A stretch of DNA of 64,000 nucleotides from Microcella humidisoli (GTDB lineage Bacteria > Actinomycetota > Actinomycetes > Actinomycetales > Microbacteriaceae): contig NZ_CP101497.1 in NCBI RefSeq assembly GCF_024362325.1, forward strand, positions 1,240,001 to 1,304,000, read 5' to 3'. Each line of letters starts with the position of its first letter. Positions within the stretch are counted from its first letter, which is position 1. The position numbers and the translations under genes are program-made. Below the pieces are notes generated by a model that made no database searches, had not been told where the DNA came from, and saw only the letters and a program-made list of their open reading frames with translations. Below, one piece after another: positions 1 through 64,000 of the stretch.

Positions 1-2
1 AC

Positions 3-1646
3 GGGTACACGGCGACAGCCGCCCGGTCGGGCTCGGCCGTCGCCTTCGACGAGATGTTCACGCCCGACAGCCAGGTGCGCCTGCCCTACCGGCAGATCCA
101 CGCGGCCCTCGCGCAGATGTCGCAAGACGAGCTGCGCGGCCGCACCGAAGCGCTCGCCTCGAGCTACCTCGCGCAAGGCGTCACCTTCGACTTCGCCGGC
201 GAAGAACGGCCGTTTCCGCTGGATGCGGTGCCGCGCGTCATCGAACGCGTCGAGTGGAGCCACCTCGAGGCCGGAGTCGCTCAGCGCGTGCGCGTGCTCG
301 AGGCCTTCCTCACCGACATCTACGGACCGCAGCGCTGCATCGCCGACGGCGTGATCCCCGCGCGGCTCGTGTCGAGCTCGAGCCACTACCACCGCTCGGC
401 GGCGGGCATCGAGAGCGCCAACGGCGTGCGCATCCAGGTGTCGGGCATCGACCTCATCCGCGACGAGCACGGCACCTGGCGCGTGCTCGAGGACAACGTG
501 CGGGTGCCGAGCGGCGTGAGCTACGTCATCTCGAACCGTCGGGTCATGGCGCAGACGCTGCCCGAGCTCTTCGTGTCGATGCGCGTGCGCCCCGTGGGCG
601 ACTACCCGACGCGGCTGCTCGACGCGCTGCGCGCATCCGCCCCCTCGGGCGTCGACGACCCGACCGTCGTCGTGCTCACACCCGGCGTCTACAACTCGGC
701 CTACTTCGAGCACACCCTGCTCGCGCGGCTCATGGGCGTCGAGCTCGTCGAGGGCCGCGACCTCTACTGCTCGGGCGGGCGCGTCTTCATGCGCACGACC
801 GCCGGACCGCAGCGCGTCGATGTCATCTACCGCCGCGTCGACGACGAGTTCCTCGATCCGCTGACGTTCCGTGCCGACTCGATGCTCGGCACGCCCGGCC
901 TCATGCTCGCGGCGCGGCTCGGCAACGTGACGATCACCAATGCGGTCGGCAACGGCGTCGCCGACGACAAGCTCGTCTACACCTACCTGCCCGACCTCGC
1001 GCGCTACTTCCTCAACGAAGACCCGATCATCCCCAACGTCGACACCTGGCGGCTCGAAGACCCCGACTCGCTCGAAGAGGTGCTCGACCGCCTGCACGAG
1101 CTCGTGGTCAAGCCCGTCGACGGCTCGGGCGGCAAGGGCCTCGTCGTCGGTCCGGCCGCGAGTGCCGCCGAACTCGATGAGCTGCGGATGCGCCTGCAGG
1201 AAGACCCGCGCGGGTGGATCGCGCAGCCGGTCGTGCAGCTCTCGACCATCCCCACGCTCGTCGATGACGGCATGCGCCCGCGCCACGCCGACCTGCGGCC
1301 CTTCGCCGTCAACGACGGCCGCGAGGTGTGGGTGCTGCCGGGCGGGCTCACGCGCGTCGCGCTGCCCGAGGGGCAGCTCGTCGTCAACTCGAGCCAGGGC
1401 GGCGGCTCGAAAGACACGTGGGTCGTGGGCCAGCTGCCCATGGTCGCCGACAGTCACGATGTGCAGGGCATCGTCGCCGAGCAGGCCACCGTCACGCAGT
1501 CGATCCCGATCATCACGGATGCCGCGGCGCACGTCATCGACCACAATCCGCAGGACGACCCGCGCCGGGCGCAGTCGGAGCAACAACAGCAGAGTCACAC
1601 CGCGCAGGGCAATGGCGCTCCCGCAGTCTCGAGGGGGGTCGAGTGA
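3..1646 (+). CDS. Circularly permuted ATP-grasp protein (5' end cut by window)
   Basis: The reading frame is open from the first complete codon of the window (base 3). Residues before the first ATG (base 54) already read like the family (an AFDEM segment), so the true start lies upstream and the gene is partial. The protein matches the circularly permuted ATP-grasp type 2 family (old DUF404/DUF407). These enzymes are thought to form peptide-like bonds and are usually encoded with an alpha-E protein and a transglutaminase, exactly as here. A glycine-rich KPVDGSGGKG loop (about base 1110) fits the ATP-grasp nucleotide site. The stop overlaps the start of the next gene. The C-terminal about 40 residues are Gln-rich and poorly conserved. 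The substrate is unknown. Confidence 0.88.
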   Translation, partial: GYTATAARSGSAVAFDEMFTPDSQVRLPYRQIHAALAQMSQDELRGRTEALASSYLAQGVTFDFAGEERPFPLDAVPRVIERVEWSHLEAGVAQRVRVLEAFLTDIYGPQRCIADGVIPARLVSSSSHYHRSAAGIESANGVRIQVSGIDLIRDEHGTWRVLEDNVRVPSGVSYVISNRRVMAQTLPELFVSMRVRPVGDYPTRLLDALRASAPSGVDDPTVVVLTPGVYNSAYFEHTLLARLMGVELVEGRDLYCSGGRVFMRTTAGPQRVDVIYRRVDDEFLDPLTFRADSMLGTPGLMLAARLGNVTITNAVGNGVADDKLVYTYLPDLARYFLNEDPIIPNVDTWRLEDPDSLEEVLDRLHELVVKPVDGSGGKGLVVGPAASAAELDELRMRLQEDPRGWIAQPVVQLSTIPTLVDDGMRPRHADLRPFAVNDGREVWVLPGGLTRVALPEGQLVVNSSQGGGSKDTWVVGQLPMVADSHDVQGIVAEQATVTQSIPIITDAAAHVIDHNPQDDPRRAQSEQQQQSHTAQGNGAPAVSRGVE

Positions 1647-2578
1647 TGCTGAGCCGGATCGCCGAGAGCCTGTTCTGGATCGGGCGCTACGTCGAGCGCA
1701 GCGATGGAACGGCGCGCATCCTCGATGTGCACCTGCAGCTGCTGCTCGAAGACCCGTGGATCGATGAGGACACCGCGTGCCGGTCGCTGCTGAGCGTCAT
1801 GGGCAGCGACGTCGATCCCGACCACGCCCTCACGCGCGCCGATGTGCTCGCGATCCTCGCGGTCGACCGCTCGCATCCCGCCTCGATCGCGTACTCGCTC
1901 GGCGCGGCGCGCGAGAACGCCCGCCGCGCGCGCGAGGTCGTGAGCACCGAGCTGTGGGAGGTGCTCAACACCACGCGCGCACGCATGCCGCGCAAGGTCG
2001 CCCCCGAGAAGGTGCACGAGTTCTTCGGCTGGGTGCGCGAGCGCTCGGCGCTCGCCGTGGGCATCGTCGAATCGGCGACGAGCCGCGACGAGGCCTACTC
2101 GTTCTTCACGCTCGGCCGCTCGCTCGAGCGGGCCGACATGACGGCCCGCCTGCTCGCGACGCGCTCGCTCACCGAGGCCTCCGGCCCCTCGTGGACGACG
2201 ATCCTGCGCAGCGTCGGCGCCTACGAGGCCTACCTGCGCACCTACCGCGGCGTGCCGAGCGCCAAGAACGCCGCCGAGTTCCTCCTGCTCGACCGACTCT
2301 TCCCGCGCTCGATCCTCTTCGCGGTGACGCGCGCCGAGCAGAGCCTGCGCGACATCGAGCCGCGCGGCTGGGAGCGCGCCGGCATCGGCGATCAGGCGCT
2401 GCGGCAGCTCGGGCAGATCCGCAGCGAGCTCGAGTACCGGCCCATCGCCGACATCCTCGACGACCTGCAGCGGCACATGGATGCCGTGCAGCTCGCGACG
2501 AGCGCGACGAGCGAGGCCGTGCGCCAGCGCTACTTCCCCACCAATGCGGCGCCGAGCTGGGTGGCGGAGAAGACATGA
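1646..2578 (+). CDS. Alpha-E domain protein (DUF403)
   Basis: A 310-residue, largely helical protein of the alpha-E family, beginning MLSRIAESLFWIGRYVERSD, a typical family N-terminus. The ATG at 1646 overlaps the TGA of the ATP-grasp gene, and its own TGA overlaps the next ATG, so the three genes are translationally coupled. The family always occurs beside circularly permuted ATP-grasp and transglutaminase-like genes and probably contributes to the same peptide-modifying system. No catalytic motif is obvious. The length is normal for the family. Confidence 0.9.
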   Translation: MLSRIAESLFWIGRYVERSDGTARILDVHLQLLLEDPWIDEDTACRSLLSVMGSDVDPDHALTRADVLAILAVDRSHPASIAYSLGAARENARRAREVVSTELWEVLNTTRARMPRKVAPEKVHEFFGWVRERSALAVGIVESATSRDEAYSFFTLGRSLERADMTARLLATRSLTEASGPSWTTILRSVGAYEAYLRTYRGVPSAKNAAEFLLLDRLFPRSILFAVTRAEQSLRDIEPRGWERAGIGDQALRQLGQIRSELEYRPIADILDDLQRHMDAVQLATSATSEAVRQRYFPTNAAPSWVAEKT

Positions 2579-3420
2579 ACCGGTTGAGAATCCGGCACGT
2601 CACCGGCTACCACTACAAGGGCAACGTCACCGCGTCGTACAACGAGGCCCGCATGCTGCCCGCGAGTTCGGACGGCCAGGTCGTGCTGCACTCGCACCTC
2701 GCCATCAGCCCGACGTCGTCGCAGCACCACTACGTCGACTACTTCGGCACGCGCGTCGCGGCCTTCGAGCAGCTCGACCAGCACCACGAGCTGTCGCTCA
2801 CGGCCGACAGCCTCGTCGAGCTGCGCCCGCGCGGGTCGCAAGACGGCTCGATCAGCTGGGCCGAGCTCGCGATCGCCGTCGAGAAGACGGTCGGCTCGGT
2901 CGAGAACACCGTGCAGACGAAGCTCACGGCACCGCCCGACGAGGTCGCCGAGCGGGCGCGCGAGTTCGCCGCTGCTGCCGCCGACCCCGAGGCCGCCGCG
3001 CGCGAGATCTGCGCGTGGATCTACGACGAGGTGCAGTACATGTCGGGCATCACGGGCGTGCACACGACGGCCGCCGAGGCCTGGGCGCACAAGAAGGGCG
3101 TGTGCCAAGACATCACGCACCTCGCGCTCGGCGCGCTGCGCTCGATCGGCATCCCCGCGCGCTACGTCAGCGGCTACCTGCACCCGTCGCGCGACCCGCA
3201 GATCGGCGAGACGATCGCGGGCGAGTCGCACGCCTGGGTCGAGTGGTTCGATGGCGAGTGGCAGGGCTTCGACCCCACCAACATGCTCGAGATCCGCGAC
3301 CGTCACGTCATCGTCGGCCGCGGTCGCGACTACCGCGACGTGCCGCCCCTGCGCGGCGTCTACGCCGGGCCGTCGAGCTCGAAGCTCTTCGTCACGGTCG
3401 AGATCACGCGCGAGAGCTGA
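2575..3420 (+). CDS. Transglutaminase-like cysteine protease-fold protein
   Basis: A 281-residue protein with an N-terminal bacterial transglutaminase-like beta domain (RIRHVTGYHYKG) followed by the papain-like transglutaminase core. The catalytic triad is visible: Cys in KGVCQDITHLAL, His in GESHAWVEW and Asp in GFDPTN. ATG 2575 overlaps the preceding stop (ATGA). This third member of the ATP-grasp/alpha-E/transglutaminase operon probably cleaves or transfers an amide product of the ATP-grasp enzyme. There is no signal peptide, so it is probably cytoplasmic. The biological substrate of this operon type is not established. Confidence 0.9.
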   Translation: MNRLRIRHVTGYHYKGNVTASYNEARMLPASSDGQVVLHSHLAISPTSSQHHYVDYFGTRVAAFEQLDQHHELSLTADSLVELRPRGSQDGSISWAELAIAVEKTVGSVENTVQTKLTAPPDEVAERAREFAAAAADPEAAAREICAWIYDEVQYMSGITGVHTTAAEAWAHKKGVCQDITHLALGALRSIGIPARYVSGYLHPSRDPQIGETIAGESHAWVEWFDGEWQGFDPTNMLEIRDRHVIVGRGRDYRDVPPLRGVYAGPSSSKLFVTVEITRES

Positions 3421-3445
3421 CGGCAGGCTTCCGGATGCGGCCGCG

Positions 3446-3688
3446 TCAGGCCGCGGCCGGCGGGCAGTGCAAGCGGGTCGGGGTCGTGCCCGCGCCGCGC
3501 TCGATCGTGTGCTCGGCCATGGCCGCGCCGCACAGCGGGCAGCGCGGGTCGGCGGGGGCGACGTACGGCTGCTCCGGCCGCCCGATGCCGACGGCCGCGG
3601 GGCCAGTGACCGTCCACAGCGCGCGCCCGAGCGCGCCGAAGAACCCCTGGGAGCCGTTGAAGGGGTTGAGCGGATTTACTTTGCGCAC
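3446..3688 (-). CDS. Small zinc-ribbon protein
   Basis: An 80-residue protein starting at GTG 3688. The C-terminal half carries a CPLCG knuckle and a later His and Cys (AEHTIERG...LHCP), consistent with one treble-clef or zinc-ribbon metal site. The N-terminal half is rich in aromatic residues and glycine (NPFNGSQGFFGALGRALW). The gene is convergent with the transglutaminase gene and divergent from the MarR-type regulator. A TACAAT hexamer lies 6 nt before the GTG, so the mRNA is probably leaderless. The function is unknown. Confidence 0.7.
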   Translation of the reverse strand: MRKVNPLNPFNGSQGFFGALGRALWTVTGPAAVGIGRPEQPYVAPADPRCPLCGAAMAEHTIERGAGTTPTRLHCPPAAA

Positions 3689-3694
3689 GAATCA

Positions 3695-3700
3695 ATTGTA
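3695..3700 (-). promoter_or_regulatory. Leaderless -10 element for zinc-ribbon gene
   Basis: TACAAT on the minus strand lies exactly 6 nt upstream of GTG 3688. It sits only 8 bp from the divergent -10 of the regulator gene, so the two promoters must interact. The sequence also forms an AATTGTA half-site resembling OhrR operators. Confidence 0.5.
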
Positions 3701-3707
3701 CGCCCGG

Positions 3708-3713
3708 TATTCT
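3708..3713 (+). promoter_or_regulatory. Leaderless -10 element for OhrR-like gene
   Basis: TATTCT lies 6 nt upstream of ATG 3720, with no Shine-Dalgarno sequence between. It follows the TANNNT-N6-start layout seen repeatedly in this window. Confidence 0.5.
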
Positions 3714-3719
3714 GGCGGC

Positions 3720-4247
3720 ATGACCGACCTGCTCGCCCTCGACCGCCAGGTGTGCTTCGCGGTCGTCGCCGCGAGCCGCAGCATCGTCGCCCTCTACAAG
3801 CCCATCCTCGAGCCGCTCGGGCTCACCCACCCGCAATACCTCGTGATGCTCGCGCTGTGGGAGTCGAGCCCGCTGCGCGTGAAAGACCTCGGCGAGCGCC
3901 TGCTGCTCGACCCGGCCACGCTGAGCCCGCTGCTCAAGCGGCTCGAGCAGCAAGGCCTGGTGACGCGGGCGCGCGACACCGCGGATGAGCGGGCGCTCGC
4001 CCTCGCGCTGACACCGGCCGGCGTCGCCCTGCGGCAGCAGGCCGAGCAGGTGCCCGGCCGCGTGATCGAGCGGCTGGGGCTGACGATCGGCGAGCTCGAG
4101 AGCATCCGCGATTCGGCGACGGCCCTGCTCGCGGCCAGTCGCGCCGCGACCGTCCGCCCTGCGCCCGTCGACTCAGCGCCCGTCGACTCAGCGCCCGCCG
4201 ACTCAGCGCCCGCCGACTCTGCGCCCGACGACATCACCGCCGACTAG
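3720..4247 (+). CDS. MarR family regulator, OhrR-like
   Basis: A 175-residue winged-helix regulator. The N-terminus (DRQVCFAVVAASRSIVALYK, then PLGLTHPQYLVMLALWE) matches the OhrR branch, including the single N-terminal cysteine (Cys12) that senses organic hydroperoxides in characterised members. The DNA-binding helix and wing follow (LLLDPATLSPLLKRLEQQGLV). After about residue 145 the protein runs into a low-complexity tail built from tandem P-V/A-D-S-A units (15-bp repeats). No ohr peroxidase gene is adjacent; the divergent neighbour is a zinc-ribbon protein. Its stop shares a CTAG palindrome with the convergent MFS gene. Confidence 0.85.
   Translation: MTDLLALDRQVCFAVVAASRSIVALYKPILEPLGLTHPQYLVMLALWESSPLRVKDLGERLLLDPATLSPLLKRLEQQGLVTRARDTADERALALALTPAGVALRQQAEQVPGRVIERLGLTIGELESIRDSATALLAASRAATVRPAPVDSAPVDSAPADSAPADSAPDDITAD
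4161..4220 (+). repeat. Four tandem 15-bp repeats in the regulator C-terminus
   Basis: Four head-to-tail copies of GCGCCCGTCGACTCA or near variants start at 4161, 4176, 4191 and 4206, encoding repeated APVDS/APADS units at the end of the MarR-type protein. The in-frame unit length makes copy-number change tolerable. Confidence 0.9.
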
Positions 4248-5590
4248 GTCTTGCGCGCCTCGGCCTCGACGATCGCGATCTCCTGCGTCGCCGTCTCGAG
4301 GTCGAGCTCGCGGCGTTCGACGTCGTCGCCGTCGTACCGCACGCGCAGGCGCCACCACGGGTCGGCGGCCGGGTGGCGGCGGATGCGCAGATTGCGCGTG
4401 CTGCGCATCCACAGAACGGCGACAACCGCCGCGAGCAGCCCCGCGAGGGCGCCGACGCCCATGGCCCAGCGTGCTCCGAGCTCGTTGGCGACGAGGCCGA
4501 GCAGGGGTGCGCCGATGGGCGTTCCGCCCATGAAGATCGTCAGGTAGAGCGCCATGACGCGGCCGCGGATGCTCGCGCGCGTCGTCGTCTGCACGTAGGC
4601 GTTGGCGCTCGTGATCATGGTGAGCGCGAAGAAGCCGATGGGGATGAGCGCGAGGGCGAAGAACTCGATCGTGGGCATGAGCGCCGCGACGACCATCGAG
4701 CCGGCGAAGCCGATCGCCGCGAGCACGATGACGCGCAACCGCGGTCGTTCGCGCCGCGCCGAGAGGAGGGCGCCGACGACCGAGCCGATCGCGAGGATCG
4801 ACGACAGCAGCCCGAACTCGGCGGCATCGCGCCCGAACTCGACGCGCGCCATGGTCGCGGTGAAGATGGCGAAGTTGAAGCCGAAGGTGCCGACGAGGAA
4901 GACCATCGTGAACACCACGACGAGATCGGCTCGTCGAGCCACGTACTGGAAGCCCGCGCGCAGCTGCCCGCGCCCCCGAGTGGTCTTCTGCATCGGTTGC
5001 AGCTCCGCCTCCCGCAGCAGCCCGAGAGCGACGAGCATGGCGGCGAACGTCAGCACGTTGATCAGAATTACCCAGCCTGCGCCGACGAGCACGGTGAGCA
5101 GGCCGGCGGCGGCGGGGCCGATGAGGCGCGCGGTGTTGAACGAGGCCGAGTTCAGGGCGACGGCGTTGGGCAGGTCGGCCGTGCCCACGAGCTCGCCGAC
5201 GAAGGTCTGGCGGGCGGGGGCGTCGACGGCCGTCGCAATGCCGAGCCCGAGGGCGAGCAGGTAGACCATCCAGAGCTCGGCGATGCCGAGCACGATGATG
5301 AGCCCGAGCGCCAGGGCCAGCAGGGCCTGGGCGATCTGCGTGATGGCCAGCAGGCGGCGGCCGGGCATCCGGTCGGCGATGATGCCGGCGAGCGGGCCGA
5401 TGATGAGCGCGGGGCCGAACTGCAGGGCCATCGTCACGCCGACGGCGGCGGCGTCGTTGTCGGTGAGCTCGGTGAGCACGAACCAGTCTTGCGCCGTGCG
5501 CTGCATCCACGTGCCGACGTTCGAGATCAGCGCCCCGGCGAACCAGATGCGGTAGTTGACGCCGGCGAGCGAGCGGAACATGGCGTTCAT
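4244..5590 (-). CDS. MFS efflux transporter (EntS/MFS_3 type)
   Basis: A 448-residue, 12-helix major facilitator with the MFS_3 signature: N-terminal MFRSLAGVNYRIWFAGALISN, then NVGTWMQRTAQDW and RMPGRR (loop 2-3). The family exports siderophores or drugs. The start is placed at ATG 5590, 10 nt after the stop of the upstream marR gene; an in-frame extension to 5686 would overlap that gene. Transcription is probably from the marR promoter, giving a classic regulator-pump operon. A charged cytoplasmic tail follows the last helix. Confidence 0.85.
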   Translation of the reverse strand: MNAMFRSLAGVNYRIWFAGALISNVGTWMQRTAQDWFVLTELTDNDAAAVGVTMALQFGPALIIGPLAGIIADRMPGRRLLAITQIAQALLALALGLIIVLGIAELWMVYLLALGLGIATAVDAPARQTFVGELVGTADLPNAVALNSASFNTARLIGPAAAGLLTVLVGAGWVILINVLTFAAMLVALGLLREAELQPMQKTTRGRGQLRAGFQYVARRADLVVVFTMVFLVGTFGFNFAIFTATMARVEFGRDAAEFGLLSSILAIGSVVGALLSARRERPRLRVIVLAAIGFAGSMVVAALMPTIEFFALALIPIGFFALTMITSANAYVQTTTRASIRGRVMALYLTIFMGGTPIGAPLLGLVANELGARWAMGVGALAGLLAAVVAVLWMRSTRNLRIRRHPAADPWWRLRVRYDGDDVERRELDLETATQEIAIVEAEARKT

Positions 5591-5600
5591 GAGGTCGTGT

Positions 5601-6026
5601 TCACGCGTCGGCCAGTCGTCGCAATATCGGCCGCACCTCCTCGAGCGCGCGGCGCTGCTCGGCGCTGAGCGCCTCGAGCTGGGCATGGAACCACTGCTGG
5701 CGCAGCCGCCGCGTCTCGGCGATGACGTGGTCGCCCGCCGGCGTGATGGTCACCCACACCATCCGCGCGTCATCGTTGCTCGGCTCACGACGCACGAGGC
5801 CGCTCGCCTCGAGCGCGTTGAGGGTGCGGTTCATCGACGGGGCGCTGACCTTCTCGCCGGTCGCGAGGCCGCCGGGCGTGCAGCGGCCCTCGCTCGCGAG
5901 CCGCCAGAGCACGCCGAGCTGGCTGTCGCTGATGCCCTCGCCCGCGCGTTCGGCCCGGATGCGCCGCGCCACCTTCTGGATGAGCACGCGCAGCTCTTCT
6001 TCGGGGTCGGTCTCATGGTGCGTCAC
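5601..6026 (-). CDS. MarR family transcriptional regulator of the MFS pump
   Basis: A 141-residue winged-helix protein with DSQLGVLWRLA, TGEKVSAPSMNRTLNALEASGLV (recognition helix) and wing residues RREPSNDDARMVWVTIT. It is the first gene of a two-gene operon with the MFS exporter 10 nt downstream, so it is probably a ligand-released repressor of that pump. GAGGTGACG provides a Shine-Dalgarno sequence before ATG 6026. Inverted GTTAGC repeats immediately upstream are the likely autoregulatory operator. Confidence 0.88.
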   Translation of the reverse strand: MTHHETDPEEELRVLIQKVARRIRAERAGEGISDSQLGVLWRLASEGRCTPGGLATGEKVSAPSMNRTLNALEASGLVRREPSNDDARMVWVTITPAGDHVIAETRRLRQQWFHAQLEALSAEQRRALEEVRPILRRLADA

Positions 6027-6028
6027 CT

Positions 6029-6058
6029 CGTTAGCCTAACTCATTACCGTTGCTAACG
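6029..6058. promoter_or_regulatory. Probable MarR operator upstream of marR-MFS operon
   Basis: CGTTAGC (6029-6035) and GCTAACG (6052-6058) form an inverted repeat. The left part is itself a palindrome, GTTAGCCTAAC (6030-6040). These lie between the marR start and the divergent hydrolase gene and resemble known TTAGC/GCTAA MarR sites. Confidence 0.6.
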
Positions 6059-6126
6059 AAAATTGCGGATGCTGCGACGACGCCCCGCGCGCCGGCCCGC
6101 CTAGGATCGTGCGCAGGAGGCCCCTC

Positions 6127-6999
6127 ATGCCGAAGTTCACCGCCGAGCGCCAGCACCGCACTTTCACCGACAGCCACGGTGTCGTCGTGCACTACTACGT
6201 GTGGACGCCGGGCAAGCCGAAGGGCGTCGTGCAACTCGCGCACGGCGTTGGCGAGCACGCCCTGCGCTACGAGCTTCTCGCGCACGACCTCGTCGCGGCC
6301 GGGTACGCGGTGTACGCCGATGACCACCGCGGCCACGGCCAGACGGGCGTGGAGTACTGGAAGGGCGACCTCTCGCAGATCGGCAGGCTGGGAACGGGCG
6401 GCCTGCGCGCCACGCAGCAGAACCTGCTCGACCTCACTGCTCTGGCGACGGCCGCGCATCCCGGCCTGCCGTTCGTCATGCTCGGCCACTCGTGGGGCTC
6501 GCTCATGGTGCAGAACCTGCTCAACGCGGGGGAGCATCCGTGGAGCGCGGTCGTGCTCACCGGCACGGCTCTGCGCACGCCATTCGACATGAATGGCGGC
6601 GACCTCAACGCCCGCCACAAGCACCTCGGCGACACGGGGGCCGAGTGGCTCAGCCGCGACCCCGCCGTCGCGCGCGCCTTCGTCGACGACCCGCTGACGA
6701 CCGACGCGAAGATTCTGAAGCTGTTCGGCCTCGCGGATGGCCTGCGCCTCTTCGGGCGACCGAAGCGCGTGCAGCCGCCCGTGCCTTTGCTCATCATGGT
6801 GGGCAGTGACGACCCGCTCGGCGGCGAGAAGAGCGCCAAGAAGCTCGCCGACGCCTACCTGGGTCGCGGGGGTCTCACCGACGTCGAACTCATCGTCTAC
6901 CCCGACGCCCGGCACGAGGTCTTCAACGAGATCAACCAGGCCGACGTGCGCGCCGACCTCATCGCCTGGCTCGACGATCGGCTGTTCGCCGCGACGTAG
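6127..6999 (+). CDS. Alpha/beta hydrolase (monoacylglycerol lipase-like)
   Basis: A 290-residue hydrolase of the serine aminopeptidase S33 / Hydrolase_4 group. Visible elements are the oxyanion region (QLAHGVGEHALRY), the DHRGHG turn, the nucleophile elbow GHSWGS, the acid in VGSDDPLGG and the catalytic His in YPDARHEVFNE. ATG 6127 is chosen because AGGAGG (6115-6120) sits 6 nt upstream; an in-frame ATG at 6109 lacks such a site. There is no signal peptide. The likely role is hydrolysis of lipid or small esters. It is divergent from the MarR-MFS operon and may share its control region. Confidence 0.88.
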   Translation: MPKFTAERQHRTFTDSHGVVVHYYVWTPGKPKGVVQLAHGVGEHALRYELLAHDLVAAGYAVYADDHRGHGQTGVEYWKGDLSQIGRLGTGGLRATQQNLLDLTALATAAHPGLPFVMLGHSWGSLMVQNLLNAGEHPWSAVVLTGTALRTPFDMNGGDLNARHKHLGDTGAEWLSRDPAVARAFVDDPLTTDAKILKLFGLADGLRLFGRPKRVQPPVPLLIMVGSDDPLGGEKSAKKLADAYLGRGGLTDVELIVYPDARHEVFNEINQADVRADLIAWLDDRLFAAT

Positions 7000-7134
7000 A
7001 CCCCTTCCGGCGCCTGTTCCCGCCCGCGGTCCTTCACCGGATTCGGAACTCTGCGAGCAGGGTTCGCTTTCTTCCGCATCCGTTGAAGGCTCCCGACGAC
7101 CAGGTTCCCGTGGGGGCTCGGCCGCCCCGCTGCG

Positions 7135-7485
7135 CTAGTGGTCGTTGCGGCCCGGCAGGGGCAGCGCGGTCAGCAGCATCACGCTGGGCTCGAGCGCCTC
7201 GACGCTGTGCACGCCGTCGGGGATGCGCGCGACCGTGCCCGCCGCGACCTCGATCGTGCGGGTGGCGTCGCTGAGGCGGATGCGCCCGCGCAGCACCTGC
7301 AGCATGGCTTCACCCGGGTTCGTGTGCTCGGGCAGCTCGCCGCCGGTGTCGAAGCCGATCGCCGTCATGCGCAGCTGCTGATACCCGAGATCGATGCGCT
7401 GCGATGCGCGTCGTTGCGGGTTCTCGGCCGCCTGCGTGAGCAGGTAGGCGGCCATGACGTCGAGGTCGAGCGCGATCGGATCCAT
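7135..7485 (-). CDS. Cupin-domain protein
   Basis: A 116-residue single-cupin protein. The barrel motifs are visible as PEHTNPGEAMLQVLRGRIRL and PDGVHSVEAL. ATG 7485 begins MDPIALDLD. It is divergent from the sulfurtransferase gene, with only 24 bp between the starts. Metal-binding residues are partly present (His in both motifs). The function is unknown; small cupins like this often act as sensors or isomerases. The 135 bp between it and the hydrolase gene (7000-7134) contain nothing recognisable. Confidence 0.8.
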   Translation of the reverse strand: MDPIALDLDVMAAYLLTQAAENPQRRASQRIDLGYQQLRMTAIGFDTGGELPEHTNPGEAMLQVLRGRIRLSDATRTIEVAAGTVARIPDGVHSVEALEPSVMLLTALPLPGRNDH

Positions 7486-7496
7486 GCCCCGCACCC

Positions 7497-7502
7497 TACG
7501 CT
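7497..7502 (+). promoter_or_regulatory. Leaderless -10 element for sulfurtransferase gene
   Basis: TACGCT ends 7 nt before ATG 7510, with no ribosome-binding site between. Confidence 0.4.
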
Positions 7503-7509
7503 GGTCGCC

Positions 7510-8367
7510 ATGATCGCGCCCTTCCTCACCCCCGCCGAGCTCGACGAGCTGCTCGCTGCCGACCGCCGCGGAGACGGCGACGTCGTCATCGTCGACAGCC
7601 GCTGGTACCTTGACGGCCGCTCGGGCTCCGAGGCGCACGCGCACGGGCACCTCCCGGGCGCCGTGTTCGTCGACCTCGACGTGTGGCTCGCGGGAGCCCC
7701 CTCGCCCGGGGCGGGTCGGCACCCTTTGCCCGAGCCGCACCTCTTCGCCCGCGGCATGGCCGAGTCGGGCATCGGCGACGGATCCACGGTGGTCGTCTAC
7801 GACGATGCCGGGGGAGTGATCGCCGCGCGCCTGGTCTGGATGCTCCGAACCCTCGGACACGAGGCCGCCGTACTCGACGGCGGGCTCGACGCCTGGCAGC
7901 GCGCCCACCCGGGGCAGACCCTCGAGAGCGGCGCGGTCGACGTGCGCCCCGCATCCTTCACCGAACGCCCGTGGCCGGATGCCGCGCTCGCGTCGATCGA
8001 CGAGACGCAGCAGGCCGCCGCCGACGGCAGCGCGCTCGTGCTCGATGCCCGCACGCTCGACCGCTACCGCGGCGAGACCGAGCCGGTGGATGCGCGCGCG
8101 GGTCATATCCCGGGCGCCGAGAGCTTCTCGTGCCGCGACAACGTCGCCGCCGACGGCACGCTGCTCGACACCGCGACCCTGCGCGACCGCCTCACGGGGC
8201 TCGGGGCCGCCGAGCGCCCCGTCATCAGCTACTGCGGTTCGGGAGTCACGGCGTGCCACACCCTGCTGGTGCTCGAGCACGCCGGCTTCGAGCCCGGACG
8301 CCTGTACCCCGGCTCGTGGTCGCAGTACGCCGCCGACCCCGCCAGGCCGCTCGCGACAGCCGAATAG
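7510..8367 (+). CDS. sseA: Thiosulfate/3-mercaptopyruvate sulfurtransferase (rhodanese)
   Basis: A 285-residue two-domain rhodanese. The inactive N-terminal domain has VIVDSRWYL and GHLPGAVFVDLD. The catalytic C-terminal domain has GHIPGAESF and the active loop CGSGVTAC, whose first Cys is the persulfide carrier; the CGSGVTA loop is typical of mercaptopyruvate-type enzymes. The length is normal. The TAG stop codon (8365-8367) forms the first half of the putative -10 element of the next gene. Confidence 0.9.
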   Translation: MIAPFLTPAELDELLAADRRGDGDVVIVDSRWYLDGRSGSEAHAHGHLPGAVFVDLDVWLAGAPSPGAGRHPLPEPHLFARGMAESGIGDGSTVVVYDDAGGVIAARLVWMLRTLGHEAAVLDGGLDAWQRAHPGQTLESGAVDVRPASFTERPWPDAALASIDETQQAAADGSALVLDARTLDRYRGETEPVDARAGHIPGAESFSCRDNVAADGTLLDTATLRDRLTGLGAAERPVISYCGSGVTACHTLLVLEHAGFEPGRLYPGSWSQYAADPARPLATAE

Positions 8368-8370
8368 GCT
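8365..8370 (+). promoter_or_regulatory. Leaderless -10 element for lplA, overlapping sseA stop
   Basis: TAGGCT begins with the sseA stop codon and ends 6 nt before ATG 8377. Confidence 0.45.
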
Positions 8371-8376
8371 GGGGCC

Positions 8377-9426
8377 ATGCATGGCGAATACAAGGTGCCC
8401 GGCGGCAAGCTCGTCGTCGTCGACCTCGAGGTGACCGAGGGGCGCATCAGCGCGTTCCGGCTCGCGGGCGACTTCTTCGTCGAGCCCGACGAGGTCGTGC
8501 CCGCCATCGAGGCCGCCGTGCTCGGCCTGCCCGCCGACACCGACGCCGCCGCCCTGACGACCGCGGTACGAGATGCCCTGCCCGACGGCGCCGTGCTGCT
8601 GGGCTTCAGCCCCGAGGCGGTCGCCACGACCGTGCGGCGCGCGCTCGCGAGCGCGACGGCTTTCGCCGACTACGACTGGCAGCTGCTGCGCGGCCCCGCG
8701 CTCGCGCCCTTGCAGCAGATGGCCATGGACCAGGTGCTCGCCGAAGAGGTCGGCGACGGCCGCCGCGGCCCCACCCTGCGCATCTGGGAGTGGACGACCC
8801 CTGCCGTCGTGATCGGCTCGTTCCAGAGCGTGCGCAACGAGGTCGACCTCGACAACGCCGAGCGCTACGGCTTCGAGATCGTGCGGCGCATCTCAGGCGG
8901 GGGCGCGATGTTCATCGAGCCCGCCTCGGCCATCACCTACTCGCTGTACGCGCCGGCCGCTCTCGTGCACGGCATGAGCTTCGCCGAGTCGTACGCCTTC
9001 CTCGACGAGTGGGTCATCACGGCGCTGCGCGGGCTCGGCATCGAGGCCAGCTACCAGCCCCTCAACGACATCGCCAGCCCGAGCGGCAAGATCGGCGGCG
9101 CCGCGCAGAAGCGGCTCGGCACGGGGGCCGTGCTGCACCACGTGACCATGGCCTACGACATGGATGGCGACCGCATGGTCGAAGTGCTGCGCATCGGCCG
9201 CGAGAAGCTCAGCGACAAGGGCATCAAGAGCGCCAACAAGCGCGTCGACCCGCTCAAATCGCAGACGGGGCTCTCGCGCGACGAGATCATCGACCGCCTC
9301 GTCGGCACCTTCCGGGCGCAGTACGGCCTCACCGAGGGCACCATCACCGCAGCCGAACTCGATCGTGCGAACGCGCTCGTGGCCGAGAAGTTCTCGACGC
9401 ACGACTGGCTGCACCGCGTTCCGTGA
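8377..9426 (+). CDS. lplA: Lipoate-protein ligase A family protein
   Basis: A 349-residue protein with a small N-terminal accessory domain (GEYKVPGGKLVVVDLEV, residues 1-95), followed by a BPL/LplA catalytic domain (from about residue 105: QMAMDQVLAEEV, then RISGGGAMF, SGKIGGAAQKR). The RRxSGGGA loop and the SGKIGG lysine bind lipoyl- or octanoyl-AMP. The accessory domain, C-terminal in E. coli LplA, is N-terminal here. It probably attaches lipoate to E2 and GcvH proteins; the window also encodes a lipoyl-domain E2 at 52 kb. The stop overlaps the GTG of the ABC permease gene. Confidence 0.88.
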   Translation: MHGEYKVPGGKLVVVDLEVTEGRISAFRLAGDFFVEPDEVVPAIEAAVLGLPADTDAAALTTAVRDALPDGAVLLGFSPEAVATTVRRALASATAFADYDWQLLRGPALAPLQQMAMDQVLAEEVGDGRRGPTLRIWEWTTPAVVIGSFQSVRNEVDLDNAERYGFEIVRRISGGGAMFIEPASAITYSLYAPAALVHGMSFAESYAFLDEWVITALRGLGIEASYQPLNDIASPSGKIGGAAQKRLGTGAVLHHVTMAYDMDGDRMVEVLRIGREKLSDKGIKSANKRVDPLKSQTGLSRDEIIDRLVGTFRAQYGLTEGTITAAELDRANALVAEKFSTHDWLHRVP

Positions 9427-10463
9427 GTCCGCGCATCCGGGCCCTCGCCCTCGTCCTGCTGCTCGCCGGCATCCTCGTCGGCGGCGTCGTGCTGTCGGCG
9501 GTCACGGGGCAGCTGCCGATCACGCCCACCGAGGTGGCGGGCTCGCTGCTGCGCGCGATCGGCATCGACACCGCCTGGGCGCCGACCGACCCCATCGTCG
9601 AGTCGACGCTGTGGGTCGTGCGGTTCCCGCGCATCCTCATGGGTCTCGCCGTCGGGGCTGCGCTCGCCGTCGCCGGCGCGGTCATGCAGGCCGTGTTCGG
9701 CAATCCGCTCGCCGAGCCGGGCGTTGTCGGCGTCTCGTCGGGCGCCGCCCTCGGCGCTGCGACCGCGATCACCATCGGCGCCTCGGTACTCGGCGGCCCG
9801 GGGGTGGCGCTCTTCGCGTTCGTCGGCGGGCTGCTCGCAACCCTGCTGGTCTACGCCGTCGCCCGCGCCGGCGGACGCACCGAGGTCGTCACCCTGCTGC
9901 TCACGGGCATCGCCGTCAACGCGATCGCACAAGCGGGCATCGCCTTCGTGCTCTTCGTCGCCGACACGGCGAGCCGCGAGCAGATCGTGTTCTGGCAGCT
10001 CGGTTCGCTCGGCGGCTCACGCTGGGATCAGGTGGCCCTCGTCGCCGTGGTCGCCGCCGTCGGCATCACCGTGGCGCTGCTGCTCGCCCGGCGCTACGAC
10101 CTGCTCGCGCTCGGCGAGCGCAGCGCTCGCCATCTCGGCGTCGATGTCGAGCGGCTGCGCATCGTCTCGATCGTGCTCGTCGCCCTGCTCACCGGCGCGG
10201 CCGTCGCCTTCACGGGCATCATCGCCTTCGTCGGACTCGTCGTGCCGCACCTCATCCGCATGATCATCGGCCCAGCCCACCGCGGGCTCATCCTCGCGAG
10301 CGCGGTGGGCGGTGGCGCTCTGCTCGTTGTGGCCGACCTGCTGACACGCACGCTCGTCGGCGGGGCCGAGCTGCCGATCGGCATGCTCACCTCGCTCGTC
10401 GGCGGACCCTTCTTCTTCTGGCTGCTCTACCGGCAGCGGCGGCGCAGTGGGGGGTGGGCATGA
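9423..10463 (+). CDS. FecCD-type ABC transporter permease (heme/siderophore)
   Basis: A 346-residue membrane protein of the BtuC/FecCD family: about 10 helices, RFPRILMGLAVGAALAVAGAVMQ, NPLAEPGVVGVSSGAALGA, and late FTGIIAFVGLVVPHLIRMIIG. These permeases import heme, ferric siderophores or cobalamin. GTG 9423 overlaps the lplA stop (GTGA) and its stop overlaps the ATPase ATG, so three genes are coupled. No substrate-binding lipoprotein gene is nearby. Heme (HmuU) is a reasonable guess from the ATPase, but the substrate is unproven. Confidence 0.87.
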   Translation: MSPRIRALALVLLLAGILVGGVVLSAVTGQLPITPTEVAGSLLRAIGIDTAWAPTDPIVESTLWVVRFPRILMGLAVGAALAVAGAVMQAVFGNPLAEPGVVGVSSGAALGAATAITIGASVLGGPGVALFAFVGGLLATLLVYAVARAGGRTEVVTLLLTGIAVNAIAQAGIAFVLFVADTASREQIVFWQLGSLGGSRWDQVALVAVVAAVGITVALLLARRYDLLALGERSARHLGVDVERLRIVSIVLVALLTGAAVAFTGIIAFVGLVVPHLIRMIIGPAHRGLILASAVGGGALLVVADLLTRTLVGGAELPIGMLTSLVGGPFFFWLLYRQRRRSGGWA

Positions 10464-11254
10464 CGTCGACCAGCGCGGCCGGAGCGGCCGTCATCACCGC
10501 GCGCGGCATCCACGTGCGCCGGGACGAGCGCGAGATCCTCAGCGCCATCGACCTCGAGGTGCGCGCCGGCGAGGTGCTCGCCCTCGTCGGACCCAACGGA
10601 GCCGGGAAGTCGACCCTGCTCTCGGTGCTCAGTGGCGACCTCCGGGCGAGCGAGGGCGCGGTCGAGCTGCTCGGCCGCGCAGTGGCGGCGTATCGCCCGC
10701 TCGAGCTCGCGCAGCGCCGGGCCGTGCTGTCGCAGGCCAACACCGTGAGCTTCCCGTTCCGCGTGCTCGAGATCGTGCAGATGGGCCGCAGCCCCTGGCT
10801 GCGCACGGCCGAGCTCGCCGACGACGAACGCGCCGTCAGCGAGGCGATCGAGGCCACCGATATCGGGCATCTGCTCGGCCGCCGGTTCACGAGCCTCAGC
10901 GGTGGCGAGCAGGCGCGCGTCTCGCTCGCGCGCGTGCTCGCGCAGTCGACGCCCATCGTCTTCCTCGACGAGCCGACCGCGGCCCTCGATCTGCGGCACC
11001 AGGAGGAGGTCATGCGCCTCGCCCGTGCGCTCGCCGCCGCCGACCGCGCCGTCGTCGTGGTCGTGCACGACCTCTCGCTCGCCGGCGCCTACGCCGACCG
11101 CATCGCGCTGCTCGACCACGGTCGTCTCGACGCGGTCGGCACGCCCGCCGAAGTCATGACGGCCGACCGGGTCGGGCGGGTCTACGGGCTCGACGTGCAG
11201 ATCCACCGGCTGGGAGCATCCGACCGCCCGATCGTGCTGCCGCTGCGCGACTGA
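10460..11254 (+). CDS. Heme/siderophore ABC transporter ATP-binding protein (HmuV-like)
   Basis: A 264-residue ABC ATPase: Walker A GPNGAGKST, Q-loop in LSQANTVSFPF, signature LSGGEQARV, Walker B IVFLDEPTAALD and H-loop VVHDLSLA. The LSQANTVSFPFRVLEIVQMGR region is typical of HmuV heme importers. It is paired with the preceding FecCD permease through an ATGA overlap. The cognate binding protein must be encoded elsewhere. Confidence 0.88.
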   Translation: MTSTSAAGAAVITARGIHVRRDEREILSAIDLEVRAGEVLALVGPNGAGKSTLLSVLSGDLRASEGAVELLGRAVAAYRPLELAQRRAVLSQANTVSFPFRVLEIVQMGRSPWLRTAELADDERAVSEAIEATDIGHLLGRRFTSLSGGEQARVSLARVLAQSTPIVFLDEPTAALDLRHQEEVMRLARALAAADRAVVVVVHDLSLAGAYADRIALLDHGRLDAVGTPAEVMTADRVGRVYGLDVQIHRLGASDRPIVLPLRD

Positions 11255-11276
11255 GGATTGCTCCGAATCAGCGGGA

Positions 11277-11282
11277 TAGACT
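11277..11282 (+). promoter_or_regulatory. Leaderless -10 element for small membrane protein
   Basis: TAGACT ends 6 nt before ATG 11289, with no Shine-Dalgarno sequence. Confidence 0.45.
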
Positions 11283-11288
11283 GACCGC

Positions 11289-11588
11289 ATGGAGTGGTGG
11301 GGGTGGCTGCTGATCGCGGCGGGGGCGGTGGCGCTCGGCGCGATCGCGCAGCGGGCCGGGTGGATCGACCTGAGCGGCGGCGGGCGCCGCGGCGGCTCGG
11401 GCGGCGGGCTCGTCGGCATCGGCGACGAGGTCTTCAACCCGACGCGCCACGAAGCCTCGATCGAGCTCGACCGGCAGACGACGCTGCCCGCGCCCGCGCC
11501 CATCCCCGGCGATGGCGACCTCGGCGTCATCCAGGTCGACGGCGATCCGGATGCTGGCGACGGCTATCGGGGCGTCATCCGCCTGTAG
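11289..11588 (+). CDS. Small single-pass membrane protein, unknown function
   Basis: A 99-residue protein with one N-terminal hydrophobic segment (residues 3-22, WWGWLLIAAGAVALGAI), then a Gly/Arg-rich linker and an acidic soluble tail (VIQVDGDPDAGDG). It resembles short conserved actinobacterial proteins of unknown role. It has its own leaderless promoter, so it is not simply the end of the transporter operon. It is convergent with the acetyltransferase gene, 3 nt apart. Confidence 0.65.
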   Translation: MEWWGWLLIAAGAVALGAIAQRAGWIDLSGGGRRGGSGGGLVGIGDEVFNPTRHEASIELDRQTTLPAPAPIPGDGDLGVIQVDGDPDAGDGYRGVIRL

Positions 11589-11591
11589 CGC

Positions 11592-11876
11592 TCAGCGCGT
11601 CGTGAGGTCGGCGTACTCGGGGTGCCGGCGCATCCACATGACGACGAAGCCGCACACGGGCTGCACGCGGTCGGTCGTCGATTGCCTCAGGTCGTCGAGG
11701 ATCGCGCGCACGACCTCGCCGCCGACGCCCTTGTTGCGCATGACCGGCGGCACCTCGGCGTGCAGCAGCCGCACGGTCGTTCCGACGCGGTCGTAGACGA
11801 TCCAGCCCTGCAGCTCGTCGCCCTCGTAGGCGGCGTAGCGCTCGGCATCGGGCTCGTGGTGCACGGTGAGAGACAT
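11592..11876 (-). CDS. Small GNAT N-acetyltransferase (YjdJ-like)
   Basis: A 94-residue minimal GNAT protein. It shows a YEGDELQGWIVYD beta-hairpin, HAEVPPVMRNKGVGGEVV (acetyl-CoA pyrophosphate loop, an R-N-K-G-V-G version of the usual motif) and CGFVVMWMRRHPEY. Such short members of COG2388 are often named N-acetyltransferase domain proteins and have no assigned substrate. ATG 11876 is preferred over GTG 11885 because a TAGGGT -10 sits 7 nt before the ATG and would overlap the GTG. Confidence 0.8.
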   Translation of the reverse strand: MSLTVHHEPDAERYAAYEGDELQGWIVYDRVGTTVRLLHAEVPPVMRNKGVGGEVVRAILDDLRQSTTDRVQPVCGFVVMWMRRHPEYADLTTR

Positions 11877-11883
11877 GGTCGGC

Positions 11884-11889
11884 ACCCTA
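11884..11889 (-). promoter_or_regulatory. Leaderless -10 element for GNAT gene
   Basis: TAGGGT on the minus strand ends 7 nt before ATG 11876 and decides the start choice for that gene. Confidence 0.4.
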
Positions 11890-12132
11890 CTCGGGTCGCT
11901 TCTGCTCCCACCGGGGCTGCTCCTCGGGGGGCGGTGTTGGGCCGGGTGACGGCTGACTGCCGGACAGCAGCTTCCAGATGGCGACGCCCGCGCCCACCCA
12001 GATGGCGAGGTCGTCGACGAGGCCGAGGGGGCCCGTCAGCAGCTCGGGGATGATGTCGATCGGGGAGGCGCCGTAGGCGAGCGCGCCGAGCGCGACGAGC
12101 ACGGCGGAGAAGATGGCGCGGCCTCGGGTCAT
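11887..12132 (-). CDS. YkvA/DUF1232 family membrane protein
   Basis: An 81-residue protein with the DUF1232 signature: YGASPIDIIPELLTGPLGLVDDLAIW between two hydrophobic stretches (residues 8-22 and 38-55). It has a proline-rich charged C-terminus (PSPGPTPPPEEQPRWEQKRPE). It is probably a small inner-membrane protein; the family has no firm function. A TACCGT element 6 nt before the ATG suggests a leaderless message. Confidence 0.8.
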   Translation of the reverse strand: MTRGRAIFSAVLVALGALAYGASPIDIIPELLTGPLGLVDDLAIWVGAGVAIWKLLSGSQPSPGPTPPPEEQPRWEQKRPE

Positions 12133-12138
12133 GGCACC

Positions 12139-12144
12139 ACGGTA
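12139..12144 (-). promoter_or_regulatory. Leaderless -10 element for DUF1232 gene
   Basis: TACCGT on the minus strand ends 6 nt before ATG 12132. Confidence 0.4.
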
Positions 12145-12182
12145 TCGCGCGCGGTGTCGCGGCGTCGCTGCGTCTCGGCGGC

Positions 12183-13208
12183 TCAGGCGCTCGCGCGCAC
12201 GACGACCTCGGTCGGCATGAGGTGCTGGCGGGCGGTCGGCACGCCCTCGAGCAGGTCGAGCAGCACGCGCGCCATGCGCTCACCCTGCTCGATGGAGGGT
12301 TGCCGCACAGTCGTGAGCGGAATCTCGCTCGCGAGCGCCGCGGGCGAGTCGTCGAAGCCCATGACCGCGATCTGCTCGGGCACGGCGATGCCGCGCTCGC
12401 GCAGCACCGTGATGACGCCCATCGCCATGAGGTCGCTCGCGACGAAGATCGCGTCGAGGTCGGGGTGGGCATCGAGCAGCTCGCGCGCAGCCCGCACCCC
12501 GCCGGCGAGGGTGAAGTCACCGCGGGCGATCGCGTCGGTCGCGAGCCCCGCATCCGTCATCGCCGTCTGCCAGCCGGCCAGCCGGTCGATGCCGGCGGGC
12601 ATGTCGTCGGGGCCGGCGACCGTGCCGATGCGGCGGCGGCCCCGGGCGATGAGGTAGCGCGTGCCGTCGGCGGCCGCCTCGGGGTTGTCGACGTCGACGA
12701 AGTAGGTCGCTGTGGTCTCGCGGTCGAGCGGCCGACCGCCGAAGACGACGGGGATGCTCGAGCCGAGCTCGGCCAGCACGTGGTCATCGGAGTGGTGCGA
12801 GACGACGAGGGCGCCGTCGACGTTGCCCCCGAGCAGGTAGGCGATGGTCTTGTCGAACGCACCCGTCGTGCTCGCGAGGTGCAGGTTGAGCACGTAGCCC
12901 GTGTCGTCGAGCACGTTCGAGATGCCCTTGACGATGGCCGCGAAGTAGGGGTCGCCGAAGAAGCGGGTGGTGTCTTCGGGAATCACGAGGGCGATCGCCA
13001 TCGACCGGCGGTTGGCGAGCGACCGCGCCGCCCGGTTCGGGGTGTAGCGCAGCTCGGCGATCGCAGCGGTCACGGCGGCGATCGTGTCGTCGCTCACGCG
13101 CGGCGAGCCGTTGACGACGCGCGAGACCGTGGCGCGTGAGACGCCCGCGCGCTCGGCCACCATCTCGAGCGTGGGGGCGACGCGCGTGCTGCCACCCTCC
13201 GCTGTCAT
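12183..13208 (-). CDS. LacI family regulator of the beta-glucoside operon
   Basis: A 341-residue LacI/GalR regulator. The N-terminal HTH and hinge (TLEMVAERAGVSRATVSRVVNG, residues about 13-60, ending RSLANRRS) precede a periplasmic-binding-protein-like sugar domain (IALVIPEDT, FVASDLMAMGVI, VMGFDDSPAALASEIPLTTVRQP). It lies last in the ABC-permease-GH1 gene order, 9 bp after the GH1 stop, but also has its own TAGGAT element. It most likely binds the two TGAGAGCGCTCTCA palindromes ahead of the operon and is released by cellobiose or a related glucoside, by analogy with CebR/BglR. Confidence 0.88.
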   Translation of the reverse strand: MTAEGGSTRVAPTLEMVAERAGVSRATVSRVVNGSPRVSDDTIAAVTAAIAELRYTPNRAARSLANRRSMAIALVIPEDTTRFFGDPYFAAIVKGISNVLDDTGYVLNLHLASTTGAFDKTIAYLLGGNVDGALVVSHHSDDHVLAELGSSIPVVFGGRPLDRETTATYFVDVDNPEAAADGTRYLIARGRRRIGTVAGPDDMPAGIDRLAGWQTAMTDAGLATDAIARGDFTLAGGVRAARELLDAHPDLDAIFVASDLMAMGVITVLRERGIAVPEQIAVMGFDDSPAALASEIPLTTVRQPSIEQGERMARVLLDLLEGVPTARQHLMPTEVVVRASA

Positions 13209-13214
13209 GGGTGA

Positions 13215-13220
13215 ATCCTA
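13215..13220 (-). promoter_or_regulatory. Leaderless -10 element for lacI-type gene, overlapping GH1 stop
   Basis: TAGGAT on the minus strand begins with the TAG stop of the GH1 gene and ends 6 nt before ATG 13208. It allows the repressor to be made independently of the operon. Confidence 0.45.
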
Positions 13221-14675
13221 GTCAGCGGTGGGCGGCACGCTACGCGCGGCGATCGCCGCCTGGTAGAGCCGACCGCTCGCCTTCACGGTGCGCACCTGAG
13301 TCTCGTAGTCGACCCGCACGAGCCCGAAGCGCTTGTCGTAGCCCCAGGCCCACTCGAAGTTGTCCATGAGCGACCAGTAGAAGTAGCCCTTGACGTTCAC
13401 GCCCTGCTCGATCGCGTCGAGGATGGCGTCGAGGTGCAGGCGCAGGAACTCGGCGCGCTCGACATCGTCGACCGAGCCGTCGGGGCCGACCTCGTCGGTG
13501 TAGGCCGCACCGTTCTCGGTGACGTAGAGGGTGACGCCCGCGGGTCGCGCGTACTCCTCGTCGATGCGCACGAGCAGTCGCGTGAGGCCCTCGGGCTGCA
13601 CCTCCCACTCCATGGCCGTGACGGGCAGGCCGCGCGGGTGGGTGAAGATGCCCTCGCCGGCGGGGAAGGGCGACAGCTTGACGCGTTCGGAGGGCGCGGC
13701 GCTCGAGAGCGGCGCCTCGGCGGGCGGGCGGGCGCTCACCGCATCACCGTGGTAGTAGTTGATGCCCAGCGCGTCGATGGGGGTCGCGATCGTCGCGAGG
13801 TCGCCATCGAGCACGGGAAGGTGGAGCCCGCGCGCGTCCAGGTCGGCGAGCAGGTCGGCGGGGTAGGCGCCGCGGAAGATCGGGTCGAGGAAGAGGCGGT
13901 TGTGCTGCGCGTCGATGCGCCGCGCGGCGTCGACATCGTCCGCATCCTGCGGGTCGACGGGGTCGGCCACGGTCATGTTGAGCGTGATGCCGAGGCTCAG
14001 CGCGGGGTCGAGCGCGCGCAGCCGTTGCGTGGCGAGGCCGTGCCCGAGCAGCAGGTGGTGGGCGGCGTCGAGCGACGCTTGCGGGTTCTGGATGCCCGGC
14101 GCGTGCTCTCCGCTGAGATAGCCGAGGAACGCCGAGCACCAGGGCTCGTTGAGCGAGGTCCAGTTGGTGACGCGGTCGCCCAGTACGGCGTGCACGTCGG
14201 CCGCGTAGTCGGCGAAGCGCAGGGCGGTGTCGCGCGCGGGCCAGCCGCCCGCATCCTGCAGCGCTTGCGGCAGGTCCCAGTGGTAGAGCGTCAGCCACGG
14301 GGTGATGCCCGCGTCGAGCAGGTCGTCGACGAGGCGGCTGTAGAAGTCGAGGCCCGTGGCGTTCGCCGTGCGGCCGTCGGGCTGCACGCGCGCCCACGAC
14401 GTGCTGAAGCGGTAGACCTGCACGCCGAGCTCGCGCATGAGCGCGACGTCGTCGCGGTAGCGGTCGTAGTGCTCGCACGCGCGCTCGCCGCTGTCGCCGC
14501 CGACGACGGCGCCGGGGATGCGGCAGAACGCGTCCCAGATCGAGTCAGCCCGGCCATCGCGGTGGGTCGCGCCCTCGATCTGGTAGGCGGCGGTGGCGAC
14601 ACCGAGGCGGAAGTCGGCCGGAATCGGGCGCGGCGAAGCGTGCGTCGATGCCGACGCGGTGGTGTGGGTGGTCAT
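13218..14675 (-). CDS. GH1 beta-glucosidase
   Basis: A 485-residue glycoside hydrolase family 1 enzyme. The acid/base glutamate is in NWTSLNEPWCSAF and the nucleophile in TLYVTENGAAY; the conserved substrate residues QIEGAT and GYFYWSLMDNFEWAWGY are present. There is no signal peptide, so it acts on imported disaccharides in the cytoplasm. The start overlaps the stop of the upstream permease gene (ATGA). With the ABC importer and LacI regulator it forms a beta-glucoside (cellobiose-like) uptake and hydrolysis operon. Confidence 0.93.
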   Translation of the reverse strand: MTTHTTASASTHASPRPIPADFRLGVATAAYQIEGATHRDGRADSIWDAFCRIPGAVVGGDSGERACEHYDRYRDDVALMRELGVQVYRFSTSWARVQPDGRTANATGLDFYSRLVDDLLDAGITPWLTLYHWDLPQALQDAGGWPARDTALRFADYAADVHAVLGDRVTNWTSLNEPWCSAFLGYLSGEHAPGIQNPQASLDAAHHLLLGHGLATQRLRALDPALSLGITLNMTVADPVDPQDADDVDAARRIDAQHNRLFLDPIFRGAYPADLLADLDARGLHLPVLDGDLATIATPIDALGINYYHGDAVSARPPAEAPLSSAAPSERVKLSPFPAGEGIFTHPRGLPVTAMEWEVQPEGLTRLLVRIDEEYARPAGVTLYVTENGAAYTDEVGPDGSVDDVERAEFLRLHLDAILDAIEQGVNVKGYFYWSLMDNFEWAWGYDKRFGLVRVDYETQVRTVKASGRLYQAAIAARSVPPTAD

Positions 14676-15553
14676 CCCTTAATGGCTCCCTGCATGATGC
14701 CGCTCACGAGGTGACGGCCGGCGACGACGAACAAGATCAACAGTGGGATCGTGCTCAGGATAACTCCGGCCATGACCACCGAGTAGTCGACGAAGTAGTT
14801 GCTCTGCAGCAGCGAGAGCGCCACGGGCAGGGTCGGGTTCTGCCGGTCGAGCACGATGAAGGGCCAGAAGAAGTTGGTCCACGTCGCGATGAAGATGAAG
14901 AGCGCAAGCATCGCCGCGGCAGGACGCGCGGCGGGCAGGGCCACCGACCAGAAGGTGCGGATCATGCTCGCCCCGTCGACCCGCGCGGCCTCGATGAGCT
15001 CGTAGGGCAGCGCTTGCGCGAGGTACTGCGTCATCCAGAACACTCCGAACGCGCTCACGACCGCGGGCAGGATGACCGCCCACAGCGTGCCGGCGAGCTG
15101 CAGCTGGCTCATCGCGATGAAGAGGGGCACGACGCCGAGCTGGGTCGGCACGGCCATCGTGGCGATGACGAACACGAGCAGGCCGTTGCGGCCGCGGAAC
15201 CGCAGCTTGGCGAAGGCGAAGCCCGCGAGCGTCGAGAACAGCACGACGGATGCGGAGACCACGGTCGAGACGATGATCGAGTTGCCGATCGCGCGCCAGA
15301 AGTTGACGCTGTCGGCCTCGAGCACGGCGGCCGCGTTGGTGAGGAAGTTGCCGCCCGGCCACCAGACGATGTCTTGCTGGTTGATGGTGGAGGCGTCGCC
15401 CGAGCCGATGAGGAACGACCAGTAGATGGGGAACATCGAGCCGAGCATGACGGCCGTGAGGAAGCCGTAGGCCTTCCAGCCGGGCCGCTGGCCGTTCTCG
15501 AGGCCGCGGCGACGCGGGGTGCGGCGTCGCTCGAGCAGTCCGGTGCCGGTCAT
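14672..15553 (-). CDS. Sugar ABC transporter permease (MalG type)
   Basis: A 293-residue, six-helix permease with the EAA loop YELIEAARVDGASMIRTFWSVALP, diagnostic of CUT1 MalG-type subunits, and the family C-terminus VSGIMQGAIKG. The start overlaps the stop of the MalF-type gene (ATGA) and the stop overlaps the GH1 start. No ATPase is encoded here, as expected for actinobacterial CUT1 systems that share an MsiK-type ATPase. Confidence 0.92.
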   Translation of the reverse strand: MTGTGLLERRRTPRRRGLENGQRPGWKAYGFLTAVMLGSMFPIYWSFLIGSGDASTINQQDIVWWPGGNFLTNAAAVLEADSVNFWRAIGNSIIVSTVVSASVVLFSTLAGFAFAKLRFRGRNGLLVFVIATMAVPTQLGVVPLFIAMSQLQLAGTLWAVILPAVVSAFGVFWMTQYLAQALPYELIEAARVDGASMIRTFWSVALPAARPAAAMLALFIFIATWTNFFWPFIVLDRQNPTLPVALSLLQSNYFVDYSVVMAGVILSTIPLLILFVVAGRHLVSGIMQGAIKG

Positions 15554-16515
15554 GATGCCTTCGCAATCGAACGGGTGATGGCCACGTTGAGCAGCCCCAC
15601 GATGACGATGATGAGGAAGAGCAGCCACGCGACCGCGGCAGCGCGACCGAAGTTCAGCTGCCCCCAGCCGAGGTTGTAGAGGTAGATCGTGATGGTCATC
15701 CACTGGCTGCTCGCGCCGCCCTGGCCGACCGAGTCGTACAGGCGCGGCTCGTCGAAGATCTGCAGGCCGCCGATCGTCGAGGTGACGATGACGAAGATGA
15801 GGGTCGGGCGCAGCTGGGGGATCGTGATGGAGAAGAACTGCCGCACGATGCCCGCGCCGTCGATCATCGCGGCCTCGTAGTAGTCGCGCGGGATCGCCTG
15901 CATGGCCGCGAGCAGGATGAGCGCGGTGTAGCCCGTCCAGCGGAAGTTGACCATGGTCGCGATGGCGATGTGGCTCGGCAGCACGTCGGAGTGCCACCCG
16001 ATCGGGTCGATGCCGAGGTCGCCCAGCAGGTTGTTGATGAGGCCGTACTGGTCGCCGAACATGTTGCTGAAGATGAGGGTGACGGCGACGGGGGCCACCA
16101 CGTAGGGCAGCAGCACGCCCATGCGCCAGAAGGTCTTGGCCCGCAGGTTGCGGTCGAGCACCGCGGCAATGAGCAGCGCGAAGGCGATCTGCGGCACGGC
16201 CGAGATGAGGAAGATCGAGAAGGTGTTGCGCAGCGCGATCCAGAAGGGCGGCTGCGAGAGCACGAAGGCGAAGTTGTCGAAGCCGACGAAGTCGCCCTGG
16301 CCCCCGATGAGGTTCCACTCGTGCACCGACACCCAGGCCGTGTAGACGAGCGGGAAGAGGCCGGTGATCGCGAAGAGGATGAAGAAGGGCGAGATGTACA
16401 GGTAGGGCGAGATCTTGACGTCCCACCGCGAGAGCGTCTGCGAGAAGGCGATGCGGCGCACCGAGCGCTGCTTCTTCTGGATGGGGGCGGAGAGCCCGGT
16501 AGCGGTGGTCAGCAT
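15550..16515 (-). CDS. Sugar ABC transporter permease (MalF type)
   Basis: A 321-residue membrane protein with PYLYISPFFILFAITGLFPLVYTAW at its first helix and the EAA loop PRDYYEAAMIDGAGIVRQFFSITIPQ. ATG 16515 is preferred over an upstream in-frame start at 16545 because AGGAG lies 8 nt before it. It forms the membrane pore with the MalG-type partner. A 16-bp perfect hairpin separates it from the binding-protein gene upstream, so permease expression is probably lower than that of the binding protein. Confidence 0.92.
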   Translation of the reverse strand: MLTTATGLSAPIQKKQRSVRRIAFSQTLSRWDVKISPYLYISPFFILFAITGLFPLVYTAWVSVHEWNLIGGQGDFVGFDNFAFVLSQPPFWIALRNTFSIFLISAVPQIAFALLIAAVLDRNLRAKTFWRMGVLLPYVVAPVAVTLIFSNMFGDQYGLINNLLGDLGIDPIGWHSDVLPSHIAIATMVNFRWTGYTALILLAAMQAIPRDYYEAAMIDGAGIVRQFFSITIPQLRPTLIFVIVTSTIGGLQIFDEPRLYDSVGQGGASSQWMTITIYLYNLGWGQLNFGRAAAVAWLLFLIIVIVGLLNVAITRSIAKAS

Positions 16516-16556
16516 GGCTGTTCTCCTGTGAGCGCCGTCGGTCATCGAGGGGTGTG

Positions 16557-16596
16557 CCCGGGGCCGCTCGCCTTGGAGGAGGCGAGCGGCCCCGGG
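16557..16596 (-). terminator. Strong intercistronic stem-loop after the binding-protein gene
   Basis: CCCGGGGCCGCTCGCC (16557-16572) pairs perfectly with 16581-16596 around an 8-nt loop, giving a 16-bp GC-rich stem. No U-run follows on the minus strand, so it is more likely an mRNA-stabilising or partial termination element than a full terminator. Confidence 0.75.
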
Positions 16597-16612
16597 GTGG
16601 TTCTTCTGGCGG

Positions 16613-17890
16613 TTAGCCGAGGGCCGTCACGTCAGCGACGAACTGATCCCACGACTCTTGGATGCTCTGCGAGGCATCCACGTCGACGCGGGTCAGCGCC
16701 TTCTGCAGCGCGTCGTTGATCGGGAAGTACTTCACGCTCTTGAAGGGCGCGACGCCGATCGCCTGCGAGCGCTCGATGAGGATCTCGCCGACGGGAGCGT
16801 CGTTGAAGTACTCGTTCGTGGCGCTGCGCAGCTCCTCCGACTCGTAGGCCTCGACCTGGCTCGGGAAGGTGCCGGCCGCGGCGAACGCCGAGAGCTGCTG
16901 CTCGGGAGCGGTGAGCCATGCGGCGAGCTTCGTCGCGGCCTCGATGTTCGCGCCCTGGGCGGGAACGGTCAGGTACGAGCCGCCCCAGTTGCCGCCGCCG
17001 CCGGGGAAGACGTTCGCGACGTCCCACCCGGTCACGTCGGGAGCGTTGCCCGAGATGACGCCGAGCATCCAGCCCGGGCAGAGCATCGTGGCGAAGGCAC
17101 CGTTCGAGAGGCCCGCGAACCAGTCGTCGCTCCACTGGCTGAGGTTGGCCGAGAGGGTCGAGCTGGCCTCGAGCACCGAGGTGAAGGCCGCCTCGACCTC
17201 GGGGTTCGTGGTGGCGATGACCGTGCCGTCAGCCTCTTCGTAGGCGAACTCGATCTGGTTGACGACACCCTGGTAGGTGGCGCCGGCCGAGTCGAACCAT
17301 GCCTGGCCGGTCGCGTCGACGTACTGCTGGCCGACCTCGTAGTAGGTGTCCCAGTCGCCCTCGAGCAGCGCCGCGACCTCGTCGCGGTCCGTAGGCAGGC
17401 CCGCGGCCTCGAACAGGTCGGCGCGGTAGCAGACGGCCTCCGGGCCGATGTCGGTGCCGTACGCGACCAGGCGGCCGTCAGCATCCGTCGCCGCCGCGGT
17501 CTTCCAGTCGACCCAGCGGTCGGCGAGCTCGGGGTCGGTCAGGTCGGCGAGCTTGTCGCTGTACTGCATCATCTCGGCGAACCAGTCGACCTCGACGGCC
17601 TCGATGTCGGCGAGGCCGCTGCCGGCGCCGAGCTTGGTGAAGAAGTTGTCGCGAGCGTCGTTCGAGGTCGCGGCGCGGTTGTGCACGATCGTGACGCCGG
17701 GGTTCTCGGCCTCGTACTGCGCGAACAGCTCGTCGGTGTAGCCGAAGTCGTTGAACGTGGCGACCGTGAGGGTGATGTCACCACCCTCGGCACCGGGGTC
17801 GGTCGAGCTGGCGCAGCCCGAGGCGATGAGGGCGAATGCGGCGGCGCCGGCGATGGCGCCGGCCGCAGTGCTGCGTCGTGAAAGTTTCAC
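16613..17890 (-). CDS. Sugar ABC transporter substrate-binding lipoprotein
   Basis: A 425-residue extracellular solute-binding protein (family 1). A lipoprotein signal ends in ALIASGC, with Cys as the lipidation site, followed by LTVATFNDFGYTDELFAQYEAENPG and typical hinge segments. GTG 17890 is chosen because AGGAG lies 5 nt upstream and the signal peptide begins directly (VKLSRRST); an in-frame ATG at 17935 would lie inside the operator. It is the first gene of the beta-glucoside operon and delivers the sugar to the two permeases. Confidence 0.9.
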   Translation of the reverse strand: MKLSRRSTAAGAIAGAAAFALIASGCASSTDPGAEGGDITLTVATFNDFGYTDELFAQYEAENPGVTIVHNRAATSNDARDNFFTKLGAGSGLADIEAVEVDWFAEMMQYSDKLADLTDPELADRWVDWKTAAATDADGRLVAYGTDIGPEAVCYRADLFEAAGLPTDRDEVAALLEGDWDTYYEVGQQYVDATGQAWFDSAGATYQGVVNQIEFAYEEADGTVIATTNPEVEAAFTSVLEASSTLSANLSQWSDDWFAGLSNGAFATMLCPGWMLGVISGNAPDVTGWDVANVFPGGGGNWGGSYLTVPAQGANIEAATKLAAWLTAPEQQLSAFAAAGTFPSQVEAYESEELRSATNEYFNDAPVGEILIERSQAIGVAPFKSVKYFPINDALQKALTRVDVDASQSIQESWDQFVADVTALG

Positions 17891-17920
17891 GGTCACTCCT
17901 TTGTGTGCGTGGGTGGAGGG

Positions 17921-17934
17921 TGAGAGCGCTCTCA
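17921..17934. promoter_or_regulatory. LacI-family operator 1
   Basis: A perfect 14-bp palindrome, TGAGAGCGCTCTCA, matching the core of CebR/CelR-type boxes, 31 bp before the start of the binding-protein gene. Confidence 0.85.
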
Positions 17935-17945
17935 TTCGGTAGTCG

Positions 17946-17959
17946 TGAGAGCGCTCTCA
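17946..17959. promoter_or_regulatory. LacI-family operator 2
   Basis: A second identical TGAGAGCGCTCTCA, 25 bp centre to centre from operator 1. The spacing of about 2.5 helical turns puts the two sites on opposite faces. Confidence 0.85.
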
Positions 17960-17970
17960 CAATGCGTGGA

Positions 17971-18000
17971 ACACTACGCAGGTGTTGTCTGCAATGTCAA
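17971..18000 (-). promoter_or_regulatory. Promoter of the beta-glucoside operon
   Basis: On the minus strand, TTGACA (17995-18000) is followed after 18 nt by TAGTGT (17971-17976). Both LacI operators lie immediately downstream, where bound repressor would block elongation. Confidence 0.6.
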
Positions 18001-18112
18001 CGCCTGTTCCAGAACAACATGAAAAGCCCGATCAGAAGGCTCATTTGGCGACTCGATTTCGGCGCGCCGCCCGAGGCGTGATGCGGTCGTCGATCGTCAG
18101 AACACCTCGGGC

Positions 18113-18118
18113 TAGTCT
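18113..18118 (+). promoter_or_regulatory. Leaderless -10 element for VanY-type gene
   Basis: TAGTCT ends 6 nt before GTG 18125. Confidence 0.45.
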
Positions 18119-18124
18119 CGACGC

Positions 18125-18931
18125 GTGACCACGAACCCCCGAGCTCGCACTGCGCGCCGCGTCGCGAGCGCCCTGGGTGCCGCGGCCATCGTGGCCGTGC
18201 TGATCGGCTGCGCCACCCCGCGCGAACCGATCCTTCCCGTGCGGTCGGCGAGCCCGACCCCCAGCCCCACACCGACGGTCACCCCGACGCCGACCCCGAC
18301 CCCGACGCCGACCCCGACGTTCGACCGCGCGCAGCGCTCGATCGATGCGGCCGATTCGCTGTGGGTCGTGGCCAACAAGCGGCGGCCGCTGCAACCCGAG
18401 ACCTACGCCCCTGCCGACCTCGTGCGTGTCGATGTGCCGTACACGAACGAGCCGTTCCTGCGCAGTGCCGCCGCCGAGGCCGCGCAGCAGCTCTTCGCCG
18501 CTGCCGAGGCCGAGGCGGGCCTGCGACTGCAGTCGCTCAGCACGTACCGCAGTTACAACACCCAGGTGCGGGTCTACAACGACATCGTCGCCAACCGCGG
18601 GCAAGACTATGCGAACCGCCGCAGCGCGCAGCCGGGCCACAGCGAGCACCAGACGGGCCTGTCGATCGACATCGGTTCGATTCCCGCATCGTGCGCCTTC
18701 GATCCCTGCTTCGGCGACACCGCGCACGGACGTTGGCTGGCCGACAACGCGTGGCGGTTCGGATTCCACCTGCGCTACCCCGAGGGGGGCACGCCCGTCA
18801 CGGGGTACGACTACGAGCCGTGGCACTTCCGGTACGTGGGGCTCGAGCTCGCCGCCGAGCTGCACGAGACGGGTATCCCGACGCTCGAAGAGTTCTTCGG
18901 ACTGCCGCCCGCCCCCGACTACGGCAACTGA
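18125..18931 (+). CDS. D-alanyl-D-alanine carboxypeptidase lipoprotein (VanY, peptidase M15)
   Basis: A 268-residue surface lipoprotein. The signal peptide ends VAVLIGC, and a Thr-Pro-rich wall-spanning linker (about residues 42-63) precedes the M15B catalytic domain. The zinc and catalytic residues are visible in GHSEHQTGLSIDIG (SxHxTGxxxD) and EPWHFRYVG. It probably trims D-Ala from peptidoglycan stem peptides outside the cell. The start is GTG, with a TAGTCT element 6 nt upstream. Confidence 0.9.
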   Translation: MTTNPRARTARRVASALGAAAIVAVLIGCATPREPILPVRSASPTPSPTPTVTPTPTPTPTPTPTFDRAQRSIDAADSLWVVANKRRPLQPETYAPADLVRVDVPYTNEPFLRSAAAEAAQQLFAAAEAEAGLRLQSLSTYRSYNTQVRVYNDIVANRGQDYANRRSAQPGHSEHQTGLSIDIGSIPASCAFDPCFGDTAHGRWLADNAWRFGFHLRYPEGGTPVTGYDYEPWHFRYVGLELAAELHETGIPTLEEFFGLPPAPDYGN

Positions 18932-18966
18932 GCATCACACCCTTGCTGGTCGACAGGGCAGGGGTC

Positions 18967-18972
18967 TAGCGT
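18967..18972 (+). promoter_or_regulatory. Leaderless -10 element for SRPBCC gene
   Basis: TAGCGT ends 6 nt before ATG 18979. Confidence 0.45.
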
Positions 18973-18978
18973 TCGCGC

Positions 18979-19431
18979 ATGGACTACACGCGCAGCATCC
19001 GAGTTGTCGGCGGCCATGACGAGGTCGCGGCGCTCTTCGCCGACGCATCGACGTGGCACGAGTGGCAGCCGCCGTTGCTGGCTGTAGACGTGCTGGACGG
19101 AGCACCGCCGGCGACCGGCGCCCGGTCACGCCTCACGTTTCGTCGAGGACGTCGCGGCACCATGGTCATGACCGAGACCGTCGAGCACAGCGCGCTGCCC
19201 GAGCAGTGGAACGTCGTCTACGAGGTGCCGGGCGTGTACAACCTCTGCGAGAACCGCTTCACCCCGACGGATGCGGGCTCGACGATCATCGAGCAGCGCA
19301 ACGTCTTCCGCTTCACGGGGTTCATGCGCGTCGTCGGGCTGCTCTTCGGCCGAAGCTTCCCGCGCGAGACCGAGAAGTCGCTCGAGGCCTTCCGGGCGTT
19401 CGCGACCGAGAGGTTCGGCGCCGCCCGCTGA
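18979..19431 (+). CDS. SRPBCC-fold (polyketide cyclase/START-like) protein
   Basis: A 150-residue protein with the helix-grip pattern of SRPBCC proteins: DYTRSIRVVGGHDEVAALFADASTWHEW at the start, a central beta-sheet (GARSRLTFRRGRRGTMVMTETVEH) and a long C-terminal helix (FPRETEKSLEAFRAFATERFG). It probably binds a small hydrophobic ligand. Neither the context nor motifs identify it. The 171 bp that follow (19432-19602) hold the GntR promoter and operator. Confidence 0.78.
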   Translation: MDYTRSIRVVGGHDEVAALFADASTWHEWQPPLLAVDVLDGAPPATGARSRLTFRRGRRGTMVMTETVEHSALPEQWNVVYEVPGVYNLCENRFTPTDAGSTIIEQRNVFRFTGFMRVVGLLFGRSFPRETEKSLEAFRAFATERFGAAR

Positions 19432-19547
19432 TCGCCATGACGTGTTGCGCGCGATCAGCCGTGCGCCGCGGACGCCCGCTTCCAAACTCGCCCGAGGATG
19501 TGCCGCCCGCACCCATTTACGGGGATCCTCTCCGGCTCAGTGATCAG

Positions 19548-19566
19548 ATATGACGTTATACTTCAC
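19548..19566. promoter_or_regulatory. GntR operator at the gntR promoter
   Basis: On the minus strand this reads GTGAAGTATAACGTCATAT, matching the sites ahead of the nucleoside lipoprotein and phosphorylase genes (core GTATAAC flanked by GA and TC). On the plus strand TATACT (19557-19562) could be the -10 of the regulator gene, implying autoregulation. Confidence 0.65.
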
Positions 19567-19602
19567 GGAGTTCACGACCGCGCATGATGCGAGGAGCAGC
19601 CC

Positions 19603-20397
19603 ATGGCGACCACCCCCGAGGGCTTTCTCGCTCAGCCGATCCTGACCTCGCCGGGGCAACCGCTCCGCGTCGCGGTCTATTCGCGGTTGTCGCAGGGAAT
19701 CCGCTCCGGAGTTCTCGAAGCCGGCAGCATCCTGCCGCGAGAGACGGAGCTCGCCGTCATGCTCGGCGTCAGCCGTACGGTCGTGCGCGAGGCGCTCATG
19801 CTGCTGGAGGAGGACGGGCACATCGTGACCCGCCGCGGCATCGGCCGATTCATCGCCGACACCCTGCCCGCACCCGGGCTCGAACGATTGCAGTCGATCG
19901 AGAGCCTGCTCGGGTCGACGGGCGTCGACGTGTCGGTGATCGCGTTCAATTCACAGCAACCGACCGACTTCGTGACCGATCACGTCGCCATCGATCCCGG
20001 GTCGCTCTCGTGGTTTCGCGAGTCGGTGCTGGTTCGCGACGGCCGACCACTCGCGCTCGTGCAGGAGTACACCCCCGACGAACCGCAGCTTCGCGCGCTG
20101 AGCCCCGCTCTCGCATCGGCGTTCGCCACCGTGCAGCCTGCGGGGCCGACCATGCTGAGCACGCTTCTCGCCGGTCTCGGGTCCGAGCTCGCGCCGGGGT
20201 TGTGCGTCATCACGACGAGCGTTGCCGGCCCGACTCGGGCCGGCCATTTGAGCATCAAGGCGAGCGACCCGGTGCTGCTCGTCACGCAGACCGCGCTCGT
20301 GGGCGGCACCCCCGTCATCGTCGTCAAGTCGGCGTTCACCGCCGAAGCGGGGCACCTCTCCGTCGCACAATCGGGCACGAGTCGTTCAGCGGGCTGA
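19603..20397 (+). CDS. GntR family regulator of nucleoside salvage
   Basis: A 264-residue regulator. The N-terminal winged helix (VAVYSRLSQGIRSGVLEAGSILP, then ELAVMLGVSRTVVREALMLLEEDG) is followed by a UTRA-like ligand domain (DPGSLSWFRESVLVRDGRPLALVQEY). GAGGAG precedes ATG 19603. Its own promoter and the promoters of the BMP lipoprotein and nucleoside phosphorylase genes share one palindromic motif, so it very probably controls purine or pyrimidine nucleoside uptake and breakdown. It ends convergently inside the MFS gene (12-bp overlap). Confidence 0.85.
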   Translation: MATTPEGFLAQPILTSPGQPLRVAVYSRLSQGIRSGVLEAGSILPRETELAVMLGVSRTVVREALMLLEEDGHIVTRRGIGRFIADTLPAPGLERLQSIESLLGSTGVDVSVIAFNSQQPTDFVTDHVAIDPGSLSWFRESVLVRDGRPLALVQEYTPDEPQLRALSPALASAFATVQPAGPTMLSTLLAGLGSELAPGLCVITTSVAGPTRAGHLSIKASDPVLLVTQTALVGGTPVIVVKSAFTAEAGHLSVAQSGTSRSAG

Positions 20398-21642
20398 CCG
20401 ACGAGGGGAGTCGCCGCCGGACGGCCCCGCCAGGCGGGACGCGACCGCGAGCCCCAGCAGCACGATCGCGAGCGCAGCGCCGACGGCGAAGACGGCCGTC
20501 GCCCCTGTCGACTCGGCGATGAGGCCGCTGATCGCGGTGAGGATGGCCTGACCGACGACGAGGCTGCTCTGGAGCGTCACGAGCACCGTATTCGTGCGGT
20601 CGGGCGGAGCGGCGATCGCGCCGAGGCTGAAGAGCGCGACGAGCGATGCGCCCACCCCGCAGCCGGCGACGAAGAGCGCGAGGGCCACGATCGGGATCTC
20701 GTCGGTCGCGGTGAGCAGGACGACGGCGGCGATCGCCATGGCCGACCCCGTGATCCACCGCAGCGACAGGCCGATGCTCGCGGGCACCGCCATCATGGCA
20801 AGTGCTGTCGCAATCGCACCGACGCTCATGGCGCCGTACAGCAGCCCGGTCTGCTCGACCGCACCGAGCTGCTGCAGCAGCGCCGTGAGCCCGGTGAGGA
20901 TCGAACCGAAGATGCCGCCGACCGCGACCATCGCCAGCACGAGCACAGTGAGCTCGACTGTGACGAGAGCTCGCACCGGGGTGCGCGCTGAAGCGGGTCG
21001 ATCGTCGGGCTCGGTGCGCACGAGCGTCGCCGTCGGATGCAGCGCGAACGCGGTCACGACCGTCAGGGTCACGACCGCCGAGAGGGCCAGCGGCGCCCAG
21101 GGGGCGATACCCGCGCTCAGTGCGCCGACGAGCACCGGTCCGAGCACGAACGAGGCCTCGTCGGCCATCGACTCGTAGCTCATCACCACGGACTGCGCGC
21201 GGGCGCCGTCGCTACGGGGCATCGATGATGCGGCGCCGACGAGGCGCGCGCGCGAGAACGGAGCGACCTGCGGGGTCGTCGCCCCGAGCACCGCCGCGCT
21301 CGCGATCAGCACAGCCACGGGGAGGTCGAGCCGCACGAGCGCGAGGAAGCCGACGGCCGCCAGCGCGCTCGACACCGCGAGCACGAGCAGCACCCGGCGC
21401 TGCCCGAAGCGGTCGGCGAGGGAGCCGGAGAGGGGGCCGAGCGATGCCGTGCCGAGGCCAGCGGCGGCGGCAAGCACCCCCGCGAGCGCGAGCGATCCCT
21501 GCTCGATGGCGGTGACCGTGAGCACGCCGACGATCATCATCGCGAAGGGCAACCGGCCGACGAAGGCGAGCGGGAAGTACGGGGGTCCGACGGTGCTCGC
21601 GAGCATCCGGAACAGCCGGGGGGTCGTCGTGGGAGTGGTCAT
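20386..21642 (-). CDS. MFS transporter, unknown substrate
   Basis: A 418-residue, 12-helix major facilitator: MLASTVGPPYFPLAFVGRLPFAMMIVG, GPLSGSLADRFGQRRVLLVLAV (loop 2-3 motif) and a central charged loop. ATG 21642 is used; the in-frame extension to 21864 is low-complexity Arg/Ser and overlaps the upstream gene. It lies downstream of the BMP-type lipoprotein gene on the same strand with about 100 bp between. It may be a nucleoside/base carrier or an unrelated exporter. Confidence 0.82.
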   Translation of the reverse strand: MTTPTTTPRLFRMLASTVGPPYFPLAFVGRLPFAMMIVGVLTVTAIEQGSLALAGVLAAAAGLGTASLGPLSGSLADRFGQRRVLLVLAVSSALAAVGFLALVRLDLPVAVLIASAAVLGATTPQVAPFSRARLVGAASSMPRSDGARAQSVVMSYESMADEASFVLGPVLVGALSAGIAPWAPLALSAVVTLTVVTAFALHPTATLVRTEPDDRPASARTPVRALVTVELTVLVLAMVAVGGIFGSILTGLTALLQQLGAVEQTGLLYGAMSVGAIATALAMMAVPASIGLSLRWITGSAMAIAAVVLLTATDEIPIVALALFVAGCGVGASLVALFSLGAIAAPPDRTNTVLVTLQSSLVVGQAILTAISGLIAESTGATAVFAVGAALAIVLLGLAVASRLAGPSGGDSPRRSAR

Positions 21643-21745
21643 CCTGAGGTTCCGATCGGGGTTCTGGGGACGGGTGCGATCGTCGGTGAACGCCGAAGCG
21701 CGCCCGGTCGTGGAGGACGACCGGGCGCGCTCGAGCGGTGCGTCG

Positions 21746-22837
21746 TCAGGGAGACGACGGGGAGTCGACGACGAACTCGCCGGAGATGATCGCGGCCTGC
21801 AGCGCCTCGACCTCGGCGATGAGCGCCGGGTCGAGCTTCGACTCCCAGTCGTGGAAGGGCGCAATGCCGACGCCGCCGTTGTCGAGCGTGCCGACGTACG
21901 GGTCGGACGAGAAGCCGCCCTCGAACGAGGCCATCGTCACTTCGCGCGACGCCGTCGTGAGGTTCTTCATGACCGAGGTGAGGATGAACTCGCTGTAGTC
22001 AGGGGCCGTGACCACGACATCGGAGTTCACGCCGATGATGGCCGCGTCGGTGCCCTGCTCTTGCACCGCTTCGATGGAGGCGATGAACAGGGTTCCGGCG
22101 ACCGGCATCACGATGTCGGCGCCCTGGTCGAGCAGCCCCAGCGTGATGTTCTTTGCCTGCAGCTGGTCGTCGAAGCTGCCGACGAACAGGCCGTTCTGCG
22201 CCTCGCGATCCCAGCCGAGCAGGCGCACATCGGTGCCGTGCACCTCGTTGTAGTGCTCGATGCCGATCTGGAATCCGTCCATGAACACCGTTACCGAGGG
22301 GAAGGGCATGCCGCCGTAGGTGCCGACTACACCGGTCGTCGAGGCGCCCGCCGCGACGTACCCGGCGAGCGCGGCGGCCTGGGCGGTGTCGAACAGCACG
22401 GGCTTCACATTCGGCAGCTCGAGCGGGCTGAAGTCGTCGTTCGTCACGGTGCTGTCGATCAGCGCGAAGTTGACGTCCTCGTTCACGAGAGCGCTGTCGC
22501 GCGTCGCGTTGGCGAGGGCGAATCCGACCGTGACGATGAGATCGCAGCCCTCTTCGACGAGCGTGCCGATGTTGCCGGAGTACTGGTCCTCCGACGAGGA
22601 CTCAGCGCCGCGAGCCTCGACGCCGATCTCGGCCGCCGCCTCCTCGACGCCGGCGAAGGTCAGCTCGTTGAAGTCGTTGTCGTCGAAGCCCGTGAGGTCG
22701 GAGACCGCGCAGGGCAGGAAGTCGGGTGCGCCCGCGTCGTCTGTCGTACCCGGTTCGGGAGCGGCGGCGCACGCGCTGAGTGCGAGGGCGATGAGCGTGG
22801 TGCTGCCGATGAGGGCGAGCGGTGTGCGTCGGAACAT
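21746..22837 (-). CDS. BMP/PnrA-type nucleoside-binding lipoprotein
   Basis: A 363-residue lipoprotein: signal peptide ending ALALSAC, then a BMP-family ligand domain (CAVSDLTGFDDNDFNELTFAGVEEAA, GCDLIVTVGFALANAT, GYVAAGASTTGVVGTYGGMPFPSV). Family members bind purine nucleosides for ABC importers. No ABC ATPase or permeases are adjacent, so it works with a transporter encoded elsewhere. Its upstream region has a near-palindromic GntR site overlapping the -10. It lies downstream of the adenosine deaminase and phosphorylase genes but has its own promoter. Confidence 0.88.
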   Translation of the reverse strand: MFRRTPLALIGSTTLIALALSACAAAPEPGTTDDAGAPDFLPCAVSDLTGFDDNDFNELTFAGVEEAAAEIGVEARGAESSSEDQYSGNIGTLVEEGCDLIVTVGFALANATRDSALVNEDVNFALIDSTVTNDDFSPLELPNVKPVLFDTAQAAALAGYVAAGASTTGVVGTYGGMPFPSVTVFMDGFQIGIEHYNEVHGTDVRLLGWDREAQNGLFVGSFDDQLQAKNITLGLLDQGADIVMPVAGTLFIASIEAVQEQGTDAAIIGVNSDVVVTAPDYSEFILTSVMKNLTTASREVTMASFEGGFSSDPYVGTLDNGGVGIAPFHDWESKLDPALIAEVEALQAAIISGEFVVDSPSSP

Positions 22838-22907
22838 GGAGTGGTGCCTCCTCTGGTGCAGGCGTCGTTGGTGCGGAGAGGGACGACGGTCACGCGACCG
22901 CCTTGTT

Positions 22908-22928
22908 GTATGAAGTTATACCTCATAC
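22908..22928. promoter_or_regulatory. GntR operator and -10 of the BMP lipoprotein gene
   Basis: On the minus strand the site GTATGAGGTATAACTTCATAC is an imperfect 21-bp palindrome. TATAAC within it is spaced 17 nt from an upstream TTGTCG, so the regulator would cover the -10. Confidence 0.75.
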
Positions 22929-22947
22929 CTTACTGAGCGACAAGCGC

Positions 22948-23922
22948 TCAGGAGAGCATCGAGTGCAGGCGTTCTCGATCGGCGGGCTCCAGGAACGCCG
23001 CTGCCACGCTGACGCGGTCGAGTGCTGCCAGGTCGTCGTCCTGCCAGCCGAACGCCCGCTGCAGCACGGTGCGCTCGGTCGCGAGGTCCGAGCCCGTCTG
23101 CATCGGGTTGTCGTCGCCGAGCACGAGGGGTACCCCTGCGGCGCGAAAGGCCGCCTCCGGATGCTGGTCGAGTCGCGCGATGGCGCCCGTGAACACGTTC
23201 GACGTCGGGCAGATCTCGACGACGACGCCGTGGTCGGCGCACCATGCGAGAACGTCCGGGTCGTCCACGATGTGCGCGCCGTGCCCGATGCGCGTCGCTC
23301 CGAGCAGTTCGACGGCCTGCCGGGCGGCGGAGGCGGGTCCCGCCTCCGCCGCGTGGCACGTGATGCCGAGCCCGGCAGCGCGAGCGATCGCGAAGGAGCC
23401 CGTGTGGGGCTCGAGCGCAGGGTAGAGCAGTTCGTCGCCGGCGAGATCGAAGCCCACGACTCCCGATCCGGCGGCGCGAGCCGCAGCATCGGCGACGAGC
23501 TCGTTCGTCTCCGGGTCGTGATGCCGCAGCGCCGCGAGCACGATCCCCGCGCTGATGCCCGTGATCGCGGTCGCGTCACGCAGGCCCTCGCACGCGGCGC
23601 GCACGATCTCGTCGATACCGTTCGCGTCGTCGGCGTGGGTCGCTGGCCCGAAACGCAACTCGAGATGGGACTGACCGCTCGCGGCCGCATCGATCACGGC
23701 TTCGCGTGCGATCCGGCGCACCGCCTCGGCTGACCGGAAGAACGGGTAGGTCGCTGCGACGCGAACGAGGTACTGCGTGAGGGTGCCAGGGGCGTCCAGG
23801 GCGATCGCCGCGGCCCATCCCTCGGGCGGATCGACCAGACCGAGCGCGGGCGCGAGGTCCGCGGCCGTGCTCGGGCGAACGCGCCCTTCGAGATGGCTGT
23901 GCAGGTTGATGAGTACGCTCAT
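22948..23922 (-). CDS. add: Adenosine deaminase family protein
   Basis: A 324-residue metal-dependent (beta/alpha)8 deaminase. The N-terminal zinc pair is in NLHSHLEG, with LELRFGPATH, TCHAAEAG (substrate Glu), RIGHGAH and PLVLGDDNPMQTG (metal Asp) following. The usual family start PKxxLHxHL is slightly altered. ATG 23922 overlaps the stop of the phosphorylase gene. It probably converts adenosine to inosine, feeding the adjacent phosphorylase; other adenine-nucleoside substrates are possible. Confidence 0.9.
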   Translation of the reverse strand: MSVLINLHSHLEGRVRPSTAADLAPALGLVDPPEGWAAAIALDAPGTLTQYLVRVAATYPFFRSAEAVRRIAREAVIDAAASGQSHLELRFGPATHADDANGIDEIVRAACEGLRDATAITGISAGIVLAALRHHDPETNELVADAAARAAGSGVVGFDLAGDELLYPALEPHTGSFAIARAAGLGITCHAAEAGPASAARQAVELLGATRIGHGAHIVDDPDVLAWCADHGVVVEICPTSNVFTGAIARLDQHPEAAFRAAGVPLVLGDDNPMQTGSDLATERTVLQRAFGWQDDDLAALDRVSVAAAFLEPADRERLHSMLS

Positions 23923-24692
23923 AGTTCCAGGCGCACCGCGGTCTCGAGCGCCGCCTCGATGCTGCGCATCCATCCCTCTTTGAGGGCTTCCTTGACACCC
24001 GAGTACAAGCTCGTGCCGTCGATGAGGTTGCTCGAAGTCGAGCAGATCATGCCAGCGCGCACGCCCCGAAGGCGAGCGACGACGTAGAGCGCAGCGCTCT
24101 CCATCTCGACATTCAGCACGCCGAGCCGATTCAGCTCGGCGATCCACTCGGGGGTCTCGGCATAGAACGCGTCGTCGCTGGCATTGATGCCGCTGTGCAC
24201 CGCCGCGTCGGTGCCGCTCGTGAGTTCGCGGGCGATCTCCGCGAGCGTCAACGCGATCTGCAGGTCGGGCACGGCCGGAAACCCGTGGTGGGCGTAGGCC
24301 GCGGTCGTACCGTCGTTGCGCAAGGCTCCCTCGCTGACGAGCAGGTCGCCCGGCTTGACCCCGGGCTGGAGCCCCGCAGAGGAGCCGACGCGGATGAACG
24401 ACGTGACGCCAACCCGGATGAGCTCTTCGACCGCGATGGCGGTCGACGGGCAGCCCATGCCGGTCGAGGTCGCGGTGATGTGGCGGCCCTTGTACCAGCC
24501 GGTCATTGTCATGTGCTCGCGATTGTGCGCCACGGTCTTCACGTCAGTGAGGAACTCGGCGACGAGCGGAACTCGGAAGGGATCACCGGGCAGAAGGGCG
24601 ACGCTCGACACCTCTCCCGGTGCGACGGCGATGTGGTACTGGCGCTCGCCGACGCCCACGGCGTCCTTGTCGACAACGGCAGACTCTGACAT
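23919..24692 (-). CDS. Nucleoside phosphorylase (uridine phosphorylase/PNP family)
   Basis: A 257-residue member of the hexameric nucleoside phosphorylase family. The phosphate loop is in VALLPGDPFRVPLVAEFL; STGMGCPSTAIAVEELIRVGV, RVGSSAGLQPGV and NVEMESAALYVVARLRG (the ribose-binding Met-Glu-Ser) follow. Overall it resembles uridine phosphorylase at least as much as DeoD, so base specificity is open. Coupling to adenosine deaminase favours inosine. The gene is first in its operon, with a GntR site at the promoter. Confidence 0.88.
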   Translation of the reverse strand: MSESAVVDKDAVGVGERQYHIAVAPGEVSSVALLPGDPFRVPLVAEFLTDVKTVAHNREHMTMTGWYKGRHITATSTGMGCPSTAIAVEELIRVGVTSFIRVGSSAGLQPGVKPGDLLVSEGALRNDGTTAAYAHHGFPAVPDLQIALTLAEIARELTSGTDAAVHSGINASDDAFYAETPEWIAELNRLGVLNVEMESAALYVVARLRGVRAGMICSTSSNLIDGTSLYSGVKEALKEGWMRSIEAALETAVRLEL

Positions 24693-24726
24693 AGGGATCT
24701 CCTGACTGGGCGCCTCGATGCGCCGA

Positions 24727-24747
24727 GTAGGAGGTTATACCTCTTAC
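24727..24747. promoter_or_regulatory. GntR operator and promoter of the phosphorylase-deaminase operon
   Basis: On the minus strand, GTAAGAGGTATAACCTCCTAC is nearly palindromic around GAGGTATAACCTC. TATAAC is preceded at 16 nt by TTGACC, giving a promoter whose -10 lies inside the operator. Confidence 0.75.
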
Positions 24748-25943
24748 CTCAGAAGGGTCAAACGGTCGACGATGTGCTCGAGGATCGGCCGCGGGGTCGC
24801 GAGGATCAGCCGGACGTGACCGACGCCCGCTCCGCCGCACGCGCGGCCGTCGGTGACCGAGAGCTTCGCCCGCTTCTGCAGGGTCACGGCCGGCTCGTCG
24901 CCGAGGCCCAGTCGTGACACGTCGAGCCACGCGATGTAGGTGCCCTCGGGCGGTGTGTAGCCGACCTCGGGCAGTCGCTCGGCGAGCAGCTCGGCCAGCA
25001 GTCGCCGATTGGCGTCGTAGTAGGCGACGGTCGCGTCGAGCCAGCCCCGCCCCTCGCGGTACGCGACGGTGTTGGCGATGACGCCGAGCGTGCTCGCGCC
25101 GTGGCTCGCGAACGGCCCGAGTCCCGCCCACAGTTCGGCGTCGGCGTCATTGGTCAGAATCAGCTGCGCGGCCTTGAGGCCCGGCAGGTTCCACGCCTTC
25201 GAGGCGCTCGTGACCGTGATGCTGTGGGCGGATGCCACGGGGCTGACGCTCGCGTACGGAACATGCCGCGCATCGCCGAACACGATCGGCGCGTGCACCT
25301 CGTCGGCGAACACCCGCGCGCCGTGCCGCTCGACGACCTCGGAGAGTGCCGCTAGCTCGCCGCGCTCGAACACGCGCCCTCCGGGGTTGAGCGGGTTGCA
25401 CAGCACGACGAGCCCGGCGCCCGCGGCGAGTTCGCGCTCGATGGCCTCGAGGTCGAGCACGGCGCGGCCCCCGCTCGTCGCCATCGGCACCTCGATCGCC
25501 GTGCGACCGTGCATGGCGGGCACGGTCAGGAACGGCATGTATGCCGGAGTCGGCACGATCACGGCCGAGCCCGGTCGCGAGAAGTGCTCCATCGCCACCA
25601 CGAGCCCCGTGATGACGTCGGGCAAGGCCTGGATGCGCGCGGCGTCGACGTCCCACGCGAAGCGGTCGCGCATCCACTCGGCCGTCGCGCGGCCCATCTC
25701 GGCGGCGATCGGTCGCGGCAGATAGCCGAACTGCCCGGCATCGATCGCGGCGTGCAGGGCACTCGTGACGGCGGGGGCGGTGCCGAGGTCGCTCTCGGCG
25801 ACCCACGCGCCGATGGTGCCGGGGAAGAGGCTCCACTTCATGCTCCCCGCGGCATGCAGCTGCTCGGGGGTGATCGCGTCCCACTGCGCGAACAGCGCGG
25901 CGCGATCGATCGCGGCGGCGTTCGTCGTCTCAGGCAAGAGCAC
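24744..25943 (-). CDS. MalY/PatB-type PLP aminotransferase (cystathionine beta-lyase-like)
   Basis: A 399-residue fold-type I PLP enzyme. The PLP lysine is in TVTSASKAWNLPGLKAAQ; NPLNPGGRVF, VFADEVHAPIVF and the C-terminal LILATPRPILEHIVDRL are typical of MalY/PatB C-S lyases. The GTG start at 25943 overlaps the phosphoglucomutase stop by 14 bp. It probably cleaves cystathionine or related cysteine conjugates, although aminotransferase activity is also known in this family. Confidence 0.85.
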   Translation of the reverse strand: MLLPETTNAAAIDRAALFAQWDAITPEQLHAAGSMKWSLFPGTIGAWVAESDLGTAPAVTSALHAAIDAGQFGYLPRPIAAEMGRATAEWMRDRFAWDVDAARIQALPDVITGLVVAMEHFSRPGSAVIVPTPAYMPFLTVPAMHGRTAIEVPMATSGGRAVLDLEAIERELAAGAGLVVLCNPLNPGGRVFERGELAALSEVVERHGARVFADEVHAPIVFGDARHVPYASVSPVASAHSITVTSASKAWNLPGLKAAQLILTNDADAELWAGLGPFASHGASTLGVIANTVAYREGRGWLDATVAYYDANRRLLAELLAERLPEVGYTPPEGTYIAWLDVSRLGLGDEPAVTLQKRAKLSVTDGRACGGAGVGHVRLILATPRPILEHIVDRLTLLR

Positions 25944-27540
25944 CGTCCACGATCGCCTTCGCCTCCTGCTGCACGAGCCGCAGGTGCTCCTCGCCGGCGA
26001 ACGACTCGGCGTAGATCTTGTAGACGTCTTCGGTGCCGCTCGGGCGGGCCGCGAACCAGGCTCGGTCGGTGACGACCTTGACGCCGCCGATGCCCGCGCC
26101 GTTGCCGGGTGCGGCGCTGAGCCGTGCCGTGATGGGGTCCCCCGCGAGCTCGGTGGCCGTGATGGCCGCGCCGTCGAGCTTGCCGAGCGCGGACTTCTGC
26201 GCGGGGCTGGCAGGAGCATCCACCCGTTCGTAGGCGGGCGCGCCGAAGCGCTCGGTGAGGTCCGCGTACAGGGCGGAGGGGGAGCGCCCGGTCACGGCGG
26301 TGATCTCGGAGGCCAGCACGGCAAGCAGGATGCCGTCTTTGTCGGTCGTCCAGGCGCTGCCGTCGCGGCGCACGAAGCTCGCGCCTGCGCTCTCCTCGCC
26401 GCCGAACGCGACCGAGCCGTCGATGAGGCCGGGCACGAACCACTTGAAGCCCACGGGCACCTCCCACAGGCGCCGACCGAGACCGGCCGCGACGTGGTCG
26501 ATCATCGTCGAACTCACGAGCGTCTTGCCGATCGCCGCATCGGGTCGCCAGCCCGGACGGTGCGTGTACAGGTACTCGATCGCGACCGCGAGGTAGTGGT
26601 TCGGGTTCATGAGGCCGCCGTCGGGCGTGACGATGCCGTGCCGGTCGGCGTCGGCGTCGTTGCCCGTCAGCAGATCGAAGTCGTGGCGGCGCGCGACAAC
26701 GCTCGCCATGGCGCTCGGGCTCGACGGGTCCATGCGGATCTTCTCGTCCCAGTCGAGGGTCATGAAGCCCCACTGCGGGTCGACGGCGGGGTTCACGACC
26801 GTCAGGTCGAGGCCGTAGTGCTCGGCGATGAGCGCCCAGTAGTTGACGCTCGCCCCGCCCAGTGGGTCGGCGCCGATGCGCAGCCCGCTGCTGCGGATCG
26901 CGTCGATGTCGAGGATGCTGCCGAGGTCGGCGACGTAGTGCAGCCGGTAGTCGTAGGGCTCGGTGAGCAGTGCGGCCTGCCGGCGCACACCGCGGTTGCC
27001 TTCGGCGATGAGGGCGTTGGCGCGATCGGCGATCCACGTGGTCGCGTCGCTGTCGGCCGGGCCACCGTGCGGCGGGTTGTACTTGAAGCCGCCGTCGCGC
27101 GGCGGGTTGTGGCTCGGGGTGATGACGATGCCGTCGGCTTTCGCGGACGCATCACGGTTGTAGCGGATGATCGCGTGGCTCAGCGCGGGCGTCGGCACGT
27201 AGTCGTCGTTCGCATCGATGAGCGCCATCACGCCGTTGGCGGCGAGCACCTCGAGCGCCGTCTGCATCGCCGGCGCACTGAGCGCGTGCGTGTCGGCGCC
27301 GACGAAGACCGGCCCTGTCGTGCCCTGACTCGTGCGGTACTCGACGATCGCCTGTGTGATCGCCGCGATGTGCGTGTCGGTGAAGGCGCCGTCGAGGCTC
27401 GAGCCGCGGTGCCCGCTCGTGCCGAACACGACGCGCTGCGCCGGGTCATCGAGGTCGGGCACGCGGTCGGCGTAGGCGCTCAGCAGCGCGGTCAGGTCGA
27501 CGAGGTCGGCGGACTGGGCGGGTGTTCCGGCGCGGCTCAT
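25930..27540 (-). CDS. pgm: Phosphoglucomutase (alpha-D-glucose phosphate-specific)
   Basis: A 536-residue phosphohexomutase. Visible are VVFGTSGHRGSS, the active phosphoserine loop VITPSHNPPRDGGFKYNPPHGG, the metal loop GNDADADRHGIV, the sugar-specificity loop GGEESAGASF and the C-terminal phosphate loop RPSGTEDVYKIYAES. ATG 27540 is preferred to an in-frame TTG four codons upstream. It interconverts glucose-1-phosphate and glucose-6-phosphate. The downstream aminotransferase overlaps it and is probably cotranscribed. Confidence 0.95.
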   Translation of the reverse strand: MSRAGTPAQSADLVDLTALLSAYADRVPDLDDPAQRVVFGTSGHRGSSLDGAFTDTHIAAITQAIVEYRTSQGTTGPVFVGADTHALSAPAMQTALEVLAANGVMALIDANDDYVPTPALSHAIIRYNRDASAKADGIVITPSHNPPRDGGFKYNPPHGGPADSDATTWIADRANALIAEGNRGVRRQAALLTEPYDYRLHYVADLGSILDIDAIRSSGLRIGADPLGGASVNYWALIAEHYGLDLTVVNPAVDPQWGFMTLDWDEKIRMDPSSPSAMASVVARRHDFDLLTGNDADADRHGIVTPDGGLMNPNHYLAVAIEYLYTHRPGWRPDAAIGKTLVSSTMIDHVAAGLGRRLWEVPVGFKWFVPGLIDGSVAFGGEESAGASFVRRDGSAWTTDKDGILLAVLASEITAVTGRSPSALYADLTERFGAPAYERVDAPASPAQKSALGKLDGAAITATELAGDPITARLSAAPGNGAGIGGVKVVTDRAWFAARPSGTEDVYKIYAESFAGEEHLRLVQQEAKAIVDGALA

Positions 27541-27592
27541 GCGCCCATCCAACCACCGGCGGCCGTCGAGGGGGTGGGCGGATGCTCGGCAA

Positions 27593-27598
27593 TAGACT
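27593..27598 (+). promoter_or_regulatory. Leaderless -10 element for pheA
   Basis: TAGACT ends 6 nt before ATG 27605, with no Shine-Dalgarno sequence. Confidence 0.45.
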
Positions 27599-27604
27599 GC
27601 GGAG

Positions 27605-28555
27605 ATGAGCCAGCAGCCCGCCCCGGTGCCGACGTACAGCTACCTGGGCCCGGCCGGCACCTTCACCTGGCAGGCACTGGGCCAGGTGCCCGAGGCCGCC
27701 GGCGCCGCGTGGCGCAGCGTCAGCAACGTCGGCGAGGCCCTCGACGATGTCGTGACCGGCCGCAGCGTGGGCGCCATGATCGCGGTCGAGAACTCGGTCG
27801 AGGGCGGGGTGAGTGCGACCCAGGATGCGCTCGCGACGATCCCGGGCCTGCGCATCGTGGGCGAGTACCTCGTCGCCGTCAACTTCGTGCTCGTCGCCCG
27901 GCCCGGAGTGACCCTCGACGACGTGCGGGTCGTGGCCGCGCATCCCGTGGCCTACGCCCAGTGCCGGGGCTGGCTCGAGCGCACGCTGCCGACCCACGGG
28001 CACATCCCTGCCGCCTCGAACGTCGCCGCGGCGACCTCGCTGCTCGAGCCCGGCTCGCCCGCGCAGGCCGCCGTCGCGCCGCCCGGCATCACCGATCACC
28101 ATGACCTGACCGTGCTCGGCGACCTCATCGGCGACAACGCCAACGCCGTCACGCGCTTCGTGCTCGTCAGCCGCAGCCGCGAGCTGCCCGCTCGCACGGG
28201 CGCCGACAAGACGAGCGTCATCGCCGAACTGCCCGACGACGCCCCCGGCCGCCTGCTCGAGATGCTCGAGCAGTTCGCGACGCGCGGCGTCAACATGAGC
28301 CTCATCGAGTCGCGCCCCATCGGCGACGCGCTCGGCCGCTACCGCTTCGTCATCGACCTCGACGGCCACGTGCACGACGAGCGCGTCGCCGACGCCCTGC
28401 TCGGCCTGCGCCGGTTCAGCCCCAACGTCATCTTCCTCGGCTCCTACCCCCGGGCGGATGCGCGGCAGATCGAAGTCGTCTCGCAGTACGGCGACGAGGT
28501 CTTCACCGACGCCCGCGACTGGCTGCGCGCGATCCTCAGCGGCGAGCCCGAGTAG
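27605..28555 (+). CDS. pheA: Prephenate dehydratase
   Basis: A 316-residue monofunctional enzyme: N-terminal prephenate dehydratase domain (YSYLGPAGTFTWQAL, AVENSVEGGVSATQDAL, and a TRFVLVSR catalytic motif) and C-terminal ACT domain (SVIAELPDDAPGRLLEMLEQFATRGVNMSLIESRP) that senses phenylalanine. It converts prephenate to phenylpyruvate in phenylalanine synthesis. Its ATG follows a leaderless -10. It is convergent with the lipid kinase gene, 12 bp apart. Confidence 0.95.
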   Translation: MSQQPAPVPTYSYLGPAGTFTWQALGQVPEAAGAAWRSVSNVGEALDDVVTGRSVGAMIAVENSVEGGVSATQDALATIPGLRIVGEYLVAVNFVLVARPGVTLDDVRVVAAHPVAYAQCRGWLERTLPTHGHIPAASNVAAATSLLEPGSPAQAAVAPPGITDHHDLTVLGDLIGDNANAVTRFVLVSRSRELPARTGADKTSVIAELPDDAPGRLLEMLEQFATRGVNMSLIESRPIGDALGRYRFVIDLDGHVHDERVADALLGLRRFSPNVIFLGSYPRADARQIEVVSQYGDEVFTDARDWLRAILSGEPE

Positions 28556-28567
28556 GCAGAGCCGGGG

Positions 28568-29557
28568 TCAGCCCTCGCGCGGCACGCGCACGACGAGCGA
28601 GGCGGGCGCGACGCGCACCTCGAGCCGGGTCACGAGGCCCATCTCCTCGCCGTCGATCTCGAACTCCTCCGGCCGCTCGAAGGCCAGGGTCATGCGGCGG
28701 CCCTGGAAGTAGCGCAGTGCGCGCACACTCTTGTCGGCGGCCAGGATGCGGCGGCCGACCTTGGTCTTCTGCAGCACGCCGTTCTCCCACACGACCGCGT
28801 AGCTGACGCGCATCCAGCCCCAGAGATTGCGCGGGCGCATCGCGACCACGTCGAGGAGGCCGTCGTCGATCTGCGCGTCGGGAAGGATCAGCACGCCGCC
28901 GGGCAGCGACCCGCAGTTGCCGATGAGCAGGGTGTGGATGGTCGTCGAGCGCTCGGGTGAGCCGTCGAGGCTGTAGCGCAGCCGCACCGCGTCGACGTCG
29001 CGCACGATGCGCGCGGTCGCCTCGACGTAGGCGAGCCAGCCCACCTTCTTCTTGAGGTCGGGGTTGGTCGCGGCGATCATCTTCGCGTCGAGGCCGATGC
29101 CGACCATCACGACGAAGGCGTGCCGCTCGACGCTGCCGTCGTCGCGCGTCAGTTCGGCGATTCCCACGTCGATCGCCTGGTCGACCCCGGTGACGGCCGT
29201 CGTCAGCGAGTCGCTGAGCTTGCCGAGCGAGAGCCCAAGGTTGCGGGCTAGCAGGTTGCCGGTGCCGGAGGGGATCAGCACGATCGGGATGCCCGAATCG
29301 AGCATGCCCTCGGCGACGGCCCGCACCGTGCCGTCGCCGCCGGCGGTCAGCACCGCGGTCACCCGGGCGGCAATGGCCTCGCGCGCGCGGCCCTGGCCGG
29401 GGTCGTCGACGCTCGTCTCGAGCCACAGCGACGGGGCCCAGCCGGCCTCCTCTTCGGCCGCGGCGACGGCCGCGCGCAGGGCCTCCATGTCGACCTTGGT
29501 GGGGTTGACGATGACGGCCACGCGTGCGGGGTCTGCCGCCGCGCCGGGGGTGCTCAT
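28568..29557 (-). CDS. Diacylglycerol kinase family lipid kinase (YegS/DgkB-like)
   Basis: A 329-residue DAGK-catalytic-domain protein: [19 protein letters not shown], the nucleotide loop [42 protein letters not shown] and [12 protein letters not shown]. The phosphoryl acceptor is probably diacylglycerol or another membrane lipid. ATG 29557 is chosen since a TACTCT -10 lies 6 nt upstream. It is divergent from serS. Confidence 0.9.
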
Positions 29558-29563
29558 GCGGTC

Positions 29564-29569
29564 AGAGTA
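29564..29569 (-). promoter_or_regulatory. Leaderless -10 element for lipid kinase gene
   Basis: TACTCT on the minus strand ends 6 nt before ATG 29557. Confidence 0.45.
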
Positions 29570-29629
29570 GAGCATGCGACCCAGGGGGCGACGGGGCTTG
29601 CGTTAACCCGCGCGTGCCAGACTAGAGCC

Positions 29630-30895
29630 GTGATCGACCCCCAGCTGCTGCGTGATGACCCCGAGATCGTTCGACATTCGCAGCGAGCCCGCCGGGCGAG
29701 CGTCGAGCTCGTCGACGAGGCCATCGCCGCCGATCGCGAGCGGCGCGACGCCATCACCGCGTTCGAGGCGCTGCGCGCCGAGCAGAACGCCTTCGGCAAG
29801 CGCGTGGCCGCGGCGCCGAAAGACGAGAAGGCCGCGCTCGTGGCGCAGGCCCAGCAGCTCGCCGCCGACGTCAAGACCGCCCAGGCGGTGGCCGGCGAGG
29901 CCGAGGCGCGGTTCGTGCAGGTCGCGGGGAGCATCCCGAACGTCATCATCGAGGGCGTGCCCGAAGGCGGCGAAGACGACTTCGTGACGCTGCGCGAGGT
30001 CGGAACGCGGCCCGCCTTCGACTTCGAGCCGCGCGACCACCTCGCGCTCGGCGAGCTGCTCGACGCGATCGACATGCCGCGCGGTGTGAAGGTGTCGGGC
30101 TCGCGCTTCTACTTTTTGAAGGGGGTGGGCGCGCGCCTCGAGCTCGCGCTCATGAACTACGCCCTCGACACCGCGCTCGATGCCGGGTTCACGCCGCTCA
30201 TCACGCCGACGCTCGTGAAGCCCGAGGTCATGAGCGGCACCGGGTTTCTCGGCGCGCACGCCGACGAGATCTACTACCTGCCCGACGACGAGCTCTACCT
30301 CACGGGGACGAGCGAGGTCGCCCTCGCCGGCTTCCACGCCGACGAGATCATCGACGTCTCGGGCGGCCCGCAGCGCTACGCCGGCTGGTCGACCTGCTAC
30401 CGCCGCGAGGCCGGCAGCTACGGCAAAGACACGCGCGGCATCATCCGCGTGCACCAGTTCCAGAAGCTCGAGATGTTCAGCTACATCGATCCGGCGGATG
30501 CCGAGGCCGAGCACGCGCGCCTGCTCGCCCTGCAGGAGGGCATGCTGCAGAGCCTCGGCCTCGCCTACCGCGTGATCGACACTGCGGCCGGCGATCTGGG
30601 CTCGAGTGCGGCGCGCAAGTTCGACGTCGAGGCCTGGGTGCCCACGCAGGGCGCGTATCGCGAGCTCACGAGCACGAGCAACTGCACGACCTTCCAGGCG
30701 CGCCGGCTCGAGACGCGCTTCCGCGGCGAGGGCGGCAAGACGAGCCCGGTCGCGACGCTCAACGGCACGCTCGCGACCACCCGCTGGCTCGTCGCGCTGC
30801 TCGAGACGCACCAGCGCGCCGACGGCTCGGTCGTCGTGCCCGCCCCGCTGCGCCCCTACCTGCGCGGCCTCGAGGTTCTGGAGCCCGTCTCGTGA
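29630..30895 (+). CDS. serS: Seryl-tRNA synthetase
   Basis: A 421-residue class II synthetase. The N-terminal long coiled-coil arm (residues about 25-105) that grips the tRNA-Ser variable arm precedes motif 2 ([25 protein letters not shown]) and motif 3 ([16 protein letters not shown]). The start is GTG 29630. Two tRNA-Ser genes lie within 3.5 kb downstream. Its stop overlaps the start of the HAD gene (GTGA), so the two are coupled. Confidence 0.97.
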
Positions 30896-31695
30896 CCGAT
30901 CGCAAGCTCATCGCCCTCGACATCGACGGCACCGTGCTGCACGAAGACGGCACGCTGCCCGAGTCGGCCCTCGCGCAGGTGCACCGTCTGCGCGACGCGG
31001 GCCATGAGGTCATGCTCGCGACGGGCCGCTCGGTGGCCATGACGCTGCCCGTGCTCGATCGGCTCGACATCACGCCGACCTACGTCGTCGCGTCGAACGG
31101 CGCCATCCTGCTCAAGCGCGACCCCGACGCGCCGACGGGCTACCGGCGCCACCACGTCGAGACGTTCGATCCGACGGCGGTGCTCACGAGCATCCGGCCG
31201 CATCTCACGCACGCGAACTACGCCGTCGAAGACGAGACGGGCGTGTACCGCTACACCGGCTGGTTCCCCGACGGGGCGCTCGGCGCGATCAGTGAAGAGG
31301 TGCCGTTCGAGCAGCTGTGCGCCGAGCCGGCGACGCGCGTCGTCGTCATCTCGCCCGGCCACGCGATGGAGGAGTTCCTCGCCGCCGTCGAGCTCATGGG
31401 CCTGCACCAGGTGAGCTACAACGTCGGCTGGACGGCCTGGCTCGACATCGCCCCCGACGGCGTCAACAAGTCGACGGCCCTCGAGCGCGTTCGGGATGCC
31501 CTGGGCATTCCGGGCGAGCACGTCGTGACCGTGGGCGACGGCCGCAACGACATCGAGATGCTGGGCTGGGCGGTCGCGCACTGCGGTCGCGGTATCGCGA
31601 TGGGGCAGGCTCCCGCGGAGGTCGTCGCGGCGGCTTCGGAGGTCACGGCGCGCGACACCGACGACGGGCTCGCGCAGGCGCTTGCGACCGTCTGA
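30892..31695 (+). CDS. HAD superfamily phosphatase (Cof type)
   Basis: A 267-residue HAD hydrolase of the IIB/Cof group: motif [10 protein letters not shown], then [24 protein letters not shown], the C-terminal Lys ([11 protein letters not shown]) and motif [16 protein letters not shown]. It probably dephosphorylates sugar phosphates or flavin precursors. It is translationally coupled to serS through a GTGA overlap, an arrangement common in Actinobacteria. Confidence 0.92.
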
Positions 31696-31775
31696 GACGC
31701 CTCGCCATCCCCGCCTGCGCAGATGCGGAGGAGATGCATAGGCACCCGGAACAGGAGTTCTGAGGGCACGTCGGT

Positions 31776-31781
31776 TAGCAT
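31776..31781 (+). promoter_or_regulatory. Putative -10 of tRNA-Ser(UGA)
   Basis: TAGCAT lies 17 nt upstream of the tRNA 5' end. Confidence 0.4.
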
Positions 31782-31798
31782 GGAAGACTGATATCCAA

Positions 31799-31883
31799 GG
31801 AGGGCTGTCCGAGCGGCCGATGGAGCCAGTCTTGAAAACTGGTGGGCAGCAATGTCTCGTGGGTTCGAATCCCACGCCCTCCG
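31799..31883 (+). tRNA. tRNA-Ser (anticodon UGA)
   Basis: The acceptor stem GGAGGGC (31799-31805) pairs with GCCCTCC (31876-31882), with discriminator G at 31883. The anticodon stem CCAGT/ACTGG encloses the loop CTTGAAA with TGA at 31833-31835. A long variable arm and the T-loop GGTTCGAATCC are present, as expected for class II tRNA-Ser. No CCA is encoded. Confidence 0.95.
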
Positions 31884-31920
31884 CTCGAGTCAGGCCCGCA
31901 GTGCTCCCGAGGGGACCATC

Positions 31921-33225
31921 ATGAGCGAACCCGTGCGCGATCGCGGCATCCGATCGCTGCCCACGGCGCCCGTGCGTCACGGACGGCTGAGCCGTTCGCG
32001 CGCGTGGAAGACGCTGCTCGCGGTCGTGGCCGCGTCGACCGCCGTCGTGCTCGTCAGCACCGTCTCGGTCGCCGCCATCACGGTGGCCCAGATCAACGCC
32101 AACATCGACGTCGTCGAGCTCGAGGTTCTCGAGGGCGAAGAAGAGCGCGTCATCCCCACGGTCGGCGAGTGGGAGGGCGGCTTCAACGTGCTCATCGTCG
32201 GCGTCGACAACGCCGAGGGCCAGGCCGACCGCGATGAGCGCGATGGCGCCACGCTCAACGACGTCAACATCCTCGTGCACGTGGCCGAAGACCAGAAGTC
32301 GGCCGTCGCCGTGAGCTTCCCGCGCGACCTCGTCGTGCCGATCCCCTCGTGCCCCGACCCGGACGGCGACGGCGCCTCGTACGCGATGTCGGCCCAGCCG
32401 CTCAACGTCGCCTACTCCTATGGCGGCCTCAACTGCGTCGTGCTGACGATCGAAGCGCTCACGGGTCTCGACGTTCCGTACGCCGGCACGATCTCGTTCA
32501 ACGGCGTGGCGCAGATGGCCACGGCGGTCGGCGGCGTCGACGTGTGCATCGATGCGCCGATCCGCGACCGCTACACGGGACTCAACCTGACGAGTGCGGG
32601 CACGCACACGCTCTCGGGAGGGCAGGCCCTCGCCTTCCTGCGCACGCGCTACGGCGTCGGCGACGGCAGCGACCTCGGGCGCATCAGCTCGCAGCAGGTC
32701 TACATGTCGTCGCTCGTGCGCAAGGTGCAGAACGAGGGCGTGCTGACCGACTTCACCAAGCTCTACGGCCTCGCCCAGGTGGCGACCTCGTCGATGAAGC
32801 TCACGCGCAGCCTCGCGAGCCTCGACACGATGGTGTCGATGGCGCAGGCCTTGCGCAACATCCCCACCGAGAACATCGTCTTCGTGCAGTTCCCGGGTCG
32901 AACCGGTGGCACGGGGGTCTACCTCGGCAAGGTGCAGCCGATCCAGTCGGCCGCCGACGCGCTCTTCGCCCGCATCCGGGCCGACGAGCGGTTCCGCCTC
33001 GAAGAGGGCAACACGGGCATCGGCTCGACCACCAACCCCAACGCCCCGAGCGGAGAGCCGACGCCGGAGCCGACGCCGACCGAGACGGTCGTGCCGAAGA
33101 ACGGCAAGGCCGAGCCCGAGGTCGAGCCCACGCTCGAGCCGGTCGAGCCCGAGAAGCCCGCCGACGTTCTCACGGGCGTGCAGGGGCAGTCGGCCGCCGA
33201 CTACACCTGCTCGGTCTCGAACTAG
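31921..33225 (+). CDS. LytR-CpsA-Psr (LCP) family cell-wall ligase
   Basis: A 434-residue membrane-anchored protein. A short cytoplasmic N-terminus and one transmembrane helix (residues about 29-54) precede an extracellular LCP domain (NVLIVGVDN, DVNILVHVAED, VSFPRDLVVPIP, FNGVAQMATAVGGVDVCI, LRTRYGVGDGSDLGRISSQQVYM) with the conserved Arg/Asp residues that bind polyprenyl phosphate. A Pro/Glu/Thr-rich tail follows (about 380-415). LCP proteins attach secondary polymers to peptidoglycan. ATG 31921 is used; the upstream in-frame start lies inside the tRNA. Confidence 0.9.
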   Translation: MSEPVRDRGIRSLPTAPVRHGRLSRSRAWKTLLAVVAASTAVVLVSTVSVAAITVAQINANIDVVELEVLEGEEERVIPTVGEWEGGFNVLIVGVDNAEGQADRDERDGATLNDVNILVHVAEDQKSAVAVSFPRDLVVPIPSCPDPDGDGASYAMSAQPLNVAYSYGGLNCVVLTIEALTGLDVPYAGTISFNGVAQMATAVGGVDVCIDAPIRDRYTGLNLTSAGTHTLSGGQALAFLRTRYGVGDGSDLGRISSQQVYMSSLVRKVQNEGVLTDFTKLYGLAQVATSSMKLTRSLASLDTMVSMAQALRNIPTENIVFVQFPGRTGGTGVYLGKVQPIQSAADALFARIRADERFRLEEGNTGIGSTTNPNAPSGEPTPEPTPTETVVPKNGKAEPEVEPTLEPVEPEKPADVLTGVQGQSAADYTCSVSN

Positions 33226-33253
33226 CGGGTGCTCGGGCACCGGGAGCGGCCGG

Positions 33254-33259
33254 TATAGT
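33254..33259 (+). promoter_or_regulatory. Putative -10 of tRNA-Ser(GCU)
   Basis: TATAGT lies 15 nt before the tRNA 5' end, just after a small GGTGC-TCGG-GCACC hairpin (33228-33241) following the LCP gene. Confidence 0.45.
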
Positions 33260-33274
33260 GGAACCGCTCTGCTA

Positions 33275-33363
33275 GGAGACGTCGCATAGTTCGGCCTAGT
33301 GCACCACCCTGCTAAGGTGGAGTCCCCGCAAGGGGACCGCGGGTTCAAATCCCGCCGTCTCCG
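33275..33363 (+). tRNA. tRNA-Ser (anticodon GCU)
   Basis: Acceptor stem GGAGACG (33275-33281) pairs with CGTCTCC (33356-33362), with discriminator G. The anticodon loop CTGCTAA lies between CCACC and GGTGG with GCT at 33311-33313. The variable arm CCCCGCAAGGGG and the T-loop GGTTCAAATCC confirm a class II serine tRNA. Confidence 0.95.
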
Positions 33364-33421
33364 CGGAACGAGCCGCAGTCCTCGACTGCTAGGCTTGTTC
33401 GGTTCGCGCTCAGCGCGGCAT

Positions 33422-33494
33422 GCGCCCGTAGCTCAATGGATAGAGCATCTGACTACGGATCAGAAGGTTAGGGGTTCGAGTCCCTTCGGGCGCG
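33422..33494 (+). tRNA. tRNA-Arg (anticodon ACG)
   Basis: Acceptor GCGCCCG (33422-33428) pairs with CGGGCGC (33487-33493), with discriminator G. The anticodon loop CTACGGA between TCTGA and TCAGA carries ACG at 33455-33457, whose A is normally converted to inosine. It marks the left edge of the compositionally distinct island, a common integration position. Confidence 0.95.
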
Positions 33495-33500
33495 CGAGTA

Positions 33501-33541
33501 AGGCCTGATCAGACGCAAGTCTGGTTAGGCCTCTCGTTTTT
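33501..33541 (+). terminator. Rho-independent terminator after tRNA-Arg
   Basis: AGGCCTGATCAGAC (33501-33514) and GTCTGGTTAGGCCT (33519-33532) form a stem around GCAA, followed by CTCG and five T residues (33537-33541). Confidence 0.85.
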
Positions 33542-33888
33542 CGTAGCTCCTCATGCAACCCACGTGCTATTCAGTTTCCTAGAAACTGACGCTTGAAGGT
33601 CTCGGTCTAATGCGGGCGGCTCACCAGAGTGCAGTCAGAGGGTGTCGGGTGTCGTCTTGGTCGAGACGTGCTTTTCCTTAGGAACCGCAACTCGAGCTGG
33701 AGTTCACCTGGTCGTTAGCCCCAGCGTAGGTGTGCGAATCCAAACCCCGTGGGCCGGGCCTGTCCACGTCGGTGCGAGTGTCGCGAGCGGATTCGCGCAT
33801 CATCCGAGTGTTGACGGGCTGAGGCAACGGTCGGCCTCCGTGTTGGTTGGAATCGAGCTTTCGCCGAGTCTTCGGCGAGAATGTGACA
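33542..33888. other. Noncoding start of the accessory island
   Basis: No convincing gene is seen. Two dyads stand out: CAGTTTC-CTA-GAAACTG (33572-33588), and a hairpin TCGCCGA / TCGGCGA (33861-33878) just before the next gene. No integrase or copy of the tRNA-Arg 3' end was found here. Confidence 0.5.
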
Positions 33889-34515
33889 ATGGCGGTGCGC
33901 TTGGTTCAACGGTTCGTATTGAGCGCGTTCCTCGTTTGGCTGGTTTTTCTGCTCGAAGCACAGCCGTTGTTCGCGGACACCACGCCACTGGGGTTCGTCT
34001 TGCTCAACCTCGTTCTTCTCCCAGTCGCAACATGGCCGTTGCTCTCGATGTTTGTCGCTCGCTTTCGCAACGACGAGGTCGCGAGCTCAGGTCGTCAGTC
34101 CTCTGAGTCCAAAAGTCCCGCCAGCGTTTCCTTTCAGACGGCTTCACCGCCGATCGCAACACATCAATCGGATAGAGAGGACCCCAACGGGCAACCAAGA
34201 GTTAGCAAGTCAGTCTGGGCAGCGCTGCTCCTGATCGGGTGGGCGAGCATTTATGTGTGGGCTGGAATGCTGGCAAGCGGAGCCACCCCATTCAACGGCG
34301 TGTACTTCGACGAAGATGGAGACGCCAACCCAACCGACAGTGCGACAGCGGGTTGGATCATCATGCCGATGCTGTTCTTTGGGAATCCGCTCCTTGGTGC
34401 TCTGCTGTTCGCGATCGTGAACTACGAGGAAGATGAGTCGTTGGGATGGGTCTCGGGGCTGGTTGTGGGACTTTTCGGGGCAATTGTGTTTGTACTACTG
34501 CCGCAATACACGTAA
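33889..34515 (+). CDS. Multi-pass membrane protein, unknown
   Basis: A 208-residue protein with hydrophobic segments at about residues 7-25 (FVLSAFLVWLVFLL), 34-56 (LGFVLLNLVLLPVATW), 109-130 (WAALLLIGWASIYVWAGML), 150-172 (GWIIMPMLFFGNPLLGALL) and 186-205, separated by a polar Ser-rich linker (60-105). No known family is recognised. ATG 33889 is preferred over an in-frame TTG at 33847, although no clear Shine-Dalgarno sequence is seen for either. Codon use is less GC-biased than in the preceding genes, consistent with acquisition. Confidence 0.55.
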   Translation: MAVRLVQRFVLSAFLVWLVFLLEAQPLFADTTPLGFVLLNLVLLPVATWPLLSMFVARFRNDEVASSGRQSSESKSPASVSFQTASPPIATHQSDREDPNGQPRVSKSVWAALLLIGWASIYVWAGMLASGATPFNGVYFDEDGDANPTDSATAGWIIMPMLFFGNPLLGALLFAIVNYEEDESLGWVSGLVVGLFGAIVFVLLPQYT

Positions 34516-35125
34516 GGGTGGAACTTCCTCCGATTCGGAAGAGACTTTCGCGTTGAAAACTGGGTTAGCTAGGCCGTCGCCGGATACGACGCGATGAGCG
34601 TTGGCCACTCAGTCCGGTGCCTCATCCCTGGTCAGGCCATCCGCGTTCGATGAAACCAAGACAGCGTCGCGGTAGTCATTCTCAAGCAGGCGGAAGCGAC
34701 CAATGGTCGAAGTGATGCGCGATAAGGCTCACTGCCGTTCAACGATCGACATTGACGGCCGCAAACACTTGCGCACCTTGAGACGGACCGCTCCACTGCG
34801 ATGCCCTCGGATCGAACTGGGTCGCGCGCGCAATGCACCAATGTTGGAATCAGCACTGAGGCAGTTGGTGAGACAACTCCCTTCCAGGCAAGGTCAACCT
34901 CGCCCGGCTAGACCTCTAGGGGGCTCGGGGTGCAGGCGAGCTATCTGGCACGAGATTCCGTCTGCTGATCGACGCGATCCAGATATTTGCGATTGGTTCC
35001 TATCGCAACACGGCGGAACCACTCTTCTATGACCTGACTCGACACAGACGACAGATCGACAGCGCGGAGGCTTTGTCCACGATCAAGGTACGGGGAATGA
35101 CGCCCTGTCCGCATAAAGTGAGCCT
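34516..35125. other. Region without a supportable gene
   Basis: Short open frames on both strands (for example 34703-35032 plus and 34941-35141 minus) show no recognisable domain, no good ribosome-binding site and unconvincing composition. It may contain decayed coding sequence. Confidence 0.4.
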
Positions 35126-37879
35126 GTGGCGAGATTGGCATGGAACGAGATTCAGGCGCGCGCTGCGGCCTTTGCCGAAGAGTGGTCCGGCGAGACGTAT
35201 GAGAAGGGCGAAAGCCAGTCGTTCTGGGCGGCTTTCCTCGAAGTCTTCGGCATCAACAGACGCCGCGCCGGCGGCTACTTCGAGTACGCCGTCAAGCTCG
35301 ACGGAGGGCGTCGAGGCTTCATCGACATGTTCCTCCCGGGCCGCCTGCTCGCGGAGCAGAAGTCGGCCGGCCGTGACCTGAACGTCGCGCGTGGCCAAGC
35401 GTTCGAATACCTCGATGGGCTCGACGACCACGACCTTCCGCAGGCAGTGGTGCTGTCCGATTTCGCATCGTTCCAGCACATTGACCTCGATACGCGAGTT
35501 GTCACCGAGTTCGCACTGCAGGATCTCCCCAAGCATGTGCGTCTTTTCGGCCCCCTCATCGAGCAGCAGAGCATCAAGGCCGAGGAAGCTTCGCCGGTCA
35601 ACCGGCAGGCCGCGGAGCGAATGGCCGAACTCCACAACGCACTCGAGACTGCCGGCTATGTCGGCCACAAGCTTGAGCTGTTTCTCGTGCGGCTGGTGTT
35701 TTGTCTCTTCTCTGAGGACGCCGGCATCTTCGAGCCGAAGCAGTTCCGCGACTACGTGCGCCACAGAACCTCTGAGGACGGCACCGACGTTGGCCCGCGG
35801 CTATCGAAGTTGTTCGAAGTGCTGAACACGCCAGAGGATCAACGCTCGAAGAACATTGACGAAGACCTGGCGCGCTTTCCGTACGTGAACGGCGGACTCT
35901 TCGCGGAGGTGACCGCAGCGCCGGACTTCGACGCAAACATGCGCTTCGCACTGTTACTCGCCTCCCAGCCGGACTGGCGCAAGGTCTCCCCCGCAATCTT
36001 CGGCGCCATGTTCCAAGGGGTCATGGATGGCGACGCGCGCCACGAGCTTGGTGCGCACTACACCAGCGAGGAGAACATCCTCCGCGTCATCAAGCCGCTA
36101 TTCCTGGATGACCTCTACACGGAGTTCGAACAAGCTCGCCGATCACAGCAAAGCGCTGCCCGCCTGGCCGCGTTCCACGACAAGATCGCTGAACTCAACT
36201 TCCTGGACCCGGCGTGCGGCTCCGGAAACTTTCTGATCGTCGCCTACCGCGAGCTGCGACGCCTCGAGATGAAGGTCCTGGAGGCAAAGGCGAAGCACTC
36301 AACGATGGTGTTCCTCGCGACGGATTTCCGAGTGCGGGTCGAGCAGTTCTACGGCATCGAGATCGATGAGTTCCCGGCGCAGATTGCCCGCACGGCGATG
36401 TGGCTCACGGATCACCAAATGAACACTGAGGCGGCCCAGAAGATCGGCCACGACTACTCCAGGCTGCCGCTCACCGAGGGTGCTCACATCGTCAACGCGA
36501 ATGCGCTGACCACTGAGTGGTCGAGCGTCATCGACGCTCACGAGCTCGACTTCATCTTCGGCAACCCGCCTTTCCTGGGTTCTCGGACCATGGACAGGGG
36601 CCAGAAAGCAGAGTTGAAGGCTGTGGCAAACGGGTACCCGCAGTCAGGGTTCCTCGATTTCGTCACAGGTTGGTACATCCTGGCCGACCGGATGATGGAA
36701 GCAAACCCTGCGATTCAGACCGCGTTCGTGTCAACGAACTCGATCAGTCAGGGCGAGCAGCCCGGCATCCTGTGGCCGCGGCTGTACCAGCGTGGCAACC
36801 ACATCACCTTCGCCCACCGCACCTTCCGGTGGACGAACGCAGCTCGAGGCGTCGCCGCGGTGCATTGCGTGATCGTCGGGTTCGCGAGAACCAAGCGGGA
36901 GCCGGCTCAGCTGTTCGACTACCCCGATATTGCTGGCGAACCGGTCCTCGATCTTGTCCAGTCGATCAGTCCCTACTTGATCGCCGGTGGCGAGTTCGTG
37001 GTGTCCAACCGTCAAGAGCAGATCAGCGGAGCTCCACGGATGGCCTTCGGGAATATGCCCGCTGACGGCGGCCACTTGCTGCTGTTGCCGCACGAGCGCG
37101 ACGAGCTCCTGGCAGCCGAACCCGACGCCGCGAAATGGATTCTGCCGTACATCGGCGCGAAAGAGTTCCTGCAAGGCAACGAACGATTCACGCTCTGGCT
37201 GAAAGGAATCTCTCCGGCGCAACTGAGGGCGATGCCCCTGGTCGCCGCGCGCATCGCAGCAACACGCGAGGTCCGGTCCGCATCAGCCAGACCGGGCCTT
37301 GCCGACACCCCGCACCTGTTCGCCCAGATCACCCAGTCGCCCCACACCACAGTGCTGGCGATCCCGCGAGTGTCGTCGGAACGCAGGCCGTATGTGCCGA
37401 TGCAGTTCTTCGGGCCCGGGAACGTCATCGCCGATTCGTGCCTCGCGATCGAAGGCGCGACTGAAGACGTCTTTGCTCTGCTGACGAGCGCTATGCACAA
37501 CGACTGGCTTCGCACCGTTGGCGGTCGACTCGAGAGTCGGCTGCGGTACTCGAAAGACGTCGTCTACAACAACTTCGTACTGCCACCGATCTCAGACGCC
37601 GAGAGAGCACACTTAGCTGAGCTTGGTCGAGCTGTGCTTGGCGCTCGGGCGTTGTACCCGGATTCGACACTCGCTGATCTCTACGATCCCGTCGTCATGC
37701 CCATCGAGCTGCGCACCGCGCACACCGCGATCGACGCCTACGTAGATCGTCTCTATCGAACAGAAGGCTTCGGCTCGGCCGACGAGCGAGTTGCTCATCT
37801 GCTAGAGCTCGTGCAAGAGAAGGAAGCACGAACGGCGAAGTCGGGACTGACGTCACCTGTCGGTGGAGCCGCTGACTAA
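35126..37879 (+). CDS. MmeI-like type IIL restriction-modification enzyme
   Basis: A 917-residue single-chain enzyme, close to the usual length of about 920. The N-terminal nuclease domain has the MmeI motif D-X9-E-X-K as Asp67, Glu77 and Lys79 (IDMFLPGRLLAEQKSAGR). A helical linker follows to about residue 300, then a gamma-class N6-adenine methyltransferase with motif I DPACGSGNF (Asp361) and motif IV NPPF (Asn480). The C-terminal part (about 600-900) should be the target-recognition domain. All key residues are intact, so it is predicted to be active: it methylates one strand and cuts about 20 nt away. GTG 35126 fits the family N-terminus. Its stop abuts a decayed recombinase on the opposite strand. 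Confidence 0.9.
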   Translation: MARLAWNEIQARAAAFAEEWSGETYEKGESQSFWAAFLEVFGINRRRAGGYFEYAVKLDGGRRGFIDMFLPGRLLAEQKSAGRDLNVARGQAFEYLDGLDDHDLPQAVVLSDFASFQHIDLDTRVVTEFALQDLPKHVRLFGPLIEQQSIKAEEASPVNRQAAERMAELHNALETAGYVGHKLELFLVRLVFCLFSEDAGIFEPKQFRDYVRHRTSEDGTDVGPRLSKLFEVLNTPEDQRSKNIDEDLARFPYVNGGLFAEVTAAPDFDANMRFALLLASQPDWRKVSPAIFGAMFQGVMDGDARHELGAHYTSEENILRVIKPLFLDDLYTEFEQARRSQQSAARLAAFHDKIAELNFLDPACGSGNFLIVAYRELRRLEMKVLEAKAKHSTMVFLATDFRVRVEQFYGIEIDEFPAQIARTAMWLTDHQMNTEAAQKIGHDYSRLPLTEGAHIVNANALTTEWSSVIDAHELDFIFGNPPFLGSRTMDRGQKAELKAVANGYPQSGFLDFVTGWYILADRMMEANPAIQTAFVSTNSISQGEQPGILWPRLYQRGNHITFAHRTFRWTNAARGVAAVHCVIVGFARTKREPAQLFDYPDIAGEPVLDLVQSISPYLIAGGEFVVSNRQEQISGAPRMAFGNMPADGGHLLLLPHERDELLAAEPDAAKWILPYIGAKEFLQGNERFTLWLKGISPAQLRAMPLVAARIAATREVRSASARPGLADTPHLFAQITQSPHTTVLAIPRVSSERRPYVPMQFFGPGNVIADSCLAIEGATEDVFALLTSAMHNDWLRTVGGRLESRLRYSKDVVYNNFVLPPISDAERAHLAELGRAVLGARALYPDSTLADLYDPVVMPIELRTAHTAIDAYVDRLYRTEGFGSADERVAHLLELVQEKEARTAKSGLTSPVGGAAD

Positions 37880-38486
37880 AGCGACTGAAGTGCCCGGTAC
37901 CACGTGGCTCGACTGATCTGGAGCATCTCCGCAGTTTCCACTCGGTGTGGTCTCCGATCGCTGCGAGCTTGTGGACACGTCCCCGTAGTCTGTCCTCGAC
38001 CTCGACCTCGACCTCGACCTCGACCTCGACCTCGACCTCGACCTCGACCTCGACCTCGGCCGGCCTGCCGCCGAGCCGTCCCTGAGTTGGGGCGGGCCAG
38101 GCCAGCGCTTGCGCTCGACGAGGGTGTCACGCTCGAGCGGCGCGAAGGCGGTCTTTACCGTCAGCATGGCTTCCTCCATGGGGCCACCGGTGCTGATGCC
38201 CTTGGTGAGAGCGCAACGTCGATTCTTTGCTCCCAATTGTCTCGAGGAGCTCGAGGACATTGCGCGTGTTCCGATCGAGCCGGTCGAGCTTCCATACGAC
38301 CACCTCGTCGCCGTCGTCCAGTCAATCGAGTAGCGCAACGAGCTGCGGAAGGGTCACGAGCGTTCCAAAGATCCCTTCGTCGTTATCGACGTACTTCTCG
38401 GGGATGGCGGCGGCTGCGATGGCGTCGCGCTGATGGGCGTTGTTCTGCTCCGCTGTGCTGGTCCGGATATAGGCGAAGGTCGTCAC
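37876..38486 (-). pseudogene. Decayed serine recombinase (resolvase/invertase)
   Basis: On the minus strand the sequence starts TTFAYIRTSTAEQNN (catalytic Ser region; GTG 38486). It then has an in-frame TGA at 38322-38324 where a DxLxDGDEVVVWKLDRL segment continues. It shifts frame in the middle (fragments GISTGGPMEEAMLTVKTAFAPLERDTLVERKR), and regains an HTH tail (AEMLQISRATWYRALQSL) in another frame, ending at 37876. At least one stop and two frameshifts make it nonfunctional. The linker before the HTH contains a large hexanucleotide expansion. It is probably the remnant of the mobility module of the island. Confidence 0.85.
37995..38054. repeat. Ten perfect tandem CTCGAC hexamers
   Basis: CTCGAC is repeated ten times without error, with imperfect copies at the ends. 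It lies in the linker region of the recombinase pseudogene. Being a multiple of three, it does not itself shift the frame. Confidence 0.95.
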
Positions 38487-38767
38487 TCGGCTGAGGCTAG
38501 CGAGTCGTCTCTCAATTCCCGAAGATTCGAGACAGAGCTATGAGACTCAGCACCCGCGCGTGGCGTCTGCTCAGCTCACGGTCTCAATAGGCGATCAAAC
38601 TGAGATACACGATCACAGCGCCGCACGCGCCGCCAGGCAACCACTAAGGCTGGGACCATGGATGACAGGCAGGTCAACATGAGTTGTCCGCGTGCGGCAG
38701 TGCCCAATGCGTAGTCAGCGGTATAGCGTGTCTGCAAAGGCAAATGGATTAGCGGGGACGTTGGTCC
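38487..38767. other. Intergenic region upstream of the giant NTPase gene
   Basis: No gene is recognised. A TATAGC (about 38722) might be a -10 for the downstream gene. GGGGACG lies about 10 nt before ATG 38768. Confidence 0.35.
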
Positions 38768-41700
38768 ATGACGGGAGCAGTCGCCGCGGGACTCTCGCCA
38801 GCCAAGGAGGCGATCACTACGACACAGAGCCCACCGGACCCCGGGCCGGCACCCAGCCCCTCCGATAGCTTCGCAGAGTCGGTAGCCGACAGTCGCAGGG
38901 GTGATCGATTCCACTATGTCTGGGCGGCCGTCCAGTCCCTAAAACTCTTGGACCAGCAGTCCGAACTCTTTCAGGTTTGGGTCGAGGGAGCGGCTGGGGA
39001 ACCGGTGCCGGGTGATGAAGTTATCGACCTGGCCGAATACTATGGCGCACGCGAAGCCGTCGACCGGGTGATAGTTCGGCAGCTCAAGTACTCGACTAAG
39101 CGAGCCACCAAGGGACTGGGTCTCTCGGAACTCGGCCCGACGTTCCGCAAGTTCTCGCAGATCGAAAGGAGAAAGTACGCCGCACTACGCATTCCGATGA
39201 CAGCCGACGCAGCGTATGTGGTCACCTCCAACCGCCCGGTCAACCCGTCCCTGCAGAATGCCATTGAGCAGGTCGTGACTGGGAAGCCGATCGGGAAGAA
39301 CTCGATCGCCTCGAAACTACTCGGGTGGCTGGAGACTGACCAACTGCAGGCAGCGGACTTGCTAGACCGCCTCACTTTCGACGGTGCCGGTTCGGAACTC
39401 GCAACGCTACAAGCTCAGCTTCAGGTGCTCACCGCAGAGTTGACCGGAGAGACGGATAGCACCGTTCCGCCCGTTCTCCTTGATCACGTCAGTCGTCGCG
39501 CGGCTGGGGACGTCAGCGGGCCCATCGAGGTATCCACGGTCGCGATGGCGTTCGGTGTGACGGTCGAAGATCTCGTCCCGGCCCCGTCTCTCATTCCTCC
39601 GTTCGAGGGCACGGTCGCCCGGGTCGCGTACCGGGAGTTGTCGGACATCGTGCTCGGCAGTGCGGGACCGACGATTATCTCCGCGGTTGGAGGGGCCGGG
39701 AAGACGACGTTCGCAGCATCACTGCCGACCCTTCTCAAGGAGCGGGCAGTCGTAGTCATCTACGACTGCTTCGGAAACGGCAGTTATCGGGCGCCAGATA
39801 AACCGCGCCACCGCCACCGCGATGGCCTGGTTCAGATCGCCTCGGAGCTGGCGGCTCAGGCGCTGAGCGCGCCGATCATCCCCCGCGCGTCGACCGGATC
39901 CGCAGAGTATACGAAAGCGTTCGTCCGTCGGCTGCGGGAGGCGCGGCGTCGTCTCGCGGAAAGCGCACCTGGCATCGAGCTGGTAGTCGTGGTGGACGCT
40001 GCTGACAATGCTGTGATCGCCGCCGAGGCGCGCGGTGACCAGCCATTCGTGCACGACCTTCTGCAGCTCGACCCCATCGACGGGGTCCACATCGTCGTTA
40101 CCGCTCGTCCATACCGGGTCGCCCAACTCCGCGCACCGTCTGAGGTTCAGATCCATCAGCTCGCAGAGTTCTCGATTGACGAGACGGAATTGATGCTTCG
40201 CGCCGTGCACCCGGGCGCGACCGACAACGACATCGCGGAGTTCCATCGCAGGACTTCAGCGAACCCACGCATCCAGGCTCTGGTGCTGAGCGAGACAGCC
40301 ACCCTCAGCGAGTGCCTGAGCTCCCTGACGGGGCTGTCCGCCATCGGGGGTGACCCCGTGGCCCAGCTGCTGGGGAAGCAGCTCAACAACGTTATCGAGG
40401 CGGCGGGCGGCGACCGTGGCTCCCTCGAGTTCGCGGGGCAACTCCTCGCGACTTTGCGGCCGCGGATCCCGGTCGAGGTAATCGCGTCGCTGACGGGTCG
40501 CGATGAGAGCCTAATCCGGAGTTTCGTGTCCGACCTCGGCCGTGGGCTGGTCATCGAAGAGGATGCGGTGCAGTTCCTCGACGAGCCGACTGAAACGTTC
40601 TTCCGCAACCTTTACCCGCTCTCAGAGGAGAACGCTGATCGCGTTATCCGGGAGCTAACAGCGTTGTCGTTGTCGAACGGGTACGCGGCGGCGTCCTTAC
40701 CTCAAGTTTTGTGGGAAGCCGGGCGTTTCCAGGATCTCGCCGCCCTCGCGGTTTCCGAGGAGGGACTGCCTGCCGCGGGTGAGGTCGAGCGGCGTCAGAT
40801 CGCCCAGCTGCGGACATCGTTCGCGCTTCGCGCCGCGATCCGAGTCGGTGACCCTGCTGCCGTCGTTAACCTGGCAATGCTTGCAGGGGCTGCCGTTGCG
40901 AGTTCGGAGCGTCGTTACACGCTGCTGCGCGATCATCCAGACCTCGCGGGAGAGGTTATCGATGGCACAACGCTCGACGAGATTCGAGCGGCCCGCCTGA
41001 TCCCGACTGAATGGCCGGGGTCGGTCCTCAATAGCGAGGCGGTCATGCTCGCCATGACGGAGGGGCGGCGGGGAGACGCTCTCAACCGACTCCGGGGTGC
41101 CCGCGCGGCGATCTCTGCGTGGGTGCAGACCTCGCCGGAGCACCGTGAAGGCAAGCTCGAGCCACGCCACGGGGCAAACATCGCGCTCGCTACGGCTTGG
41201 CTTCAGAACGAGGTGTTGGCCGCACGCTATCTCGAGGGTTGGCAGCCGGCGCGGTGGGTGTTCGATCAATCGCGGTCGGTCGCGTCAATCCTGCTGGCCC
41301 GTGGGGAGCGGGATCGGGTGGAACGTCTCGGCGTGGCCGCGCGGACATCTTCCCTGAGTCTGGCGATAGCTGCGGAACTTCAGAAGTTGGGATTGCCGCT
41401 GTCACGCGACCATGCCGAACGAGCGTGGCGCACGCTGCGCGGGGCGCGCGTAGACATCGACTCCGACGATTTCTCGATGGGAGGGATCTCCGACGCCATC
41501 TATAGGGGAGTCGCATGGATCACCGCGTACAGCGTTCGCTCGGGAATTGCGACAGTCCGCCAGGGTCTCAACCTACTCGCCAAGTATCTGCCGAAGACCC
41601 CGCCTCGGGGACTCGGTGACTACCACGGAGCTGACAACACCGGACTCCTCTGCGCTTACGCTTTGAGTGCCGCCCTGCGGGGCCGCGCCCTCCAGATCGA

Positions 41701-44700
41701 AGACCTGGAACCTGCGCGCGACAGTCTCGCCCGCGGCAACCGAGAGGAAGACAACGCCGAGCTGACCCGCCTGCTGCCGTGGCTGCACGGATGGGCCGGT
41801 TGGGCTATCGGGCAATCCACCGCGGCCGGCATCCGGAAGCTCCTCGACAGCTACCCTACGGAACGCTCCTCCTACCGAGATCCGATCCTCCTGCGCCGGA
41901 TCGCTGGCCCGATGACCGCACAGTTGGCTCGGTCTTCGCGCTCGGCCCGTGTCGCAAGCTCGTTCGAGAAAGTCCTCAGGTCGGCGCAAGACCACTCGGG
42001 TTTGTTCGTGGCGACAGACATGATCGCATCGCTGCAGGGCGATGCAAGGTTCGTCGACTCCGCCTACGAGTGCGCGGCCGCGTCGGCAGCGAGCGCAGAG
42101 GCCGAGCAGCAGACTGCAGATCAGATGGCCGACGACCTTGTTCGTATCGCTCGTGCCATGTGCCTGTTCGACCGGGCAGAAGCGCATGCTTACTTCAGCA
42201 AGGCGGTGACGATCGTCTCGCGCGTCGGCGACGACACGTGGCAGCGCTGGGAGTCCATCGTTTCGCTAGCGCGAGGCTCCATCGTCGACGACCCCAACGA
42301 GGCCTTTCTGCTGGCAAAACATCTGGCAGACACAGCCGAACGGCTTGAGCCGTACTTGTACAACGGCTTAAACTCCACGAATCTCCTGTCTGCCCTGGAA
42401 CGGATGGCGGGACCGGGATCACTCGCTATCGCGAGCCAGTGGCGCGATCGGCAGTTCGGATCCTTCGGGTCGCTGATCGGCGCCCTAAGGGCTAACGCTG
42501 ACGGGGTTCTTGCCGGCCACCCCGAGCTTGGGATTGCGCTCAGCCCGTTCTCGGACGCTGGCGATCTCGGGTACGAGGCGGCCGCGCTCTCCGAGACGGG
42601 CTCCCTCACAGATGAACGATTCCGCGCCGTGCAAGAGCTCGCTTGGGCTCGCGGCGGCGAGATCGCAGCGGAGGACGTCGACCCAAGGTGGGCAGAGCAG
42701 TATGGCCTGAGGCCGCGCCGACCCCAGCACGATGGAGGCTACGTCAACTCGACCCTGGACGATCCGAGCTGGGAGTCTAAACGCGAGCAGGAGCGCGAGG
42801 CCCTGCGCGGGTCACTTCGCCTGTTGGATCTTGGTTCTCAGACCGGCATGGCGGAAGCGGCGGCAGCGATCCACGACGGGCATCATGGTTCGGCTGCGTC
42901 GTTCGTGATTGATGAGATAGAACGCCGCCCGAAAAACACCTGGGTGTCGATCCTCGCGGCGTTCTCGAACGAAGATTCGTTCAGCGTCTGGGAGCGTGCC
43001 GAGTTCATTCGCCGTGCTAGCCGACTTAATTCTTCGAGTCAGGCGTTTCGAATAGCTCTGCGAACGCTTGGCAACGACTACCTCCTCCGTAGTGCCGCGG
43101 ATGTGACGTCCGGCGTGTCACTCGGGCTCGAGCTCGGTGTCCTCGCTGCGGTGCTGGGGACAGACGAACGGTCAGTGCTGCTGCGAGCCCTCGAGCTGAC
43201 CGATGCGGAGGTCGCGGTCGCGTCCGCTGACTCCTGCTACAGATTGGCTGGAGGTGTCGCACCGCTACTCGCTGCTCCCGATGCCGTGCGTGCACTGACG
43301 GCAGCGCTCCGCGCGCTGGAAAGCGCCCTCGAGATCGATCCATGGTCGCCAGCAGGCGTCGAGATCCCGACCACTGCCGACGCGGGTTCGGCTGTCGCTG
43401 CAACGATCTGGTCGGCGCTGTCAGACCCTCGCGCGTCAACTCGGTGGCGAGCAACTCACGCCGCTCGCTTCCTCATTTCGTTCGGCGCCAGTGACGCGGT
43501 ACAGGCGCTGACGCTTATGGTCCTTCATGACGCGCCAGTCGGCTTCGCGGACCCCAGATTCCCGTTCTACCGATGGCACGCCATCGAGGGATTTCTGGTG
43601 GCCGCCGAGCGCGTCGCGGTCGACGATCCCGAGCGGGTGACCCCGCTGCTGGCTTCGATATCGGCCCTCAGCGCAGCAAACCTCGACCATGCCCGCATCC
43701 AGCACCTCTGCATGCAGATTGCGCACCGATGCGATGACTCCAGCCTCGCCCAATCCGCCACGATCCCGCGGGCGTCGCTCGACGACGTGCGCAGGTTCGA
43801 GCGGCCGCGCGCTCCGAAACCGTACGGACACCATGCGGCTAAATCTGACTTCTCGTTCCACTTCGACTTCGAGGAGTACTCGATCGCCCCGCTCAGCGAG
43901 GCGTTCCAAACCACCCACCAGGAAGTAGTGCGGGCGATGAGCGACTTGATCCTCGACGAGTGGGGCTATCGAAGCTCGATCGAGCTGAAGGAGGATCCCC
44001 GCCGCCGCGCAGGAGCGTATGGCAGCGAAGAGACCTACTTCTACAAGTACGACTTCCCGGTGGCGGAAGATTTGAAGTACTACCTCAGCCATCATGCCCT
44101 GCTGACTGTCGCGGGCCGGTTCTTGCGATCGACAACGCGGTTTCGCGACCCCGACGAGGGCGTAGATGCGTTCGACGAGTGGTTCGCGCAGTTCGACCTC
44201 GGACGCGAGGATCGCCGGTGGATCGCGGACATCAGAAGGCCGGTCCCGGACGGGCACGAACGTCGACAGCACAGCTACGGAGATGACTGGCTGTGGAAGG
44301 TTGAGGCGAACGACTTCACCCCGGAGTTCCTGCACGCAGACGGTTGGGTGACCGTCCGATCCGCCGCCCGCCAGTCCCATTACGGTAGTTGGGACAACAC
44401 ATTTGTGACCAGTTCGCTGGTGGCAGAGGACACTGGGATGGCGCTAATGCGGGCACTGCAGGCTGCACCATCGTTCACCAATCATCGCCTCCCCCTGACC
44501 GACGACGAAGACTTCACCTTCAACAACGGATCGTTCCAGCTTCGTGGTTGGATCGATAGTCCTCACCACGAGACTGGCGTCGACCGCCGCGACGACTTCG
44601 CCCGCGATGTGCAATTCCCCACCCCTCGGCCGAGCCGGACGGTCCTCGATGCGGTGGGGTTGTCTTCAAGTGAAGACGGCATGAGTTGGAGCACATCCGA

Positions 44701-45013
44701 TGGAGTGCTGGCGGCAACGGCGGAATCCTGGTCTTTGAGGGACCATGGGCGCGAACCTAGCGGACCGCACGGCACTCGTCTGCGTGTATCACCAGAGCTG
44801 CTTACTAGCGTCGCCACACACACCGGCATGGCCGTTATCGTCGAAGTGCGAATCGACCGCTACGCCGAGTCCACCCGACGCAACTCGAACCACGACTCAC
44901 TGGGATACCTCGATGACTACGTCAAGTTCTTCCTCTTCAGCCCCGGTGCCGGATGGCGAGACGCGCGCGGCCGTCCTATCATTGGGCCAGCAGATCGCGG
45001 ACAGCCTGGATGA
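38768..45013 (+). CDS. Giant STAND NTPase with N-terminal nuclease, AVAST/Avs3-like
   Basis: A 2081-residue protein. After a disordered Pro/Ser-rich leader, residues 45-110 resemble a Cap4/DUF4297-type PD-(D/E)xK nuclease (FHYVWAAVQSLKLL, Glu73 in VWVEG, QLK at 105-107). A STAND/NACHT-like NTPase follows: Walker A GGAGKTT (308-314), Walker B VVVVDAAD (Asp410, Asp413) and an arginine-containing VVTARPYRV (447). Residues about 500-1550 look like alpha-helical TPR-type repeats, followed by a C-terminal domain to 2081. This order (nuclease, STAND, helical sensor) is that of Avs anti-phage proteins, which recognise phage terminase or portal proteins and then oligomerise. Subtype 3 is suggested by size, nuclease type and the small partner gene, but is not proven. 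The first ATG is used; the true start might be slightly downstream. Confidence 0.7.
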   Translation: MTGAVAAGLSPAKEAITTTQSPPDPGPAPSPSDSFAESVADSRRGDRFHYVWAAVQSLKLLDQQSELFQVWVEGAAGEPVPGDEVIDLAEYYGAREAVDRVIVRQLKYSTKRATKGLGLSELGPTFRKFSQIERRKYAALRIPMTADAAYVVTSNRPVNPSLQNAIEQVVTGKPIGKNSIASKLLGWLETDQLQAADLLDRLTFDGAGSELATLQAQLQVLTAELTGETDSTVPPVLLDHVSRRAAGDVSGPIEVSTVAMAFGVTVEDLVPAPSLIPPFEGTVARVAYRELSDIVLGSAGPTIISAVGGAGKTTFAASLPTLLKERAVVVIYDCFGNGSYRAPDKPRHRHRDGLVQIASELAAQALSAPIIPRASTGSAEYTKAFVRRLREARRRLAESAPGIELVVVVDAADNAVIAAEARGDQPFVHDLLQLDPIDGVHIVVTARPYRVAQLRAPSEVQIHQLAEFSIDETELMLRAVHPGATDNDIAEFHRRTSANPRIQALVLSETATLSECLSSLTGLSAIGGDPVAQLLGKQLNNVIEAAGGDRGSLEFAGQLLATLRPRIPVEVIASLTGRDESLIRSFVSDLGRGLVIEEDAVQFLDEPTETFFRNLYPLSEENADRVIRELTALSLSNGYAAASLPQVLWEAGRFQDLAALAVSEEGLPAAGEVERRQIAQLRTSFALRAAIRVGDPAAVVNLAMLAGAAVASSERRYTLLRDHPDLAGEVIDGTTLDEIRAARLIPTEWPGSVLNSEAVMLAMTEGRRGDALNRLRGARAAISAWVQTSPEHREGKLEPRHGANIALATAWLQNEVLAARYLEGWQPARWVFDQSRSVASILLARGERDRVERLGVAARTSSLSLAIAAELQKLGLPLSRDHAERAWRTLRGARVDIDSDDFSMGGISDAIYRGVAWITAYSVRSGIATVRQGLNLLAKYLPKTPPRGLGDYHGADNTGLLCAYALSAALRGRALQIEDLEPARDSLARGNREEDNAELTRLLPWLHGWAGWAIGQSTAAGIRKLLDSYPTERSSYRDPILLRRIAGPMTAQLARSSRSARVASSFEKVLRSAQDHSGLFVATDMIASLQGDARFVDSAYECAAASAASAEAEQQTADQMADDLVRIARAMCLFDRAEAHAYFSKAVTIVSRVGDDTWQRWESIVSLARGSIVDDPNEAFLLAKHLADTAERLEPYLYNGLNSTNLLSALERMAGPGSLAIASQWRDRQFGSFGSLIGALRANADGVLAGHPELGIALSPFSDAGDLGYEAAALSETGSLTDERFRAVQELAWARGGEIAAEDVDPRWAEQYGLRPRRPQHDGGYVNSTLDDPSWESKREQEREALRGSLRLLDLGSQTGMAEAAAAIHDGHHGSAASFVIDEIERRPKNTWVSILAAFSNEDSFSVWERAEFIRRASRLNSSSQAFRIALRTLGNDYLLRSAADVTSGVSLGLELGVLAAVLGTDERSVLLRALELTDAEVAVASADSCYRLAGGVAPLLAAPDAVRALTAALRALESALEIDPWSPAGVEIPTTADAGSAVAATIWSALSDPRASTRWRATHAARFLISFGASDAVQALTLMVLHDAPVGFADPRFPFYRWHAIEGFLVAAERVAVDDPERVTPLLASISALSAANLDHARIQHLCMQIAHRCDDSSLAQSATIPRASLDDVRRFERPRAPKPYGHHAAKSDFSFHFDFEEYSIAPLSEAFQTTHQEVVRAMSDLILDEWGYRSSIELKEDPRRRAGAYGSEETYFYKYDFPVAEDLKYYLSHHALLTVAGRFLRSTTRFRDPDEGVDAFDEWFAQFDLGREDRRWIADIRRPVPDGHERRQHSYGDDWLWKVEANDFTPEFLHADGWVTVRSAARQSHYGSWDNTFVTSSLVAEDTGMALMRALQAAPSFTNHRLPLTDDEDFTFNNGSFQLRGWIDSPHHETGVDRRDDFARDVQFPTPRPSRTVLDAVGLSSSEDGMSWSTSDGVLAATAESWSLRDHGREPSGPHGTRLRVSPELLTSVATHTGMAVIVEVRIDRYAESTRRNSNHDSLGYLDDYVKFFLFSPGAGWRDARGRPIIGPADRGQPG

Positions 45014-45593
45014 GCACGACCTCCTCTCGAGGTGGATGGCGCAGCATCTCGCCGAGCGTCTGGCGGCACTCGAGTCGCTAAAGGGTAGGGCGCGACTCGA
45101 GGCGGAGGACGCGGTCGCAGAACTGATCTTGCAGATCTGGGCGCACCGACGTGAGGTCGGGTTCCGGAGGGACCCCCTCGCCGCAACGGACAGCGTGGAG
45201 CGGGCGATCGCGCGCCTGGACCCGGAGGCCAAAGGCTTGTTCTCCTACTTCCGGCCATTCGATGATGAGCCGGGGCCGTCAGTGGCGGAGATTGAAACCA
45301 ATCAGGCGTTGAAGCTGGCGTTGGCCGTGGACAGAATCGGCGAGGACCTGGTCCGAGCGCTGGTCACCTACGCCGCCTTGACCGCTATCGATCATGACGC
45401 TGACTGGGTAAGGGCCAGCGACGCCATCCATCCGACGACGTTCCGGCGACTTGAGCGCCTGATTAGCTATGAGGGCAGTAGCGACACGGATGCTGCGCCG
45501 CTCGAAGTGGCAGAGAAGCGGGTGTCGGAACGTGCGCGGTCTCTGGGCAAGCTCGTGCGCCTGGCATCGAAGCTAGCCGCTGCCGACCAATAG
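44913..45593 (+). CDS. Small partner protein of the Avs-like NTPase
   Basis: A 226-residue, mostly helical protein overlapping the 3' end of the NTPase gene by 101 bp in another frame. Clear helices are SLGQQIADSLDEHDLLSRWMAQHLAERLAAL, AEDAVAELILQIWAHRREVGF and the C-terminal RARSLGKLVRLASKLAA. ATG 44913 is the most upstream plausible start; GTG 44946 is an alternative. Type 3 AVAST loci are known to pair the ATPase with a small protein (Avs3b). Position and overlap suggest that role here, but no sequence signature confirms it. Confidence 0.65.
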   Translation: MTTSSSSSSAPVPDGETRAAVLSLGQQIADSLDEHDLLSRWMAQHLAERLAALESLKGRARLEAEDAVAELILQIWAHRREVGFRRDPLAATDSVERAIARLDPEAKGLFSYFRPFDDEPGPSVAEIETNQALKLALAVDRIGEDLVRALVTYAALTAIDHDADWVRASDAIHPTTFRRLERLISYEGSSDTDAAPLEVAEKRVSERARSLGKLVRLASKLAAADQ

Positions 45594-45944
45594 CACTCGA
45601 TAGTGCTGGAGTCTTTCTGGAAGCTTCCAGGCCGCGGATGCTCGACCTGGCTAATCTCCCCGTATGGATGCGGCAAAAGACGTCGGTATCCCGAGTTGCC
45701 CCGCCTGCTTGATGCCACTCGAGCTCGACAGGCGACTCGGCGCGTGGGCGTGGCCTGAACGCCGACTGACGCGGTTGAGCTGATTCCCCAGTTCAATCAA
45801 GGATTTCGCGTCAAATGCAGGTACTGGTGAGAGTCGCGCCGGGTTCGACAAGGCCGGACGGTGCATTCGTTCTTGCTTCGACCTGGGCCCATCTACAGCT
45901 ATCGCGTGCTGGCATCCTTAGGCCAAGGCGTTTCGCCGCCGATG
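45594..45944. other. Intergenic region with a short palindrome
   Basis: No gene is recognised. CTGGAAGCTTCCAG (45617-45630) is a perfect 14-bp palindrome shortly after the Avs partner gene and might be a weak terminator, but it lacks a T-run. Confidence 0.4.
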
Positions 45945-46376
45945 TCACGTGTCATTGGCGACTGCGTGATTAGCCCATGCCGTCAGCTGAGAAAGCTCGC
46001 TGGCCGACACGAAACTCCCGACGCTTTCGGCGAACACGGATTCCACTGCCGAAGCGGACTCCTGAAGACGTCGCAACCCTTCGGTTGTGATCGCCACCAG
46101 AAAGCTTCGTCCGTCATACGGGTTCTTTTCGTGCGTCGCCAACCCTGCATCCTTCAACGACTCAATCAGTCGGCTGGCGTGCGTTCGAGTAACAGCGACG
46201 TGTGAGGCGAGTTCAGCCATCTTCATTGGGCCGGCCGCCGCCTTGAGTTGAGCAAGGACCTCGTACTCCGAATAGGTCAGCCCGGCCAGCTTCTTCAGCT
46301 CTTTGTCGATCGTTGGGGCCATGCGCATGTACGCGCGATAGATGGCCCGCCACGCTTGCTCGGCTTCGGTCGACAT
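45945..46376 (-). CDS. MarR family transcriptional regulator
   Basis: A 143-residue winged-helix protein: LTYSEYEVLAQLKAAAGPMKMAELASHVAVTRTHASRLIESLKDAGLATHEKNPYDGRSFLVAIT contains the recognition helix and wing. It is divergent from a 31-codon open frame and an unknown 280-residue gene, which are its probable targets. An AT-rich stretch between them (TACATATATAGTAAC, about 46407-46421) is unusual in this GC-rich DNA and probably contains promoter and operator. Confidence 0.85.
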   Translation of the reverse strand: MSTEAEQAWRAIYRAYMRMAPTIDKELKKLAGLTYSEYEVLAQLKAAAGPMKMAELASHVAVTRTHASRLIESLKDAGLATHEKNPYDGRSFLVAITTEGLRRLQESASAVESVFAESVGSFVSASELSQLTAWANHAVANDT

Positions 46377-46452
46377 GCCTTGAATCTATCGATTTGCGTG
46401 CGGAAGTACATATATAGTAACGTGCACACACACATAAACGGATTGGAAGGTC

Positions 46453-46548
46453 ATGCCACACATCGCCAGCACGAAAGCACCATTCACCCTGAAGACCTTC
46501 TTGGCGACTTTCGCTGACCGTTGGGCGGGCTGGATCCGTCCGAGGTGA
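46453..46548 (+). CDS. Possible 31-residue small protein
   Basis: A short open frame, ATG 46453 to TGA 46548, with GGAAGG immediately upstream (rather close, 2 nt). The product is basic and aromatic (begins MPHIASTKAPFTLKTF, ends GWIRPR) and could form an amphipathic helix. It sits alone between the divergent MarR promoter and the 280-residue gene. It may be a leader peptide, a small membrane-active protein or chance. Confidence 0.35.
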   Translation: MPHIASTKAPFTLKTFLATFADRWAGWIRPR

Positions 46549-46606
46549 GTTGGAGCGGTGACACCGACGCAGAAGAGACCGTCAGGGCCTATCTAAGGAG
46601 CCAAGA

Positions 46607-47449
46607 ATGGCATTGCTCAAAGATGTTTTGGTGGGGGAGCGCTGGGCATACCGGATCAGCGACGCCGACCGTCTCACAGAAGTTGTGGTTCAGGGTGTCA
46701 ACGACTCGAAGCCGGCCCGGGTCGAAATCACCTACGCCGCTATCCCAGAGTCGGTTGTTGATTCAGTCCCGCCAAGCCGGTTGAAGGTTCGCTGGCCGGA
46801 GCGAGACCGCTTTCTGCGACGGGAAGCGCAATGGCGCACCATCAGCAGCCGGCCGAGCAACGTCGAGCGTATGGCCGTGACCGCTGTCATAGACGAGTTC
46901 TTTCGCCCAGCAGCCGCGATCGGTGCAGGCAAGCTAATGAAAGGCACTATCGCCATTTACGATGCCGATCTTGTCGACGTCTTCATGGGCGGCGGACTAG
47001 AAGGAGTTCTGCGGGGTGCTGATCACGTCGCCGAAGGCGCCGCCGATCATTACGGCTGGGAAGTCGCGGTTGAGATTGCCAAGCGAACCTGCCGTTTCAA
47101 GCCGGATCGGGTCATGGCATTGGTGCAAGCCGAGGAGAAAAGTGGCTGGTCCGCATGGTCCGGGGCGTGGACGGGGTCATCGGCGACGCGGGCCTTCGAA
47201 GCTTCAACGGGACAGACCTGGAGTCTCTTGCGAAACTGGTGTGGCCGGGAATCGGACGCGCTTGTTGAGCTAACAGGTCTCCGCGACGATCTTGCCCGGT
47301 TGATCGCGGCGTTTGAAGCGGCGGTTGTCTTGGTTGCGCGTGGTCTGGACGAAGCGCGGGCTCGGGAACTCTTTACAACGGCGTACCCCGAAGCCGAGGA
47401 TGCTGAATGGCACTTGCTCCTTCGCCGGGCTCGAGGTGTTGCTGAGTAA
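46607..47449 (+). CDS. Conserved-looking hypothetical protein
   Basis: A 280-residue soluble protein with a good AAGGAG Shine-Dalgarno sequence before ATG 46607. It starts MALLKDVLVGERWAYR. Later parts include GTIAIYDADLVDVFMGGGLEGVLRGAD, a region rich in Trp and Ser (KSGWSAWSGAWTGSSATRAFE) and a helical C-terminus (DDLARLIAAFEAAVVLVARGLDEARARELFTTAYPEAEDAEW). No family is recognised. It is probably controlled by the divergent MarR protein. The weak GC bias marks it as island DNA. Confidence 0.6.
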   Translation: MALLKDVLVGERWAYRISDADRLTEVVVQGVNDSKPARVEITYAAIPESVVDSVPPSRLKVRWPERDRFLRREAQWRTISSRPSNVERMAVTAVIDEFFRPAAAIGAGKLMKGTIAIYDADLVDVFMGGGLEGVLRGADHVAEGAADHYGWEVAVEIAKRTCRFKPDRVMALVQAEEKSGWSAWSGAWTGSSATRAFEASTGQTWSLLRNWCGRESDALVELTGLRDDLARLIAAFEAAVVLVARGLDEARARELFTTAYPEAEDAEWHLLLRRARGVAE

Positions 47450-47600
47450 GGAGATGCTTCACGTAGCCAGTTACTGGGGTGCCCGCGCGCCTTGGAAGCC
47501 CCTTTCGCCCGCTAGCAGACCAGGTGCGAATGCCTGGGGACGCTGCGGAGATCCTCGGCCGCGAACACCCGCATCTGAGCTGCAATGCAGTCGGCTCGAG

Positions 47601-47684
47601 GCGGGGAGGAGGAGGAAGAAGGGAGGAAGTATCTCTCTCATCTTTACTTCCCTTCCTCATTCCTCCTCCGCCCTTAAGGGGCGG
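47601..47684. terminator. Long polypurine/polypyrimidine hairpin
   Basis: A purine-only arm (47605-47629) and a matching pyrimidine arm (47645-47668) form a long imperfect stem around a CT-rich loop. It is followed directly by a second hairpin, CCGCCC-TTAA-GGGCGG (about 47668-47684). Confidence 0.6.
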
Positions 47685-47737
47685 AAGAGGAAAGAACAAG
47701 CGAAGCGGTCGTTTCGGCTGGCGGCGGAAGCAACAAC

Positions 47738-47766
47738 AAGGCGGCCTCGAAGTCCGGGGCCGCCTT
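47738..47766. terminator. Bidirectional terminator between convergent genes
   Basis: AAGGCGGCC (47738-47746) pairs perfectly with GGCCGCCTT (47758-47766). The flanks are A-rich on the left and T-rich on the right, suiting termination from both directions. Confidence 0.7.
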
Positions 47767-47781
47767 CTTGGTTGTCGACAC

Positions 47782-48486
47782 TCACGCCAGTTCGTAGTAC
47801 TTCGCGGGCCCCTTCGTGAACATGGTCACCTTGCCAGCCTCGAGAAGAGACGCCATGATTCCGCTGCTCGTGTTTTTCGTGAAGCCCTTGAGCTTGAGAG
47901 CGACCAAGTCGCCGATGGTCATGGGTACGCCGTGATCCGCCATCGCGCGCAGAACCGCGACCTCGACGCTGCTCTCGCGATTCGTAGGGGCCGGCTTGGA
48001 GGGCACCGGGCAGTTTTCGCAACGTGGCCAAGCGTTGATTTCGGAAACCCACGCGCTTTCCACCAGGAAGAACGCGTGGTGAAGAATCGCCGCAGCGTCC
48101 ACCTCTTCAATGGTGTCGGAGACCCCGAGCTGCAGCGTCGGCACTGACTTGTATTTCCCGTCGGCGGAAGCTCGGGCCTCGCGATAGCAGTCGTTCCCAA
48201 GGCGAGCAGAGAATAGCTGGGACGGTTTGCGTCTGTGCTCCCATGCCTCCGTGCGCGGGATTGCCGGGCAGTCTTCGCAACGTTCGAATTGTTGCACCAA
48301 AGCGACGTACTGCTCGAAGTCTCCGTCGGGAGCGTCTCCTTCCGCCCCGCGGCCGGAGGTCAATAACCCTCTCTCAACCCAGGCGGGACGCAAGCACTCG
48401 ACGAGCGCAACGGCGTGGACGATGCAGAATCCGCGGAGGAGGCTAGGGCTGCGTTCCGCGAGAGTGGAAGCCTCACTGCAGGTCAC
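47782..48486 (-). CDS. Hypothetical protein with two CxxCP pairs and a C-terminal winged helix
   Basis: A 234-residue protein with the paired motifs CEDCP (residue about 70) and CENCP (about 155), which could bind one metal. A C-terminal segment resembles a winged helix (SSVEVAVLRAMADHGVPMTIGDLVALKLKGFTKNTSSGIMASLLEAGKVTMFTKGPAKYYEL). The N-terminal helical part is also Cys-containing. The GTG start at 48486 overlaps the stop of the excisionase-like gene (GTGA), so both are one operon. The function is unknown; a DNA-binding regulator of a mobile element is plausible. Confidence 0.6.
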   Translation of the reverse strand: MTCSEASTLAERSPSLLRGFCIVHAVALVECLRPAWVERGLLTSGRGAEGDAPDGDFEQYVALVQQFERCEDCPAIPRTEAWEHRRKPSQLFSARLGNDCYREARASADGKYKSVPTLQLGVSDTIEEVDAAAILHHAFFLVESAWVSEINAWPRCENCPVPSKPAPTNRESSVEVAVLRAMADHGVPMTIGDLVALKLKGFTKNTSSGIMASLLEAGKVTMFTKGPAKYYELA

Positions 48487-48674
48487 GCCGCAGCTCCGAT
48501 CGTCTCGTAGCGAAGCGACGAGAGGTCGACTCGGAGCGTCGTCTTACCGATACGCACGGCCGTGAGGACGCCCTGGCTTACCCAGCGGCGCACTGTCGAG
48601 GGATTGACCTTCAGAAGTTCGGCGGTCTCGTTGACGGTCTTCCAGGTGGAGTAGTGCGGATCCAAGTGTTCCAA
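48483..48674 (-). CDS. Excisionase-like/MerR-type helix-turn-helix protein
   Basis: A 63-residue protein with the winged-helix pattern TVNETAELLKVNPSTVRRWVSQGVLTAVRIGKTTLRVDLSSL, typical of Xis/AlpA/BldC-like DNA-binding proteins. It heads a two-gene operon with the CxxCP protein. Such proteins are common on integrative elements, where they direct excision or act as regulators. No integrase gene accompanies it in the window. Confidence 0.75.
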   Translation of the reverse strand: MEHLDPHYSTWKTVNETAELLKVNPSTVRRWVSQGVLTAVRIGKTTLRVDLSSLRYETIGAAA

Positions 48675-49214
48675 TGGGGCTCCTAGCTTTCAGTGGGGGC
48701 TGCAGTTGTGGCCTGCAAACCCATGCTACGTCCGCACTCAGGAAACTCCCAGAAATGTGCGTTCCGCACAAGTCGGCGTAGTGCTCACGATTGGACCGGG
48801 AGTTTCTCGGTTGAGATCCCTGTACCCGTGTTCGTTCGGGCGTTGGCCGGCCCCCGCTTGAGTTGTGTGACCTTTCAGCTGGGTGACCACTCCTGAGCGA
48901 CTCGTCACGTGCGGACCGTTAGGAGAGTCCTCGCGCCCCAGATGCGCGCCACAAGCCTCACCGGGCGCTATCTGCCTCACGCACTACAGAGTGCGTGCCC
49001 GACGTCGAGCGGAGAGACTCGGGGGTTCTCGCTGCGGCCATTCGCCCACGGCTCTCCTGAGGCCGTGCCATCAGTGCCGCTTTTCGGGAACTCCGCATTG
49101 TTCATGACCCGCGCCACCGCATCGATGCTTCTTTACAGCGCCGGAAAGACCTCGGGCAGCTTCGGGCGGGGGTGCGAATAGCGTGGGGCGCACCCGAGAA
49201 TTTTCTTCGCCCGA
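48675..49214. other. Region without a supportable gene
   Basis: Upstream of the excisionase-like gene. Open frames here are short, lack ribosome-binding sites and have no recognisable domains. It probably contains the promoter of the minus-strand operon. Confidence 0.4.
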
Positions 49215-49505
49215 ATGGTGGTGCAACTACCCCTCTTGCCCCGGCAGATGAAGAGAGTGCGAGACGACGACGGCGAGTTCAACTGCCGAGAAGCGATCAA
49301 TTCGACGAGACAAGTGCTCATGGCGGCCCAGCGCGACTCTCCCGCAGCGGTGGTGAGAAGGAGTCAGATGCAAGAACTGAAAGAGCTGTGCGCCCACTTC
49401 AGCCGAGCGCTCGAGCAGTGGCGAATCCGGCGAGACCGCTGGATCGACGTGCTTCGCGACGTTGCCGGGGGAGGAAGCCTTAGTGGTAAGGCACAAAGCC
49501 CATGA
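49215..49505 (+). CDS. Possible small helical protein
   Basis: A 96-codon open frame. The last 45 codons, from ATG 49368, are preceded by a good AAGGAG and encode a charged helix (QELKELCAHFSRALEQWRIRRDRWIDVL). The shorter version may therefore be the real gene. There is no family match. Confidence 0.35.
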   Translation: MVVQLPLLPRQMKRVRDDDGEFNCREAINSTRQVLMAAQRDSPAAVVRRSQMQELKELCAHFSRALEQWRIRRDRWIDVLRDVAGGGSLSGKAQSP

Positions 49506-49560
49506 GCTTGACGTGGACGACCAGGAGAAGTTCCTACCTGTCCACTGTCATATAGACATA

Positions 49561-49570
49561 GCTATACAGG
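49561..49570 (+). promoter_or_regulatory. Motif GCTATACAGG upstream of the catabolic operon
   Basis: The identical 10-mer occurs at 55066-55075 ahead of the GntR gene, in a similar context (AC-T-GCTATACAGG-TT). It may be the GntR operator, a -10 region, or both. Confidence 0.5.
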
Positions 49571-49599
49571 TTTAGATATGCTCGGTCTCGGAGGTAACG

Positions 49600-50058
49600 A
49601 TGAACGAGAACGTGGGGGTCGCGAGCGACATCAATGGGCGCGCGCTGCAAGATCACTTGGTGGCTGAGTTAGGCCTGAAGGATCTGACAGCACAAATTGG
49701 ACCCGATCGGCCATATCCCAGCGTCGCTGAGGCTGCGATCGAGATCCTGCGCGCGGGACAGGTCGATCGACTGGTGCTGATCTGTGGCACCGGAATTGGC
49801 ATGTCGATTACGGCGAACAAGTTTCCAGGCGTGCGAGCGGCCTTGGTGTCCGATGTCTACTCGGCCCAGAGAGCATCGCGATCCAACGACGCCAATGTTC
49901 TCTGCCTTGGGTCGCAGACCATAGGAGCTTCAGTCGCACCGATTCTTGTGCGCGAATGGCTAGAGGGGTCACTCGACATGGCCCGCTCAGGCAGCAAGGT
50001 TGAATTGGTCGCTGCCATCGAGCAACGCGTGATGGCTGGAGCGGAGGGACGATCATGA
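49600..50058 (+). CDS. RpiB/LacAB-family sugar-phosphate isomerase
   Basis: A 152-residue protein with the family signatures VGVASDINGRALQDHL and CGTGIGMSITANKFPGVRAAL (the catalytic Cys and phosphate loop) and the NDANVLCLGSQTIG segment. Family members interconvert aldose and ketose phosphates (ribose-5-P, galactose-6-P, erythrulose-4-P). It is first in the operon, and its stop overlaps the E1alpha ATG. GGAGG lies about 5 nt before the start. The exact sugar is unknown. Confidence 0.87.
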   Translation: MNENVGVASDINGRALQDHLVAELGLKDLTAQIGPDRPYPSVAEAAIEILRAGQVDRLVLICGTGIGMSITANKFPGVRAALVSDVYSAQRASRSNDANVLCLGSQTIGASVAPILVREWLEGSLDMARSGSKVELVAAIEQRVMAGAEGRS

Positions 50059-51053
50059 GCGCGTTGCTGCGAGATGACGTGGAGATCGACTTCGACGCCG
50101 ACATAGTCGTGTCCGACAGCGATCACGAGCTTGCGCTCACCCTCTTCCACCAGATGCTAAGGATCCGCGAGTTCGAGCTACGGGTCAACAAGAGCTTCCT
50201 CGAGGGGCACATTCCAGGGACGATCCACCTCTCCTTGGGCCAAGAGGCGTGTGCGGCTGGTGCATGTCATCCCCTCAATGTCGAAGATTGGATCACGATT
50301 ACTCACCGCGGACATGGGCAGGCCCTAGCCAAGGGGGTCACGGCCGCGAGCATGATGGCCGAACTATTCGCGCGTGATGGTGGCTGCTGCCGGGGCTACG
50401 GGGGTTCGCTTCATGTCGGAGACATGTCGGTTGGTGCGGTGCCGGCGATCGCAATTGTTGCGGACTCTATTCCGATAACGGCTGGGATTGCCTACGCCTT
50501 CCGCGCACGGAACGAGCGTCGCGTCGCCCTCTGCTTCACGGGCGACGGCGCAGCTGGAGAAGGCGATTGGCATGAAGGTCTGAACTTGGCCGCAGCGTGG
50601 AACCTCCCGGTCGTTTACCTCTGCGAGAACAACCTCTATTCGATCAGCACGAGGATCGATCGGCAGTTCAAGAACACTTCACTCGCGGCACGAGCCGCAA
50701 CCTATGGCATGCGCAGTCTCGTGGTCGACGGCAACGACGTGCTCGCAGTGCAACGGGCCGTTGCGGCAGAGGTCGAGAGAATCCGAAACGAAGGCGGCGG
50801 CCCAGTTTTCATTGAGTGCCTCACGTATCGGCAGGGCGGTCACAAGCGAGACGATCCAGGAAGTTATCGCCCCCAGGAAGAAGTCGATCTCTGGATGGGG
50901 AGAGACCCCCTTGCGCGATTGGAGCGGACGCTTGTGGCCCAAGGAGCAGGAGGCGACGTCGAAGAACTCAGAGCGAAGGTCTCTGAAGAGCTCGATGAGG
51001 CCGTTGCTTGGGCATTCGCGAGCCCTCTAGCAGAATGGAAAGTCGACTCGTGA
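50055..51053 (+). CDS. 2-oxoacid/acetoin dehydrogenase E1 alpha subunit
   Basis: A 332-residue thiamin-diphosphate subunit: RIREFELRVNKSFLEG, TITHRGHGQALAKG and the ThDP motif GDGAAGEG...NN (FTGDGAAGEGDWHEGLNLAA then YLCENNLYSIST). The size and the LGQEACAAGAC start fit acetoin dehydrogenase AcoA and pyruvate E1alpha alike. It is coupled to the isomerase by ATGA and to E1beta by GTGA. Confidence 0.9.
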   Translation: MSALLRDDVEIDFDADIVVSDSDHELALTLFHQMLRIREFELRVNKSFLEGHIPGTIHLSLGQEACAAGACHPLNVEDWITITHRGHGQALAKGVTAASMMAELFARDGGCCRGYGGSLHVGDMSVGAVPAIAIVADSIPITAGIAYAFRARNERRVALCFTGDGAAGEGDWHEGLNLAAAWNLPVVYLCENNLYSISTRIDRQFKNTSLAARAATYGMRSLVVDGNDVLAVQRAVAAEVERIRNEGGGPVFIECLTYRQGGHKRDDPGSYRPQEEVDLWMGRDPLARLERTLVAQGAGGDVEELRAKVSEELDEAVAWAFASPLAEWKVDS

Positions 51054-52051
51054 GCACGACAGTCATCGCCGCACTTCGCGACGCACTCACGCATGAGCTG
51101 AGCACGGATGAGCGGGTCTTCATGATGGGTGAGGACATCGGCATCGGGGGCTCATTCCATCTCTCTCTGGGTCTCCTCGAAAAGTTCGGAGCGGAGCGCA
51201 TCCGCGACACCCCTGTCTCCGAAGCCGGATTCGTCGGTCTGGCCATCGGGGCGGCGATAGCAGGGATGCGTCCGGTTGTGGACTTCCAGTACGGAGACTT
51301 CCTTCTTCCAGCCGCGGATCAGATCATCCAGCAAGCGACCAAGATGCACATCATGTCTGGGCGACAAGTCACGGTGCCACTCGTGCTTCATGCACCCACC
51401 GGTGCATCGGGCCGCGGTGCGCAGCACGCCAACTCTGTGGAGAACATCTTCGCGGGCGTTCCTGGGCTGGTCGTAGCGGCTCCATCGACTCCATATGACG
51501 CGAAGGGCTGCATGACCACGGCTTTGCGCCACGACGGTCCTGTTCTCATCGTGAGCCACAAGTACCTCTACGGAACGAAGGGTCGATCCCTCATCGACGG
51601 GCACGATGTTGTTCAGGAAGTGCCATCTGAGTCCTACACGATTCCGATCGGCCGGTCGGCAACACGGCGCACCGGCGCCGACGTCACCATCGTGTCGAGC
51701 CTGCTGATGACTCACAGGGCCATGACTGCCGCGCTCGAACTCGAGAGTGCTGGAATCTCTGCCGAGGTCATCGACATGCGCTGGCTGGCGCCTCTCGATA
51801 TCGATGCTGTGCTCGAGTCCGTTTCGCGCACTAGCAGGCTTCTTGTTGTGGAGGAGGGCCCACGTCTCGGCGGGTGGGGTTCGGCTGTTGTGAGCGCTGT
51901 TGCCGCACAGGGACTGCATTACTTGGATGCCCCCGTTGGGCACCTGAGCGGTATCGACCAGCCCCTTCCGGCTGCACCTCATCTCGAACCACTTCTTGTT
52001 CCGACTGCCGAGCGAATTCGAGAGACAGCTCTGGAGTTGGTGCGCACATGA
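51050..52051 (+). CDS. 2-oxoacid/acetoin dehydrogenase E1 beta subunit
   Basis: A 333-residue transketolase-like beta subunit: DERVFMMGEDIGIGGSFHLSLGLLEKFG, RDTPVSEAGFVGLAIGAAIAGMRPV, HAPTGASGRGAQHANSVENIF and RWLAPLDIDAVLESVSRTSRLLVVEEG. GTG 51050, overlapping the E1alpha stop, is chosen over an upstream ATG at 51035. It completes the E1 heterotetramer that decarboxylates or cleaves the substrate with ThDP. Confidence 0.9.
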   Translation: MSTTVIAALRDALTHELSTDERVFMMGEDIGIGGSFHLSLGLLEKFGAERIRDTPVSEAGFVGLAIGAAIAGMRPVVDFQYGDFLLPAADQIIQQATKMHIMSGRQVTVPLVLHAPTGASGRGAQHANSVENIFAGVPGLVVAAPSTPYDAKGCMTTALRHDGPVLIVSHKYLYGTKGRSLIDGHDVVQEVPSESYTIPIGRSATRRTGADVTIVSSLLMTHRAMTAALELESAGISAEVIDMRWLAPLDIDAVLESVSRTSRLLVVEEGPRLGGWGSAVVSAVAAQGLHYLDAPVGHLSGIDQPLPAAPHLEPLLVPTAERIRETALELVRT

Positions 52052-53154
52052 CCACTCGAAACGTCGTCGTACCCGATGTCGGAGAGGGAGGCATGGACGT
52101 TGTCTTCGTACAGTGGTACGTCTCCGAGGGTGACTTCGTCAATGAAGGCGACGAACTCTTCGAACTAGATACCGCCAAAGCGAACGTGTCGGTGCAAGCG
52201 AGCGAGAGCGGATACATAGTTTCTCTTTCCGCATCTCCCGACGATGAAGTCGAACGCGGTCAGGTCGTGGCGAAGATTGCCGACGAGCCTGTTGACGTCT
52301 CAGTCCTTCCTCAAGAAGGCGCTTCGATGAAGCCAGCGGTAGAGCTGACGACTCACGAGTCTCCAGTCGAGTCCATGAGCCGAGCCTCCGTCGAAGGAGC
52401 CGGCTCGTCGTCGCCGTTCGTGAGCCCCAAGGCTAAGCGGTTGGCACGGGACCTTGGCATCGCCGTCCCGAACACCTCACGTGGTCAATGGGTTACAACT
52501 GACACAATCCGATCCACAAGCCAAGATCCGAGCCGTTCCAGCGGGACCGCGCGTGAGCCTGCCCTGAATGAAACGACTGCGATTCGGGCTGCCAGGCGGA
52601 GAGTGATGGCTACATCCTCGATGGCAAGTTGGTTGCAGGCACCGCACGCGAGCTTGTCTACTTCGATTGCGGCCGATCCTCGGGTGCGCACGCTTACGGT
52701 GCACAACTTGGTCTTGGCGTCAACGGTGGCACTCTCAGCGGTGCGAGACATCAACGTTCGGTGGGACGGTCAGAACGCCGTCGAACGCCCTGGCGTCAGC
52801 GTGGGGCTGCTGTGGAAAACGCCTTCAGGACTCGTTCTCACCCGGGTCGACGGCAACGAGAAGGCGCCGTCTGATCAATTAAAGGAAGTAGATGCTGCGC
52901 GATCGCGGGCCCAGCGTGGAGTACTTCTCCCAGAAGACCATGACGAACGTTCGCTCACGGTCATGTGGATTGATGCCGACTCACCCATGACAGGCTCCAG
53001 CATCCTGCCTCACGGAGACTCAGCGATGATCGTCGCCGTATCGACTTCTACTGACCTTGGACTGACACTGACGGTTGATCATCGATGCATCGATCTTGCT
53101 GACGCGGCTCGCTTTCTCGATAGCGTTGCGACATTCTTGAAGGAGAAGACATGA
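52048..53154 (+). CDS. Dihydrolipoamide acyltransferase (E2), compact form
   Basis: A 368-residue E2. N-terminal lipoyl domain with the lipoylation site in DTAKAN (Lys44), peripheral-subunit-binding domain (VSPKAKRLARDLGIAVP, about 135-155) and a catalytic domain from about 180. The catalytic His and Asp are present in DHRCIDLAD (His345, Asp349), but the usual DHRxxDG has Leu in place of Gly. The catalytic domain, at under 200 residues, is shorter than usual (about 230). ATG 52048 overlaps the E1beta stop. No E3 gene is present, so a shared dihydrolipoyl dehydrogenase must be used. Lipoylation could come from the LplA-like protein encoded at 8.4 kb. Confidence 0.85.
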   Translation: MTTRNVVVPDVGEGGMDVVFVQWYVSEGDFVNEGDELFELDTAKANVSVQASESGYIVSLSASPDDEVERGQVVAKIADEPVDVSVLPQEGASMKPAVELTTHESPVESMSRASVEGAGSSSPFVSPKAKRLARDLGIAVPNTSRGQWVTTDTIRSTSQDPSRSSGTAREPALNETTAIRAARRRVMATSSMASWLQAPHASLSTSIAADPRVRTLTVHNLVLASTVALSAVRDINVRWDGQNAVERPGVSVGLLWKTPSGLVLTRVDGNEKAPSDQLKEVDAARSRAQRGVLLPEDHDERSLTVMWIDADSPMTGSSILPHGDSAMIVAVSTSTDLGLTLTVDHRCIDLADAARFLDSVATFLKEKT

Positions 53155-53573
53155 ACAGCAAGAGGCGGGCACTGGTGTCCACTACATCTTCCCGCAGCGC
53201 GGTGGATGTAACTGACTTGATTTCAGAACTGTTGGAAGGCCAATCTGGCCCCGTACATGTCAGCGTTCCGCACACCACGTGTGCGCTCATACTCAGCGAG
53301 GTAGATGACGAACTTCTTTCCGACTACGAGCGACTGAGCTCCGAACTGCTGGCGCCCTTCGAGCCTTTCTCCCACATTCGCAACGACGTTCCCAATGCCA
53401 GCGCACACATCCTCTCTGCAATGTTCGGCACAGCGATTGTCGTCTTCGCGGAGTCAGGCGTGATCGACCTTGGCCGATACCAGCGCATCGTGCTTCTAGA
53501 GTTGGATGGTCCGAAAGACCGCACGATCACGATTCTGCCCCTGACGGCTCAGGAGTCAAGTGGCGCTCACTGA
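53151..53573 (+). CDS. YjbQ family protein (UPF0047)
   Basis: A 140-residue YjbQ-type protein: VDVTDLISELLEGQSGPVHVSVPHTTCALILSEVDDEL, NDVPNASAHILSAMFGT and GRYQRIVLLELDGPKDRTI. Family members form trimers with a conserved His cluster and have weak thiamin-phosphate-synthase activity; their real role is uncertain. A thiamin-related role next to a ThDP-dependent E1 is suggestive only. ATG 53151 overlaps the E2 stop. Confidence 0.85.
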   Translation: MNSKRRALVSTTSSRSAVDVTDLISELLEGQSGPVHVSVPHTTCALILSEVDDELLSDYERLSSELLAPFEPFSHIRNDVPNASAHILSAMFGTAIVVFAESGVIDLGRYQRIVLLELDGPKDRTITILPLTAQESSGAH

Positions 53574-55053
53574 AGTCGTAGTCGGCGTGGACATCGGCAC
53601 TGGCGGCGTTAGAGCAGTTGCGCTCGACCCTTCGACCGGTCAATCTGTGGCGCACGCAACTCGCGCCCTCGAGACACGTCGCACACACGATGGCGGGCGC
53701 ACGCAGCTCCTCGGCGACTGGATCGGGTCGGCAGTTCACGTCCTTGGCGAGGTGGCCGCTTCTCTAGAAGGCAATTGCGAAGTCGTGTGCATCGCGCTCA
53801 CAAGCGCGGCGCACAACGCTGTGATCTCATTACACGGGCGCAACGACTCCCCGCCGATCATCCTGTGGTCCGATGCTCGGCCAGACGCGGTGCTTCGGGA
53901 CATGCCAGACAGCTTGCGGGGAGAGATCCGCGAGCGAACTCGAGTGACCGTAGACAGCACCTGGACTATCGTCCAGACGCGATGGCTTGCTGAATCCCTT
54001 GGCGACGCCTGGCGCCCAGACCGGATTGATCTAGGACACGGGGCCCTGCTGGCCTGGATGACCGGCCAACACGTTACCGATCCTTCGACCGCCGCTGGAA
54101 CTGGCTTCTTTGATCCTGTCTCGTTCGAATGGTGTTCCGACTTGATTGCAGAAGCGAGGCTCAAGATCGACAACTTGCCACGAGTGGCAGAGAGTCGTGA
54201 AGTAGTCGGCACACTGCAGGAGGACGCTGCTCGACTTGTTGGGCTTCGGCCAGGCATTCCCGTCATTGTCGGGGGAACCGACACTGCCTGTGAGTTGCTT
54301 GCCGCCGGCGTAGTGAGCTCTGGACCTGTCTTGATCAAGGCGGCCTCAAGCGGCACCGCCGTGACCGTCGTAGGGTCTCCCATCGACAATCAGCGGGCAC
54401 TCATCTATCCACACGTGGCGGGGGGCGGCTGGTATCTCGTGGCACCCACGAGCACAGCCTGGAGCTCGGTCTTGTGGATGTCGTCCATTCTGGGAGAAGA
54501 CGTAGTCGAACTCGCGCGAGGCTCTGTGCCGGGAGCAGCGGGAGTTCGGTTTCTTCCACACCTCGACGGAGAGCGAGTGCCCCTGTGGCGCCGCGATGTT
54601 CAAGGAAGCATTCAGGGACTAGAGCTTCATCACACTCGAGCAGACGTTGCCAGAGCGGTACTAGAAGGCATGTGCTTCTCGCTCACTGATGCTCTCGAGT
54701 ACCTCGAGATCATCATGGGCAACCGGACACTTGATGTCCGCCTTAGTGGTGGAGGGTTTCAACGAACCGAGGTGGCCGGCATCTTGTCGTCGTCGATCCG
54801 CAGGCCGGCTCGCATTGTCCGAACGGCAGAACCAGCCCGCGGCGCTGCGGTTCTGGCTTGCCTGAGCCTCGGCGCGGACTTGGACGAGGCGATCGGAAGG
54901 GACGTGTTCGCAGATATCGTCCAGCCTGCGAATGACCTGCGCGCCGCTCGGCTCGACTACCAGAGAAGGCAAGAGGAGGCAGGCGCGCTCGCGGTCCATC
55001 CGCCGTCCGCGGGCGCGCCACGCTCGATCCCTGCGACATCCAACATGGTTTAG
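53560..55053 (+). CDS. FGGY family carbohydrate kinase
   Basis: A 497-residue sugar kinase: VVVGVDIGTGGVRAVALD (phosphate 1), LWSDARPD, the catalytic Asp region in VIVGGTDTACELLAAG, and the C-terminal ATP motif RLSGGGFQRTEVAGIL. It resembles xylulose/erythritol/AI-2 kinases; the substrate is unknown. The GTG start at 53560 has AGGAG 5 nt upstream and overlaps the YjbQ stop. It probably phosphorylates the sugar that the RpiB-type isomerase acts on. Confidence 0.9.
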   Translation: MALTEVVVGVDIGTGGVRAVALDPSTGQSVAHATRALETRRTHDGGRTQLLGDWIGSAVHVLGEVAASLEGNCEVVCIALTSAAHNAVISLHGRNDSPPIILWSDARPDAVLRDMPDSLRGEIRERTRVTVDSTWTIVQTRWLAESLGDAWRPDRIDLGHGALLAWMTGQHVTDPSTAAGTGFFDPVSFEWCSDLIAEARLKIDNLPRVAESREVVGTLQEDAARLVGLRPGIPVIVGGTDTACELLAAGVVSSGPVLIKAASSGTAVTVVGSPIDNQRALIYPHVAGGGWYLVAPTSTAWSSVLWMSSILGEDVVELARGSVPGAAGVRFLPHLDGERVPLWRRDVQGSIQGLELHHTRADVARAVLEGMCFSLTDALEYLEIIMGNRTLDVRLSGGGFQRTEVAGILSSSIRRPARIVRTAEPARGAAVLACLSLGADLDEAIGRDVFADIVQPANDLRAARLDYQRRQEEAGALAVHPPSAGAPRSIPATSNMV

Positions 55054-55065
55054 TGCGTGTACGTT

Positions 55066-55075
55066 GCTATACAGG
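55066..55075 (+). promoter_or_regulatory. Motif GCTATACAGG upstream of the GntR gene
   Basis: An exact copy of the 10-mer at 49561-49570. It lies 40 nt before the regulator start, consistent with autoregulation. Confidence 0.5.
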
Positions 55076-55115
55076 GTTCGGCTAAATGAACTAGTTGCGA
55101 GGGGAGTGGCCGCTG

Positions 55116-55883
55116 ATGGGAGCACTGAACGGGTCTCGCGCATCGCATGTCCCCTTGTACGAGCAAATCGAATCCAGCCTTCGACACCGGATCGCCAGCG
55201 GCGAGCTTCAGCCTCTCTCCCGTATTGAATCGGAGACAGAAATCGCCGAGTCCTTCTCGGTAAGCAGGATGACGGCGCGAAAGGCGATTGAGACGCTTGT
55301 ACGAGATGGGTTGCTGTTCCGGCGACAAGGTAAGGGAACCTACGTCGCAGATCTCCGAATCCCATACGGACTGTCTACGCAACTGAGCTTCTCAACCGCC
55401 ATGTCGAGTGCTGGACATGACATCCGGACAGAAGTCGTCGAAGCGGCAATAGATAGAGCGGACGCTGACATCGCAGCAGCGCTCGGAGTCGCCCCGGGAT
55501 CTGTAGTAGTCCACGTCAGCCGAGTTCGTCTCGTTGATGGCGCGCCGGCGGCGCTCCACGAGAGTTGGCTTCCTGCATCATTAGTGGCAGTCCTGGATTA
55601 CAGCCTGTCTGAGAGTCTCAATGCCCTGATGGCTGATCTCGGCCACGAGGTTTCAACGACTCAGGACTACGTTGAGGCTGTCGTTTGTGATGAGTCAATC
55701 GCCGAGCTACTCCAGTGCGCTCCCGGTTCGCCAATGATCAAGGTCTCCGGTGTCGGGTTCGGTTCGGCTTCGAATCCGCTGAGATTCACTCGCGCCCATT
55801 ATCGTGGCGACCGCTTCCGGTTCTCTCTAGCCTCCGGAGACAGTCATGACATCAAACTAGAAATCAAGTCGTCGGCTGACTAG
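55116..55883 (+). CDS. GntR/HutC (UTRA) family regulator of the catabolic cluster
   Basis: A 255-residue regulator: winged helix (PLYEQIESSLRHRIASGELQPLSRIESETEIAESFSVSRMTARKAIETLVRDGLLFRRQGKGTYV), then a UTRA ligand domain (HVSRVRLVDGAPAALHESWLPASL, FTRAHYRGDRFRFSL). GGGAG precedes ATG 55116. Located between two catabolic operons, it probably responds to a phosphorylated sugar, as NagR/DasR-type proteins do. Confidence 0.87.
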   Translation: MGALNGSRASHVPLYEQIESSLRHRIASGELQPLSRIESETEIAESFSVSRMTARKAIETLVRDGLLFRRQGKGTYVADLRIPYGLSTQLSFSTAMSSAGHDIRTEVVEAAIDRADADIAAALGVAPGSVVVHVSRVRLVDGAPAALHESWLPASLVAVLDYSLSESLNALMADLGHEVSTTQDYVEAVVCDESIAELLQCAPGSPMIKVSGVGFGSASNPLRFTRAHYRGDRFRFSLASGDSHDIKLEIKSSAD

Positions 55884-56029
55884 CAGCGAGGCAGCTCAAA
55901 TCTTGCGCGGACAGCTTTCCCTACTCGCGTAGTTTGCTGTCGACTCGTGCCCAAGGGTCTCTACAGACGTGGCCGCTTGCCTCGTGTGGCGATGCTCGCC
56001 CGTTGCCGCGCTCTGGTCTAAACGTAATT

Positions 56030-56044
56030 ACGTGTATATACTGC
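56030..56044. promoter_or_regulatory. Candidate operator/promoter of the kinase-deaminase gene
   Basis: CGTGTATATACTGC shares the TGTATA/TATACA core with the other cluster sites. TATACT within it could be a -10 about 65 nt before the start. Confidence 0.35.
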
Positions 56045-56110
56045 ATCTGACCTATTGTGCGCTCATGGTGCCTTGCTCGGGGGTCGCAGATTAGAAGGAG
56101 CTCGACGGGA

Positions 56111-57769
56111 ATGCGTCCTATTCGTGAAGAGACTGTGCGAGTCGGCATCGATGCCGGCGCTTCCAAGATTCGCGTAGGTGTGTTCCATAAGGAGTCGCTA
56201 CTCGGTGAACGGACGACTAAGGGCGTCTTGGTTCACGATCGCGTAAGCGCTGAACTCGCGGCAACTCGAATTCGCAAGGCTACCGACGAGCTTCTCGCCT
56301 CCGTCGTCCCTGTGCGGGTCTCTGCAGTATGCGCGGGTGCGGCTGGTGTCGATAGCGACGCCAGCGCCAACGTCTTCCAAGATGCACTGCGACAGTTGTT
56401 TCCGCACCCAATCGAAGTGGTCGTCGTCAATGATGGGCTCTTACTGGCGGTTGGTGCCGAGGAGGCGCCGCCCCTTATCGCTTTGTCTCTCGGTACCGGT
56501 TCGGTGGCGTGGTCGGTTGGTCGAGACGAGACATACCGTCGAGCTGGCGGTCTCGGTTGGCTGATCTCCGATGAGGGAAGCGCATGCGACGTGGTCCTCC
56601 AGTTCTTGACGGCGCTGGCGAAGACCATAGATGTCGACTCGGCGGACCCACGCACTCTTCAAATGACTTGTGCGCAGTTCGGCGTCACAGATGCCATGGA
56701 CGTCTTTTCTGAGGTCCTCAGTGCTTCCAGCGCGGACATCGCCAGTCACGCGCCGTTCGTCTTCGAACTCGCTGCACGAGGTGACCACACCGCCGCTGCA
56801 GCGATCGACAGTTCGGCTCGACGTGCGGTGGAGTTGTACGAAAGACTCGCCCAAGGAATGGGAAGCGGAGTGGCGATTGCCCTCTCGGGCGGACTCGCAC
56901 GAGCGCAACCGCAGTTCGCAGAGCGCGTGGTCGCGCTATCGGGCGCCTCCCGTCAGTCCTCTGGCGACCCACTCTTGGGCGCAGCGCGGATTGCCGGTCG
57001 CGCGTCCCCGGGCGGGGCCGGTCCCCTTGCTCGAGTCCTCACGATGCCTGACCCGGGTGCCGTTGCACGAGCGGTAGTGGATCGCTTAGTCGCTTATTGT
57101 GACCGCACCCCACATCCCCGCATAGTCCTCCCAACCGGCGACACCATGCGCCCGGTGTACTCGGCTATGCGCGCTGCAGTTAGGTCAGGTCGGCTGTCCT
57201 TGTCGGCGGCAACCCTGATACAACTCGACGAAATGGTGGGTGTGAAACAGGAGCTTTCATTTCTGCACATCCTGCAAAGAGAGATCCTCGATCACCTGGA
57301 GAGTCCGCCAGCGGGCTTGATCACGTTCGACTCAACTACCACTTCACCAAAAGACGAGACTTCTCGTGTCGCTTCGCTCATCAGTGAGATTGGAGGATGT
57401 GGAATTGCGCTGGTTGGCATCGGTGCAAATGGTCATATTGGATACAACGAACCAGGATCAGATACTCATACGTCCGTTCGGGTGGTAGAGCTCGAGGAAA
57501 GCACATCTCAGACAGCAACCAGCTACTTTTCCGACTTTGTGGGGGAGAAGCCACGGCTCGGCATGACCCTCGGCATCAAGGACATCGCAGCCTCGGAAGA
57601 GATTCTCGTAATCGCCACTGGCTTTTCGAAGAGTACGGTGGTGGCCAAGAGCCTGCTAGGGCCCAAATCACCCGCGCTCCCCGCCTCCCAAATCTGCAGG
57701 TTGAAACAGACGATCACCGTACTTGATACCTACGCCGCGAGCACGCTCAGGGGGAATTCAAGACTTTAG
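56111..57769 (+). CDS. Fused BadF/NagK-type sugar kinase and NagB-type glucosamine-6-phosphate deaminase
   Basis: A 552-residue two-domain protein. Residues about 7-290 are a BadF/BcrA-type ATPase, as in N-acetylglucosamine/glucosamine kinases (VGIDAGASKIRVGVF, VVVNDGLLLA, LSLGTGSVAWS with GTGS at 128-131, GGLGWLISDEGSACDV). Residues about 310-550 are NagB-like: QLDEMVG (catalytic Asp373), LVGIGANGHIGYNEPGS (His442) and TLGIKDIAAS. It would phosphorylate an amino sugar and then deaminate/isomerise it to fructose-6-phosphate plus ammonia. No NagA deacetylase is nearby, favouring a non-acetylated amino sugar. ATG 56111 follows AGGAG, although at a wide spacing (10 nt). Fusion of the two activities is uncommon. 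Confidence 0.85.
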   Translation: MRPIREETVRVGIDAGASKIRVGVFHKESLLGERTTKGVLVHDRVSAELAATRIRKATDELLASVVPVRVSAVCAGAAGVDSDASANVFQDALRQLFPHPIEVVVVNDGLLLAVGAEEAPPLIALSLGTGSVAWSVGRDETYRRAGGLGWLISDEGSACDVVLQFLTALAKTIDVDSADPRTLQMTCAQFGVTDAMDVFSEVLSASSADIASHAPFVFELAARGDHTAAAAIDSSARRAVELYERLAQGMGSGVAIALSGGLARAQPQFAERVVALSGASRQSSGDPLLGAARIAGRASPGGAGPLARVLTMPDPGAVARAVVDRLVAYCDRTPHPRIVLPTGDTMRPVYSAMRAAVRSGRLSLSAATLIQLDEMVGVKQELSFLHILQREILDHLESPPAGLITFDSTTTSPKDETSRVASLISEIGGCGIALVGIGANGHIGYNEPGSDTHTSVRVVELEESTSQTATSYFSDFVGEKPRLGMTLGIKDIAASEEILVIATGFSKSTVVAKSLLGPKSPALPASQICRLKQTITVLDTYAASTLRGNSRL

Positions 57770-57926
57770 GAGCGAATGTCTCGCTCTCACGCCACCTCCC
57801 CACTGCCGCGTGGTCGCCATCTAAACGCGACGAGGCTCACCTATCTGAATCTGGGGGGTGGAGTCAGCACAACTCGGCGCCAGAGCGACATGGGGTGGCG
57901 GGCAAGCATCCCATGCGATGCCATAG
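57770..57926. other. Short convergent intergenic region
   Basis: It lies between the fused kinase gene and the opposing SMP-30 gene. No clear terminator hairpin is seen. Confidence 0.4.
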
Positions 57927-58733
57927 CTAGATGGGTGGGAGCTCCGAAACAACGATCTGGCCACTTCCCATACAAGCAACTGCCAAGTAGCGAAGTTCTG
58001 CACCGAATCGACACAGGTTAGTCGGGCGATAAAGCACGACACCCTCGGGGACCACTGCCAGCGGTGACTCTCCGCGCACGTAGTGAACAAGGATGCTGGG
58101 CTCGTAGCAACCGACAACTATCGAACCATCTTCTAACTCGCACATGCCGTCCACCGAGATCGGCCCCAAGAATGACACTCGTTCGACGTCGCCAGTTCGT
58201 ATTCCGTTGGTATCGCATGGAACACGAATCAACTGATGGCGATCCGTATCGAGCACAAACATGCCATCGATTGATCGCGGCCATAGGAGCCCGTTCGGAA
58301 ACGCTAAGTCTTCGCCCATCCACCGAGTCGCGGCCATGCTGACTCGGTCTATTCGCATGATCGCGCTCCTCTCGGTGTCATCGGGAAAAGGGGTCGATAC
58401 GAACAGGTCCCCTTCTGGGCCCACAGAGGCAAAGTTGCAATTTGGGAGCTCGGCAACGATGCTGCTTCGGCCCTCATCGTCGAAGCGCCACACGATGCCG
58501 TTGCCGACATCGCATGCGACTACTCCCCAATAGGAATCTGCGACAACCCCGAGTATCTGCCCGCCGGTGTTGGCCAGGGTCGACACCTTCCCGTCCATGT
58601 CGATCGAATAGAGCGAGCCGTCTGCTCCGCCAGCGATCAGATCCCCCTTCCAGCCTCGCCACGTAACGCATTCGGGTGAACTCAAACCACCCGCCAGGAT
58701 CGTAAAGTCGAGCTTCAAAGAACTGATCATCAT
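57927..58733 (-). CDS. SMP-30/gluconolactonase-like beta-propeller protein
   Basis: A 268-residue protein with six-bladed propeller repeats: DFTILAGGLSSPECVTWRG, GGQILGVVADSYWGVVACD, FASVGPEGDLFVSTPFP, DLAFPNGLLWPRSIDGMFVLDTDRHQLIRV and PISVDGMCELEDGSIVVGCYEP. The metal residues expected for lactonases (Glu in SPECVTW, Asn in FPNGL, Asp in SVDGM) are present. It probably hydrolyses a sugar lactone in the imported-sugar pathway. It is divergent from the binding-protein gene. Confidence 0.82.
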   Translation of the reverse strand: MMISSLKLDFTILAGGLSSPECVTWRGWKGDLIAGGADGSLYSIDMDGKVSTLANTGGQILGVVADSYWGVVACDVGNGIVWRFDDEGRSSIVAELPNCNFASVGPEGDLFVSTPFPDDTERSAIMRIDRVSMAATRWMGEDLAFPNGLLWPRSIDGMFVLDTDRHQLIRVPCDTNGIRTGDVERVSFLGPISVDGMCELEDGSIVVGCYEPSILVHYVRGESPLAVVPEGVVLYRPTNLCRFGAELRYLAVACMGSGQIVVSELPPI

Positions 58734-58740
58734 GCTTCAG

Positions 58741-58757
58741 GTATACAACAGTTGACA
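58741..58757. promoter_or_regulatory. Divergent control region with TATACA motif and -35
   Basis: GTATACAACAG (58741-58751) resembles the other cluster motifs. It directly precedes TTGACA (58752-58757), the likely -35 of the transporter operon, and sits 8 nt from the SMP-30 start codon. Confidence 0.45.
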
Positions 58758-58854
58758 TGACTACACGAGTGTGGTTGTGTGTATCCCAATCGCGAGCGCC
58801 AGGAGGTTTCGCGATCCATTTCTGACATCTAGGTGTCTCAAAGAGGAGGCAAGA

Positions 58855-60207
58855 ATGGCACACACAAGTGCGGCTAGGCGGGCAATCGACCGTCGTATGG
58901 CCGGCTCCACGGCGCTTGTCGCCGTGACGCTCATCGCAGCAGTGGGATGCGCTCCGGGCTCGGGTTCAGGCGTCGAGGAACCCGTCGACGGGCCAGTGAC
59001 GCTGACCGTGTGGGACGGCGAGACCGGCGGCGCACCAGACGTCATGCTCGACACGCTCAACGAGGAGTTTCAGCAGGAGTACCCGAACATCACCATCGAG
59101 AGAGTCTCGAAGTCTTTCGAGGACCTCACCGCAACGGTCCCGCTCTCAGTGACCGACCCTGCGCCGCCGGACATCATTCCGGTAAACCGCGGATGGACAC
59201 AAATGGGCCGATTCGTTGAGGCGGGTCAGTTGCTCGCGCTCGACGAGTACGTAGAGCAGTTCGGCTGGGACGAGCGCTTTGCGCCGGCTGTCTTGCGTGA
59301 GGCCAGCTTCAGCGCCGACGGTTCTGAGTTCGGCACCGGCAGCGTCTTCGGCCTGTCCTACGCGGGGCAGTACGTAGGCGTGTACTACAACGTAGAGAAG
59401 CTCGCCGCACTAGGCGCCGAGGTTCCCAGCACTTACGAGGAATTTCTCGCAATCGTTGAAGAAGCGAGCGCAGCAGGCGAGATCCCCATTCAGTGTGGCG
59501 TGCGTGAGCAGTGGCCGTCAATTCACTTGATGGGCGCACTGCAATCCGCGTTCGCGCCGAAATCCGACGTCGAGTCGTTCATCTACGGAGCGGGCACCGG
59601 GCAGGGAAGCTTCGAGACGGAAGAAACCATTCAAGCTGCGGAAGCTCTGGCGGAAATGTCAGGCAACGGCTCGTTCGCTGATGGTTGCTCAGGGGTCAGC
59701 GTCGACGATGCAGTCAGTCAGTTCACAAGTGGCGAGGGCGTCTTCTTCATCCAGGGCACCTGGTTTGCTGCGCAGATCGCGGAGGCGATGGGGGACAACG
59801 TCAGCATGTTCCTGTTTCCGACCGTCGATGGATCCGAACCGTTCGTCCAAGGCGGTGCGGGCTACACCTACGGCATCCCAACGAACGCCTCGCACCCCGA
59901 CGAGGCCGCACTGTATCTCGACTTCATCACCGGCCCTCGGGCTGCTGAGGTGCTGGCAGAAGCAGGAGGACTGCCGCTGCTTGCAACCGATGTGCCGGCC
60001 GGGAGTGTTCTCCAGCAGTCGATCTATGACGACTGGGCGGCGCTCAGTGGTCGAGACGGCTTCGTGCCGTTCCTCGACTACGCGGCTCCGCCCCTCCTGC
60101 AGAGCCTTGGGGCCTCTACGCAGGAGCTGATGGCGGGTCAACTCACCGTCCCGGAGTATGTGTCACGCATTCAGACCGACTACGCGAGCTTTGTGCCCGG
60201 TAGCTGA
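58855..60207 (+). CDS. Sugar ABC transporter substrate-binding lipoprotein
   Basis: A 450-residue extracellular solute-binding protein family 1. The signal peptide with lipobox ends LIAAVGC, then come LTVWDGETGGAPDVMLDTLNEEFQQEYPNI, YAGQYVGVYYNVEKL, GVFFIQGTWFAAQIAEAMG and GIPTNASHPDEAALYLDFITG. AGAGGAGG precedes ATG 58855. It is the first gene of a CUT1-type import operon with the two permeases; the ATPase is not encoded nearby. Confidence 0.92.
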   Translation: MAHTSAARRAIDRRMAGSTALVAVTLIAAVGCAPGSGSGVEEPVDGPVTLTVWDGETGGAPDVMLDTLNEEFQQEYPNITIERVSKSFEDLTATVPLSVTDPAPPDIIPVNRGWTQMGRFVEAGQLLALDEYVEQFGWDERFAPAVLREASFSADGSEFGTGSVFGLSYAGQYVGVYYNVEKLAALGAEVPSTYEEFLAIVEEASAAGEIPIQCGVREQWPSIHLMGALQSAFAPKSDVESFIYGAGTGQGSFETEETIQAAEALAEMSGNGSFADGCSGVSVDDAVSQFTSGEGVFFIQGTWFAAQIAEAMGDNVSMFLFPTVDGSEPFVQGGAGYTYGIPTNASHPDEAALYLDFITGPRAAEVLAEAGGLPLLATDVPAGSVLQQSIYDDWAALSGRDGFVPFLDYAAPPLLQSLGASTQELMAGQLTVPEYVSRIQTDYASFVPGS

Positions 60208-60237
60208 GCTGTGACTGAAACGCGAAGGGGCCGAGCC

Positions 60238-61146
60238 GTGAGCACGGGAGACAACGTGCAAGCGGTTCGGCCCCGCCGATCCCACAAGCGTTGGAAGCAC
60301 TACCTGTACTTGCTGCCAGGAGTTCTCCTCTTCGGTTGCTTCGTATTGGCTCCCCTTCTGATGACCGTCTATTGGTCGGCGTACCGCTGGAACGGAGTAG
60401 GTGAAGCTGCTTGGGTAGGAGCAGAGAACTACTTGAGAATCCTCTCTGACCGAAGCGTTCAGGTCGCGTTCGGTAACGCCGCGCAATTGCTGTTCTTCTA
60501 TTGCGTGCTTCCGTTGTCTATAGGGCTCTTCCTTGCCGTGGTCGCGTCGCGATCGGTGTTCACTGGACTTGGAACCGTTCGCGCGATGATATTCCTGCCG
60601 CAAGTGGTTGCGGTCGTCGTGGTCGCGCAGGTGTGGGCTCTCATCTTCGAGCCGAACTCCGGCACCATCAATGGGTTGCTTCGGGCAGTGGGGCTTGATG
60701 AACTCGCTCGTCCTTGGCTCGGCGATTTCGATTTCGCCCTGCCATCTGTAGGCGTGGTTGCGACGTGGACTCAGTACGGCCTGTGCATGCTTCTCTTGTT
60801 GGCCGGCATTCAGAGGATCCCACAGGAGCTGTTCGACGCGGCCAAGATGGATGGAGCTGGATTCTGGCGGGAACTCTCAACCGTCACTTTTCCCTCGATT
60901 CGGATGGAAATCGCTGTCGCAGCCGTACTGACCCTAATCACAGGACTACGAAACTTCGACTTGGTCTTCAACATGACTCGAGGTGGCCCAGGTGATTCGA
61001 CTCTAGTCCCGGCCCTTGAGGTGTATCGGAGGGCTTTTGTTCTCGGAGACGTTGGCGGCGCTTCAGCTCTAGCCGTGATCATCACCGTGGCCATCCTCGC
61101 CTTGACCCTGATCGTCAGTCGACTGTTTGAGAGGCGCGAGGCATGA
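60238..61146 (+). CDS. Sugar ABC transporter permease (MalF type)
   Basis: A 302-residue permease: HYLYLLPGVLLFGCFVLAPLLMTVYWS at the first helix and the EAA loop PQELFDAAKMDGAGFWRELSTVTFP. GTG 60238 is preferred because GAAGGGG lies 7 nt upstream; GTG 60211, 3 nt after the binding-protein stop, is an alternative. The stop overlaps the next ATG. Confidence 0.9.
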   Translation: MSTGDNVQAVRPRRSHKRWKHYLYLLPGVLLFGCFVLAPLLMTVYWSAYRWNGVGEAAWVGAENYLRILSDRSVQVAFGNAAQLLFFYCVLPLSIGLFLAVVASRSVFTGLGTVRAMIFLPQVVAVVVVAQVWALIFEPNSGTINGLLRAVGLDELARPWLGDFDFALPSVGVVATWTQYGLCMLLLLAGIQRIPQELFDAAKMDGAGFWRELSTVTFPSIRMEIAVAAVLTLITGLRNFDLVFNMTRGGPGDSTLVPALEVYRRAFVLGDVGGASALAVIITVAILALTLIVSRLFERREA

Positions 61147-61964
61147 TCGGCAAGCTCGAGCGAGCTACCGGCGTTGCGATTCTCGTACTGGCCGGAATTT
61201 CTGGAGTGGCTCCAATTGCAATTGCGCTGCTTTTCGCATTGCGCGACCCGGGTTCGCTGGGTGGAAGCATCGAGTTAAGCGGCGGCTTGCGATGGGACAA
61301 CTTTGCCCGCGCCTGGGATCTGGGCGGATTCGGCCAGTCGCTCCTCAACAGCTTCGTGATCGTTGCGATCGTGGTGCCCCTTGCCGCCACCGTTTCGATC
61401 TTGAACGGCTATGCCCTGGGCTCATTGCGTGTGCCCGGCGAGCGCTGGATCTTCATGGGCTTCTTGCTGGGCCTGATGATGCCGCTGGAGGCCCTGGTCA
61501 TTCCTCTCTTCTACACAATGCGAGACCTAGGTCTAACGAACACGTGGTGGTCAGTCGCGTTGCCTCTCGCTGCTCTACACCTTGCGTTTGGAACGTTCTG
61601 GATGCGCGCCGCTTTGCGGTCACTGCCCGCCGGACTCGTGGAAGCAGCCACCATGGACGGGGCTTCCTCCTGGCAGATCCTGTGGAAAGTGCTTGTACCG
61701 AGCGTGCGGCCTGCGATCGTAGTTCTAGTCCTTCTGATGTTCATGTGGACGTGGAACGACTTCTTGCTGGCCTTGGTCATGTTGTCATCGCCCTCGATTC
61801 GCACCGCGCCTCTCTCCCTCACTCAGTTCCAGGGACAGTTCAGCGCGGACTTCACTCTCATCGCCGCAGGATCGATTTTGGTTGCCCTACCCGTCGTCGC
61901 GCTCTACGCGTTTCTGCAGCGCGAGTTCATCAGAGGAATGCTTTCAGGAGCGATTAAGGAGTAG
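61143..61964 (+). CDS. Sugar ABC transporter permease (MalG type)
   Basis: A 273-residue permease with the EAA loop PAGLVEAATMDGASSWQILWKVLVPS and the typical C-terminus EFIRGMLSGAIKE. ATG 61143 overlaps the preceding stop (ATGA). It pairs with the MalF-type subunit. Confidence 0.92.
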   Translation: MIGKLERATGVAILVLAGISGVAPIAIALLFALRDPGSLGGSIELSGGLRWDNFARAWDLGGFGQSLLNSFVIVAIVVPLAATVSILNGYALGSLRVPGERWIFMGFLLGLMMPLEALVIPLFYTMRDLGLTNTWWSVALPLAALHLAFGTFWMRAALRSLPAGLVEAATMDGASSWQILWKVLVPSVRPAIVVLVLLMFMWTWNDFLLALVMLSSPSIRTAPLSLTQFQGQFSADFTLIAAGSILVALPVVALYAFLQREFIRGMLSGAIKE

Positions 61965-61969
61965 TGGGA

Positions 61970-63271
61970 ATGGAACCCCAGAATCGGCCGCCGATCGTGA
62001 TGGTCGTGGGCGTCGGAAGCGTCATCTTCGGTTTGGCTTTCCTACAGGACTACTTCCGCCTAGCAGCAATGCGTGGCTCGACGCTCTGGCTGGTCGACAG
62101 CAATCAGGAAGCTCTGGATCGAATGACCAGACTCGCCATGAGCCTGAGCGACGTGAGTGGGCTGGGCGTCAACGTGCGTTCCAGAAGTCAGGCCGGCGAG
62201 GTCGAAGATCAAGTCGACTTCGTGGTCGTTTCGGTGGCCGTCGACCGAGACCGTCGTTGGCAGGCTGATCACCGAAGAGCTCTTGAATTCGGCTTTGAAA
62301 GCGTCCTCGGAGAGAACGCTGGTCCAGGGGGTCTGTCGCACACGCTTCGCGCAGTGCCCTTGGTGCTCGATGTGGTTGACGAGGTGAGTGCACACTCCCC
62401 GGATGCGGTGTTTCTCAACTATACGAACCCCGAGAACCGCGTGTGCCTGGCCCTGAAGCGATATACCTCGGTGCGGGCAATCGGCCTTTGTCATGGAGTC
62501 GCGGAGTCGAGATCTTGGATTGCCGACTTCCTTGAAATGGACCCCGAGCGCGTTCAGCTAAAGGTCGGCGGAGTGAACCACCTGACTTGGCTCATGGATA
62601 TCAACGTCGACGGAGTTTCACGCCTGGACTCGTTCGAGTTCAAGCTGAGTCACGTGGTGCCCGATCAATGGCGATTCTGTAAGCAGGTGTGGCAAGAAAC
62701 CGGTTCCTTTCCGCTCCCAGACGATCGCCACGTTGGAGAGTTCTTCGCGAACGCGGCCGCACTCATCGGCACTTCCGGCTATGACTTTGTTGCATTCGCA
62801 CAGAAACGAGTCTCAGTTGTCAGCGAAATAGAGCGGGCCAGCGCTTCTGCAGAAGCTGCCATCGCTCTGTTGAGCCAGCCCTCGTACGAAGGCCAGCACG
62901 GGCAATCTTCCCCAGACCTCATCGCGGCACTCCATCAAGGCGCCGCCTTGCAACGCCCCTCCTTCATCCTCCCGAATGACGGGTACATAGCGAACCTTCC
63001 GAAAGAGGCGATCGTAGAAGTCCCAGGCCAGGTCGTTGAGCGAGTGGCTTCGGGAACTGAAGTCGGCGATCTGCCAGAGAGGGCTGCTTCCATTTGTCGC
63101 CGCGAACTCGAGATCCAGGACTTGGCAGTTGAAGCCGCAGTCCACGGCAACAGAGAGTTCGCGATGGAAGCCCTGATGCTTGATCCCGTCGTAAGCGATA
63201 CTTCCCATCTCAGCCGGTACCTGGATTCCGTGCTTGCGGACAATGCCGATCTGCTTGAAAGGTTCAATTGA
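61970..63271 (+). CDS. GH4 family glycosidase (NAD- and metal-dependent)
   Basis: A 433-residue glycoside hydrolase family 4 enzyme. N-terminal Rossmann loop VVGVGSVIFGLAFLQD, acidic LVDSN ending the second strand, NYTNPENRVCLAL, metal ligands in GLCHGV (Cys174) and GGVNHLTWL (Asn203-His204). GH4 enzymes cleave glycosides by transient oxidation at C3, on free or 6-phosphorylated sugars and with either anomer. The overall look is closest to alpha-galactosidase/alpha-glucosidase (MelA/AglA). ATG 61970 is chosen by AAGGAG at 61956-61961; a GTG six bases earlier is too close to it. It probably hydrolyses the imported glycoside. Confidence 0.9.
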   Translation: MEPQNRPPIVMVVGVGSVIFGLAFLQDYFRLAAMRGSTLWLVDSNQEALDRMTRLAMSLSDVSGLGVNVRSRSQAGEVEDQVDFVVVSVAVDRDRRWQADHRRALEFGFESVLGENAGPGGLSHTLRAVPLVLDVVDEVSAHSPDAVFLNYTNPENRVCLALKRYTSVRAIGLCHGVAESRSWIADFLEMDPERVQLKVGGVNHLTWLMDINVDGVSRLDSFEFKLSHVVPDQWRFCKQVWQETGSFPLPDDRHVGEFFANAAALIGTSGYDFVAFAQKRVSVVSEIERASASAEAAIALLSQPSYEGQHGQSSPDLIAALHQGAALQRPSFILPNDGYIANLPKEAIVEVPGQVVERVASGTEVGDLPERAASICRRELEIQDLAVEAAVHGNREFAMEALMLDPVVSDTSHLSRYLDSVLADNADLLERFN

Positions 63272-63272
63272 T

Positions 63273-63596
63273 ATGAGCGTCTTCTACATGGCCCAATGGT
63301 CAGTGAATGAGTCCAAAGTTGAGGAGTGCGAGAGGGCACTCGAAGCGCTAGCGATACACCTTCGTGATGCACATCCCGCACTCTTGAGTCTCAGGACTTG
63401 GCAACAGTGGTGGGGCCCTATGCCGCGCCGATCCTATTACTGGATGGAAGAGTTCGGTGGTCTCGAGACAATGGCCGGAGAAAGGCATGCGGAGTGCGAT
63501 GAGCTTTGGAATCATGTCCACGTCCTGGCCGACCCAGGCGTTTTTCACTCGAGTGTTCTCACGGCGCCGCTTCGGGATCAATGGGTCGAGAGTTGA
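63273..63596 (+). CDS. Small protein, possible dimeric alpha/beta-barrel, unknown
   Basis: A 107-residue protein starting 1 nt after the GH4 stop. It is rich in Trp, His and Glu (FYMAQWSVNESKVEECERALEAL, LRTWQQWWGPMPRRSYYWMEEFGGLETM). The alternating strand-helix pattern suggests a ferredoxin-like alpha/beta barrel as in antibiotic-monooxygenase-like or mutarotase-like proteins, but no family is recognised. It is probably an accessory enzyme of the same operon. Confidence 0.65.
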   Translation: MSVFYMAQWSVNESKVEECERALEALAIHLRDAHPALLSLRTWQQWWGPMPRRSYYWMEEFGGLETMAGERHAECDELWNHVHVLADPGVFHSSVLTAPLRDQWVES

Positions 63597-64000
63597 ATCG
63601 CACACAGGGAATCCCCGAGGTCTGTGTGGTGACAGGAGCAGCGTCGGGAATCGGGCGCGCCTGTGTCGAGCAGTTGGCCTTCGAAGCGCGCACAGTCCTG
63701 GCGGTCGATGTAGTCCCGATGGGACAAGGAAGCCGCCCGCCAGGCCCCAACGTTCACGAGTGCATTGCAGATCTACTGGACCCGGCTAGTCCGGGAGTGA
63801 TTGTGGCCGCCGCAAAGGCGATCGGTTGCCCGTCGATCCTTGTGCATTGTGCTGGCATCACCCGGCACAACGACATAGAGAAGCTCACGAATTCCGACTG
63901 GGAAGACGTCTTCCGTGTGAACCTCTTCAGCGCGGCGGGGCTCATTCGAGCGTACGTCCCGGAGGCCTCTGGTGCACGAAATCCGTCAATCACACTCATC
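63581..64000 (+). CDS. Short-chain dehydrogenase/reductase (3' end beyond window)
   Basis: The first 140 residues are visible: cofactor loop VVTGAASGIGRACVEQLA, DLLDP at the adenine site, HCAGITRHNDIE (variant of NNAG) and WEDVFRVNLFSAAGLIRA. The Ser-Tyr-Lys catalytic part lies beyond the window. ATG 63581 overlaps the previous gene by 16 bp. It is probably an NAD(P)-dependent oxidoreductase acting on the imported sugar or its lactone. Confidence 0.85.
   Translation, partial: MGRELNRTQGIPEVCVVTGAASGIGRACVEQLAFEARTVLAVDVVPMGQGSRPPGPNVHECIADLLDPASPGVIVAAAKAIGCPSILVHCAGITRHNDIEKLTNSDWEDVFRVNLFSAAGLIRAYVPEASGARNPSITLI

Follow-up and report, generated by a model that had tools for sequence, protein, structure and literature searches.

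An intact, divergent Avs3 (AVAST type 3) gene pair on an integrase-bearing island of Microcella humidisoli

In SeAvs3, the AVAST type 3 receptor of Salmonella enterica, ligand binding by the sensor leads to a tetramer in which the nuclease domains are paired and cut DNA, as two papers report (PMC11291478; PMC10952240), and the PDB title of its structure, 8dgc, states that it was solved with phage terminase. As a group, Avs1–4 are reported to read terminase, portal or Ksap1, whereupon their nucleases cut phage and host genomes (PMC12931631). The DUF4297-HerA nuclease is a PD-(D/E)xK enzyme that works by dimerisation, and its authors report SeAvs3 and EcCap4 as the best structural matches to it (PMC11291478). 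Here we analysed a 64,000-nucleotide stretch of the Microcella humidisoli genome (hereafter the window), which carries an avs3a–avs3b pair. The pair is real, intact and divergent, of a system kind already known, and we consider it very probable that its two genes form an Avs3 (AVAST type 3) system belonging to a divergent branch in actinobacteria, expected to follow a SeAvs3-like course with Avs3b as partner of the sensor.

A first-pass annotation, made from the letters of the DNA alone, had described an Avs3-like STAND NTPase with a small gene as the second protein of type 3, and sequence profiles, the solved SeAvs3 chain and structure comparison agree with it. The Avs profile search that it had proposed as a check assigned both genes, PADLOC scoring Avs3a at 1090.7 bits (best stretch, residues 39–1236) and Avs3b at 97.6 bits, and the NCBIfam profiles also identified the small protein as Avs3b. 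The annotation had further called the locus divergent, as indeed it is: Avs3a scored 1177.4 bits against NF041816 (equivalog cut-off, 2800) and Avs3b scored 98.5 bits against NF041817 (cut-off, 200), both less than half of what NCBI sets for these naming groups, which are narrower than AVAST type 3, so that the names Avs3a and Avs3b would not be given automatically. Pfam yielded weak AAA/NACHT matches alone for Avs3a, all below cut-off. Among PDB sequences, SeAvs3 (8dgc) matched Avs3a at E 1.9e-222 in two stretches, 39–1237 and 1460–2058, and nothing else did better than E 0.28; when residues 1–236 were searched with phmmer, residues 39–169 matched SeAvs3 7–147 (E 1.2e-14). Avs3a thus has the N-terminal PD-(D/E)xK nuclease (Cap4/DUF4297-like), the central STAND NTPase with Walker A and B and, by structure comparison, the Avs3-fold C-terminal sensor, and avs3b lies directly downstream (PADLOC Avs3b, E 1.2e-28), overlapping it by 101 bp. 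One earlier claim was wrong: the C-terminal 500 residues, said to match nothing, correspond to SeAvs3 1469–2073 and align with it structurally too.

Table 1. Features of the avs3 locus and its island, in window coordinates.
Feature	Coordinates	Strand	Remarks
attL, 3' part of tRNA-Arg(acg)	33449..33497	+	49-bp direct repeat
MmeI-type IIG restriction-methylation enzyme	35126–37879		single gene, 917 aa; five MmeI Pfam domains above cut-off
avs3a, 2081-aa STAND NTPase	38768..45013	+	nuclease, STAND, repeat sensor, C-terminal alpha/beta domain
PD-(D/E)xK nuclease (Cap4/DUF4297-type), N-terminal	38885..39457	+	residues ~40–230 (limits chosen by us); phmmer to SeAvs3
Walker A GGAGKTT	39689..39709	+	residues 308–314
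Walker B VVVVDAAD	39983..40006	+	residues 406–413
Divergent sensor segment	42479..43144	+	residues 1238–1459; mostly inside aligned fold
C-terminal alpha/beta domain	44135..44962	+	residues ~1790–2065; DSSP on AlphaFold2 model and SeAvs3 sequence match
avs3b, 226-aa partner	44913..45593	+	overlaps avs3a by 101 bp; predicted helical (weak model)
Sugar-use cluster, same island	49600–63271		RpiB-like isomerase, E1 alpha/beta, E2-like genes, FGGY kinase

Re-reading of the sequence upheld the 2081-residue ORF, which lies in an open frame of 2086 codons, as well as the motif positions that had been claimed, which line up with those of SeAvs3 and of other Avs3a proteins. The nuclease motif comprises VEGAAG from residue 72 (E73), IDLAEYYG from residue 86 (D87) and QLK at 105–107. 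In an alignment of 16 Avs3a-like proteins, GK(S/T) and DA were found in all 16 and the nuclease motif (E, D, QLK or QFK) in 15, the exception being the protein of a Shewanella plasmid (L013:2221–8523): its first 230 residues are devoid of these nuclease motifs, and its Avs3b is retained.

The beginning of avs3a is less clear than the rest of the gene. In its Rathayibacter relative (L002) an in-frame stop falls at the codon matching residue 11, and substitutions between the two genes are distributed over the three codon positions as 8/9/5 in codons 1–15, which is no coding pattern, versus 4/4/12 in codons 16–38, which is one; because of the stop and the absent pattern the first ~15 residues are doubtful and may lie outside the ancestral protein. 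The ATG at 38768 is matched at the same place in the protein P0025 but not in L002, whose listed start is a GTG at residue 39 where our avs3a has GTA. Ten of the more distant orthologues in which a GDRF motif was found start 25–29 residues before it, at about our residues 16–20, and AAGGAGG stands at 38804–38810, where these distant orthologues begin, followed by no ATG, GTG or TTG. In this region (38768–38830) the gene may begin at a rare start codon (ATC or ACG), or its start may lie upstream.

For avs3b, the earlier reading of a 226-residue gene running from an ATG at 44913 to 45593 across the end of avs3a stood up. This ATG is conserved in L002 and has counterparts in the metagenomic P0019 and in a Propionicimonas MAG (L003). 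Counted in the avs3b frame, substitutions relative to L002 fall 4/6/4 over the codon positions within the overlap and 5/15/5 upstream of the ATG, so that the overlap looks doubly constrained, in both frames. Two later starts were rejected: TTG 44982, from which P0003 (203 aa) is read in the database, because the matching codon of L002 is CTG, and ATG 45036, used by homologues of 184–188 aa, because the preceding codons change only silently (in the seven codons from the avs3a stop to this ATG, 4 silent and 0 replacing changes relative to L002).

Structure prediction gave a weak, all-helical model of Avs3b (pLDDT 63.1, pTM 0.40), to which Foldseek returned 98 matches at E ≤ 10, none of them at E ≤ 0.001. 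A Lamassu chain at E 3.6 was meaningless, and the idea of a kinship with other small defence subunits was dropped in the lack of any match at E ≤ 0.001. Among PADLOC families, Avs3b was alone in matching at E ≤ 0.001, and did so for all 33 of the Avs3b members compared; three further families each hit a single member (best E 0.0014). In Pfam, 18 families came up at E ≤ 1 (lowest 0.0095) and none at E ≤ 0.001, PHROGs gave no family at E ≤ 0.001, and a profile search of the PDB gave no match at E ≤ 1. With a weak model and no fold match at E ≤ 0.001, any role of Avs3b therefore goes without structural support.

The Avs3 pair is carried on a mobile, integrase-bearing island. An exact second copy of the att repeat lies outside the window, at G000:C1:1305911–1305959 (65911–65959 in window numbering), and between the repeats are 32.5 kb with a GC content of 0.59–0.65, versus 0.67–0.73 to the left in the window and 0.71–0.74 over the 12 kb immediately beyond the right-hand repeat. 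A tyrosine integrase gene on the minus strand (L033:527–1771; Pfam, 44.3 bits; PHROGs integrase) sits close within that boundary of the island. In a relative (L023), the tRNA is directly followed by sequence resembling that to the right of the second att copy, which is an empty site. The sugar-use cluster of the island also includes genes for a GntR regulator, a BadF-type and glucosamine isomerase fusion, an ABC sugar transporter and GH4. Three ORFs beside avs3 (37904–38494, 46607–47449 and 47479–48147) remained unmatched in Pfam, PADLOC and PHROGs at the thresholds applied, and a distant DNA search of plasmids with 46607–48147 found no match.

Searching genome contigs identified four related loci, one in Rathayibacter (81% over its best segment), one in a Propionicimonas MAG (39%) and two in Demequina (36%), and the protein search, in which 8000 candidates were scored, returned 41 proteins at E ≤ 1e-10. 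Records from Rathayibacter, Clavibacter, Frigoribacterium and Microbacterium label their homologues of Avs3a 'hypothetical protein', and Rhodococcus plasmids encode a more distant Avs3a (29–30%). Avs3 is rare in Microbacteriaceae, being present in 3 of the 398 genomes sampled and in none of the nine other genomes of the same genus in that sample; the host genome is 2.65 Mb in one contig. Compared with the Rathayibacter gene, avs3a has a dN/dS of 0.06–0.29 in each of 20 bins (99–100 codons), which indicates that it is kept under purifying selection. In Rathayibacter avs3a stands right after a tRNA-Ser(gct) (L002:7773–7864), and in the Propionicimonas MAG a tRNA-Pro follows avs3b (L003:14893–14969); a tRNA scan of the nine other loci L004–L012 found none. 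The avs3a of Demequina flava (L005) is open, and tblastn leaves query residues 379–563, in the STAND part, unmatched (~9023–9423), perhaps reflecting a local shift of frame and back.

In the genome samples Avs3b is strictly tied to Avs3a. In the family sample it occurs in 3 of 398 genomes, with a STAND fragment in the same 3; in the class sample its profile matches 6 of 394 genomes, with the Avs3a C-terminus in the same 6 and adjoining Avs3b in each of the five loci other than ours. (In L044 and L045 Avs3b was detected by profile only, at E 1.8e-12 and 3.0e-12, and not by single-sequence tblastn.) When our locus, the four from genomes and 15 of the 17 hits in plasmids are taken together, Avs3b is present in 14 of 20 loci. 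The remaining six (L014, L015, L016, L018, L019 and L020) are Avs3-like loci with a nuclease match but without Avs3b, and no plus-strand ORF of at least 50 aa within 1.5 kb downstream of these genes resembles it (filters off; best E 1.4). Where Avs3b was found and full flanks were read, it is encoded beside Avs3a as a protein of its own in 15 of 15 loci, and in all eight plasmid loci with Avs3b and an annotation its gene overlaps avs3a, by 11 to 107 bp as annotated. An IMG/VR viral contig (L054:330–7167) also carries the pair, at 26% identity.

To compare loci with and without Avs3b, we built HMMs for parts of Avs3a from the actinobacterial clade and scored 19 loci with them, our own left out. 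The two groups separated for the C-terminal part (196–1016 bits with Avs3b versus 58–158 without), whereas they overlapped for the nuclease (none to 310 versus 37–95), STAND (140–498 versus 126–177) and middle parts (42–1069 versus 29–94); the broken L012 contributed an additional second STAND piece at 44 bits. The overlap is due to few loci: the nuclease scores separate without L017 and L013, the middle scores without L017, and the STAND scores without L017 and L005. A tie of Avs3b to the sensor thus hinges on few loci, and mere distance from our clade could look alike. Two loci speak for a link to the sensor: L013, in which no nuclease is matched, and L017, which is weak in all other parts but better at the C-terminus, both keep Avs3b. 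Avs3b follows Avs3a strictly in the genome samples and perhaps its sensor type, which makes its role a direct question.

Tentatively, the part of Avs3a to which Avs3b is an obligate partner may be the sensor and not the nuclease; Avs3b would then be a small helical co-receptor, or a chaperone of the sensor, and would track the type of the C-terminal sensor. Avs3 would then be a two-part receptor and not a one-protein receptor plus accessory gene. The strict co-occurrence and the overlapping, perhaps coupled, genes fit equally well with Avs3b being a negative regulator of Avs3a, an immunity-like brake and not a co-sensor; we find this rather doubtful, however, since the six nuclease-matching loci without Avs3b imply that such nucleases can exist without it (L019 counts for little because a transposase gene lies between its two pieces), and since L013 retains Avs3b without a recognisable nuclease. 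A role as a further effector, or as adaptor for another phage signal, would suit a protein with no known function to our knowledge that is a separate neighbour of Avs3a in all 15 loci, but seems distinctly unlikely for Avs3b given that Pfam, PHROGs and PADLOC contained no family except Avs3b itself that matched it at E ≤ 0.001 and that it is predicted, in a low-confidence model, to be all-helical. As for the locus as a whole, a decayed relic, or a STAND regulator without an anti-phage role, might be suspected from the uncertain avs3a start codon and from our finding no activity data for this clade; the frame of 2086 codons, the intact motifs, the purifying selection in 20 of 20 bins and the adjoining MmeI-type restriction gene on an integrase island make it highly improbable.

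The sensor could also have changed its ligand. Residues 1238–1459 form the gap between the two stretches that match SeAvs3 by sequence, so the ligand of Avs3a may differ. An HMM of 1240–1470 matches only L002–L005 among the 19 loci scanned (the 15 others, including two from Rhodococcus, were unmatched), and the three least conserved of 41 bins in the clade (0.42, 0.45 and 0.48) fall within the segment, with the nuclease bin 139–188 close to these at 0.49. An Avs3-fold receptor for portal, capsid or an actinophage-specific protein, with this segment as the new reader, would accord with these observations and with the range of ligands reported for Avs1–4 (terminase, portal or Ksap1; PMC12931631). 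We nevertheless think it unlikely: at least 145 of the segment's 222 residues fall inside the structural alignment to SeAvs3 with its terminase (within the range compared, 844 of 921 are aligned), dN/dS values of 0.20 and 0.14 in the bins of 1239–1438 show no sign of positive selection, and a divergent segment need not be a contact surface.

Because all parts of Avs3a are conserved, a SeAvs3-like course is the best guess for this locus. Avs3a would remain inactive before its C-terminal repeat sensor is docked by a conserved phage protein, for which the large terminase is the likeliest candidate as judged from SeAvs3; with nucleotide at the intact Walker site Avs3a would then tetramerise and pair its N-terminal PD-(D/E)xK nucleases, which would cut phage and host DNA and bring about abortive infection, as reported for SeAvs3 and Avs1–4. 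Avs3b would be a dedicated partner of the sensor, aiding its folding, quiescence or reading of the ligand, and not a second effector. Our analysis establishes homology, fold, intact motifs, purifying selection, the genetic coupling of the two genes and carriage on the island; the activity, the ligand and a contact between Avs3a and Avs3b are predictions, and the anti-phage role and target of the pair are likewise those that its family suggests. Avs3 thereby gains a well-supported, intact and un-named actinobacterial branch as a distant comparison point for SeAvs3, in which the nuclease, STAND and C-terminal domain are kept and 1238–1459 is free to change, and the 'hypothetical proteins' of the four actinobacterial genera named above can be annotated as Avs3a homologues.

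Among the papers searched, none mentioned Avs3b, avs3a or AVAST type 3 by those names. Against SeAvs3, the locus differs in that residues 1238–1459 of Avs3a are not alignable by sequence, and plasmid-borne relatives of Avs3a are only 25–31% identical. Avs3b matches the known family (PADLOC PDLC02168, NF041817) over 207 of 226 residues at E 1.2e-28, with the same position and the same overlap with avs3a, but is under the naming cut-off of NF041817. The DUF4297-HerA nuclease and Cap4 are like Avs3a in their PD-(D/E)xK nuclease but lack a STAND or sensor part, HerA being the partner. Avs4, which in our structure comparison is represented by a chain of 8dgf titled as bound to portal, resembles Avs3a as a STAND receptor with a repeat sensor.
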